DNA of 35,824 nucleotides from a virus. How positions within the stretch are numbered: the first letter of the stretch is position 1; each line of letters starts with the position of its first letter. The stretch covers positions 1 through 35,824 of IMG/VR virus record IMGVR_UViG_3300018421_000088. The stretch is one strand, 5' to 3'. A model generated the notes under the pieces. The model ran no database searches and was not told the DNA's origin. It worked only from the letters and a program-made list of their open reading frames with translations. The translations under genes and the position numbers were made by a program. Positions 1-35,824 of the stretch are shown here, piece after piece.

Positions 1-4
1 GACT

Positions 5-622
5 ATGAATATTATTAGTAGAGATAGTTGGGGTGCTAAACCTAATAAGACAAAGTTTAGTAAACTAGGAGAAGTAAAAGGTTTAGTAATACATTGGTCT
101 GCTTATCCTATAGCAATAGGTAACCAGGCAGAGATGGACCAATGTAAGCAGATACAAAGACTACATCAAGAAGATAGAGGTTGGAATGATGTAGCATATA
201 ACTTTTTAGTAGGAGATACAGGACAGATTTATGAAGGCAGAGGTTTTGGAAATAGAAGTGCAGCACAAGGTGGCAACAGTAGGCAAGAAATTAATTACAA
301 TAACAAGCATTATGTTGCTGTGTGTTGGCTTGGTGGTAGCGAACCTACCCACAAACCTTCAGATAAAGCTGTTGAATCTGTTAAGTGGCTCTACTCACAG
401 GTAGGTGGAGAACTAAGACCTCACTCCTCGTTTAAACAAACATCTTGTCCAGGTGATGCTTGGCGACAACACATCATAGAAGGTTTAGCTACTAGCACAA
501 TAGACAACCAAAGTCCACCAGATATGATACATCCACAGTTCATACAAAAGAAACTTGATACAATTCTTGCTAAACTAGAGAACATTGAAAACAAATTAAA
601 GTTAGGAAAATTAATACAATGA
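5..622 (+). CDS. N-acetylmuramoyl-L-alanine amidase (endolysin)
   Basis: Peptidoglycan hydrolase of the Amidase_2/PGRP (T7-lysozyme-like) family, which cuts the MurNAc-L-alanine bond at the end of infection. Seen directly: an N-terminal core of about 160 residues with the expected zinc ligands His30 (in VIHW), His140 (in RPHSSF) and Cys148 (in TSCPG), and the family tyrosine Tyr65 in the AYNFLVG stretch that precedes GQIYEGRG. Residues about 175-203 are Lys/Glu/Leu-rich and look like a short coiled coil, so the enzyme may oligomerise. No signal peptide is visible, so release should depend on the holin that starts 4 bp before its stop. Length (205 aa) is normal for a single-domain phage lysin with a short tail. 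The ATG at base 5 matches the expected N-terminus; its RBS lies outside the window. Confidence 0.92.
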   Translation: MNIISRDSWGAKPNKTKFSKLGEVKGLVIHWSAYPIAIGNQAEMDQCKQIQRLHQEDRGWNDVAYNFLVGDTGQIYEGRGFGNRSAAQGGNSRQEINYNNKHYVAVCWLGGSEPTHKPSDKAVESVKWLYSQVGGELRPHSSFKQTSCPGDAWRQHIIEGLATSTIDNQSPPDMIHPQFIQKKLDTILAKLENIENKLKLGKLIQ

Positions 623-807
623 GCGAAGAATACAAATTAATCTTAGAAAAAACTGTGTGGACATTTGTTGAAGCATTTATTGGTGCATTAACAGTAGCAC
701 CATTAGTAGGTGTAGATGCAAACGCAGTTCAACTTGCTGCTCTTGCAGGTGCATCATCTGCTTTAGTAGTAGTTAAAGAATTTGCTAAGAAAAAAATTTC
801 TAAATAA
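619..807 (+). CDS. Holin (small membrane protein)
   Basis: A 62-residue protein starting inside the last codons of the endolysin gene (ATGA overlap), so the two are translationally coupled as a lysis cassette. One hydrophobic helix covers about residues 12-30 (TFVEAFIGALTVAPLVG), a second covers about 34-52 (AVQLAALAGASSALVVV), and the C-terminus is KEFAKKKISK. Two helices, very small size, charged tail and position beside the lysin are the hallmarks of r1t-like holins, which are frequent in phages of Gram-positive bacteria including actinobacteria. Role: timed permeabilisation of the cytoplasmic membrane so the endolysin reaches the wall. The assignment rests on architecture and context, since holins share little sequence. 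Confidence 0.8.
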   Translation: MSEEYKLILEKTVWTFVEAFIGALTVAPLVGVDANAVQLAALAGASSALVVVKEFAKKKISK

Positions 808-812
808 TATAT

Positions 813-854
813 AGCAAAGCCGAGGGTGTTATCCTTTCTACCTCGGCTCTTGCT
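813..854. terminator. Long hairpin between convergent genes, probable bidirectional terminator
   Basis: Outer arms AGCAA/TTGCT and inner arms GCCGAGG/CCTCGGC pair perfectly around a 15-nt loop. It sits 6 bp after the holin stop and touches the stop of the last minus-strand gene, exactly where two converging units need an end. No clear T-run follows on the plus side; the minus side continues into an AT-rich stretch. It may terminate weakly or act as a 3' stabiliser. Confidence 0.65.
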
Positions 855-937
855 TACTGACAGTTATGACTTTGTTCTGTTAGATGTTCTCCACAATCTT
901 CACAATGATAACTGTATCCTGGTACTGGGTGTGACAT
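854..937 (-). CDS. 27-residue putative zinc-binding peptide
   Basis: Short ORF that starts in a TAATG overlap with the stop of the upstream annealing-like gene. It encodes a peptide with a CEDC pair followed by His and a second His/Cys near the C-terminus (HNC), the pattern of a minimal zinc knuckle. Upstream GGGGAAG could serve as a weak RBS, so translation probably depends on coupling. Its stop lies at the edge of the terminator hairpin, making it the last gene of the unit. Function unknown. It could be a chance ORF, but the tight overlap and Cys/His spacing favour a real gene. Confidence 0.45.
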   Translation of the reverse strand: MSHPVPGYSYHCEDCGEHLTEQSHNCQ

Positions 938-1704
938 TAAAAAGGTGCTTCCCCATCTTTAATATCATCCATTGACTTTGGATTAGGTATTTTCATACCA
1001 TTTTCAACTGCTGCAAAGTCTTTCCAACTTTCTGGTGTTGCTTTATTATCCATCCACCAAGACTTAGCAAACACTCTACCATCAACAGTATCTCCTGCAG
1101 TACAGTTACCCATAGCTGTACATCTAAAGTCTGGACTTGTTGGTTTAGTTTTTTCTGCAGACTTATAGTACTTGACTGTTGCACCGCACGGACATAGCAA
1201 ACCTTTATTGTTTATTGCAGGCTCACCAGAAGGGTGCTTGTCTAACTTTCTATCACCAAATCCAGCTTCAGCTATTGCATCAACTGGAGAACTAGCAGAG
1301 GTGGTTGGCTTATTGATAGGTGGTTTTTTGACTACCTCTGCTTTGTTCTCTTCTTTGGGTAATGGCTTTGATGATGAAACCTTACTCATTTCTTGTACTG
1401 ATGGACGCTTAGAACTACCTTGATACTTCCAGTTAGCCAACGCTCTACCTATAGCAGATGTCTCACAGTTCTCTACCCAAGCATCTTTATTAGCAAAGCC
1501 ACCTTGACCTTTTGTTTCTTGTGCTATACCTGTAGCAACAAGATTACCTTCGTCATTGTGTACATATGCCTTGATAGTTACACAAGTGCCATCTTCAGTT
1601 ATGTGTACAACATCTGTTGTAATACAGCCTTTTGGATTGTCTTTCCAAAACGCTTTAAGTCGGTCTTCAACCAACTCATATTCTTCTAAATTAAAACCAG
1701 CCAT
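937..1704 (-). CDS. Putative single-strand-annealing / ssDNA-binding type protein with C-terminal zinc finger
   Basis: 255 residues. The N-terminal half (about 1-110) has the pattern of a protein found widely in actinophages beside recombination genes: an EDRLKAFWKDNP start, a beta-rich stretch with AYVHNDEGNLVATGIAQE, then the motif NCETSAIGRALANW. The NCETSAIGRAL element is shared with Erf/annealing-type phage proteins. A low-complexity Lys/Pro/Ser linker (about 110-160) leads to a C-terminal Cys cluster (LCPCG, then C-x5-C near residues 200-206), a probable zinc ribbon. Likely role: handling single-stranded DNA during replication or recombination. The start ATG follows an AAGGAGG-like RBS. 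The family link comes from remembered motif similarity, so the biochemical role is an inference. Confidence 0.6.
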   Translation of the reverse strand: MAGFNLEEYELVEDRLKAFWKDNPKGCITTDVVHITEDGTCVTIKAYVHNDEGNLVATGIAQETKGQGGFANKDAWVENCETSAIGRALANWKYQGSSKRPSVQEMSKVSSSKPLPKEENKAEVVKKPPINKPTTSASSPVDAIAEAGFGDRKLDKHPSGEPAINNKGLLCPCGATVKYYKSAEKTKPTSPDFRCTAMGNCTAGDTVDGRVFAKSWWMDNKATPESWKDFAAVENGMKIPNPKSMDDIKDGEAPF

Positions 1705-1723
1705 TATCCTCCTTTATTATTAG

Positions 1724-1843
1724 TTATACTGATTCTTTTTCTTTAATGTATTGTTTAATCTGATATTGTCTGCAACCCATATCTAAACACATTAGATATC
1801 CACGCTTGCAGTATAATGCGTTACCGCAACTATAACATATCAT
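1724..1843 (-). CDS. 39-residue zinc-finger peptide
   Basis: Small ORF in the gap between the annealing-like gene and the phosphoesterase, with a good RBS (GAGGAG, 5 nt before ATG) located in the end of the upstream gene. It encodes CYSCG, then C, C and C at intervals (YCKRGYLMC, MGCRQ), enough cysteines for one or two zinc sites, then a basic helix (KQYIKEKES). Function unknown; probably a small DNA-, RNA- or protein-binding zinc peptide like the others in this block. Confidence 0.55.
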   Translation of the reverse strand: MICYSCGNALYCKRGYLMCLDMGCRQYQIKQYIKEKESV

Positions 1844-1844
1844 T

Positions 1845-2912
1845 TTACTCCTCTAAGTTTACCAAGTACTCTGCAGTTACACCCTTGCTTGGTTTAACGA
1901 ATAGACAATACTGTGAAGGTCTACCCATACTTGCAAGCTGTTCTTGTGCGTAACTGTTATAGCTTTCTGTAGAACCATTAACCCATACACGAACATCATT
2001 AATGTATAGTGATGTTGGTGTGTGGTAGTGTCCACATACTGCGTGAGTGAAGTTTTCCATTAACCCTTGTGAAGCTAATGCTTTCCACCCAAGTATCTTT
2101 TTGTTGTAACCATAAAATGGTAACCCCATACTTCCACGAATGTTATCTCCGTGAAAACATAAGAACTTAGCCTTAACTCCTAAGTCGGCTACTGTATACC
2201 AATGCTGGTCTACGCCTTCTGGGATATGGAATTTAATTCGCTTTTCATTAGCGAACATAGTTGATAGTATCTTACCTAACATTCTATCTGCATTAGTTTC
2301 TGGGTTATAATCACGCCTTGAGCGACCACCCAATGCACCGTGATTACCAATCACCCAATGACATTCTACCTCATCAAATGCTTGTAGTAGGATACTAAAA
2401 AAAGTAAATAGTATTCTTGGACCATCTACTGTAACTTGCTTATACAAAGAACTGTCAATTAAATGTGCCTGCCCTGGAAAAATAAGTTCTCCTTCCACAA
2501 TATCTCCAAGAGCAAGAACCACGCATTTATTTACTTTATGTGACTGTCTTTGTATTTGAGTAATTTTCACAATCTTATGTGCATACTCAATAACTCTTTC
2601 CTCTGCAACTAAACTGTTATAGTCTGTGGTTCTCTTGGCAAGCTGTATATCCGAGAGCAAAGGTACGCATATCTCGGTATCTTTACTACGGGATTTGTTT
2701 AGACTAGGTTTAGTTATACTAGGCAAAGTAAGTGTACTCATACCATCTCTAGCACCTTGATAAACAGCTTCAATCATATCGGCTTTTTTGTCTTTAAGTT
2801 TATCAATCTGCTTTAATAAGCGTTCGTTAGTGGATTTAAGTTCCTTAACTTTATCGCTTTCAGCTTCGGCTATAAGAATAGCTAAGTCTTTACTTGTTTG
2901 ATTTTTCGGCAT
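1845..2912 (-). CDS. Calcineurin-like metallophosphoesterase
   Basis: 355 residues. A coiled-coil-like N-terminus (about 18-48, Lys/Glu/Leu-rich) precedes a metallophosphoesterase core. Motifs in order: SDIQLAK (D88; Gln90 where many family members have His), ALGDIVEGE (GD motif), VIGNHGALGGRSRRD (GNH motif, with Gly in place of the usual Asp/Glu), CFHGDN (metal His) and CGHYHTP (GHxH). Together these make a two-metal phosphoesterase for nucleic acid or nucleotide substrates; phage members are often near recombination genes, as here. The start at 2912 is preferred because GGAG lies 8 nt before it; an ATG at 2933 has no RBS. It overlaps the stop of the HTH gene upstream, indicating coupled translation. 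The substrate cannot be told from sequence. Confidence 0.8.
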   Translation of the reverse strand: MPKNQTSKDLAILIAEAESDKVKELKSTNERLLKQIDKLKDKKADMIEAVYQGARDGMSTLTLPSITKPSLNKSRSKDTEICVPLLSDIQLAKRTTDYNSLVAEERVIEYAHKIVKITQIQRQSHKVNKCVVLALGDIVEGELIFPGQAHLIDSSLYKQVTVDGPRILFTFFSILLQAFDEVECHWVIGNHGALGGRSRRDYNPETNADRMLGKILSTMFANEKRIKFHIPEGVDQHWYTVADLGVKAKFLCFHGDNIRGSMGLPFYGYNKKILGWKALASQGLMENFTHAVCGHYHTPTSLYINDVRVWVNGSTESYNSYAQEQLASMGRPSQYCLFVKPSKGVTAEYLVNLEE

Positions 2913-3171
2913 ATTGTTTCTCCAGATTAACAAGCCAATGTCTTACTCTGGAGTATGATACTTCAAAGTTAAACTCTTTAGCTAGTATTTCACTAACTAC
3001 ACGAGCGTTGGCTTTAGCACCTTCTTGAGCAACCCTGTTAGATAACTCGTCAATGAACGGCTTAGCTTCATCTGGTAATCGTTTATACCAAGATGTAGTT
3101 CCACCTACGGATTTAGCAGTAGCTTTATTTAATAAAGCATCTACGTTGTAATTTATCTTTATATCTTTCAT
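2890..3171 (-). CDS. Small helix-turn-helix protein, possible autoregulator
   Basis: 93 residues, mostly helical. The C-terminal half, about residues 58-85 (ARVVSEILAKEFNFEVSYSR then VRHWL), fits a helix-turn-helix with recognition helix SYSRVRHWLVN. The N-terminal half (WYKRLPDEAKPFIDELSNRV) resembles the opening helices of phage DNA-binding proteins that use this fold. It is first in a unit continuing into the phosphoesterase, zinc peptide and annealing-like genes. There is no RBS before its ATG, and a TGGTATGAT element ends 6 nt upstream, so the mRNA should be leaderless. ATGCAT repeats lie directly behind the promoter, so autoregulation is a reasonable guess. A role as a small terminase-like protein cannot be excluded. 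Confidence 0.6.
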   Translation of the reverse strand: MKDIKINYNVDALLNKATAKSVGGTTSWYKRLPDEAKPFIDELSNRVAQEGAKANARVVSEILAKEFNFEVSYSRVRHWLVNLEKQYAEKSNK

Positions 3172-3177
3172 ACGATA

Positions 3178-3186
3178 ATCATACCA
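3178..3186 (-). promoter_or_regulatory. Extended -10 promoter TGGTATGAT giving a leaderless start
   Basis: On the minus strand TG-G-TATGAT ends 6 nt before the ATG at 3171, which places the predicted first RNA base at the A of the start codon. No Shine-Dalgarno sequence precedes the ATG, in agreement with leaderless translation. The element has the same form as promoters at 11355, 12271, 30474 and 32319. Confidence 0.65.
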
Positions 3187-3193
3187 TATGCAA

Positions 3194-3241
3194 ATGCATA
3201 TGCATAATTAAATAAAAAAATATATGCATATGCATATGCAT
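3194..3241. repeat. ATGCAT repeats, candidate operator
   Basis: ATGCATATGCAT at 3194-3205 and ATGCATATGCATATGCAT at 3224-3241. The overlapping ATGCAT and TGCATATGCA palindromes are separated by an A-rich spacer, with about 30 bp (three helical turns) between block starts. The first block covers the -35 position of the leaderless promoter. Two-block spacing next to an HTH gene suggests binding sites for a dimeric regulator. Confidence 0.5.
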
Positions 3242-3244
3242 AGT

Positions 3245-3308
3245 TAAAAATAAAAAAAGGTGTGGCGTAAGGGCGAGTATTGGAGGCACTTATCCCTTAC
3301 GCTACACC
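3245..3308 (-). terminator. Strong intrinsic terminator of the accessory operon
   Basis: On the minus strand, arms of 15 bp (inner GCGTAAGGG with its complement, outer GGTGT/ACACC, with one wobble) enclose a 20-nt loop and are followed by TTTTTTTATTTTT. It lies just past the VWA gene stop and ends the leftward operon. The 52 bp between it and the VWA stop hold nothing else I recognise. Confidence 0.9.
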
Positions 3309-3360
3309 AAGACACAGTTAAGCAGAGAGCAACTTAACTTGTCTTATAGATTAATGTACA

Positions 3361-5154
3361 TTAACCTATATGACTAGAATATTGAGTTGCAAACTCTTTA
3401 ACTAAGTCATAATCTTCTATAGGTATAATATTGTATCGTTTCATTATACGTATAATTTCAGCCCTTCTTTCACTAGGCATACCAGAAGTAGGATTACCAC
3501 TACTATCAACACCAACAACTTGTTGGTCAGTAACCCATACTCTTGGTTCATCTTGTTTAGATAACCACTCAAGTGCTTCCAAGTCTATGTTGTTAGCACC
3601 ATATTTACCAAGCTCATCAATAGCTGTATCATCATATTTGCCTTCTTTAGCAATTATTCTAATGTCGCCATTGTATCCTTCTAGTTCAGTAGAATAGCCA
3701 ACATACCCAGCAATACTTGAAGCTGGTAATATGCGTACTATTTCTCTAACTTCATCATCACTCCAACCCATTGAGCCAGAACAATCTATCAACATAGAGC
3801 CACCAGCAACTTTCTTTCTACGAGTAAATACTTTCTTGTCTGTGATTATTCTATGTACTTTACTTGGCTTTACACCAATATCACTAGACTGTTTATGCAG
3901 TTTCATTTCTGCAACTTTATCACGTCTATTAGGTACAAACTTTCTTAGTCTTGCCTTGCCGTGAAAAGCATTACCCCAACCAGAACGAAATAGATTATCC
4001 TTGAAGTTTTCATTAGCTTCCTCAAGTATCTTTTGAGATATACTATCATCTAGCCAACTAGGAAGTAACATCTCTGGTAATTCTACATCTTCATCTTTCT
4101 CTTTCTTTTCTAAGTTGTTCCAGTAATCTCTGCTGTATTTACTAGCATCTTCATCTGCAATATCCTCGAATAGATTAGTTTTATCTTGACTAGGCATACC
4201 CTTAGTTACTTGATTATATTTAGCATCAACTTGTCTTTTAATATGTTCATTATTTGCTAAAAAGTTACCATAAGATATTTTCTTAATAACATTTCTTACA
4301 TTATCTCTAGTCAATTTTCTATTACGTTTTCTATCTAAGACATTGAAAGCATTGTTAATACACATAGCTAAAGACTTCAAATCACTATGAATAAACATCA
4401 TATCTGTGTAGTTCATATGTCTTGAAGCTAATGGATTGTTTTGTTCAACGTACTTATACAAGACAATTTGTAAAGCATCTCCAATAGATACCCCATAATC
4501 ATCAAGACTAAGCGTCAATACTTTATGATAAATCTCATTTAGTTTTTGTGTGTTTTCAATACTGTTCTTGTAAACATAGTCAGTAATATAATCACAAGAC
4601 TTAGTTCCATAATAAGATTGTTCTACCCACGATTGAAAGTAACCGAAGTTTTCATAAATATATTTATGAATATCTTTATGTGGTATGTTCTTGTAATACA
4701 TATTGACCAATGTATACAAAGCAGACAACATTTCTCTACTCTCGTAATATGGAAATCTAAAATTGGAATTGTAGTAAATATCCCATAAAGGGTGTAATTG
4801 TCTTTTCTCCCAATTTCTCTCTTTAATAACATCTCGCTGTATCCAATGAATAGCTTGCCATCTACTAGCTAATCTTTCTGCAATAGGAACAGCGTATTCA
4901 TTAGTAACTTTATCAAAGTTACGATACTTAGAGTTCTTAAAGAGCTTAGCTTGTGCAAGAGCAGTAAACTTTTCTAACCTTCGTTCCCTTTCATCACTAG
5001 CTTTGTGAATAATGGGTACGACATTTTTGTTTATAAGTCCTTTAACTGACCTTACATCACTAATCTTTTTAGCTACATTTCCACTAGATTGTAACGCTAA
5101 GTTAGGTAATACTTCCTTAGCGTGTGCTTTTAACTCTCTCTTTTTGAATAGCAT
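3361..5154 (-). CDS. VWA-domain protein (CoxE/CobT/ViaA-like partner of MoxR ATPase)
   Basis: 597 residues. The first 430 or so are helical and rich in Lys, Tyr and Asn, without a motif I can name. The C-terminal 150 residues form a von Willebrand A domain with a metal-ion site: SMLIDCSGSMGWS gives DxSxS at D457, S459 and S461, and VWVTDQQVVGVD supplies the later strand and acidic residue. Such proteins act with MoxR-type AAA+ ATPases as metal-dependent adaptors that pass mechanical work to a target complex (known examples: CobT with CobS, ViaA with RavA). The ATPase gene lies directly upstream in a TAATG overlap, so the pair is made together. There is no signal peptide or membrane helix, so it should act in the cytoplasm. 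The target is unknown. The start has no good RBS and relies on coupling. Confidence 0.8.
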   Translation of the reverse strand: MLFKKRELKAHAKEVLPNLALQSSGNVAKKISDVRSVKGLINKNVVPIIHKASDERERRLEKFTALAQAKLFKNSKYRNFDKVTNEYAVPIAERLASRWQAIHWIQRDVIKERNWEKRQLHPLWDIYYNSNFRFPYYESREMLSALYTLVNMYYKNIPHKDIHKYIYENFGYFQSWVEQSYYGTKSCDYITDYVYKNSIENTQKLNEIYHKVLTLSLDDYGVSIGDALQIVLYKYVEQNNPLASRHMNYTDMMFIHSDLKSLAMCINNAFNVLDRKRNRKLTRDNVRNVIKKISYGNFLANNEHIKRQVDAKYNQVTKGMPSQDKTNLFEDIADEDASKYSRDYWNNLEKKEKDEDVELPEMLLPSWLDDSISQKILEEANENFKDNLFRSGWGNAFHGKARLRKFVPNRRDKVAEMKLHKQSSDIGVKPSKVHRIITDKKVFTRRKKVAGGSMLIDCSGSMGWSDDEVREIVRILPASSIAGYVGYSTELEGYNGDIRIIAKEGKYDDTAIDELGKYGANNIDLEALEWLSKQDEPRVWVTDQQVVGVDSSGNPTSGMPSERRAEIIRIMKRYNIIPIEDYDLVKEFATQYSSHIG

Positions 5155-5861
5155 TATTCATCACTATCTTCATCAGAAGAAGCTACCAATAAAGCATCAA
5201 CAATATCCTCGTGGTTATCTACAAAGATTGTTTTAGCTGCGATATTAACATCAACTTCTTTGTCAAGTAGTTGTCCAAAAGCAACCCACTTACGAACAGA
5301 GAACTTACCATCATTGTAATCGTTGTACACAGAACGTAACTTGATAGGTAAAGCCTCCAATGCTTTAGGGTGTACTTTATCAATGTTTATCTTGACAGGA
5401 AATCTATCAAGTAAAGCTGGTGTCAAATCATCAGGCATTCCGTTCATAGTTGCAACAACTTGAAAGGAAGGCTGTGGTCTAACAGTTTCTTTTCTCTTGT
5501 TCGGTAGTGTGAACTTTGCGAACTCTGGGTCGTCAAGAAGGGCGTGTAAGAATGACATCACATCTACACCAGCGTGGTCAATCTCATTGATAACAAGTCT
5601 TGCACCATCTTTCCAAGCCTGTATACCAACGCCATCTAGCCAATCCATACCACCAGTTTCATTAAGAACATAGTGTCCTAACAACTCACTAGCACTACTA
5701 TCTTGTGTTAGTGTTGTGTTGTAAGTTTCTCTTCCCTCTAAATTAGCTGTGTTTGCTTGATATGTTTTTCCTGTACCAGGTACTCCATACAGCAATATTC
5801 TTGGTGTATTACCAATGATTGCATCAAACAAATCCCAGCATATACTCTCTTTCTCACTCAT
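5154..5861 (-). CDS. MoxR-type AAA+ ATPase
   Basis: 235 residues, a compact AAA+ module. Walker A is GVPGTGKT (26-33), Walker B is LVINEID (89-95), sensor 1 is in VVATMN (Asn140), and an arginine-finger-like residue is in ALLDRF (Arg153). The LVINEID form and the TMN/DRF segment match MoxR/CobS-type ATPases rather than replication clamp loaders. The C-terminal lid is short and ends in an acidic tail (SSDEDSDE). Expected role: ATP-driven remodelling of a protein complex together with the VWA protein encoded immediately downstream. The GGAGG for its ATG lies in the end of the upstream gene, about 10 nt away. Cyanophage and other marine-phage genomes carry CobS-like ATPases of unclear function; this may be a related system. 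Confidence 0.85.
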   Translation of the reverse strand: MSEKESICWDLFDAIIGNTPRILLYGVPGTGKTYQANTANLEGRETYNTTLTQDSSASELLGHYVLNETGGMDWLDGVGIQAWKDGARLVINEIDHAGVDVMSFLHALLDDPEFAKFTLPNKRKETVRPQPSFQVVATMNGMPDDLTPALLDRFPVKINIDKVHPKALEALPIKLRSVYNDYNDGKFSVRKWVAFGQLLDKEVDVNIAAKTIFVDNHEDIVDALLVASSDEDSDE

Positions 5862-5867
5862 TGTTTA

Positions 5868-6419
5868 TTATTCCTCCTCTGTTGAACTCTTGCCCAACAT
5901 CTTTTCTATATCAGAAATAAAATCGGAGTTGAGTTTCTCCTCATCTATTTCACTCCATTCCTTTAGGAACTGTTCTACATTTTCCATATTGACACTTGGG
6001 TTTATCCAAGATATCTCTGGAATATTTGGTAAAGCATTGATAGCTTCAGCAGGTATGTCTACAAAGACAGTTGCATACTTCTTATCCATTTCTTTACCAG
6101 ACTTACTTTTAATAATTACTTCCAACATAAGTCGATAGTGTAACTCGGTAGGTTTACCTTGCTTGTGATAATGAGGCATAGCGAGTGTAACAATAGCAGG
6201 AAACCTACTATCAGCTACTTCATCTGCATCTTTATATTCAGCACTATCATCAATGGTTTCATCTAAGAAACCTTCTCTTATTTGTCTGTTGTAATTATTC
6301 TCAATAGCCAAGCCATTGAGATAAGCAAGTATAGGAATTGTGATTGCACAACTCTTTAGTCTTTCTGTTACTTTCTCTACATCAGCAGGAAAGCCTTCTA
6401 TACCAGAAAACTCACTCAT
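5868..6419 (-). CDS. Hypothetical protein next to the MoxR gene
   Basis: 183 residues, acidic, soluble, no recognised motif. The middle (about 70-125) alternates strands and contains FPAIVTLAMPHY and ATVFVDIPAEAI. The C-terminus (about 135-180) is helical and acidic and ends in Glu residues whose codons form the RBS of the ATPase gene. Its position directly before the MoxR-VWA pair makes it a candidate third component or substrate of that module, which is inference from context. The start is set by a GAGGAGGAATAATG junction with the upstream gene. Confidence 0.6.
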   Translation of the reverse strand: MSEFSGIEGFPADVEKVTERLKSCAITIPILAYLNGLAIENNYNRQIREGFLDETIDDSAEYKDADEVADSRFPAIVTLAMPHYHKQGKPTELHYRLMLEVIIKSKSGKEMDKKYATVFVDIPAEAINALPNIPEISWINPSVNMENVEQFLKEWSEIDEEKLNSDFISDIEKMLGKSSTEEE

Positions 6420-6724
6420 TATTCCTCCTCTCTAACTATTCTTGCGTATAACTTTACAGTTTTAGTTTTTCTGTATGCAGAAATTTTAAACTGCAATGTT
6501 ATGTTATCTGTTCTAAGTAACTTTATAGCCCAGTATCTAGACATACTACTTAACGTATTTGCTTTTTTAGTGTAGTCATCACCTACATACTCGTGTATTT
6601 GAAACCAATCATTAGGATTAGCTTCTAGTAACGAGATAGTTCCAGCAGTATAAACAGTAGTTTCTCTATGAAATACCTCTGCTTCAGTTACTTTTCTTGG
6701 TTTAAAAGGGATTGTATCTCCCAT
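6419..6724 (-). CDS. Hypothetical protein, 101 residues
   Basis: Small soluble protein of mixed charge. After MGDTIPFKPRKVTEAEVF it has strand-rich segments (ETTVYTAGTISLL, WFQIHEYVGDDY, ITLQFKISAYRKTKTVKLYA), so it is probably a small beta-fold domain. I do not recognise a family. It starts at an exact GAGGAGGAATAATG junction and its own end supplies the next one. Co-transcription with the MoxR-VWA genes is certain from the overlaps. Confidence 0.6.
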   Translation of the reverse strand: MGDTIPFKPRKVTEAEVFHRETTVYTAGTISLLEANPNDWFQIHEYVGDDYTKKANTLSSMSRYWAIKLLRTDNITLQFKISAYRKTKTVKLYARIVREEE

Positions 6725-7065
6725 TATTCCTCCTCTTCTTTTTTATTATTGTCTGAACAACAAGTACATTTCTGTATTATTTGGAACTCCTCTGGATATT
6801 TTTCCTTATAGTCGTTTAGACATTTCGTACATAGAGCATAGCTTCCGTGTATAAACACAGGAACTTGCTCTTTATCTTTGATTACTTCAATCTGTGCATT
6901 ACAGAAATCACAAACCCAGAAGTCATCTGCAATTCCTGTATCAATCAAAGTATCAAATACATTTTCATTTTTACCATTTTCTTTATAGAAAGTTTCTCTT
7001 TCTTTTCTATCGTTTTGTCTGTGTAGTACAGGCTTTTCAACAATGATGTTCACTACGCCGTACAT
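6724..7065 (-). CDS. Zinc-ribbon protein, 113 residues
   Basis: Contains CDFC (about residues 54-57) and CTKC (about 81-84), about 25 residues apart, the spacing of a treble-clef or ribbon zinc site, plus a C-terminal CTCC. The N-terminus (VVNIIVEKPVLH) is a strand pair. Between the two Cys pairs lies VFIHGSYALC, which resembles small phage zinc proteins of unknown role. The end is KKEEEE, encoding the next gene's RBS. Likely a nucleic-acid- or protein-binding zinc protein. Confidence 0.6.
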   Translation of the reverse strand: MYGVVNIIVEKPVLHRQNDRKERETFYKENGKNENVFDTLIDTGIADDFWVCDFCNAQIEVIKDKEQVPVFIHGSYALCTKCLNDYKEKYPEEFQIIQKCTCCSDNNKKEEEE

Positions 7066-7289
7066 TATTCCTCCTCCTCTTTTTCTTTATTAATAACATC
7101 AACAACTTTATTAAAGTCAATAGCTATTATGTTAGTTTCGTGTCTATTGCACCATACTTGTAAGCCGTATGCTGTCCAACCTGCTTGTTGGCTAGACCAC
7201 TCAGCAGGAGATACCCCTTTGGGTAGTTCTACTAAGCATTTCTTACAATGAAAGAAAGATACAATATCACATTCTTTTACATCAGGCAT
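7065..7289 (-). CDS. Small zinc-ribbon protein, 74 residues
   Basis: One Cys pair (CKKC, about residues 15-18) and a later C-x2-H (WCNRHE, about 47-50) make a probable single zinc site. The region between contains a Trp-rich loop (EWSSQQAGWTAYGLQVW). The end is EKEEEE, encoding the following RBS. No family recognised. Confidence 0.58.
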   Translation of the reverse strand: MPDVKECDIVSFFHCKKCLVELPKGVSPAEWSSQQAGWTAYGLQVWCNRHETNIIAIDFNKVVDVINKEKEEEE

Positions 7290-7462
7290 TATTCCTCCTC
7301 GCCTAGTTCTTCATTTATAACAGTATTAATCTCATCTAATCTCTCTGATAAACAAGGTTCTACCATACAAGTTTCTTGATTTCCATTATGACAGAACTCT
7401 TGATAACCACCATTTGGATAGTCAAAGTCTACGACAAATCTGCCGTGAGTTACATTAGGCAT
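7289..7462 (-). CDS. Small acidic protein, 57 residues
   Basis: The ORF starts with a good RBS (GAGAGGAG, 5 nt before ATG) and stops in the ATG of the next gene through the same GAGGAGGAATAATG junction. The peptide has a strand start (VTHGRFVVDFDYP), Cys residues at C-x8-C-x4-C spacing in the middle and a helical acidic end (SERLDEINTVINEELGEEE). Translation signals on both sides and the gap-free fit support it as real. Function unknown. Confidence 0.6.
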   Translation of the reverse strand: MPNVTHGRFVVDFDYPNGGYQEFCHNGNQETCMVEPCLSERLDEINTVINEELGEEE

Positions 7463-7607
7463 TTTTACTCCTCTCTATATAGTCCTTATAATGAAGCCTG
7501 CACACCATATACATAGCGTTCTTACGCTTTCTAGGGTGTGGTATTAGTTCATATGACCTAGTAACATCAGTATCACACGTACTAATTGCACATATAATAG
7601 GCTTCAT
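7455..7607 (-). CDS. Small basic Cys-containing protein, 50 residues
   Basis: Starts at a GAGGAGGAATAATG junction and overlaps the next gene by 8 bp, with its terminal codons supplying that gene's RBS. It has CAISTC near the N-terminus and CRLH near the C-terminus, so four possible zinc ligands, separated by a basic stretch (HPRKRKN). Function unknown. Confidence 0.58.
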   Translation of the reverse strand: MKPIICAISTCDTDVTRSYELIPHPRKRKNAMYMVCRLHYKDYIERSKNA

Positions 7608-8134
7608 TATTCCTCCTCTTGTTTAGGTGTGTCTTTAAATACATCAGCTAGGAATTTATCAACAGCATCTTTAGCCATATCATTACCATTACTCGCCATT
7701 ACATTAGCAATAAGACTTGGATTACCTACTGACATAACATCAGGCATTGATGAATAAACAGATTCGATTAATAACATACCAGCTTTATTCATACTGTCTT
7801 CATCTAACAAACTTCTAAAGACTTCGTCAGTAAAACGATTATCATTTAAAGCATCTGTTAGTGCTTTACCCAAAGCTATGTACCCATTAATAACAGCCTG
7901 TTGCCAGAAACTTTCCCAGAACTGTGTGAATGCTATGACAGGACTTTGACCTTCTATAATAGCTTTCTTTTGTTCTATGTTTTCACTTTCTTGATGTACT
8001 GTTATAGCATTGAAACCATACACAGCCATACCAGGTAAAGGAAAGAAAGTAGCTATATCATCATAACCATACTCATCTTTCATCTTTTTAACGTATTCAT
8101 TTTTTTCTTGTTCATCACGTTCGCTCATAGCCAT
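7607..8134 (-). CDS. Hypothetical protein, 175 residues
   Basis: Starts with MAMSERDEQEK behind a GGAGG 9 nt upstream. Mostly helical. A glycine-containing segment (FFPLPGMAVYGFNAITVH, about 30-47) is followed by a Gln/Trp-rich helix (FTQFWESFWQQAVINGYIAL, about 70-89) that may be surface-seeking or membrane-associated. The last third is acidic and ends in QEEE. No family recognised. Confidence 0.58.
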   Translation of the reverse strand: MAMSERDEQEKNEYVKKMKDEYGYDDIATFFPLPGMAVYGFNAITVHQESENIEQKKAIIEGQSPVIAFTQFWESFWQQAVINGYIALGKALTDALNDNRFTDEVFRSLLDEDSMNKAGMLLIESVYSSMPDVMSVGNPSLIANVMASNGNDMAKDAVDKFLADVFKDTPKQEEE

Positions 8135-8295
8135 TAGATGAACCTCCTCTCATCTCGTTTAACATTACTTCTTTTGACAGTTTGATATCCACAAGTTCTA
8201 CACATCACTCTGTGATACACAGAGGATTTGACATTTGCTTCTATCATTAGTCGGAGATATGTACCTTTACGACACATATCACATACCATTTCCAT
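8134..8295 (-). CDS. 53-residue zinc-ribbon protein
   Basis: The ORF encodes CDMC near the N-terminus and CRTC about 24 residues later, a classic two-knuckle zinc ribbon, with a basic C-terminus (VKRSNVKRDERRF). RBS GGAGAG stands 5-6 nt before the ATG; the stop overlaps the next ATG (TAATG). It is the first gene downstream of the structured noncoding stretch. Probably binds nucleic acid; role unknown. Confidence 0.65.
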   Translation of the reverse strand: MEMVCDMCRKGTYLRLMIEANVKSSVYHRVMCRTCGYQTVKRSNVKRDERRFI

Positions 8296-8694
8296 AGCTC
8301 TCCTTTTCTATATAAACAGCGTGGTGAACACAACAACTAGATATAGTGGTTAGATAGAGTGTTGCTGTATGCACCACGCTATCTATACTTTCAGTACACA
8401 ACAGGGCAGTAATGTCCTACTTGTATAGATAGCTATATTCGTAGATATTTTGTATAACGTTTACTTTTACTTTGCTATATAGATAGCTTGTAACACACAA
8501 GTATGAGATAAATAACTTCGTGTATGCCTTAGTTCGTTATCATACTTCGACCAGTCTAAGCGAGAGGTTATTTAGTTCTATCTTATGTGTTACAAGCTAC
8601 CTACACCAGAGGTTAGTGAGTGTTAAGTACGAAAGGAAACAATACAAAACCTCTGGTATGGTTGTGTGCTATTGCTAGTACACAGTAGATAGCT
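8296..8694 (-). ncRNA. Structured intergenic RNA inside the leftward operon (candidate)
   Basis: 400 bases without a gene but with successive long stems: 8318-8326 with 8372-8380 (9 bp); 8378-8388 with 8423-8433 (11 bp) around AGGGCA/TGTCCT; 8484-8497 with 8586-8599 (14 bp); nested 8499-8506 with 8540-8547 (8 bp); 8605-8614 with 8648-8657 (10 bp); 8663-8684. Outside the 14-bp stem the helix continues to 8477/8606 if read on the minus strand, where three plus-strand A-C mismatches become G-U pairs. The last hairpin is CTA-GCAA-TAG on the minus strand, a GNRA tetraloop. One inner hairpin has a GUAA loop on the plus strand instead, so strand is likely but not certain. TAGATAGC occurs three times and can pair alternatively with GCTATCTA. 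No promoter found; it may be cut from the operon mRNA. Confidence 0.55.
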
Positions 8695-9228
8695 TTATGC
8701 TCTGCACATTTCACACTTCCTCCAACTATCTTTTACAGAAGTTGGTAATGCTATGAAACATACAATACAAAACTTATCATCAGTTTCTACTATAAGAGTG
8801 TCATAACGATTAGGTTTCCATTGAGCATCTGTAACAGCGTTGATATTCTGTGGCTTGTGTTCACAGATACAATCACAATCAGAATAGTCATAACTAATCT
8901 CATCATCAGTAACAGTTAGTCTGTCGCATTTACAACAGGAACACTCGTGTTGTTCATAACTCTCTTGTCTTTCCACGTTGTCAATGACTTTGTCTATATC
9001 CTTGTTACAAGTGGAACATACTTTCTGTCCTACTCTTGTAGTAGCTTCACAATGGCGACAAGTCCATAAGAACTTCTCTCCATCAGGGAACGATTGTTGT
9101 GGCTCTCTTGAGCCAGACAAGTCTGGTACATTGGTATCTATAACCACAGGTACATCGTTCATCTTGTCATAGCCTATAAGCGTTCTCTTTGTTCTAGGAA
9201 CACTAGGCTTTCTATATCTTTTACTCAC
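8695..9228 (-). CDS. Multi-zinc-finger protein, 177 residues
   Basis: Starts at GTG 9228 (SKRYRKPSVPRTKR) behind an AAAGGA RBS 8 nt upstream; the longer frame to 9306 lacks an RBS and would add a non-coding-like leader. A basic N-terminus is followed by a CRHC...CSTC zinc ribbon (about 55-75), a dense Cys cluster (HECSCCKC, then CDCIC) and a last pair group CIVC...CEMC at the very end. This is enough for three zinc sites. The pattern of a zinc-ribbon that tags proteins or RNA is common in phages, but no family can be named. The structured noncoding stretch follows directly. Confidence 0.65.
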   Translation of the reverse strand: MSKRYRKPSVPRTKRTLIGYDKMNDVPVVIDTNVPDLSGSREPQQSFPDGEKFLWTCRHCEATTRVGQKVCSTCNKDIDKVIDNVERQESYEQHECSCCKCDRLTVTDDEISYDYSDCDCICEHKPQNINAVTDAQWKPNRYDTLIVETDDKFCIVCFIALPTSVKDSWRKCEMCRA

Positions 9229-9463
9229 TATATCTATCCTTTCTCTATATATATACATAAAAATGCATACAAGCCACAAAAATTTTGCGACGAAATTATT
9301 TTGCAACTTTGAAATTTTTTCGCAATTCCTTAGTTATTACGAAATGACTTGACATTTTTCGTTTATCTTTGATGCATATATTTTTGCATAGTATATTAAA
9401 TTTTTTTTTTCTTGTTTATTTATACATATATCTTTTATGTGTGACTGTATATAGGTAGAGAAT
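9229..9463. other. AT-rich leader without gene
   Basis: Very AT-rich, with long A/T runs (for example ten T at 9401-9410) and scattered TATA-like sequences. On the minus strand TATATATATAG just before the RBS of the 9228 gene may be part of its promoter. TTGACA occurs on the plus strand at 9349-9354 without a convincing -10 at normal spacing. Nothing else found. Confidence 0.3.
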
Positions 9464-9472
9464 TGTTATATT
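9464..9472 (+). promoter_or_regulatory. Extended -10 element TGTTATATT
   Basis: TG-T-TATATT on the plus strand, the same type as the other promoters of this window, in a gene-free interval and about 90 bp before a plus-strand terminator. No clear -35. Predicted start at about 9478-9479. Confidence 0.4.
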
Positions 9473-9555
9473 GCCCTCGCTCTGTATGACGAGAAATAAT
9501 TCCCGTATCAGACCATCGTTCTTTAATCTCGCAATGGTTGGTTAAGTGTGGTGGT

Positions 9556-9575
9556 GGGTGGGTGTCGGGGGTGGG
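9556..9575 (+). other. G-quadruplex-type motif
   Basis: Four G runs (GGG-T-GGG-TGTC-GGGGG-T-GGG) meet the usual G3+N1-7 pattern. It overlaps the terminator that follows, so the RNA or DNA could switch between a quadruplex and the hairpin. Confidence 0.5.
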
Positions 9576-9589
9576 CGACAAATTTTTTT
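9563..9589 (+). terminator. Intrinsic terminator
   Basis: TGTCG and CGACA pair around GGGGTGGG and are followed by AA and seven T on the plus strand. On the minus strand no T-run follows. Confidence 0.65.
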
Positions 9590-9591
9590 AT

Positions 9592-9636
9592 GTAGAAAGG
9601 TAGATGTAAGGGGAACACCTACCTAACTACAATTTT
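9592..9636 (+). terminator. Second hairpin with T-run
   Basis: GTAG...GGTAG pairs with CTACC...CTAC across a small internal loop, and AATTTTTT follows on the plus strand. Tandem to the first terminator; a back-up end for the plus-strand RNA or an antisense barrier at the 3' end of the gene to its right. Confidence 0.45.
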
Positions 9637-9876
9637 TTATAGTATAGACATATCGGGGAATTCTGATAGTAGTCTTACTGTACTGCTTAAGTCGTTGATA
9701 GTTAAGTCAATACCAACGCCTTTCCATTTAAGGTATGAAGGCTCTAGATATACGCCTTCGTTTGATAAAGCTATGGCTCTATCATTGATTTCTTTTAACG
9801 TACCTTCGATTTGAAAATCGGATTGATGTACGTTGTCCTCTCTTATAACGTTGAATGTTATTACTATCGGTTGCAT
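9637..9876 (-). CDS. Hypothetical protein, 79 residues
   Basis: Start at 9876 (MQPIVITFNVIRED) with AAAGGA 5-6 nt before it; the longer frame to 9906 would run through a hairpin and has no RBS. The sequence alternates strands and one helix (TLKEINDRAIALSN, then VGIDLTINDLSSTVRLLSEF), so it is a small alpha-beta domain. Family unknown. It is separated from the gene upstream by two tight hairpins and may be expressed differently from it. Confidence 0.55.
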   Translation of the reverse strand: MQPIVITFNVIREDNVHQSDFQIEGTLKEINDRAIALSNEGVYLEPSYLKWKGVGIDLTINDLSSTVRLLSEFPDMSIL

Positions 9877-9888
9877 AGTTTCCTTTCT

Positions 9889-9929
9889 TTGTTGCTTTAG
9901 CAACAAGCGTTCGCTCGAAAGCGAACGCT
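9889..9929 (-). promoter_or_regulatory. Tandem hairpins between two genes, UUCG-type loop
   Basis: AGCGTTCGCT pairs with AGCGAACGCT (9906-9915 with 9920-9929, 10 bp perfect); on the minus strand the loop is TTCG, a very stable tetraloop sequence. Directly next is TTGTTGC/GCAACAA (9889-9895 with 9900-9906). No T-run follows, so this is more likely a processing or stability element than a terminator. The second hairpin ends just before the RBS of the 9876 gene. Confidence 0.6.
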
Positions 9930-9942
9930 CGATTTAGATTGC

Positions 9943-10365
9943 TTACTTACGTCTGTTGTAAGTAGATTTGGATTTTGATTTAGATTTCTTATCTCCCCAA
10001 GAATTCATTGTGTCTTTGATTTCTTGAAGTGTACGAACTTTACCATTGGTAGTTTCGTTGATAATATCTTTACCAAGCTCATCAAGTAACGCTTTAGGTA
10101 ATTGTCCTTTAGCAGTTAGTTTGAATTTACCTTTCTTTAGCAACTGTGGTGCATTATCCAAGATATCCATAAATTGCATTATGGCTTGATAACTACCACT
10201 AGGGATTTGTTGTAAAGAATTAGGAACAATTAGTCCCATTTCTTGACGTCCTATCCAGTAAGTAAATTTACCAGTTTTAGGGTCTATTAACTTAGCACCA
10301 GCAAAGGGTGTGTTAGTAAACGATTGTCCTAAGTAGTGCTTAGGAATTTTTTGCCACTCACTCAT
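9943..10365 (-). CDS. Hypothetical protein with basic tail, 140 residues
   Basis: Starts MSEWQKIPKHYLGQ behind AGAAAGGA. The N-terminal half has FAGAKLIDPKTGKFTYWIG followed by a hydrophobic helix with IMQFMDILD; the C-terminal 20 residues are Lys/Ser repeats (KKSKSKSKS) ending in YNRRK, a nucleic-acid-binding-type tail. First gene of the leftward block next to the large noncoding region, so it is probably among the first expressed. No family recognised. Confidence 0.58.
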   Translation of the reverse strand: MSEWQKIPKHYLGQSFTNTPFAGAKLIDPKTGKFTYWIGRQEMGLIVPNSLQQIPSGSYQAIMQFMDILDNAPQLLKKGKFKLTAKGQLPKALLDELGKDIINETTNGKVRTLQEIKDTMNSWGDKKSKSKSKSTYNRRK

Positions 10366-10433
10366 TTTTTTCCTTTCTATATAGTGATATGTACTTATAA
10401 CTCTCTAACCTAAATTATTAAAGAGTTACAAAT

Positions 10434-10455
10434 AAAAAAGGCACCGTGCTTTTTT
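10434..10455 (-). terminator. Intrinsic terminator flanked by A6 and T6
   Basis: AAAAAAG and CTTTTTT flank a short GC stem (GCA/TGC on the minus strand, loop CGG, one bulged C). Because the arms are A and T runs it could work in both directions. It would end RNAs coming from the noncoding region before they enter the 10365 gene. Confidence 0.6.
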
Positions 10456-10708
10456 AAGTTGTCAAATTTATTTTGTATCCTATTGCGTTTGTGGTTGTGG
10501 AAATATTTGCGAGGAGAAATGCTAAACGCATTTCGGGGGGCATAAATATTTATAAGCAAACACCCAGCATATTGCAAAACAAATTTTACTACTTCCGAAA
10601 AGTATGGTATACCGACAATTTGAACTCTTTTTCCATTGGCATTGAGAATTAAGTTATTCTATCCTACTAGCCAATCTAGTGGAAGTAAGTTAAGCCCTTC
10701 TTATTCGC
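10456..10708 (-). ncRNA. Candidate structured RNA, about 250-275 nt
   Basis: No ORF. Predicted minus-strand start at about 10708 from TGTTAAAAT (10715-10723), end at the terminator 10434-10455. Contains a long three-part hairpin: 10485-10491 with 10557-10563, AAATATTT 10501-10508 with 10544-10551, GAAATGC 10516-10522 with GCATTTC 10528-10534. In the outer part C-A on the plus strand becomes U-G on the minus strand. Upstream stems TACTTCC/GGAAGTA, ATTGGC/GCCAAT and AGAAT/ATTCT are nested in 10592-10687. A run of six G/C (10535-10540) is unusual for this genome. Confidence 0.45.
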
Positions 10709-10714
10709 AAGTTT

Positions 10715-10723
10715 ATTTTAACA
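10715..10723 (-). promoter_or_regulatory. Extended -10 element TGTTAAAAT
   Basis: Minus-strand TG-T-TAAAAT in gene-free DNA, matching the window's promoter pattern; predicted start near 10708. A stem TATTCGC/GCGAATA (10702-10708 with 10738-10744) spans the same DNA and competes with the idea that this stretch is transcribed as a single long RNA. Confidence 0.35.
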
Positions 10724-10980
10724 ACACTATATATACGCGAATAGTCTAGAGATTATGTATCGTTTCTAACCAAAGGCGTCTGTTTGTACGACAAAGAACG
10801 ACATAGTAGTAATTAAGTTAAGTAAATAGTTCCACACGAGTTCGATACGAGTGTGTTTGGAAACAATGGATATAGTGATAAAAGGAGTATGGGGTAATGC
10901 GTTCACGGCGAGTGCTAACCGAAGGGGTGGGTGTGTTAATTATGTAAGTAGTCAATAAATTACTGGCAATTTCCTCTACA
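10724..10980. other. Gene-free stretch with small hairpins
   Basis: No ORF with an RBS on either strand. It holds CACAC/GTGTG around a 13-nt loop near 10830-10856 and several G/C runs (for example GAAGGGGTGGGTGTG near 10921-10935). Could be spacer, origin-related DNA or part of a longer structured RNA. Confidence 0.3.
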
Positions 10981-10981
10981 T

Positions 10982-11088
10982 AAAAAAAAGAAACCTAGTT
11001 ACCTATAAGTTGTAATAGAAACTCTATTGCTAGAGTAAGTTACAGGTTACAGTTATTGAACAATCAAATAAGTAACTAAGTTCCTAAT
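10982..11088 (-). ncRNA. Small structured RNA, about 107 nt, with promoter and terminator
   Basis: The minus-strand promoter TGCTAAAAT (11094-11102) predicts a start at A11088. Three bases later AGGAACTTAGTTAC (11085-11072) pairs over 14 bp with 11002-10989, including two G-U pairs that are A-C mismatches on the plus strand. The U-run at 10989-10982 follows at once, so the closing helix doubles as a terminator. Inside: a hairpin TGA-TTGT-TCA extended by TTAT/ATAA, then TGTAA/TTACA enclosing CTCTA-GCAA-TAGAG, a GNRA tetraloop on the minus strand only. No start codon with an RBS. I recognise no known family; the end-to-end closing stem is reminiscent of regulatory RNAs that bind a protein. Confidence 0.65.
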
Positions 11089-11093
11089 GTAGT

Positions 11094-11102
11094 ATTTTAG
11101 CA
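11094..11102 (-). promoter_or_regulatory. Extended -10 element TGCTAAAAT
   Basis: Minus-strand TG-C-TAAAAT whose predicted start (6 nt downstream) is 3 nt before the closing helix of the small RNA at 10982-11088. No good -35, as expected of an extended -10 promoter. Confidence 0.55.
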
Positions 11103-11196
11103 TACTTACCAGTAAAAAGTAAGTTAAAAAACTTAATTTTTATAGTGCGATTGGGGGGTGTCTTTTCGTGCAATAGCGGACATATACGCCGAGCGT

Positions 11197-11320
11197 AAAA
11201 AAAAGATTTGAGTTCCTAACTTTCGAGAGTCCTTGGGTACTGACTTTGTGGTAATCCCAGTCCATCTAGGTAGATGCAGTCAGCTTTTTGCCGTCCGATA
11301 GCTCTTACCTGTAACTCTGT
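11197..11320 (-). ncRNA. Candidate pseudoknotted RNA, about 120 nt
   Basis: On the minus strand GAGTT (11317-11313) can pair with AACTC (11214-11210), just before AAATC and eight T (11204-11197). Between them GCTGACT pairs with AGTCAGT (11284-11278 with 11245-11239; the outer pair is G-U only on the minus strand), CATCT pairs with AGATG (11276-11272 with 11267-11263), and TGGG (11259-11256) can pair with CCCA (11237-11234) across the second arm, which forms an H-type pseudoknot. No convincing promoter was found. Confidence is lower than for the RNA at 10982. Confidence 0.4.
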
Positions 11321-11354
11321 AGTTATTAAAAACTATTTGTATAATTCACTATAG

Positions 11355-11363
11355 TGCTATACT
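11355..11363 (+). promoter_or_regulatory. Promoter of the SET-domain operon
   Basis: TGC-TATACT, with TTGTAT 15 bp upstream of the hexamer (11337-11342). Predicted start near 11369-11370 gives a leader of about 22 nt containing CAGGAGGA. A perfect TATAAT at 11340-11345 lies just upstream and may be a second -10. Confidence 0.6.
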
Positions 11364-11391
11364 GATTTTAATACAAGTTACAGGAGGATAA

Positions 11392-11715
11392 ATGATTTAC
11401 AAACCATTACCTACAGGATTTATTATTAAGGATAGTCCTATACACGGCAAGGGTATATTTACAGAAAAAAAGATAACAGATACAGAAACATCATTAGGCA
11501 TAACGCACGTATTCGTACAGGATGACAAGTTTCTTTATAGAACACCACTAGGTGGTTTTATTAACCATAGTGATAATCCTAATTGTGAATTACACAAGAT
11601 AGGTGATGACCCACAGTTAAGAACAAATCATTTGTTTGCTAAAAGAACCATTAAACCTGGTGAGGAGATAACAGTTAAATATACTATGTATAGAGTGGAG
11701 GACACAGATGTTTAA
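11392..11715 (+). CDS. SET-domain protein (putative lysine methyltransferase)
   Basis: 107 residues, nearly all SET domain. HGKGIF (about 18-23) is the first glycine-rich strand. GGFINHSDNPNCEL (about 61-74) corresponds to the FINHSxxPN core that binds AdoMet and builds the active site. IKPGEEITVKYTMY (about 88-101) corresponds to the GEELxxDY end, with Lys in place of the usual Asp. The known reaction of the family is AdoMet-dependent methylation of lysine in proteins. Whether the target here is a host or phage protein is not shown. Good RBS (CAGGAGGATAA before ATG) and own promoter. It is the first gene of a pair with a nuclease-like gene whose RBS lies in its last codons. Confidence 0.85.
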   Translation: MIYKPLPTGFIIKDSPIHGKGIFTEKKITDTETSLGITHVFVQDDKFLYRTPLGGFINHSDNPNCELHKIGDDPQLRTNHLFAKRTIKPGEEITVKYTMYRVEDTDV

Positions 11716-12229
11716 TTTTGATGAGCAATATTCTATTGGGCAAAAAGGTGAAGAGTTAGTTAAGAAATATTACGAATCACAAAAAGATGATGGTAAAACA
11801 AAATTTATTGTAAGGGATGCCCGTAGAGAAGAGCAATTAAAAGGTGCTGATTTCTTTATTATTAATAATGAACTTGGCACGAGGTATGTTGAGGTAAAGA
11901 CAGATACGCAGGCACAGGATACAAACAATGTAGCACTTGAAATACAAGTAGTGTATGGGGATACAAAACGCATTGGGTGTGCATTGAAAACATTTCCTGA
12001 CTTTCTGTTTTACTGGATTTACCCAACAAACCGTATCCTTTACTGGAATCCAGAGAGTTTAATTCCATACATTATGGACTGGGTTATCGAAGATAACTAC
12101 AGGATTGTAGATGCTCAAAATGAAAAATTTTTTTCACGCTCTTTGATAGTACCTATAAGCGACTTACTTGCGACTGGGGTTGTCAAAGAACTGAACGTAA
12201 GTTATCACTTATTGGAGTCTGTAGCTTAA
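11708..12229 (+). CDS. PD-(D/E)XK-like nuclease
   Basis: 173 residues. The N-terminal part reads QKGEELVKKYY, then KGADFFIINNELGTRYVEVKTD: the Glu of GEE, the Asp of GADF and the E-V-K of YVEVK have the order and spacing of the PD-(D/E)XK active site. The following strand (ALEIQVVYGDTKRIG) and the aromatic region FLFYWIYPTNRILYWNP fit the Holliday-junction-resolvase-like or VRR/restriction-type nuclease fold. Expected activity: metal-dependent DNA cleavage. It overlaps the SET gene end by 8 bp and has GGAGG 6-7 nt before the start. It could be a recombination nuclease or a counter-host enzyme; sequence alone cannot decide. Confidence 0.65.
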   Translation: MFNFDEQYSIGQKGEELVKKYYESQKDDGKTKFIVRDARREEQLKGADFFIINNELGTRYVEVKTDTQAQDTNNVALEIQVVYGDTKRIGCALKTFPDFLFYWIYPTNRILYWNPESLIPYIMDWVIEDNYRIVDAQNEKFFSRSLIVPISDLLATGVVKELNVSYHLLESVA

Positions 12230-12237
12230 GGAGGAAA

Positions 12238-12262
12238 GCTAGGTAAAGGAGGAAAACCTAGC
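12238..12262 (+). promoter_or_regulatory. Hairpin with GGAGG in the loop
   Basis: GCTAGGT and ACCTAGC (7 bp perfect) enclose AAAGGAGGAAA. A near copy AAGGAGGAAAGCTAGG stands immediately before it. No T-run, so not a classic terminator. It may protect the 3' end of the SET-nuclease mRNA. Confidence 0.4.
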
Positions 12263-12270
12263 AATCCCCC

Positions 12271-12279
12271 TGCTATTAT
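12271..12279 (+). promoter_or_regulatory. Extended -10 TGCTATTAT giving a leaderless start
   Basis: TG-C-TATTAT ends 6 nt before the ATG at 12286, so the predicted first RNA base is the start codon; no RBS stands there. Geometry identical to the promoter at 3178-3186. Confidence 0.6.
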
Positions 12280-12285
12280 TATAGA

Positions 12286-12456
12286 ATGCGAGAAATAGTT
12301 TTATGTCGCAAATGTGGTAAACCACTTAAAATATTTCCTAAGAATAAAAAATGTGTTAATCTTATTTGTATAAATTATAACGTTTCTATTCGAAGGAGAA
12401 ATAATGCCAATAAACAAAAAAGGTATGAAAAAACGATACAGCACGAAGAAGAGTAA
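12286..12456 (+). CDS. 56-residue zinc-ribbon protein, leaderless start
   Basis: The ORF begins MREIVLCRKCGKPLKIF and has a second pair CVNLIC about 15 residues later, a compact zinc ribbon. The C-terminus is basic (SIRRRNNANKQKRYEK) and ends in QHEEE. There is no Shine-Dalgarno sequence, but the TGCTATTAT promoter ends 6 nt before the ATG. Its 3' end overlaps the next small gene in another frame over 53 bp. First gene of the unit that leads into packaging genes. Confidence 0.55.
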   Translation: MREIVLCRKCGKPLKIFPKNKKCVNLICINYNVSIRRRNNANKQKRYEKTIQHEEE

Positions 12457-12478
12457 AAAAGGTTCTAAGAAGTACTAA
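12404..12478 (+). CDS. 24-residue Lys-rich peptide
   Basis: Strong RBS GAAGGAGAAATA before ATG. The peptide is one third lysine, with KKRYSTKKSKKGSKK, and its stop overlaps the next start (TAATG). Too short for domain assignment; it resembles the DNA-condensing basic peptides that some phages make. The RBS and overlap support translation. Confidence 0.5.
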   Translation: MPINKKGMKKRYSTKKSKKGSKKY

Positions 12479-12693
12479 TGGCTGGCAAAATAAAAAAAGG
12501 TGAAAATATTTTTAGCAGACCAAACGTGCTAAAGAAATGGGCTATGGATTTATCTGAAGCCTGTGGCTCTCAAATTATAAATAAGAAACCAAATGTTTCT
12601 AACATAGATGCTTTAGTTGAGAAATTTGTAATTGACTACAATCATAATATGGAAATGTTAAATGGCAAAAAAACCAGCAAGAAAACCGATTAA
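12478..12693 (+). CDS. Hypothetical protein, 71 residues
   Basis: Starts in a TAATG overlap, weak RBS of its own. Sequence MAGKIKKGENIFSRPNVLKK followed by a helix and a C-terminal KKTSKKTD. Basic and soluble, no family recognised. It overlaps the following gene by 32 bp. Confidence 0.55.
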   Translation: MAGKIKKGENIFSRPNVLKKWAMDLSEACGSQIINKKPNVSNIDALVEKFVIDYNHNMEMLNGKKTSKKTD

Positions 12694-12928
12694 TGCTGCG
12701 ACTAAAGCTACCCTTCAAAAGAAGGCAGAAAACTCAAAGTACACTTATGGGCAACTTGCTGCTGTCTACAGACGAGGGCAAGGTGCTTATTTATCTAGTG
12801 GTAGCAAATCTTCTAGTATGGCTGCTTGGGCTATGGGTAGGGTAAATAGCTTTATTAGAGGTGGACATTCTCAAGATAATGACCTAAAGAAAAAAGGTAA
12901 GAAAAAAAGTGTCAAGAAAAAAAAGTAA
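12662..12928 (+). CDS. Small basic phage protein with W-x-M-x-R-V-N-S-F motif
   Basis: 88 residues. After MAKKPARKPINAATKATLQK comes a helix-rich centre with YGQLAAVYRRGQGAYLSSG and AAWAMGRVNSFIRGG, then a Lys-rich tail (KKKGKKKSVKKKK). The VYRRGxGAY...WAMxRVNSFI combination is shared by a family of small phage proteins often encoded near packaging or head genes (DUF5824-like). Family membership is a recollection from motif; function unknown. Basic ends suggest contact with DNA or other virion proteins. Confidence 0.6.
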   Translation: MAKKPARKPINAATKATLQKKAENSKYTYGQLAAVYRRGQGAYLSSGSKSSSMAAWAMGRVNSFIRGGHSQDNDLKKKGKKKSVKKKK

Positions 12929-13100
12929 ACGTAAAGTTCCTTATGAAAAAGGAGTTCCTTCTAAGTATTTAAAAAATAAAAAAAATCCTAAATCTAAAGT
13001 TGCTGCCGAGATTAAGAGGACTGCTAAACTTTATAAAGAAGGTAAATACATAAATTTAAAAGCTGTACAAAAAAGTAGAGCAGTTAGGAAAAAGAAGTAA
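12909..13100 (+). CDS. Lys-rich small protein, 63 residues
   Basis: Starts at GTG inside the Lys-rich tail of the gene before it. Nearly half of the residues are Lys or Arg (MSRKKSKRKVPYEKGVPSKY, IKRTAKLYKEGKYIN, RKKK). A central VPSKYL segment and an IKRTAKLYKEGK helix recur in small phage proteins near terminase genes, but no function is assigned. Possibly a packaged basic protein. Confidence 0.55.
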   Translation: MSRKKSKRKVPYEKGVPSKYLKNKKNPKSKVAAEIKRTAKLYKEGKYINLKAVQKSRAVRKKK

Positions 13101-13390
13101 TGGCACACGATGCACGTAAAAAGGCTATGTTAAAAAAACACGGACTATCAGGTGTCAATAAACCAAAACGTACTCCTAAGCATCCTAGTAAATCTCACGT
13201 TGTTTTAGCACAAGAAGGTCATAAAATAAAGTTAATTAGATTTGGTCAGCAAGGTGTTAGAGGTGCAGGTAAAAATCCTTCATCTGCTAAACAAAAAGCT
13301 AGACGTAAAAGTTTTAAAGCAAGACACGCTAAGAACATTAAGAAGGGTAAAATGTCCGCAGCCTATTGGGCTGATAAAGTAAAATGGTAA
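13100..13390 (+). CDS. Conserved small basic phage protein (IRFGQQG...SAAYWADKVKW family)
   Basis: 96 residues. The core HKIKLIRFGQQGVRGAGKNP and the C-terminal RKSFKARHAKNIKKGKMSAA followed by YWADKVKW are hallmarks of a small protein common in phages of marine bacteria (DUF6321-like by memory). The N-terminus has Lys-rich helices. Encoded directly before the terminase with a stop/start overlap. Function unknown; possibly a virion or DNA-binding component. Confidence 0.65.
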   Translation: MAHDARKKAMLKKHGLSGVNKPKRTPKHPSKSHVVLAQEGHKIKLIRFGQQGVRGAGKNPSSAKQKARRKSFKARHAKNIKKGKMSAAYWADKVKW

Positions 13391-15297
13391 AAAATATAAT
13401 CTGTATCGCACCTGACTGCGATAAACAGTTACCTGAAGGCAAAACTAAATATTGTAGTGATACTTGCTATAAACGTATATCTCAAAGAATACATAGAGCT
13501 AAACAAAAAGGAGAAACCTATGAAGTACCTGTTAAAGAAATTAATCAACCTAAATCTGCATCTGTCCGTAGAGGTTCTTTGTATGACAAGTTTAGGAATG
13601 ATGGTTATGCTTCTGAACTTATAAAAGATTTAATTACTAGAAAAGAAGTTGCTGATGCATTAGGTTGTACAGCAGGACACGTAGCTAGAATGTTAGCAGC
13701 ATATAGAGAAGATTTAGAAAAAGATATACAGGCAGAGAATTGGGAAGTATCTGATGATGCTAAACAATCTCTTGATGATTTTAAAAACTTTAGAGATAGA
13801 TACTTTTTAACAGAACAAGGTATACCTTTTGAAACAGCAGACTTTCACCACAACTGGATTAAGTCTATTAACAAAGCATTACTTAATGGTGGACAACAAA
13901 TGATACTAAGCCCACCACGACACGGTAAAACAGAATTGTTAATTCACTTTGTTATTTGGCTTATCTGTAGAAATCCTAACATAAGAATTATGTGGGTAGG
14001 TGGTAATGAAGATATTGCTATGAACTCTGTTATGTCTGTTATGGATACATTAGAACAGAACGAAAAACTTAAAGAAGATTTTTGTGGACCAGGTGGTAGC
14101 TTTAAACCAGCAACACGTGCAGGTAAGATGTGGTCAAGAAATGGTTTTACTGTATCTACAAGAACAGTATCAGGTATTAAATCTCCAACAATGATTGGTA
14201 TTGGACGTGGTGGCAAGATACTTTCTCGTGACTGTGACTTAATTATTGCAGATGACATTGAGGACCATAGCTCTACTATGCAACCTGCATCAAGAAACAA
14301 TACAAAAAATTGGTGGACTACAACATTAGGTTCTCGTAAAGAGGAACATACAGCTATGGTTCTTATAGGTTCAAGACAGCACCCAGATGATTTGTATTCT
14401 GCAATATTAGACAATGAGGCTTGGGATACAATAGTTGAAGAAGCACACGATTCAATGTGTGCATTACCTGAACTAGATGAAGAAGAACACGTAGATTGTA
14501 TGCTATGGGGTAGTAAAAGAACTTTTAAATGGCTAATGAACCGTAAAAGAGATTCTATGACTACTGGTGGTTTAAAGAATTTTGAAATGGTATATCTTAA
14601 TAAAGCATTTAGTGAAGCTGCAAGATTGTTTAATCCTGAACAAATATCTAAATGTTACGATATCAATATGCCTTTAGGTACAATACCTTCTGGTTCTTAT
14701 TTAGTTGCAGGACTTGACCCTGCTGCTACAGGTTATCAAGCAGGTTTCTTATGGGCAGTAGAAACTAAAGCTGGTGAAATTAATATGACAATGGTTGATT
14801 TAGACAACAACTTAGGTGGTGGTCTAGATGAAGCATTTGAATTAATTAAAAAATGGTGGGATATGTATGGTTGCTACCATTGGGTAATTGAAGAAAATGG
14901 ATTTCAAAAAGCAATAAGACAAGATAAAACTATTAAACAGTTTTGTAATGTACAAGGTATAAAGCTAGAAGGACACGAAACTCATAAAAACAAATGGGAT
15001 GAGAGATTTGGTGTTACTTCATTAGCACCTATGTTTAATGAACAATTAATTACATTACCTTATATGGATGCTGAAGCTCAAAGTAAAACAACATTGTACA
15101 CAAAACAATTAACTTACTTTGCATCTAAAGGTAAAGGTGGCAGAGGATACAAGTCTGATATTGTTATGGCAAGTTGGTTTCCAATGAAAGTTATTAGAAC
15201 CTTGACAAAACTAACTCACGCTGATATGGGAATTGACTACACTCCTAGCTTTGAAGGTTATAATAGTGTAGAATGGAATGAAATACCCTGGAGATAA
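13384..15297 (+). CDS. Large terminase subunit (TerL) with N-terminal zinc/HTH extension
   Basis: 637 residues. Residues 1-40 carry a zinc-finger-like CIAPDC...CSDTC and a basic helix; about 85-110 hold a helix-turn-helix (TRKEVADALGCTAGHVARML), the kind of DNA-recognition domain usually supplied by a separate small terminase. The motor follows: Walker A SPPRHGKTE (176-184), Walker B LIIADDIED (286-294). The RNase-H-like nuclease has acidic residues Asp445 (AGLDPAATG), Glu503/504 (VIEENG) and Asp592 (YKSDIVMAS). It packages DNA into the prohead at the portal using ATP and cuts the concatemer. The extension could replace a missing small terminase: no separate TerS is seen in the neighbourhood. 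Confidence 0.93.
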   Translation: MVKNIICIAPDCDKQLPEGKTKYCSDTCYKRISQRIHRAKQKGETYEVPVKEINQPKSASVRRGSLYDKFRNDGYASELIKDLITRKEVADALGCTAGHVARMLAAYREDLEKDIQAENWEVSDDAKQSLDDFKNFRDRYFLTEQGIPFETADFHHNWIKSINKALLNGGQQMILSPPRHGKTELLIHFVIWLICRNPNIRIMWVGGNEDIAMNSVMSVMDTLEQNEKLKEDFCGPGGSFKPATRAGKMWSRNGFTVSTRTVSGIKSPTMIGIGRGGKILSRDCDLIIADDIEDHSSTMQPASRNNTKNWWTTTLGSRKEEHTAMVLIGSRQHPDDLYSAILDNEAWDTIVEEAHDSMCALPELDEEEHVDCMLWGSKRTFKWLMNRKRDSMTTGGLKNFEMVYLNKAFSEAARLFNPEQISKCYDINMPLGTIPSGSYLVAGLDPAATGYQAGFLWAVETKAGEINMTMVDLDNNLGGGLDEAFELIKKWWDMYGCYHWVIEENGFQKAIRQDKTIKQFCNVQGIKLEGHETHKNKWDERFGVTSLAPMFNEQLITLPYMDAEAQSKTTLYTKQLTYFASKGKGGRGYKSDIVMASWFPMKVIRTLTKLTHADMGIDYTPSFEGYNSVEWNEIPWR

Positions 15298-17034
15298 ATG
15301 AAACCTCAAGACATAATTGAAAGAGCTATTCATCTTAAAAGAATGCACGATGATTCTTTAGTAGATAGAAGTAGATTCAGAGCAATATTAAATGGTGGCG
15401 AAGATGGAATTAGACAATTACTAGGTCCAGGATTAGATAACAATGAAGCATATACAATACCTGCTCCAAACTTATTGCTATCTGCATTAGATAGACTTTC
15501 TCAAAAAATAGGTAAAGTACCTTCTTTAGATGTACATATTACAAATGCAAGAGATTCTGCAAGAAATAAAACTAAGAAAGATAAATTAGAACGAATTATT
15601 AGTGCATACGATAAAATGCAAAGACTAGAGTTACAGCTACCACAAGTAGCTAGATGGTTACCAGGTTATGGTTTTGCTGTTTGGGTTATAACATCTAAGC
15701 CAGATGCTAATGGAAATATGTATCCTTGTGCCGAACTAAGAAATCCATATGATTGTTTTCCTGGTTATTACGGTAATATGCAAGAACCACAAGAATTAGC
15801 AATTATACAAAAAGTACCTGTAAAGAACTTAATAGCAATGTATCCAGAATTAAAGAGCTGGTTTGAAAGTTCTGATGATGAAAAAGATTCTTTTGATAGT
15901 TATAACTTAAATTATACAGATGACGGTAGTTGGGAAAACTCTAACGAGAATGGTGATGTAATTCTTGAGTATATGAATATAGAAGGTACATACGTTGTAC
16001 ACGTTGCATCAAAGAAAATTGTAGATTTTGTACCTAATCCTCTTAAATCAGGACCAGCATTTGTTATTGCAAAAAGATTTAGTTTTGATAGATTGCAAGG
16101 ACAGTTTGACCAAGTAGTAGGACTTATGGCATCTATGGCAAAGATAAATATTTTATCTGTAATTGCTATGGAAGACGCTGTCTTTACTGAAACTAACATA
16201 GTTGGTGAAATAGAATCAGGACAATATAGAAAAGGCAGAAATGCAATAAACTATTTAACACCAGGTTCTCAAGTAGTAAAACCTACAACTAACCTACCAT
16301 ATCAGTTGTTTGAAGCTGTAGGTAGATTAGAAAGGCAACTAAGAGTTGTTGCTGGATATCCAGTTCAGGACGATGCTATATCACCAAACTCATTTGTAAC
16401 AGGTAGAGGTCTGGAAGAACTGGAGTCTGGCGTAGGTGCAATGGTAAATGAATACCACACAATATTAGAATATGCTTTACAAGAAGTAGATTCTAAAAGA
16501 CTTGAGTTAGATGAAGTATTATTTGCTAATAACAGAAAACCTATATCAGGTACATACAAAGGTGCTGCTTTTTCTGAAAGCTATACACCTTCAACAGATA
16601 TTGATAAAAACTATGTAACAAGAAGAAAATATGGTGCTATGGCATCATTTGACGCTCCAAATAAAATTGTTACTGGTTTACAGTTATTACAAGCAGGTAT
16701 CATTGATAGAGAAACTATGCAACAAGAAATGGATGGTTTAGAAAACTTAACTCAAATCAATGAAAGAATTACAAAACAAAGAACAGAAGAAATTCTATAT
16801 CAAATGTTATTACAAAATTCCCAACAAGGCGATAAAGCAGCAATGATGGCTGTAGTAGAAATATATAACAGTCCAAAACAAATGGGCAGTATTTTAGATA
16901 AATACTTTACTGCTCAAGGTGAAGAACCTAGTCCTGAAGAGCAAGCGTTAATGCAAGCTGCACAACAGCAACAAGCACAAGCTCCTCAAGGTCCACCTAA
17001 CTTAGCAGCATTACTAGGAGGTGCAGGTGGCTGA
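15298..17034 (+). CDS. Portal protein
   Basis: 578 residues, directly after TerL with GGAG before the ATG. Typical features: helical N-terminus, the segment WLPGYGFAVWVITSKP and a YPCAELRNPYDCFPGYYG region (about 135-160) seen in portal proteins of this size, a long central helix region with MASMAKINILSVIAMEDAVF (about 278-297), and a Gln/Ala/Pro-rich C-terminus (QQQQAQAPQGPP). A dodecameric ring at the head vertex through which DNA is packaged and ejected. Identification rests on position, size and the overall pattern. Confidence 0.82.
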   Translation: MKPQDIIERAIHLKRMHDDSLVDRSRFRAILNGGEDGIRQLLGPGLDNNEAYTIPAPNLLLSALDRLSQKIGKVPSLDVHITNARDSARNKTKKDKLERIISAYDKMQRLELQLPQVARWLPGYGFAVWVITSKPDANGNMYPCAELRNPYDCFPGYYGNMQEPQELAIIQKVPVKNLIAMYPELKSWFESSDDEKDSFDSYNLNYTDDGSWENSNENGDVILEYMNIEGTYVVHVASKKIVDFVPNPLKSGPAFVIAKRFSFDRLQGQFDQVVGLMASMAKINILSVIAMEDAVFTETNIVGEIESGQYRKGRNAINYLTPGSQVVKPTTNLPYQLFEAVGRLERQLRVVAGYPVQDDAISPNSFVTGRGLEELESGVGAMVNEYHTILEYALQEVDSKRLELDEVLFANNRKPISGTYKGAAFSESYTPSTDIDKNYVTRRKYGAMASFDAPNKIVTGLQLLQAGIIDRETMQQEMDGLENLTQINERITKQRTEEILYQMLLQNSQQGDKAAMMAVVEIYNSPKQMGSILDKYFTAQGEEPSPEEQALMQAAQQQQAQAPQGPPNLAALLGGAGG

Positions 17035-17257
17035 TATTAATCAAGAATTTGCAAAAATAATAGCTTCTAACTTTACAGCAGAAGAACAACCTATGTGGGA
17101 AGAAGCATCTGAAAAATTAGAAACCAACCAACAGTTTGATGTAAGTAAAGTTATAGACATCTTGACAGTTGCATATATACCTATGGTAGGAAGAATAGAT
17201 ATATTAATTGTTCCTGATGACTTTGAATATGGAGAAGATTATGGCACGAGGAATTAA
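17027..17257 (+). CDS. Hypothetical protein, 76 residues
   Basis: Start at GTG 17027 (MADINQEFAKII...) because AGGAGG stands 5 nt before it; a GTG at 17021 overlaps that RBS. Acidic, mostly helical, ends DDFEYGEDYGTRN. Overlaps both neighbours by a few codons, so it is part of the portal operon. Possibly a small head or portal accessory protein; no family recognised. Confidence 0.55.
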   Translation: MADINQEFAKIIASNFTAEEQPMWEEASEKLETNQQFDVSKVIDILTVAYIPMVGRIDILIVPDDFEYGEDYGTRN

Positions 17258-17561
17258 AAGAAGATACTTATCTGAATCTTATGGTGAAGGTAAAGAGTTA
17301 GAAGAACAACAGCGTGCTGCTGAAATGTTTAAACAACCTACGGATACTGTAGAAGTACAGCCTGAACAAGCACCAGTTCCACCTAGAGTTGATGCTTTAC
17401 CTATTGGTAGACCTACTGAAAGACCAATGGAGTCTGTAACATCAAACAATTTAAATAAGTTTGGTCAAGGTTTACAAATGGATAGAAACTTTATACTAAG
17501 ACAAATGTATGCAGTATTACCAAGTGAGGATATTTTAGCATTAATGGATGATGGTATTTAG
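17241..17561 (+). CDS. Hypothetical protein, 106 residues
   Basis: Start at 17241 (MARGIKRRYLSESYGEG) with GGAG 7 nt upstream; the frame can be opened earlier at 17208 but without RBS. Basic start, Glu/Gln-rich centre (KELEEQQRAAEMF), a Pro-rich linker (VEVQPEQAPVPPRVDALPIG) and a helical end (NFILRQMYAVLPSEDILALM). Likely a virion-associated linker protein. No family recognised. Confidence 0.55.
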   Translation: MARGIKRRYLSESYGEGKELEEQQRAAEMFKQPTDTVEVQPEQAPVPPRVDALPIGRPTERPMESVTSNNLNKFGQGLQMDRNFILRQMYAVLPSEDILALMDDGI

Positions 17562-17569
17562 GAGTAAAT

Positions 17570-20500
17570 ATGGCGTGGGAGTGGAGCTTTACATCACCAT
17601 ATCAAGATGCTCTTGATTCTGACTTTGTAAAGCAAAGAAAACAACAAGCACAAGAACTTAGAACTTTTTTTTCTCAAAACAATATAGCTGAAAACTTAGC
17701 TGGTATATCACAACAATATGGTTATCTACCACGTGATGTTCAAGTTGGTGCTGCTATGGTTGGTTTGACAAAAGAAAGTCCAGAGTTTACTTCTATTATT
17801 GAATCTTATTTAGATAAAGAAAGAAGTTGGTGGGAAGGTGTTAAGGCAGCAACAAGAGGTGCTGTACGAGGTGCTTTTGTTGGTATGGAATCTGCTAGCC
17901 AATTTGTTAAAAGATATGGTACTGCAGGTATGCGTTATTATTCTAAGAAACAACAAAACCCTTTATTATTTTTTAGTGGTATTGGTACTGCAGCAGCTTT
18001 AATAAATCCTGATTACTATAACGAAGTTAAGAATGTATTTAAAGAAACAGGTCCTACATTAGCTGGTAGAGCATTTAAAGAAATAAGTAAAGGCAATAGA
18101 GTTAATTTAGGAGAAGGATATTTTGGTAATTCTACATTAGCTGAAGATACAGAAGTTTATAAAGAACTTGTTGGTAGAGGTGCTGATGCAGAGCAAGTTA
18201 GAGAAATAATACAAGAACAATTAGGAACACCATTATCACAACAAACTATTGATGATAGGGAAAGAGCTGCTATGTCTTATTCTGGTAGAAGAGGCACAGT
18301 TAAGTTATCTCCTGGTCGTGTTGCTGCAGTAGAAATATTTGAACCTGGAACAAAAGCATTTAAGTTTATGTCAGGTCTTATTGATGGTGCATACACAATA
18401 TTTACAGACCCTTCTACTTATTTTGGTATGGGTTTGTCTAGAGCAGGAAAAGTTGCAAGAACATACAATCCTACAGTAGTAAATCAAGGTGGACTTATAA
18501 ATAAAGCTGTAAGAGCTACTGTACATCAACCTACTGCAAAAGAATTTATAAATAGCAGAGTAGGTACAGATATTGCAGACTTACTAGCTAAGACAACTAC
18601 TTATGATGAAGTTGAAATAATTCTTAAAAAGAATGCTCGTGAAATGAATGATGGTGCATTATTAATGAGAAATCTTAGAGATACTAAAGATACAGAAACT
18701 ATTAAGAAATTATTGATTGATGCTATTGAAGATGATTTGAAATTTAACACAAGATTAGATGCAAACTCTTTGTTGTTTAAAGGTAAGTTTTCTAGAGCAG
18801 CAGCAAAAGCATTTTATGGACCAGACGTTTCTGCTGTTGGTTTTAAGACAGCAATGAAATTAAGAAATCAAAACAGTAAATGGAATCGATTATTTCAAGA
18901 ATTTCCTGCTCCTAAATTACACGCTAATGATTTAAACCAAACATTTTTTGAATTAAAAGACTGGATGAAATTTGCAAAAGTAGATGATGATGTTGCTTTT
19001 AAAGCACTAGATGATATTGCTAACAGTATTGATGATGAAGTATTAGACAATATAGCTAAAGCTGGTATGAAATCTGGAGACCCTAGACCTGCTAAATTAG
19101 CAAATGTTGTAAGAGTACTTGAAGTTTTAGGTGGAGAAAATGGTGTGCTTCCTCATATAGAAAAAAAGTTTATGGCTTTAGAGTTGCCTCCAGAACTTGT
19201 AAAAGGTATGAGAAAGTTTATGACATCTGTAGATGAAACAAGAAAATACTTTAGAGGTGCATTTGGAGAAGAATGGTTTCAAGGACAAAAGCTAGATGTA
19301 CTAGATAATTTTGGTAATGATGTTTTATCATTGCAGCTTAATCTTGATGAAGCACTAAAAGTAGTAGAAAAGATTGCAAGTAATGCAGGTATTAAAAAAT
19401 CTGTAATGGGCAATATGAATAAAATTTTAAAAACTGCTAAAGAAGATTTATCAAAAAGAGTAAATGATTCACCTGGTACTGGTAATACTTCTGCTGGATG
19501 GGCGCAGTTTGCTGATGATGGTTTTGAAGTATCTACTGCAGGTGATGACTTTGGAAAACAATTTTCTGCATTTAATGCAAAATTTTTAGATGGAGATTCT
19601 GTAGAACTTAAATGGGCAAAGGCTAAAGGTTACGACAGCATAGAACAAGCAAAAAGAAATCCTGCTGTAGATTCTGATGGTAGACCACTAGAAAATTTTA
19701 ATTATTATCCAGAGTATAAAAAAATATGGAATGCTTGGGCTGATGAAAACCCAGACCTTATTGAACAGTTAGCTATAAAAGCTCAAGGTAAAAAATTAAC
19801 AGATAAATTTGCTAATACAAATAACAATCAAGCTAGAGCATTATCAGAAATAATTAATGAAAGATTTGGAAAACAAAAAATAAAAGATATAAAAGCTGAA
19901 GGTAATCCTATAGCTATGAATAATAAAGTTAAAAATAGAGATAACATTATTTACAACAAAGACACTACAACTTTAGATATGATTATGTCTGGTAAAAGAA
20001 CTCATACAACTAGAACTCTTGCAGGTTATGGTTCATTAGCACCAAGAGTTGGTCAAATAAGATTAATGCAAGATAAAAATACTGGTAGACAAGTTATGGT
20101 AAGAATTACTGGTATTAATAAACTTCCAGATGATTTATTTGTAAATCCTGAATTAGAAGATTTAGCCAGAGAGTTAGCTAAAAAAGAAGGATATACATTT
20201 GAATTTTATCAAACTGCTATTAGTGGTAAATTGCAAAGACAAAAACAAAATAGACTTAGAGGTAGTTTAAAACCAGAAAATGAAATGGTAGGTGTTGAGT
20301 ACGAACTTGCTAGTCCTACAAATATTGTAAAAGACCTAGATAATGTAGCTAGTATTGGTGGATTGAAAGATGAATTTCTAGAAATGGTAGAGCCTGCTGC
20401 AACTATAGATAGGCTTACACCAGAAATGGATATTGTTGTAAAAGAAATAAATAGTGGTGGTCAAACAGGAGTAGATTTAAATGCATTAGAAATAGCATCT

Positions 20501-23500
20501 GATTTAGGTATTGCTACTGGTGGTAAAGGTATGCCTGGATTAACTGTAGCTGACCAGATAATGGGTAGGTATGACCATCAACAAGGTCAATTAATGAAGT
20601 ACAACGTACAAGATACTACTGAAGATATATTGATGGATTTAAAAAATGATTTATCAAACCTTATGCATAGGATTGCAAAGCATAATGAAGGTGTAAATTT
20701 TAAATCTACATTTGATGAATCAAGATTAACACCTGCAGAAATTGCAGCCTACAAAGCTATACAACAAAAACCATTTGACCAAATGTCAAAGATAGAAGTA
20801 GATAGACTTAGAGCAATAGAAATAAAAGCAAAAGGTGGATTTATAAATCAAACTTTAAGTAAAGATGCTAAAAAATCTATTGATGAATATATAAAGAAAT
20901 TTAAAACTGGTGCAGAAGGTGGACTTCTTTATAAACAATATAAACTAGAAGATGAGATAGCTGACTTAACAAAAGAGATAAAACTTAGAAAAGAACAAGC
21001 ATTAAAAAAAGGTGTAATATCTGTTAATGCTACTGACGAAGAAATACAAGAAGTTCTTAAAAATGGTGAATTAGCTATTTCTGCATTACAAAAATTAAAT
21101 GTAAAACTTGAAGGAAAAAACTTTAGAGGTCAAACTCAAGATGGTAAAAGAATTAGAGAACGAGCTATACCTTCTAAAGAGCTAGAGGGTTTACTTGAAG
21201 AAGGTAAAGATTTAGACCAAACAATTTTAGATTTACAAGATAAAGCATCAATATTTAATTTTATTGAAAATCCTAGAATATCTTATTACTTAGGAACAGA
21301 GCCTGGAGTACCTCTTAGTAGAAAAGGTGTAAAAGTAAAAGAATATAAATTTGGTGAAGCAGACTTAGGAATTGCACCTGACGAAGATAAAGCAAAGTTA
21401 GCAGAAAAAGCAGGATATACACTTTCTAAAGAAGATTTAAGACAACCTTCTAAAAGGGTTATTGAGTATGATGATTTTGATATAGATGGATATGTTGAAT
21501 CAGTAGAAGAAGGTGGATTATATATTGCTTCATTGCAAGCTAAGAAATTAAAAAATGTAAATGAATTAAATCGTATACGTGAAGTAATGAAATACAAAGG
21601 TAAAGACGCTGATAGATATCTAACACTTACTGATGAAATAAGAAAATTAGAAACAGGTGATATAGGTTCTATGAAACCCGACGCTAGATACTATGCCAAG
21701 AGAACATCTATGAACGTTGATAACACAGATGCAACAATAGTTTTGTTTAGTAAAAAAAACATACTGCAAGATATAGGAACAGCTAAAACTATATTATATG
21801 CATCTAGGGGTAAATGGGTTGGAGCAAATTGGAAAGCAGAAATAACTAAAAATATTGATAAATATAAAACTGGTGTATTTGCTAAGACTTTAAATAAACC
21901 ATTAATAATTATTGATATGGATAACCCAACATTAACTGATGAGTTTATAGAACAAGCACAAAAACTTCTTAAAGGTAAAAAGGTAAATGTTGCTGGTCCT
22001 AGAAAGTTTACAGATAAAGAATCTATAGAAAGAGTACTAAGACCTTTGTTAGTTAAAAGCAAAGTTCCATTTACTAAAAAGAAAGCTGGTAAAAAATTAT
22101 TAAAAGAATCTAAAGTAACTCCTCAACAGATATTAGATTTCTTTCAAGAAAAAGTACAAGACCAAAGTTTAATGAATGATATTGCTAATTCCCTATTTGA
22201 AGAAGCTAATATACAAAACATAGCAAGAGTTAAAGGTAGACCTACTGCACAGTTAGTTGCAGAGTACCTTGCTAGTGATGCTATACCTATGCCTGATGCT
22301 AGATTATTCCTTAGAGTATTTAGTCCTGCAAGAGAGTTTTGGTTAAGAGCTGCAGGTAAAGGTAAGATGATACCTCAAAGATTACCTGGATTACAAGAGG
22401 ATGAATTTATATCATCACAGTTTGAAAAAGAATTAGCTAAACCTCTTAACAGACTTTATGAACTTACAACAATGGAAGATAAGAAGGTAAGTCAAACTGC
22501 AGAGTTGTTTGTTAGAAATGCACGTAAACAATTTAAATTAACTAAGAACGAAGAAGAAGGTGTAGTAAGAGAACTTACTGCAGGTTATTTAGGATTACTT
22601 GGAGATTCATTTATGAACAAGGCTTGGAAACCAGCAATACTTCTTAGAGCTGCGTGGACATCAAGAGTTGTAGGTGAAGAACAAATGCGTATGTGGATGG
22701 ATAACCTAGACAATGTATTTAGTCATCCTCTCTCTGCATTTGCTTGGATAATGGGTAAAGATAAAAGACGTTTGTTTAATGAAGTAAGAGGTTATGGAGA
22801 TGAGGAAGTTGCAGAAAGATTAATAGCTAAAGGTGTATATGACATTATGGGAGATACATTAGGAGATTCTCTTGAAGCACAATCTTCTTTAACAAAATCT
22901 CACGGTGGTGTATTAGACCCAGAAGGTTTATCTAGGAAATGGTCTTTTGAAGAAGTATCTATTAATGATGATAAGTTTATACCAGGTGCTGCTTCAGAGT
23001 TACTTCAGTTATCTGATGACCCATTAACTGCTGAAATAGCATACAGACTTACTGGATTCAATGGAACATTTAGAGGACAGATAATAGAACAAAAACAATT
23101 TACACCACAGAAAGTAAAAAACAATCCTAACAAAATATTTGTATTTGGAGATAACATAGCTGGTACTGGTAAAGGTGGTCAAGCAGTTATTAGAGGTAAT
23201 CCTAATATTATAGGAATTCCAACAAAACATTCTCCTAGAAAGTTTTTTACTGATGATGATTATGAGGTAGCAGTAGAAGCTATTGATAAAGCATTAGCAG
23301 AGATAGATGATGCTAGAGGTTTAGGTAAAGTTATTGTATTACCTAAAGATGGTATAGGTACAGGGAGAGCAGGACCTAAAGACCCTAAAACTGGTAAGTA
23401 TACTGGTTTAGAAAAACAAGCTCCAAAAATAAATGCTTACCTTCAAAAAAAACTTAAAGAATTAAAAGCAGAAAAAACAGATGCTGTATTAGATGATGTT

Positions 23501-26125
23501 ATGTCTGCTGAAGATGCAATACAAAGTATTAAAGATGATTTCTGGCAAGGACCATTAGACTCCTGGCGTAGAGCTATGACCTATGGAACAGATGAAACTG
23601 CTAAATATCAAAAATCTAAAATGCTTACAGATAGAGCAGCAGCAGATGCATACATAGAAGGTTTAGTAGCTAGGTTACATTATAAGACTGGTGGACATTA
23701 TAAAACATACGAAGAGTTTTCTGATGGCTCTAGAAAGTTGTTAAATGATAGTCAAGCTCCTACACCTGCTGATAGTAGAAGTACATTTGAATCTATAATT
23801 AGACACGAAATCACATTTCCTGGTGATGATGAATTAATTAGACACGTTGCTTTTGGTAAGAAAGTACAAGCTGCTAGAGAAGGAGTACCTAAAGGAGAAC
23901 CTGCTTTATTAAGACTTGGTGTTAAAAAAGATGGAACTATTGATTATGTAACTTGGGGTAGAGGACAAACTATTGATGACCACGCTAAATATAAGAAATG
24001 GTTAAGAGCTAAGAATAAAAATGAAAAGACTTATGATGTTGGCCACGTTATGAAGAAGTCTATTCACGATATGAATGCAGAAAGAATTAATAGATATGAC
24101 CAAGTAATTGAAAGTATGTTTACTGCTTTTATGGCTGTACCTACAAATAGATTATCTCGTTCCTCTGCATTTAGACAATACTACTGGAGATTTATTGAAG
24201 AGAATGGTGCTTTCTATGACAATGCATTAAAAGATGAAATTATTGAAAGAGCTAATATGCAAGCATCTAGATGGGTAAAGAATGCTGGTTCTACAGCTAA
24301 GAAACTTAAATCAACTAGACAAATTAAAACTGAGGATGGAAGAGTTTTAGGTATAGAAAATATTGCAGAACTAGATGAAGCTGCTAAAGCATATGCATTA
24401 ACAGAAACAAAAAGACTTCTTTATGATTTAAATAAACGACACGTTGTATCTGATATGTTAAGACTTGCATTCCCATTCGCAGAAGTTTATCAAGAGATTA
24501 TTGGTACTTGGGGTAGATTAATTAATCAGCAAAAGTTACTAGCTGGTAGAAAAGTACAACGTGTTATTACTGGTGCTAGAAACACTAATGAAGAAGGAGA
24601 AGAAGGTTTCTTTCATACAGATGAAATGTCTGGAGAAGAAATGTTCTTTTTTCCTGGAACTGAATTATTAACTAACTGGATGTTTGGAGAAGATGAAAAT
24701 AGAATTATTAACAATCCAACAACAGGACAACCTATGGAAGCACCTGATGTAAGAGTAAAACTGGAGGGTTATGCTTCATCACTTAATATGGTCGCAGGTA
24801 ATCCTGTTCCTGGTTTAGGTCCATTAGTTGCAATACCTGCAGGTAAGTTACTACCTGATACAGAACTAATAGACAAACTATTCTTTCCATATGGTAGAGA
24901 AGAAGGTTCTGCTTTAAGTCCTTACACATTCTTAGAACAAACAATACCTTCTTGGTTAAAGAAACTATTAGCTATGGGTAGTGCAAGTAGTCCTGATATG
25001 AAGAGAACATATGCAAATACATACAAAGATGTTTTAAAGATGTTAATTACTACTGGTCTTTATGATGACTCTACTAAAGCAAAACAACAAGATGCTATGA
25101 ACAAAGCAAAAGATATTGCTAATAGAATGACTTGGATTAGAGCTGCTGTACAGTTTGCTGCTCCAACAGGTGCTGTAGTTAGATACGAAATAGAAACAAC
25201 ACCAGGTGGTGCATTGTATTTAGACCCAGCAGAATTTAAAGAGAATGACCCAGATGGATATTACTTTGGTATGTCTATATTTGCAGATGCATATTACAGA
25301 ATATTAGCTAAATACAAAGGTGACCAGTTAGCTGCTACTACAGAGTTTGTTAATCAGTTTGGTATTGACCCATCTGCATTACTTACTTCTAAGTCAAAAG
25401 AAATTACAAAGCGTTCATATACAGAAGAAGGTGGTAGATTTACTAGAAGCAATAGTGAAGTATTACAAAGATATCCAAACATTGGATACTATATATTCCC
25501 AGATAATCCATTAGATGAGTTTGATTTTAACTCTTGGTCACAATCATTTGCGGATAGAGATAGAGTTGATTTATCTGAAGATGAATATGTTGCAACTATT
25601 AGAAATGCACAAGGTAGATTAGCTTACGAATATCAAAGAAGAATGTTATTTGACACACCACAATTCGCTAATGTACCAAGTCAGCAGAAGTTTGAGATGC
25701 TTACAGCATTAAGAAACTCATTGAGACAAGAGTATCCTGGATATGGAACTACTTCAACAGTACCAACATCAATGGATGTAGATTCAAAGATAAGAGAATT
25801 TCAAGATATGATTGCACAAGATGGCTCAACAAAAGTTAAATTACCTAATGGGCAAAGCCTTGAGATACAGGATTTACCTGCAGTAAGAGGAGCTATAGAG
25901 TATTTAGAAGCAAGAGATAGACTATTATCAGAAGCTAGACTTGTATTAGGAAGTAATGTATCATTACAAAGAGAACAATTAAGTGGAGCTAGAGCTGAAT
26001 TAAGGCGACTATCTCAAGAGTTATTCGCTAAATATCCAGACTTCTACTATGTGTATCTTGATTTATTTAAGTATGAAGTTGAAGAACAATATACAGACGT
26101 TACATTTTACGGAGGTAATTCTTAG
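17570..26125 (+). CDS. Giant probable virion/ejection protein with ASCH-like, split SLOG-like and macro-like domains
   Basis: 2851 residues, in the structural operon between portal and capsid genes, behind TAGGAG. N-terminus (1-750): Ala/Gly-rich segments (about 85-150) then helices. About 795-915 is ASCH/PUA-like: LDMIMSGKRTHTTRT, strands, VGVEYEL. Residues 956-991 (INSGGQTGVDLNALEIASDL and GIATGGKGMPG) match the first half of a SLOG/YpsA-type nucleotide-binding domain. After about 380 inserted residues the second half follows at 1371-1494 (RTSMNVDNTDATIVLFS, KPLIIIDMDNP, VNVAGPRKF). At 1844-1964 lies a macro-like phage domain (KIFVFGDNIAGTGKGGQA, VIVLPKDGIGTG; DUF7831/A1S_2505 type). The C-terminal third has AFPFAEVYQEIIGTWGRL and helical segments like large virion proteins. 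Inference: an internal or ejected virion protein carrying nucleotide-binding modules. Confidence 0.7.
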   Translation: MAWEWSFTSPYQDALDSDFVKQRKQQAQELRTFFSQNNIAENLAGISQQYGYLPRDVQVGAAMVGLTKESPEFTSIIESYLDKERSWWEGVKAATRGAVRGAFVGMESASQFVKRYGTAGMRYYSKKQQNPLLFFSGIGTAAALINPDYYNEVKNVFKETGPTLAGRAFKEISKGNRVNLGEGYFGNSTLAEDTEVYKELVGRGADAEQVREIIQEQLGTPLSQQTIDDRERAAMSYSGRRGTVKLSPGRVAAVEIFEPGTKAFKFMSGLIDGAYTIFTDPSTYFGMGLSRAGKVARTYNPTVVNQGGLINKAVRATVHQPTAKEFINSRVGTDIADLLAKTTTYDEVEIILKKNAREMNDGALLMRNLRDTKDTETIKKLLIDAIEDDLKFNTRLDANSLLFKGKFSRAAAKAFYGPDVSAVGFKTAMKLRNQNSKWNRLFQEFPAPKLHANDLNQTFFELKDWMKFAKVDDDVAFKALDDIANSIDDEVLDNIAKAGMKSGDPRPAKLANVVRVLEVLGGENGVLPHIEKKFMALELPPELVKGMRKFMTSVDETRKYFRGAFGEEWFQGQKLDVLDNFGNDVLSLQLNLDEALKVVEKIASNAGIKKSVMGNMNKILKTAKEDLSKRVNDSPGTGNTSAGWAQFADDGFEVSTAGDDFGKQFSAFNAKFLDGDSVELKWAKAKGYDSIEQAKRNPAVDSDGRPLENFNYYPEYKKIWNAWADENPDLIEQLAIKAQGKKLTDKFANTNNNQARALSEIINERFGKQKIKDIKAEGNPIAMNNKVKNRDNIIYNKDTTTLDMIMSGKRTHTTRTLAGYGSLAPRVGQIRLMQDKNTGRQVMVRITGINKLPDDLFVNPELEDLARELAKKEGYTFEFYQTAISGKLQRQKQNRLRGSLKPENEMVGVEYELASPTNIVKDLDNVASIGGLKDEFLEMVEPAATIDRLTPEMDIVVKEINSGGQTGVDLNALEIASDLGIATGGKGMPGLTVADQIMGRYDHQQGQLMKYNVQDTTEDILMDLKNDLSNLMHRIAKHNEGVNFKSTFDESRLTPAEIAAYKAIQQKPFDQMSKIEVDRLRAIEIKAKGGFINQTLSKDAKKSIDEYIKKFKTGAEGGLLYKQYKLEDEIADLTKEIKLRKEQALKKGVISVNATDEEIQEVLKNGELAISALQKLNVKLEGKNFRGQTQDGKRIRERAIPSKELEGLLEEGKDLDQTILDLQDKASIFNFIENPRISYYLGTEPGVPLSRKGVKVKEYKFGEADLGIAPDEDKAKLAEKAGYTLSKEDLRQPSKRVIEYDDFDIDGYVESVEEGGLYIASLQAKKLKNVNELNRIREVMKYKGKDADRYLTLTDEIRKLETGDIGSMKPDARYYAKRTSMNVDNTDATIVLFSKKNILQDIGTAKTILYASRGKWVGANWKAEITKNIDKYKTGVFAKTLNKPLIIIDMDNPTLTDEFIEQAQKLLKGKKVNVAGPRKFTDKESIERVLRPLLVKSKVPFTKKKAGKKLLKESKVTPQQILDFFQEKVQDQSLMNDIANSLFEEANIQNIARVKGRPTAQLVAEYLASDAIPMPDARLFLRVFSPAREFWLRAAGKGKMIPQRLPGLQEDEFISSQFEKELAKPLNRLYELTTMEDKKVSQTAELFVRNARKQFKLTKNEEEGVVRELTAGYLGLLGDSFMNKAWKPAILLRAAWTSRVVGEEQMRMWMDNLDNVFSHPLSAFAWIMGKDKRRLFNEVRGYGDEEVAERLIAKGVYDIMGDTLGDSLEAQSSLTKSHGGVLDPEGLSRKWSFEEVSINDDKFIPGAASELLQLSDDPLTAEIAYRLTGFNGTFRGQIIEQKQFTPQKVKNNPNKIFVFGDNIAGTGKGGQAVIRGNPNIIGIPTKHSPRKFFTDDDYEVAVEAIDKALAEIDDARGLGKVIVLPKDGIGTGRAGPKDPKTGKYTGLEKQAPKINAYLQKKLKELKAEKTDAVLDDVMSAEDAIQSIKDDFWQGPLDSWRRAMTYGTDETAKYQKSKMLTDRAAADAYIEGLVARLHYKTGGHYKTYEEFSDGSRKLLNDSQAPTPADSRSTFESIIRHEITFPGDDELIRHVAFGKKVQAAREGVPKGEPALLRLGVKKDGTIDYVTWGRGQTIDDHAKYKKWLRAKNKNEKTYDVGHVMKKSIHDMNAERINRYDQVIESMFTAFMAVPTNRLSRSSAFRQYYWRFIEENGAFYDNALKDEIIERANMQASRWVKNAGSTAKKLKSTRQIKTEDGRVLGIENIAELDEAAKAYALTETKRLLYDLNKRHVVSDMLRLAFPFAEVYQEIIGTWGRLINQQKLLAGRKVQRVITGARNTNEEGEEGFFHTDEMSGEEMFFFPGTELLTNWMFGEDENRIINNPTTGQPMEAPDVRVKLEGYASSLNMVAGNPVPGLGPLVAIPAGKLLPDTELIDKLFFPYGREEGSALSPYTFLEQTIPSWLKKLLAMGSASSPDMKRTYANTYKDVLKMLITTGLYDDSTKAKQQDAMNKAKDIANRMTWIRAAVQFAAPTGAVVRYEIETTPGGALYLDPAEFKENDPDGYYFGMSIFADAYYRILAKYKGDQLAATTEFVNQFGIDPSALLTSKSKEITKRSYTEEGGRFTRSNSEVLQRYPNIGYYIFPDNPLDEFDFNSWSQSFADRDRVDLSEDEYVATIRNAQGRLAYEYQRRMLFDTPQFANVPSQQKFEMLTALRNSLRQEYPGYGTTSTVPTSMDVDSKIREFQDMIAQDGSTKVKLPNGQSLEIQDLPAVRGAIEYLEARDRLLSEARLVLGSNVSLQREQLSGARAELRRLSQELFAKYPDFYYVYLDLFKYEVEEQYTDVTFYGGNS

Positions 26126-27540
26126 TGGATAGAGAAGAACAAAAATATCAAGAGTTAGGGTTTACATTAAAAACTATTTTTGATGCTGTTAAAAAAGGAT
26201 TAATTACATTTGATAGTAAATTAATAGAAGGTTTCTTTGACTCTCCACCGCCTCAAAAAATAATAGAAAACATACTTAAGTTAGTAGAACAAGGTGCAGA
26301 AACAAGTGCTATGAAAGCTATAGCTAGCTTTATAGTACCAAATGCTGAAGAAAAAGATAGAAGGAAAAGACTCACTACAGCATTTACATCAGGATTAACT
26401 GGACAAGAACCTGAAGAATTATCAGCAAACTTAGATACTGCAGATATTATTGCAGAAGCAGATGCTGAATATGCTAACTATGTTACCAGTACAGTAGATA
26501 CAACACCTGGTGGTAGAGCTAAAAGAGATTTTCAATTAGGTGCATCATCTAAAGGATTGCTTGATGCTGCATATGCTAAGTATAAAGAAGATGGAGATAC
26601 AGATGCTTTCTTAGAAGTAGTAACATCTGTTGAGTTAAATAATCTACCAGAACTTACAAGTGATAGTACATTCTACCAAAGGTATGTATCACAATATGCC
26701 CCAATGACCTTTTATGGTTTACAAGATGATGTTCAATTATTAAATTATAGAGAAGCTGCAGGTAACAATAAGCTAACTCCTTTGTACAATTATGGATTAG
26801 CTCCAGCATTCCTAGCTGGACTAGACCCTAATAAAATATTAGAAATACAAACTAAGTTAATGGAAGCAGGATTTTTGCAACCTGGTACTTATGTTCAAGG
26901 AGTTATTGGTGAAATAGGAACACCAGGAGAAGATGCTACTATACAAGCATTGGAAAGTGCATTTAGTTATTTAAATACTAAACCTGAATATGGAATAGAT
27001 ATAGATGACTTAGCAGAGATTAATGCTGCTGCTAATGGTGATGAAGGTGCGTTCTTAGGATTTCTTAGAAATTACTTTGAAGATTCAATAGAAGAAATAA
27101 GTTTAAGAGATACTAATCCAATACTTACTGCACCTACATTACTAGCACAAGCAAATCCCGACTTCTTAAAGTTCAATGTAAATCAAACAGTAAGAGATAC
27201 GATAGGTGCTAATCCTAGCCTTAGAGATTATCAAGTTATTTATGACTGGGCAGGTTCAGAGATAGAAAGATTATCTGCTGCTTATGCTGAATCACAAAAG
27301 ATTTATGAACAAGCTAGAGTAGATGTTGCTGCTCAAGCTGCACAAGATAAACTATCTGGTACTGAACAAGATTATTATTTATTACCACCAGCTATGTCTG
27401 ATGCAGATGTATCTGCTGCATTCGCAACTGGATTAGATGAATTTGTATATAATTATTTTAAACCACTTCTCGACCAAGGTAAAGAAGACCAAGCCTATCA
27501 ACAAGGACTAGGAGTAGCTATAGCGAGCTTAAGTAAATAA
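26125..27540 (+). CDS. Hypothetical probable virion protein, 471 residues
   Basis: GTG start with GGAGG 9 nt upstream, directly after the giant gene. Acidic, helical, soluble, without signal peptide. Repeated Ala/Gln/Asp-rich helices, for example ADIIAEADAEYANYV and EIERLSAAYAESQKIYEQAR. No enzyme motif. Its place between the giant gene and a lysozyme-like gene suggests an internal virion or injection-machine protein. Confidence 0.6.
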   Translation: MDREEQKYQELGFTLKTIFDAVKKGLITFDSKLIEGFFDSPPPQKIIENILKLVEQGAETSAMKAIASFIVPNAEEKDRRKRLTTAFTSGLTGQEPEELSANLDTADIIAEADAEYANYVTSTVDTTPGGRAKRDFQLGASSKGLLDAAYAKYKEDGDTDAFLEVVTSVELNNLPELTSDSTFYQRYVSQYAPMTFYGLQDDVQLLNYREAAGNNKLTPLYNYGLAPAFLAGLDPNKILEIQTKLMEAGFLQPGTYVQGVIGEIGTPGEDATIQALESAFSYLNTKPEYGIDIDDLAEINAAANGDEGAFLGFLRNYFEDSIEEISLRDTNPILTAPTLLAQANPDFLKFNVNQTVRDTIGANPSLRDYQVIYDWAGSEIERLSAAYAESQKIYEQARVDVAAQAAQDKLSGTEQDYYLLPPAMSDADVSAAFATGLDEFVYNYFKPLLDQGKEDQAYQQGLGVAIASLSK

Positions 27541-28133
27541 TGGATGAAGATTTTAAAATAACTATAGATAGATTGAAGTATCAACATAATATAGAAGATA
27601 AATATATACCTGCATTAATGATGACAGCTTATTATGAATCAGCACTTGACTTTGATGAAATAGGTTTAAACAAAGATGAAGCAGGTAATGTCGTTAGTAA
27701 GGATATAGGATACTTTCAAATTAATGCTGCTAGTTTTTACGATAAGCAAGGAAATCCAGACCCTACATTAGAACGTTTCTTTTCAAAAATGGGTGATAAA
27801 AAAACATTATCACAAGAACAATTTGAAAAAAAATTATTAGGTGAAAAATATAATACAGCTTATGCTGCTCATATAATTAAAGACTTTCACGAGTATAGTG
27901 TAAAAGACCCATTTGGTAAATGGAATGCATATACAGATTATGTAAGACCATTCTTACAAGGAGAACCTATTCCTGGTAAAACATTAGAAGAACAAGTTAA
28001 TGGTATTAAAGCATATGTTGATGCTTATATGTATTTAAATGATTTAAAACAAATAGAAGAGTTTAAACCTTTTGTAAATAAAAAAGCTAAAGTATTAGAT
28101 GGATTTATGGGAAAGATAAAAAACAATGGTTGA
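27540..28133 (+). CDS. Lysozyme/lytic-transglycosylase-like protein
   Basis: 197 residues. IPALMMTAYYESALD supplies a probable catalytic Glu33 at the end of a helix, DIGYFQIN (55-62) matches the GLMQIN-type motif of SLT/goose-lysozyme folds, and NTAYAAHIIKDF with DPFGKWNAYTDYVRPF provide the later helix and glycine-containing segment. Such domains in a structural operon usually cut peptidoglycan locally so that the ejected DNA or proteins can cross the wall, unlike the amidase used for final lysis at the left edge. No signal peptide. Starts by overlap with the upstream stop and overlaps the next gene by 8 bp. Confidence 0.7.
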   Translation: MDEDFKITIDRLKYQHNIEDKYIPALMMTAYYESALDFDEIGLNKDEAGNVVSKDIGYFQINAASFYDKQGNPDPTLERFFSKMGDKKTLSQEQFEKKLLGEKYNTAYAAHIIKDFHEYSVKDPFGKWNAYTDYVRPFLQGEPIPGKTLEEQVNGIKAYVDAYMYLNDLKQIEEFKPFVNKKAKVLDGFMGKIKNNG

Positions 28134-29379
28134 TAGAGCTTGGAAGTATTCAAATAAACCTACGCCAGATTTAGTATATTACGATGCTGATACTGGACAT
28201 TATTATTATTTATATAGTGCTGGAGATTTCTTATCAGAAGATACTGATGAAGCAGTATATATATCATATGATGTAGGTGTACAAAAACCACACGGATTAA
28301 CTAATGATAGAAAGCTACCTCAAATAGTAACTACTGCACCAGGTATATTACTTGGTCATACTGCACTAACTGCATCTAACATATCTAGTAACTATGACGA
28401 TATGGATGATTTTAATCCTGCTCAAATATTTGAAGAAACAATAGAACTGTATGAAGAGTATGCACCTTGGTTTTATGAAGTAACTAAAGATGAAGAAGGT
28501 AATGTTGTATCAGCACCAGGTATGTCTTTACTACTTGAACACCTATGGTTAAACAGACCAATAGATGAGAATGACCCAAGACTAAAAGAATTAAAGATGC
28601 CTTATACAATAGGACAGATACAGTTTATCAATGCTGGTGGTTTAAAGAACAATGACTACAACACTAACTCAAGGTTAAGAGAACTTAGAGATGCTAGAAC
28701 AGATGAGTTAAATGCAACTCTTACAAAGATTGGTATAAGTGTAGATAGTTTTGTAGAGGAAAACTTTGACCAGTATCAAAATCTTATAGAGCTATATACT
28801 CAAGGTTATTTGAATGCTGCTAACTTAGATGACTTTGTAAAGCATTACACAGGTATAGATGTATTATCTTCTGAAGATAGTAGGTACTTATCATTTAAGA
28901 ATATTATAGAAGAACAAGTTGATGCACCGCTAAAATTTGATTTAGGTTCTTTAGATTTTAGAAAGAGTAAAGAAGCAGACAGACTAGGTATAAGATATCT
29001 TGGACAGCTTAAGTACAATACATTAGATGAAGATACTAAAAAAGAAATAGCATACTTAGTATCTACTGACCAATCTGATGTAGCTGAACAAAAGCTACAA
29101 ACTATATTTGATAGTGACCCATACTTTGAAAGATTTGCAGGTAAAGGATTAAACTACGGACAAGTAGTAGGTCCATACAAACAGTTGTATACTTCTATAT
29201 TTGGAGATGCACCTGATGAAAATGATACATTTATTTATGAAGTATTAGGTATGGGTTTTCAAGAGGCAGGTAAGTTTATGAGACAAAAAGCCTATGAAGT
29301 AGGTAATGAATACTTTGGAAGAACAGTTGCCACAGCTATGAATCAAGGCTTAGGTGGCAATGTGATAAGAGGAATATAA
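28126..29379 (+). CDS. Hypothetical probable virion protein, 417 residues
   Basis: Acidic, no signal peptide, no membrane segment. N-terminal strands (PDLVYYDADTGHYYYLYSAG) precede helical regions with many Asp and Glu residues. A C-terminal motif GMGFQEAGKFMRQKAYEV is a possible contact helix. No family recognised; the operon context suggests a virion component working with its two neighbours. Confidence 0.58.
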   Translation: MVDRAWKYSNKPTPDLVYYDADTGHYYYLYSAGDFLSEDTDEAVYISYDVGVQKPHGLTNDRKLPQIVTTAPGILLGHTALTASNISSNYDDMDDFNPAQIFEETIELYEEYAPWFYEVTKDEEGNVVSAPGMSLLLEHLWLNRPIDENDPRLKELKMPYTIGQIQFINAGGLKNNDYNTNSRLRELRDARTDELNATLTKIGISVDSFVEENFDQYQNLIELYTQGYLNAANLDDFVKHYTGIDVLSSEDSRYLSFKNIIEEQVDAPLKFDLGSLDFRKSKEADRLGIRYLGQLKYNTLDEDTKKEIAYLVSTDQSDVAEQKLQTIFDSDPYFERFAGKGLNYGQVVGPYKQLYTSIFGDAPDENDTFIYEVLGMGFQEAGKFMRQKAYEVGNEYFGRTVATAMNQGLGGNVIRGI

Positions 29380-30470
29380 TGGCAACAAAACCTTTTGTAG
29401 ACCCTAACGCACCTTACGGTGGTAGACAAGTAACTATCTATGGACCTAATGGGGAAGTTACTATTGCACAGCAATTTAGAAGAGAAGGAGAGGAAAAGTC
29501 TGAACTAGATAGATACTTAGATGACTTAGGTTATTCAAGAACAAGACCTAGTTCTGGTACTGGTACTCCATCATCACAATCTACAGAAGATTCAATACAA
29601 TTTACATCAGCACAAGCTCAAATACTTATGCCTTGGCTTACAAAACTTGCACCTGTAGAAGGTAAGAAACTTATAGATGAGTATGTGAAAGGTTATGTTG
29701 AAACAGGTGAGCCTACCTTTGCATTAGCAAAGATGCGTTCTAGTGATAGTTATGAAAAAGTATTTCCTGGTATAACTAGAGACGATGGTTCTTTAAGAAT
29801 GTCAGAAGCTACCTACTTGCAAAACAAAGAAGCAGTACTTATACACTTTAATGAATATGGTATTGGTGGATATGGAGCTCAAGTTATTGATACTTTGTTT
29901 CCTTCATTAGTAGAAGGTAACGTATCTCCAGATGAGATTTCTGCAAGATTATCTGTAACTGATAGGCAATTAGGTAATCTATCTCCTGACCAAAAGAGAA
30001 GTGTATTAAGTGCCTATGAAGAATATTACTCTACAGAACTTGGAGAAGTTATAGAGTTAGATGATGCAGCACTTATACCATTAGTTATTGACCCAGAAAT
30101 AAATGCACAGATATTAAATAGACAACTTAATGTAGCTAAGATAGGTAATCAATATCAACAAGTATCTGGTGCAGAAGCATCAAGGACTGCTATAGAAAGT
30201 TTAGTAGGTGCAGGTTTGCAAGCATCTGAATCTCAAAAAACATTTCAAGCTGCAGTTGATAGGGCTTTAATTAGTTCTAGATTAGCAAGAAGACAACTTA
30301 GGACAGATGCACCTTCAGCTATGGAAATATTAGAATCTCAATACTTAGGTGACTTAGATACAACCCAGCAGTTACAATCTATACAAGCACAAGCTGCATC
30401 AGAATCAACAATACAATTTGGTGCTGCTAAAACTCAAGAAGGTGCAGTAACTGGCTTGACAGAAAAATAA
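29379..30470 (+). CDS. Hypothetical probable virion protein, 363 residues
   Basis: Starts after AGAGGA. N-terminus ATKPFVDPNAPYGGRQVTIY with a strand pair and a Ser/Thr-rich linker (SRTRPSSGTGTPSSQSTEDS), then helices with LTKLAPVEGKKLIDEYVKGY, and a Gln/Ala-rich end (QLQSIQAQAASESTIQFGA). The end of the gene contains the strong promoter of the capsid unit. Function unknown, likely virion-associated by context. Confidence 0.58.
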   Translation: MATKPFVDPNAPYGGRQVTIYGPNGEVTIAQQFRREGEEKSELDRYLDDLGYSRTRPSSGTGTPSSQSTEDSIQFTSAQAQILMPWLTKLAPVEGKKLIDEYVKGYVETGEPTFALAKMRSSDSYEKVFPGITRDDGSLRMSEATYLQNKEAVLIHFNEYGIGGYGAQVIDTLFPSLVEGNVSPDEISARLSVTDRQLGNLSPDQKRSVLSAYEEYYSTELGEVIELDDAALIPLVIDPEINAQILNRQLNVAKIGNQYQQVSGAEASRTAIESLVGAGLQASESQKTFQAAVDRALISSRLARRQLRTDAPSAMEILESQYLGDLDTTQQLQSIQAQAASESTIQFGAAKTQEGAVTGLTEK

Positions 30471-30482
30471 TTCTGCTATAAT
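30456..30482 (+). promoter_or_regulatory. Strong promoter of the scaffold-capsid unit
   Basis: TTGACA (30456-30461), 15 bp spacer, TGC-TATAAT (30474-30482): perfect -35 and extended -10. It lies across the stop of the preceding gene. Same 15-bp spacing as the promoter at 11337-11363. Predicted start near 30489. Confidence 0.85.
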
Positions 30483-30488
30483 AAGTTT

Positions 30489-30648
30489 AGTGCCTGACAG
30501 GTCGGCAGATTAAATATAGGGCTGTAAATGCGATAGCACCACCAAGGTGTGTTATCTGGCGTTCGTAAACCCTTGTGTAAAATCCCTTTAATTACCTAGC
30601 GATTAATACTATGGGATATTTTATATGCTAGAGAAGATGGAGATAATA
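30489..30648 (+). ncRNA. Structured 5' leader of the scaffold-capsid mRNA
   Basis: 160 bases, no convincing ORF; an in-frame ATG at 30625 has no RBS. Stems: TGCC/GGCA at the 5' end; AGGG (30518-30521) with CCCT (30570-30573), enclosing GATA-CACC/GGTG-TATC; TAAAATCCC (30578-30586) with GGG..ATTTTA (30613-30623, 2-nt bulge). The last stem ends 15 nt before the GGAG of the scaffold gene. A leader this long is unusual here, where other starts are short or leaderless. Could stabilise the mRNA or regulate translation. Confidence 0.5.
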
Positions 30649-31116
30649 ATGGAAGAAATACAACAAGAGATAAATACTACAGAATCAATAGATGATTCTA
30701 CTGATGGTATTAAACAACTTAGAGAAGAGTATAAAAAGCTAAAGGCAGAGAACAAACAGTTCAAAGCTAGTGCTATGAATAATGCTTTAAGTTCTTTAGG
30801 ACTACAAGCAGATAAAGGTATAGGAAAAGCTGTTACAAAACTCTATGATGGTGATGTCAGCGTAGAAGCAATCAAAGAATTTGTTGCTCAAGAGTTTGGA
30901 GAAGTTAGTAGTTCTGAACAACCTAGCAATAATGTAACTAATAATGTAGTTGAAGCTCAATCTAGAGTTGAGCAATTAAATCAACTTGGTGTAAATGCTG
31001 AACCTACTGATATAAGTCAGGAGTTTAGAAAATTCGTTAGTAATCCAGACATAAGTACAAGAGATAAAATCAACGCAAAACTGCGTATGATTGATACTTT
31101 AAAAGACAATAAATAA
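30649..31116 (+). CDS. Capsid scaffolding protein
   Basis: 155 residues from ATG 30649, which has GGAG 6 nt upstream; the in-frame ATG at 30625 would add eight residues and lacks an RBS. Highly charged and helical. A coiled coil at about 18-38 (GIKQLREEYKKLKAENKQFK), an acidic centre with ALSSLGLQADKGIGKAVTKL, a Ser/Asn linker, and a C-terminal helical segment (FRKFVSNPDISTRDKINAKL) that probably binds the capsid shell. Directly before the major capsid gene, the normal place for a scaffold that guides prohead assembly. Confidence 0.75.
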   Translation: MEEIQQEINTTESIDDSTDGIKQLREEYKKLKAENKQFKASAMNNALSSLGLQADKGIGKAVTKLYDGDVSVEAIKEFVAQEFGEVSSSEQPSNNVTNNVVEAQSRVEQLNQLGVNAEPTDISQEFRKFVSNPDISTRDKINAKLRMIDTLKDNK

Positions 31117-31135
31117 TTTATAGGAGAAGATAATA

Positions 31136-32266
31136 ATGGCAGATATAACATTAACTAATAATACGTTATATGCACAAAACATTAATAACTTTACTGGTGA
31201 ATTGTTTAAAGTTGGTGGTCAAAGAACACCTTTCACTTCTGCTGTTGGCGGTATTAGTGGTGGTGGTAAAAGCATTCAATCTACATTCTGGCAATTCCAG
31301 GTTGAAGATAATGCTGTTATCTCATCCGAGCCTACAAAAGGACAAGAAGGTTCTACACCTACAGAATATCTTGGAAGAGACAGAGCTGCATACACTTATG
31401 TAACTCAAATTTTCCACAAGGGTGTACAAATGACTTACACAGCTTTGGCATCTACTCAAAATCAAAACCCATTTGATTTATCAGCAAACATTGCTAACGC
31501 CTCTGACGGAGACGGAACAACAACTGCTGGTGATAAACTAGGTTTGTTTGGCGGTAGCCCAGTAAGTGATGAGTTTGCTTTCCAAATGGAGAAAGCAATG
31601 GAAAAATTAGCAAGAGAAGTTGAATGGTTTGCATTCAATGGTACATTCTCTGATGGTGCTAACACAACACCAGGTTCAGGTACACGTGAAATGCGTGGAC
31701 TTAAAGAATGGTGTGAGCTAAATGCTAATGCATCTAACTCTGTAGCACCAGTCGCAACTGGCGGTAACATCTATTACAACGATACAGTTGGTGATGGTTC
31801 AGGTACAGCTCAAGTTCTTTCTTGGGATGCAATCGCAGAATCATTAAAGAGACTATATGATGCTCACGCACCAATGTCTAATCCAGTTCTTGTAGTTAAT
31901 CCAAAGCAAATGCTTGACCTTAACAAAGAATTGATTTCTAACTCTTTAAGTGGCACATTAGCTGCTATCTTACCAAGAGATAGAAACGTTGGTGGTGTCG
32001 ATATCGACACAATCGTGACACCATTTGGTTCAGTTGGAATGATGGTCGTAGACCCTAACATCCTTCCTGCTGATACTGCATTTATTGCAGACTTGTCTTA
32101 CATTAGCCCAGTCTTTACAAATATCCCTGGATACGGAACAGTATTCGTAAGAGATATTGACCAAGATGCTAATGCAAGAATTGGTAAAGCGATATATATG
32201 GAGATGGGATTCGAGTTCGGACCTCCTTCATATCATCTTAAAATTGCTGGAGCTGACTCAGCTTAA
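31136..32266 (+). CDS. Major capsid protein (SU10/DUF5309-type)
   Basis: 376 residues, RBS AGGAGAAGATAATA before ATG. The pattern fits the SU10-type HK97-fold capsid family: N-terminal FTGELFKVGGQRTPFTSAVG, KSIQSTFWQFQVEDNAV, a TQIFHKGVQMTYTALAST stretch, the helix EFAFQMEKAMEKLAREVEWF (spine-like), NGTFSDG..TREMRGLKEWC, then SNPVLVVNPKQMLDL and the C-terminal VFVRDIDQDANARIGKAIY. Forms the icosahedral head shell. A strong terminator follows its stop, so it ends the high-level unit. Codon use is slightly richer in C at third positions than neighbours, as is usual for highly expressed genes. Confidence 0.88.
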   Translation: MADITLTNNTLYAQNINNFTGELFKVGGQRTPFTSAVGGISGGGKSIQSTFWQFQVEDNAVISSEPTKGQEGSTPTEYLGRDRAAYTYVTQIFHKGVQMTYTALASTQNQNPFDLSANIANASDGDGTTTAGDKLGLFGGSPVSDEFAFQMEKAMEKLAREVEWFAFNGTFSDGANTTPGSGTREMRGLKEWCELNANASNSVAPVATGGNIYYNDTVGDGSGTAQVLSWDAIAESLKRLYDAHAPMSNPVLVVNPKQMLDLNKELISNSLSGTLAAILPRDRNVGGVDIDTIVTPFGSVGMMVVDPNILPADTAFIADLSYISPVFTNIPGYGTVFVRDIDQDANARIGKAIYMEMGFEFGPPSYHLKIAGADSA

Positions 32267-32288
32267 GTAATATTAATTTTCAAGATTA

Positions 32289-32314
32289 GGGTGGAACTCC
32301 ACCTCCACCCTTTT
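32289..32314 (+). terminator. Terminator after the capsid gene
   Basis: GGGTGGA and TCCACCC pair (7 bp) around an 8-nt loop, followed by TTTTCTT. It separates the abundant capsid mRNA from the next genes, which have their own promoter 5 nt later. Confidence 0.8.
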
Positions 32315-32318
32315 CTTG

Positions 32319-32327
32319 TGCTATCAT
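32319..32327 (+). promoter_or_regulatory. Extended -10 TGCTATCAT, nearly leaderless start
   Basis: TG-C-TATCAT ends 8 nt before the ATG at 32336, so the predicted leader is 0-2 nt. Immediately follows the terminator of the capsid unit and restarts transcription for the tail genes. Confidence 0.65.
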
Positions 32328-32335
32328 AGGTTGAA

Positions 32336-32794
32336 ATGAGCAATAATATAGGAAACCTTGTTGATAGAGTCTATCGAGAATACTTAGAACCAAATGATGA
32401 TGTACAATCATTTTCTGTTTTAAGAGATACTTTAGATGCAGATTCAACAGACACAATCGTACAATACGAATCAGAATATTTAACATCAGAAGAAGAAGAT
32501 GCTATGGAAGCAGGTGCTTTTATAGAAGTCGGTAAAGAACTTATGTTGGTTACTGATTTAAATACTTCTGCTGAACAAATAACAGTAAAGAGAGCAGTTA
32601 GGGGTACGCCCTTAGAAACACACGCTATTGATGATTTAATTAAAATCAATCCAGTATTTCCAAGAAAGAATGTATTTGATGCTGTGTGTGACCAAATTAA
32701 GAATTTATATCCTACATTATTTGCAGTAGAAACTAAATCAATAACATCTAAAACAGGATACATTCCTTTAGATGGAGCAAATGATAATTATTAA
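32336..32794 (+). CDS. Head-tail adaptor protein, N-terminal part
   Basis: 152 residues: VDRVYREYLEPNDD, a strand-rich part with EVGKELMLVTDLNTSAEQIT and VKRAVRGTPLETHA, then INPVFPRKNVFDAVCDQIKN LYPTLFAVET. The RxYREYL...ELxLV..VxRAVRGT...PRKxVFDAV..LYP pattern belongs to head-tail connector proteins of actinophages of about 330 residues. Here the frame ends at TAATAG after PLDGANDNY, and the rest of the family sequence continues in another frame (next entry). Start ATG with a leaderless-type promoter. Confidence 0.7.
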   Translation: MSNNIGNLVDRVYREYLEPNDDVQSFSVLRDTLDADSTDTIVQYESEYLTSEEEDAMEAGAFIEVGKELMLVTDLNTSAEQITVKRAVRGTPLETHAIDDLIKINPVFPRKNVFDAVCDQIKNLYPTLFAVETKSITSKTGYIPLDGANDNY

Positions 32795-33333
32795 TAGCAC
32801 CTATTAAAGCTATATCACAGTACACAGACTTTTCTGCTGGTTCAGATGAAACTGGAACTATATTTGCTGGTGTTGCCGTAGAGCTAGTTGATTTACCAAA
32901 TCCTTTTACATATACAAATGCTAGTGGTACAGAAGTTACTGTTACATATAGCAACAATGGACCTAACAAAGTAAATGCTATTCAGATTTATAATGTAGAT
33001 GCAGGTCATCAAGTACACGTTACTTTTAAAAAGAAGTTTGTTACACCTACATCTGAAGACGATACACTTACAACCATTGGTATGGAAGATGAATATGAAC
33101 CTATAGTTATGGCTGGTGTTGCTGCACAAATAATTGCAGGTAGAGATATACCTACTGCAACTGTAGAGAATATTACTCAAGCTATGCAAATACAAAACTT
33201 TCCTGTGAACTCTGCAACAAATATTAGAAACTCTTTATTGTCATATCAAAGAGTATTAATACAACAAGCACGAAAGGATTTAAGAGCTAGGTTTCCAGAG
33301 CCAGTAACAATTAACAAGATAAGTTATACATAA
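32788..33333 (+). pseudogene. Head-tail adaptor protein, C-terminal part in shifted frame (no start codon)
   Basis: Open frame from 32788 (after TAA at 32785-32787) to TAA 33331-33333. It has no ATG, GTG or TTG before ATG 33082, yet the whole stretch is protein-like: IAPIKAISQYTDFSAGSDET, LPNPFTYTNASGTEVTVTYS, VDAGHQVHVTFKKKF, PTSEDDTLTTIGMEDEYEPI, VMAGVAAQIIAGRD, ending in RKDLRARFPEPVTINKISYT. Joined to the preceding frame by one extra base it gives a continuous adaptor of about 334 residues. Translation from 33082 alone would give an 83-residue piece. A single-base assembly error, a true mutation or frameshifting are possible. Confidence 0.65.
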
Positions 33334-35303
33334 TGGCTAGAGTACCTTTAGTTTCTAATACAGAAAATCCTAAAAGAAAAGGATATGATTTAGCTTTAGA
33401 TGATTTATTATTTAGAACTGCTGTAGCACCGAATAGACAATTAACTATTTCCTCTGCTGAATTTCCAGAACAACAAATAAACCTAACACAAAATCCAGAA
33501 GATATTACTACAAACGTTGGTCAAATATTTTCTAGGTCAAACTTTAGTGGTGGACAAGGATTAGATTCAGCACATCAAAGAAATAATAGTGTTACAGATA
33601 CCACTAGATATTATGACAGCAAAGGTGTTGATGTATTTCACGGAGATGAAACAAGTAGTTATAAAGTTCATTTGCTATATACAACTGAAGATTTAGATGT
33701 ACAAGGTTCAGAAACAACATTTAATTCTACTAATAACTACTTAGTAAGAACTGATAATGGTAATTTATGGGTAGTAGATGATGATGAAGTATTAGTTAGT
33801 ACAGATGATGGCGATACTTGGAGTAACTCTGTAACTGCAACTTATACTATTACAGGTATTGTAGCTTATGGTAATCAAATATTTATAACAGCAGGTAGTG
33901 GAACTAATGCAGAAATACAACATTACGATGGTAGTTCTTGGTCTATTGAATCACTAGGCTCTTACTTAACAGGATATTTAACAGGCGTTTATTATTCTAA
34001 AGGAACATTGTTTATTACTGGTAAATCAAGTTCTGATGTTTATTACTTATGGCACGCAGACCCAATACAAAAAAACTTTAATAATCAATTTACAACTTCA
34101 TCATCTAATTTAATAGTTACTGCTGAAAATGATTTTACTGCTGGTGTAGATGCTGGTGCAGTTACTTTAATTAGTAACGAAAACGGAATAGTTTATTCTA
34201 TCAAAGATGTATCTGGTACGCCTACTCTACAAGGGCAAACTAAAATTCATTTTGAAAGAATACATTCGTTAGCTGCAGCAGAAGGAATTATATTTATAGG
34301 TACACAAGAAGTATCAAGAACTGTAGGAAGATTTTATCGTGCAGATTTAACTGTAGCTGATGACTTGTATGTCTTAGCTAATAGACAATTAATTAAAGAA
34401 TGGATTGTATCTGGAAAAGATACTTGCCCTCATTCTATGTTTGTTAGTAGAGATAGTGTTTATATGGGAGTACACGAAGCAGATAATGAAATGTATTTAT
34501 GGAGATATTATTTACCTACTGCAGGATTAGCTAGAGATTTAAAAACTAGCGGTAATGGTTTATGTATGGGAATAACACAAGCTAATGGTAAGTTTGTTAT
34601 TTCATCTGCTGGTTCTGATTTATATAAAGAAACATCTACTTATGAAAGTTCAGGTTATATTATATTACCTAACGCAGATTTCTTTACTTCAGAAGATAAA
34701 CAATGGGTTGGTGTAGAAGTAGAACATAATGAACTTGGTAATGGTAAGAAAGTAGAGATATACGTTACTACTACATTTGATAAGATAGATGAACCTGATA
34801 GTGCTTCTTGGGAATTAATTGGAGAATCAGTATCAGGTACAGGTGGTGTTGAGTATCAGCTAAACAGAAATGCTAGATATATAAATGCAAAAGTAATACT
34901 AGAACCAAATGTAACTGCAACAGAAAGCCCAGAGTTTAGAGGTATATCTATTAGAGCTTTGCCTAGACCTGAACTTGTTGTAGTAACTGTACCTATAAAT
35001 TTATCTGACCAAATAGAACGACCAAGAAGAAAAGCCTTTAAGGTTAAAAACCTAGGAGAAGTTATATATCAAACTCTTAAACAGAAAGAAGGAGATTCTG
35101 TAACTTTGACTTTGTACGAACCTAGCGAAATAATTAGGGGTGTGGTAGAATCTGTACAGTACCCAATCTCTGAAAGGTCAGAGGTAGGTTCTGTAACACA
35201 GTTTTGCTTACTTAGAGTGCGTGGTGTGAGAGCAGAGGATGCTGCTACAATAGTAACAAGATTACTTGGTGTAGGACAATTAGGAGTAGCAGGATTAGGA
35301 TAA
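33333..35303 (+). CDS. Tail protein with beta-propeller-like repeats
   Basis: 656 residues, start in a stop/start overlap. The middle (about 130-380) is a series of short beta-blades with hydrophobic-aromatic edges (LWVVDDDEVLVSTDDGDTWS at about 145-165, an Asp-box S-x-D-x-G-x-T-W; IVAYGNQIFITAG; YYSKGTLFITGKS; GVDAGAVTLIS; AAAEGIIFIGTQE; VSRDSVYMGVHE). This suggests a propeller for sugar or receptor binding. The C-terminal 200 residues (VGVEVEHNELGNGKKVEIYV ... LPRPELVVVTVPINLSDQIE) look like the strand-rich domain of a distal tail or tail-tube-associated protein. A role in tail or host-surface contact is inferred from fold pattern and position. Confidence 0.65.
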   Translation: MARVPLVSNTENPKRKGYDLALDDLLFRTAVAPNRQLTISSAEFPEQQINLTQNPEDITTNVGQIFSRSNFSGGQGLDSAHQRNNSVTDTTRYYDSKGVDVFHGDETSSYKVHLLYTTEDLDVQGSETTFNSTNNYLVRTDNGNLWVVDDDEVLVSTDDGDTWSNSVTATYTITGIVAYGNQIFITAGSGTNAEIQHYDGSSWSIESLGSYLTGYLTGVYYSKGTLFITGKSSSDVYYLWHADPIQKNFNNQFTTSSSNLIVTAENDFTAGVDAGAVTLISNENGIVYSIKDVSGTPTLQGQTKIHFERIHSLAAAEGIIFIGTQEVSRTVGRFYRADLTVADDLYVLANRQLIKEWIVSGKDTCPHSMFVSRDSVYMGVHEADNEMYLWRYYLPTAGLARDLKTSGNGLCMGITQANGKFVISSAGSDLYKETSTYESSGYIILPNADFFTSEDKQWVGVEVEHNELGNGKKVEIYVTTTFDKIDEPDSASWELIGESVSGTGGVEYQLNRNARYINAKVILEPNVTATESPEFRGISIRALPRPELVVVTVPINLSDQIERPRRKAFKVKNLGEVIYQTLKQKEGDSVTLTLYEPSEIIRGVVESVQYPISERSEVGSVTQFCLLRVRGVRAEDAATIVTRLLGVGQLGVAGLG

Positions 35304-35304
35304 G

Positions 35305-35824
35305 ATGGTAGCTCAAAAAACTATATTACAAAACGCATATGAAACAACTTTAAGTACTGCAGTTGGTGCAACTGCAGCAGAAGTAACATTAACTGTTGCC
35401 TCTGCACCTGTGGGTTCACCGAGTGCAAGCAACCCAATGTACTTAGTATTAGACCCAGATTCAGATGCAACAAGAGAATACGTAAAGGTAACTTCAAGAA
35501 GTGGTGCAACACTAACAGTTGTAAGAAATATTGACACAGATTCAGGTGGATTAAATGCACACGCTGTAGGCGCTAAAATCAGAATGGTTGCTATGAAGCA
35601 ACACTTTGATGATTTAAATGACAGAGTAGATACCATAATAAATGCAGATGGTACAGAAGTTGTAACTACAGGTGTAGTCAAAGATGAAGATGATTTAGTA
35701 TCTGATAGTGATACACACCTTGCTACACAGCAATCAATCAAAGCATATGTAGATAGTCAAGTAGCTAGTAAAGATGATTTATCAGAACTTACTGGTACTA
35801 CTGATGATGTTACAGAAGGTTCAA
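35305..35824 (+). CDS. Tail-fibre/baseplate-like protein, partial (cut by window end)
   Basis: Begins at ATG 35305, 2 nt after the previous stop, and is open to the window end (173 codons seen). Start VAQKTILQNAYETTLSTAVG is followed by a Thr/Val/Ala-rich strand region with LDPDSDATREYVKVTSRSGA, a segment frequent at the N-terminus of tail-appendage proteins. Later comes DTHLATQQSIKAYVDSQVAS, a repeat-like helix element common in phage tail fibres. Probable host-range structure; the C-terminus is missing. Confidence 0.65.
   Translation, partial: MVAQKTILQNAYETTLSTAVGATAAEVTLTVASAPVGSPSASNPMYLVLDPDSDATREYVKVTSRSGATLTVVRNIDTDSGGLNAHAVGAKIRMVAMKQHFDDLNDRVDTIINADGTEVVTTGVVKDEDDLVSDSDTHLATQQSIKAYVDSQVASKDDLSELTGTTDDVTEGS

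Follow-up and report, generated by a model that had tools for sequence, protein, structure and literature searches.

Exchangeable small domains in fixed slots of a conserved chassis: a 2851-residue protein encoded between portal and scaffold genes of an uncultured marine phage

Virion-packaged multi-domain proteins were predicted earlier (PMC5512222, PMC9503650), and the idea is not new. The polyvalent proteins (Iyer et al. 2017, PMC5512222) are very long, join several unrelated small domains, lie next to head genes in phages of the portal-terminase type and are proposed to be injected; the main text of that paper mentions neither ASCH nor YpsA. In 2022, domains acting on NAD and ADP-ribose (ARTs, Macro, NADAR and Nudix) were proposed to be packaged in virions, and published predictions linked SLOG and DUF4326 to ADP-ribose signals (PMC9503650). 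In that network, which is most common in myoviruses, viral SLOG, Macro, NADAR and Nudix domains are typically standalone (PMC9503650). MuF-type head proteins carry exchangeable C-terminal effector domains (PMC5512222, PMC9503650). A packaging precedent for very large proteins comes from crassviruses, whose virions hold proteins of 262-277 kDa at ~6 copies (PMC10172136), and the T7-type ejectosomes include a peptidoglycan-degrading domain (PMC11440229).

We analysed a stretch of 35,824 nucleotides (the window; positions 1 to 35,824 of IMG/VR record IMGVR_UViG_3300018421_000088) from an uncultured marine phage. It encodes a giant ORF of 2851 residues, with portal genes on one side and scaffold and capsid genes on the other (Table 1). 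The original prediction held that ASCH-, SLOG- and macro-like modules, known elsewhere as separate small phage genes, are fused here in a single structural-operon gene. We confirmed the fusion and find that the arrangement is recurrent and modular among homologues. A second IMG/VR contig (L002) encodes an identical 2851-aa protein, so the giant ORF is not a one-off assembly join. Other independent contigs, 65-74% identical, repeat its module order, and homologues occur in 138 IMG/VR contigs. An assembly artefact, considered for the giant ORF and its relatives alike, was rejected because many independent contigs agree. Standalone copies do exist: Caulobacter phage Seuss, Delftia phage RG-2014 and phiKZ carry the same DUF7831 and phrog_9995 families as small separate genes.

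Table 1. Features of the structural gene cluster, with positions in the window.
Feature	Position	Strand	Evidence or remarks
Terminase large subunit	13384..15297	+	phrog_38 E 1e-59
Portal	15298..17034	+	tblastn to annotated Streptomyces phage portals, E 1e-23
Giant ORF (2851 aa, chassis and four modules)	17570..26125	+	single uninterrupted frame
Chassis part bbN	17570..19489	+	residues 1-640; conserved across 28 clusters; 78% identity to L004
Module phrog_9995	19514..19867	+	residues 649-766; E 1.4e-19
Module ASCH	19937..20374	+	residues ~790-935; Foldseek 3s9x, 1t62, 2z0t; weak Pfam in orthologues
cpYpsA SLOG, first part	20402..20614	+	residues 945-1015; SGGQTGVD; PF12694; 3imk piece 1
Helical insert within SLOG	20615..21661	+	residues 1016-1364; fastest-changing part; coiled-coil-type PDB matches
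cpYpsA SLOG, second part	21662..22069	+	residues 1365-1500; NVAGPR; PF12694, 3imk
Chassis part bbMid	22112..23059	+	residues 1515-1830
Module DUF7831, bbMid/bbC slot	23081..23455	+	residues 1838-1962; PF25176 E 1.5e-29
Chassis part bbC	23522..26122	+	residues 1985-2851; 83% identity to L004
471-aa gene after chassis	26125..27540	+	conserved; equal position in relatives examined
Variable gene slot, probable transglycosylase-like	27540..28133	+	ES..GYFQIN motif by eye
Two conserved genes (417 and 363 aa) of same cluster	28126..30470	+	
Scaffold-position protein	30625..31116	+	phrog_7813
Major capsid protein, SU10 type	31136..32266	+	PF17236 SU10_MCP E 1.2e-46; phrog_1328
656-aa tail protein, nozzle-like by position	33333..35303	+	after capsid/adaptor genes; homologue in L050

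Performing a Pfam scan of the whole protein, we obtained matches above the cut-off for DUF7831 and cpYpsA SLOG only. The SLOG match (PF12694; E 1.5e-12, 47.9 bits against a curated cut-off of 26.2) is split by an insert of ~350 residues, and its profile matched PDB entry 3imk as three collinear pieces. Both SLOG motifs, SGGQTGxD (~962-969) and N[VI]AGPR (~1473-1478), are kept in the window protein and are degenerate in one clade of relatives (L101, L108, L112 and L120). The profile score, the two motifs and the 3imk match together bear out the predicted SLOG-like module. The ASCH profile (PF04266) found no match in the scan of the window protein and matched weakly in five of nine orthologues (best E 0.013). 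A Foldseek search of the AlphaFold model against the PDB returned ASCH proteins as its top four matches (3s9x, two chains of 1t62, and 2z0t; E 5e-5 to 1e-2, probability 1.00), and the ASCH-like call is thus supported by predicted structure. ASCH is a predicted RNA-binding fold.

The third predicted module stood in part. The domain is DUF7831 (PF25176, 102.7 bits against a curated cut-off of 27), and its macro-like nature was not confirmed: the Macro profile PF01661 gave no hit in the window record although the controls were detected, Foldseek gave no macro match, and a deeper profile found no relative in the PDB. The DUF7831 model is too poor (pLDDT 52.6) to exclude a macro fold. The original prediction missed a fourth module, phrog_9995, which, like DUF7831, has no known fold or activity. 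Weak hints connect it to NADAR (PF22397 at E 0.013 in L040, and a single NADAR protein at a low rank among the BFVD structure matches). A further domain occupies a slot in L092; Pfam gave no match to DUF4326 above the cut-off there, and we call it DUF4326-like only since it is 53% identical to a stretch of L049 and PF14216 has a weak score in the L092 record (E 0.008, below the cut-off), in the same 1388-codon open frame.

We then compared 73 complete homologues from IMG/VR, forming 28 clusters. They share a conserved chassis, bbN-bbMid-bbC, which is either module-free or carries one of eight module arrangements. The module-free form (~1,720 aa) was found at seven loci in five clusters (L130, L131, L132, L134, L135, L137 and L139), and the bbC of the window protein is 34% identical to that of L132/L131. 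SLOG sits in the chassis of 21 of the 28 clusters, being missing from the module-free form and from two divergent groups. Some pairs have a near-identical chassis, with one module at one site as the sole difference. The second SLOG part includes a loop, following SSKNFLENGKWD, that is empty in L117, holds DUF7831 in L124 and L109, and holds phrog_9995 in L102. The slot between bbMid and bbC contains DUF7831 in L066 and the DUF4326-like domain in L092, the shared stretch being 87.6% identical. Likewise, L064 has phrog_9995 and L129 lacks it, the flanking stretches being 95.8% and 93.2% identical; the module is cleanly absent from both L014 and L129, whose chassis are otherwise closely related. 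On the chassis tree, the minimum number of changes is three for phrog_9995, four for DUF7831, two for ASCH and one for SLOG. The phrog_9995 of L092 is 35% identical to that of the window and has the form seen in separate module genes, so two acquisitions of this domain by the chassis are likely. In diverged members of the same virus group (L040, L039, L045-L047 and L049), the modules are encoded two genes further on in this cluster, still within the portal-to-scaffold interval.

The modules evolve faster than the chassis and are mostly under purifying selection. Their dN/dS values are mostly 0.1-0.5, and those of the SLOG insert, which is mostly 20-60% identical to relatives in 50-aa windows, are 0.36-0.71. 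Between close pairs, synonymous divergence in the module zone exceeds that of the flanks severalfold (in L064/L065, 0.25 in the insert, 0.17 in DUF7831 and 0.035 in bbC), a sign of allele exchange.

The gene neighbourhood suggests a short-tailed phage. Downstream of the capsid gene, L050 and L053 have no tape-measure or tail-tube-sized gene. The product of the variable slot gave no Pfam match in the window; its equivalent is a PF00959 lysozyme in L061, L129 and L071, and in L040 and L049 a module gene takes its place. Judged from gene content alone, the virus would combine a short tail with a peptidoglycan hydrolase in the internal cluster. The missing tape-measure gene and the adjacent lysozyme gene in several relatives make ejected-protein status plausible. 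The original prediction had argued packaging from gene position; the short-tailed gene set, the lysozyme neighbour and the confinement of the modules to one interval make packaging and ejection appear more plausible than first argued. Hydropathy revealed no strong transmembrane segment, and a check for defence-system membership gave no PADLOC match. Deep chassis profiles found no relation to T7-type ejection proteins in the PDB, and no relative of the chassis was detectable in the PDB or PHROGs; an assignment of the chassis to a known ejection protein was rejected. Terminase, portal and capsid lean toward actinobacteriophages, and one relative lies within an Actinomycetota MAG, but a search of 17 phage contigs found WhiB in none. 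The host may be a low-GC actinobacterium.

We give about an even chance to the following reading: the giant ORF encodes an internal virion protein of the polyvalent type, with slots for exchangeable domains, that likely counters signals of the NAD/ADP-ribose type. A conserved chassis of ~1,700 residues would carry a changeable payload of domains that bind or process small molecules, placed in a few fixed slots: before SLOG, inside the SLOG insert, in the loop of the C-terminal SLOG part, after SLOG, and between bbMid and bbC. Domains would enter and leave as whole units by recombination, leaving closely related phages with different payloads. The protein would most likely travel inside the head and be ejected together with the neighbouring gene products, before the DNA or along with it. 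SLOG, ASCH, phrog_9995, DUF7831 and the DUF4326-like domain may then bind or degrade nucleotide signals of the host, or NAD-linked RNA or ADP-ribose products, as infection begins. Such countering of nucleotide-signal defence would agree with what the literature predicts for domains of these classes. Against this reading, a sponge supplied at a few copies per cell would have little effect in a large cell: six copies amount to about 10 nM in 1 µm3 and about 1 µM in 0.01 µm3 (by arithmetic, using a marine cell volume from PMC7771536).

The delivered modules might instead act on host RNA or metabolism (NAD-capped RNA, tRNA ends or ADP-ribosylated targets) to take over the cell. The model-supported ASCH fold, with its predicted RNA binding, fits this, and phage NAD/ADPr domains have also been placed in RNA-repair settings (PMC9503650). 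However, frequent module gain, loss and allele exchange between near-identical phages fit variable defences better, and we consider this reading unlikely. Slightly less credence goes to a protein that is made late and never delivered, its modules working in the producing cell, for instance by soaking up NAD-derived signals or nucleotides at assembly. Position in the late operon would by itself give high late expression, and delivery is, after all, our inference; yet late action would need no fusion onto a 1,700-aa chassis, and the modules are confined, in the chassis or a neighbour gene, to an internal cluster with a lysozyme gene.

The presence of SLOG in most clusters could also suggest a core job, in which SLOG and the other modules are regulatory parts of an ejection machine that sense a cytoplasmic nucleotide and trigger refolding, release or DNA entry. 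We find this improbable, since module-free chassis exist, SLOG is degenerate in some relatives, and a single mechanical role sits poorly with the replacement of one domain by an unrelated one at the same site. Most improbable of all is near-neutral hitch-hiking, with insertions that a large protein tolerates in its flexible loops. The insertions do lie in loops and linkers, and the SLOG insert changes fast, but dN/dS is mostly <0.5 in phrog_9995, ASCH, SLOG and DUF7831, the SLOG ligand motifs of the window are kept, and the same few domain families are chosen recurrently.

Returning to a packaged, signal-countering protein, we tentatively propose, at somewhat less than even probability, a dedicated payload bay fed by recombination: the cpYpsA SLOG fold would serve as a docking frame with ASCH, DUF7831 and phrog_9995 nested in its loops, a second bay would lie between two chassis parts, and near-identical virions would deliver different counter-defence domains as infection first sets in. 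If the protein is delivered, members of this phage family would be swapping injected counter-signalling domains, much as cartridges are changed, within a single conserved virion protein. Natural controls for the role of each domain are available in the same-site swaps and the module-free chassis. The slot contents of relatives are candidate anti-defence domains and offer a way to find unknown ones, and phrog_9995, a phage domain that has yet to be named, stands out as a target for study.

Like the polyvalent proteins, the giant ORF joins several unrelated domains in one polypeptide within a portal, terminase and head-gene context; the usual polyvalent enzymes (ART, ArdC, metallopeptidase, methylase and helicase) were not found in it by Pfam. 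It differs in placing its domains in fixed slots of a conserved chassis, some nested inside the SLOG fold. With the virion-packaged NAD+/ADPr domains (PMC9503650), it shares SLOG and DUF4326-type domains, the head cluster and a proposed counter-signalling role, but in this apparently short-tailed phage the domains are fused and nested. MuF-type proteins likewise pair a conserved head-associated part with varying effector domains; Pfam found no MuF match in the giant ORF, which uses internal slots, not the C-terminal tip. Common ground with the ejection and cargo proteins of T7, PhiM1 and crassviruses is a cluster with a peptidoglycan-degrading enzyme, a short tail and very large proteins, whereas nucleotide-signal domains are not described for those proteins and no relationship to them was detected by sequence. 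Against these systems, the chassis, its slots, the same-site swaps and the nesting of one domain within another appear to be new.

The window's giant gene is one uninterrupted ORF in a 35.8-kb virus record, and most of the fusion proposed in the original prediction was recovered in its product. In Pfam, the circularly permuted YpsA SLOG family matched the giant as separate stretches (E 1.5e-12). Aligning the SLOG profile with the solved protein 3imk gave three collinear pieces, with a ~350-390-residue insert between pieces 1 and 2, bearing out the SLOG-like module. Pfam returned no ASCH match in the window's giant and a weak one in 5 of 9 orthologues; the predicted structure settled the ASCH identity, as its best four PDB matches were all ASCH proteins. 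The segment claimed as macro-like is DUF7831, for which a macro fold was not confirmed and is a candidate. We also found phrog_9995, which the original prediction had not listed.

Features of the window and of related loci (L-numbers, IMG/VR contig loci)
Location	Feature	Remark
Window 17570-26125 (+)	Giant ORF	2851 codons
Giant, residues 649-765	phrog_9995	PHROGs, E 1.4e-19
Giant, within modelled residues 636-958	ASCH	Predicted structure
Giant, residues 1839-1960	DUF7831	Pfam, E 1.5e-29
Window 11392-11715	Small phage protein with SET domain	PF00856, E 3.2e-10; unusual for phage
Window 32336-33333	Adaptor-like gene in two ORFs (152 and 83 aa)	Probably a frameshift in the record
L002/L060 18245-19243	Single 332-aa adaptor-like ORF	Contig with identical giant
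L093 10427-15106	Large downstream gene	
L100 11041-16062	Large downstream gene	
L103 14725-20202	Large downstream gene	
L131 12048-18995	Large downstream gene	
L044 4999-12525	Giant ORF, 2499+ aa, running past locus end	phrog_9995 and DUF7831 both present
phiKZ 79900-80268	phrog_9995 amid structural head-protein genes	Match longer than annotated PHIKZ082.1

In IMG/VR, the C-terminal patch matched 138 relatives, 80 of which were kept; one further relative contig sits in an Actinomycetota MAG. Using profiles made from the window family, we parsed the 73 proteins with all three parts of the conserved backbone, or chassis (bbN, bbMid and bbC), which fall into 28 clusters when bbC is grouped at 90% identity. 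SLOG alone was present in 38 loci, and SLOG with ASCH within its insert in 12. The window type (phrog_9995-ASCH-SLOG, with DUF7831 between bbMid and bbC) occurred in six loci and, without phrog_9995, in one more. SLOG had both ASCH and DUF7831 nested in it in three loci and both ASCH and phrog_9995 in two, and SLOG was followed by phrog_9995 in one. Ten loci had no recognised module: seven compact proteins of ~1,720 aa (L130, L131, L132, L134, L135, L137, L139) and three divergent ones (L133, L136, L138), whose hundreds of extra unclassified residues in or near the slots are possible further modules. Since the profiles came from few families, these counts may miss other modules.

L101, L108, L112 and L120 retain SLOG with an altered SGGQTGxD motif (TGGYYEGVE in L108, for example), which may mean a different ligand or lost binding. 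The giant gene lies in two or three ORFs in L068, L069 and L119, probably through frameshifts. The 61.9-kb IMGVR_UViG_3300032087_000824 (L014/L057/L058) has two same-family capsid genes and two chassis genes (L129, L100), and is perhaps two virus genomes joined.

The modules are exchanged as units and are mostly under selection. Three comparisons weigh most in the case for swaps at the same site. In L117, L124, L109 and L102, the C-terminal part of SLOG reads SSKNFLENGKWD and, further on, LYQGNIPH (the stretch shown for L124 stops short of the latter); between the two lies a short loop in L117, DUF7831 in L124 and L109, and phrog_9995 in L102. L066 and L092 are 87.6% identical over 1,300 common residues, and their bbMid/bbC slot is occupied by DUF7831 in L066 and by a different domain of ~120 aa in L092. 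This second domain and part of the module gene of L049 are 53% identical; PF14216 (DUF4326) gave a weak score in that record. Between L064 and L129, phrog_9995 is present in one and missing in the other, with flanks 95.8% and 93.2% identical. On a quick bbC tree, where the long branches L133 and L136 are of unsure placement, the minimum changes were 3 for phrog_9995, 4 for DUF7831, 2 for ASCH and 1 for SLOG. The phrog_9995 domains of the window and L092 are just 35% identical, which points to separate acquisition. A chassis with fixed slots is, in our judgement, almost certainly real.

Among close pairs, dN/dS was mostly ~0.1-0.5 for modules, 0.36-0.71 for the SLOG insert and, in the chassis, 0.10-0.27. 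Most modules are therefore maintained as functional sequence. The one value out of line, 1.4 for DUF7831 in L064/L129, is based on very few synonymous changes. Within a pair, parts of the module zone were several-fold more diverged at synonymous sites than the flanks (L064/L065: insert 0.25, DUF7831 0.17, bbC 0.035; L062/L063: insert 0.36, SLOG C-part 0.29, bbC 0.08), as would be expected from exchange of diverged alleles. An 11-residue DUF7831 stretch (about GPKDPKTGKYT), common to the window and L013 and absent from L004, the nearest chassis relative, likewise suggests allele exchange.

The gene order is terminase, portal, small ORF, giant, 471 aa, variable gene, 417 aa, 363 aa, scaffold position, capsid, adaptor-like, 656 aa and fibre. 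In the loci examined, modules were confined to the portal-to-scaffold cluster. L061, L129 and L071 have a phage lysozyme as their variable gene. In L039, L040, L045, L046, L047 and L049, which belong to the window's virus group (capsid identity to the window's 70-73% in L040, L046 and L049), this next-but-one gene after the giant carries phrog_9995, accompanied in some by a DUF4326-like domain or SLOG; the visible portion of their giants showed no module. The large downstream genes of the table, in or near the variable slot, encode 1,500-2,300 aa and are likely additional payload genes; most had no Pfam match where scanned, and one had SLOG. Downstream of capsid, L050 and L053 have no tape-measure-sized ORF, a gene content that makes a short tail likely.

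With the lysozyme in the variable slot, the modules in the same cluster and this short-tail gene content taken together, the gene position is best read as that of an internal, ejected cluster. T7-type ejectosomes (PMC11440229) and crassvirus cargo proteins of 262-277 kDa in about six copies (PMC10172136) provide precedents. We consider it probable that the giant is packaged in the virion. It would then enter the cell together with the genome, and there its modules would take small nucleotide signals, NAD-derived compounds or related RNA ends as ligands or substrates. Given packaging, there is a good chance that some kind of NAD/nucleotide compound is what they target, and a roughly even one that immune signals in particular are the target. 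The broader theme is supported by predictions that viral YpsA-type SLOG acts on ADP-ribose-type signals and that DUF4326 processes ADP-ribose phosphates (PMC9503650). By calculation, a few ejected copies amount to ~10 nM in a 1-um3 cell and ~1 uM in a 0.01-um3 marine cell (volume from PMC7771536), so even stoichiometric binding can be envisaged in a very small host.

The module families also occur elsewhere. The giant ORF of L044 gave no chassis match with the window-family profiles and adjoins, as judged by eye, von Willebrand-type and AAA genes. BFVD places phrog_9995-like folds in giant proteins, one from uncultured phage cr272_1. In INPHARED phages, the backbone was not found at the sensitivity used; matches were to modules alone, as separate genes in the cases examined.

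A limited search of the open-access literature turned up no paper that describes this chassis, its fixed exchangeable slots, or SLOG hosting domains in its loops. The class of large injected multidomain phage proteins was defined in 2017 under the name polyvalent proteins (PMC5512222). A 2022 survey of head-packaged NAD/ADPr domains described phage SLOG, Macro, NADAR and Nudix as typically standalone (PMC9503650).
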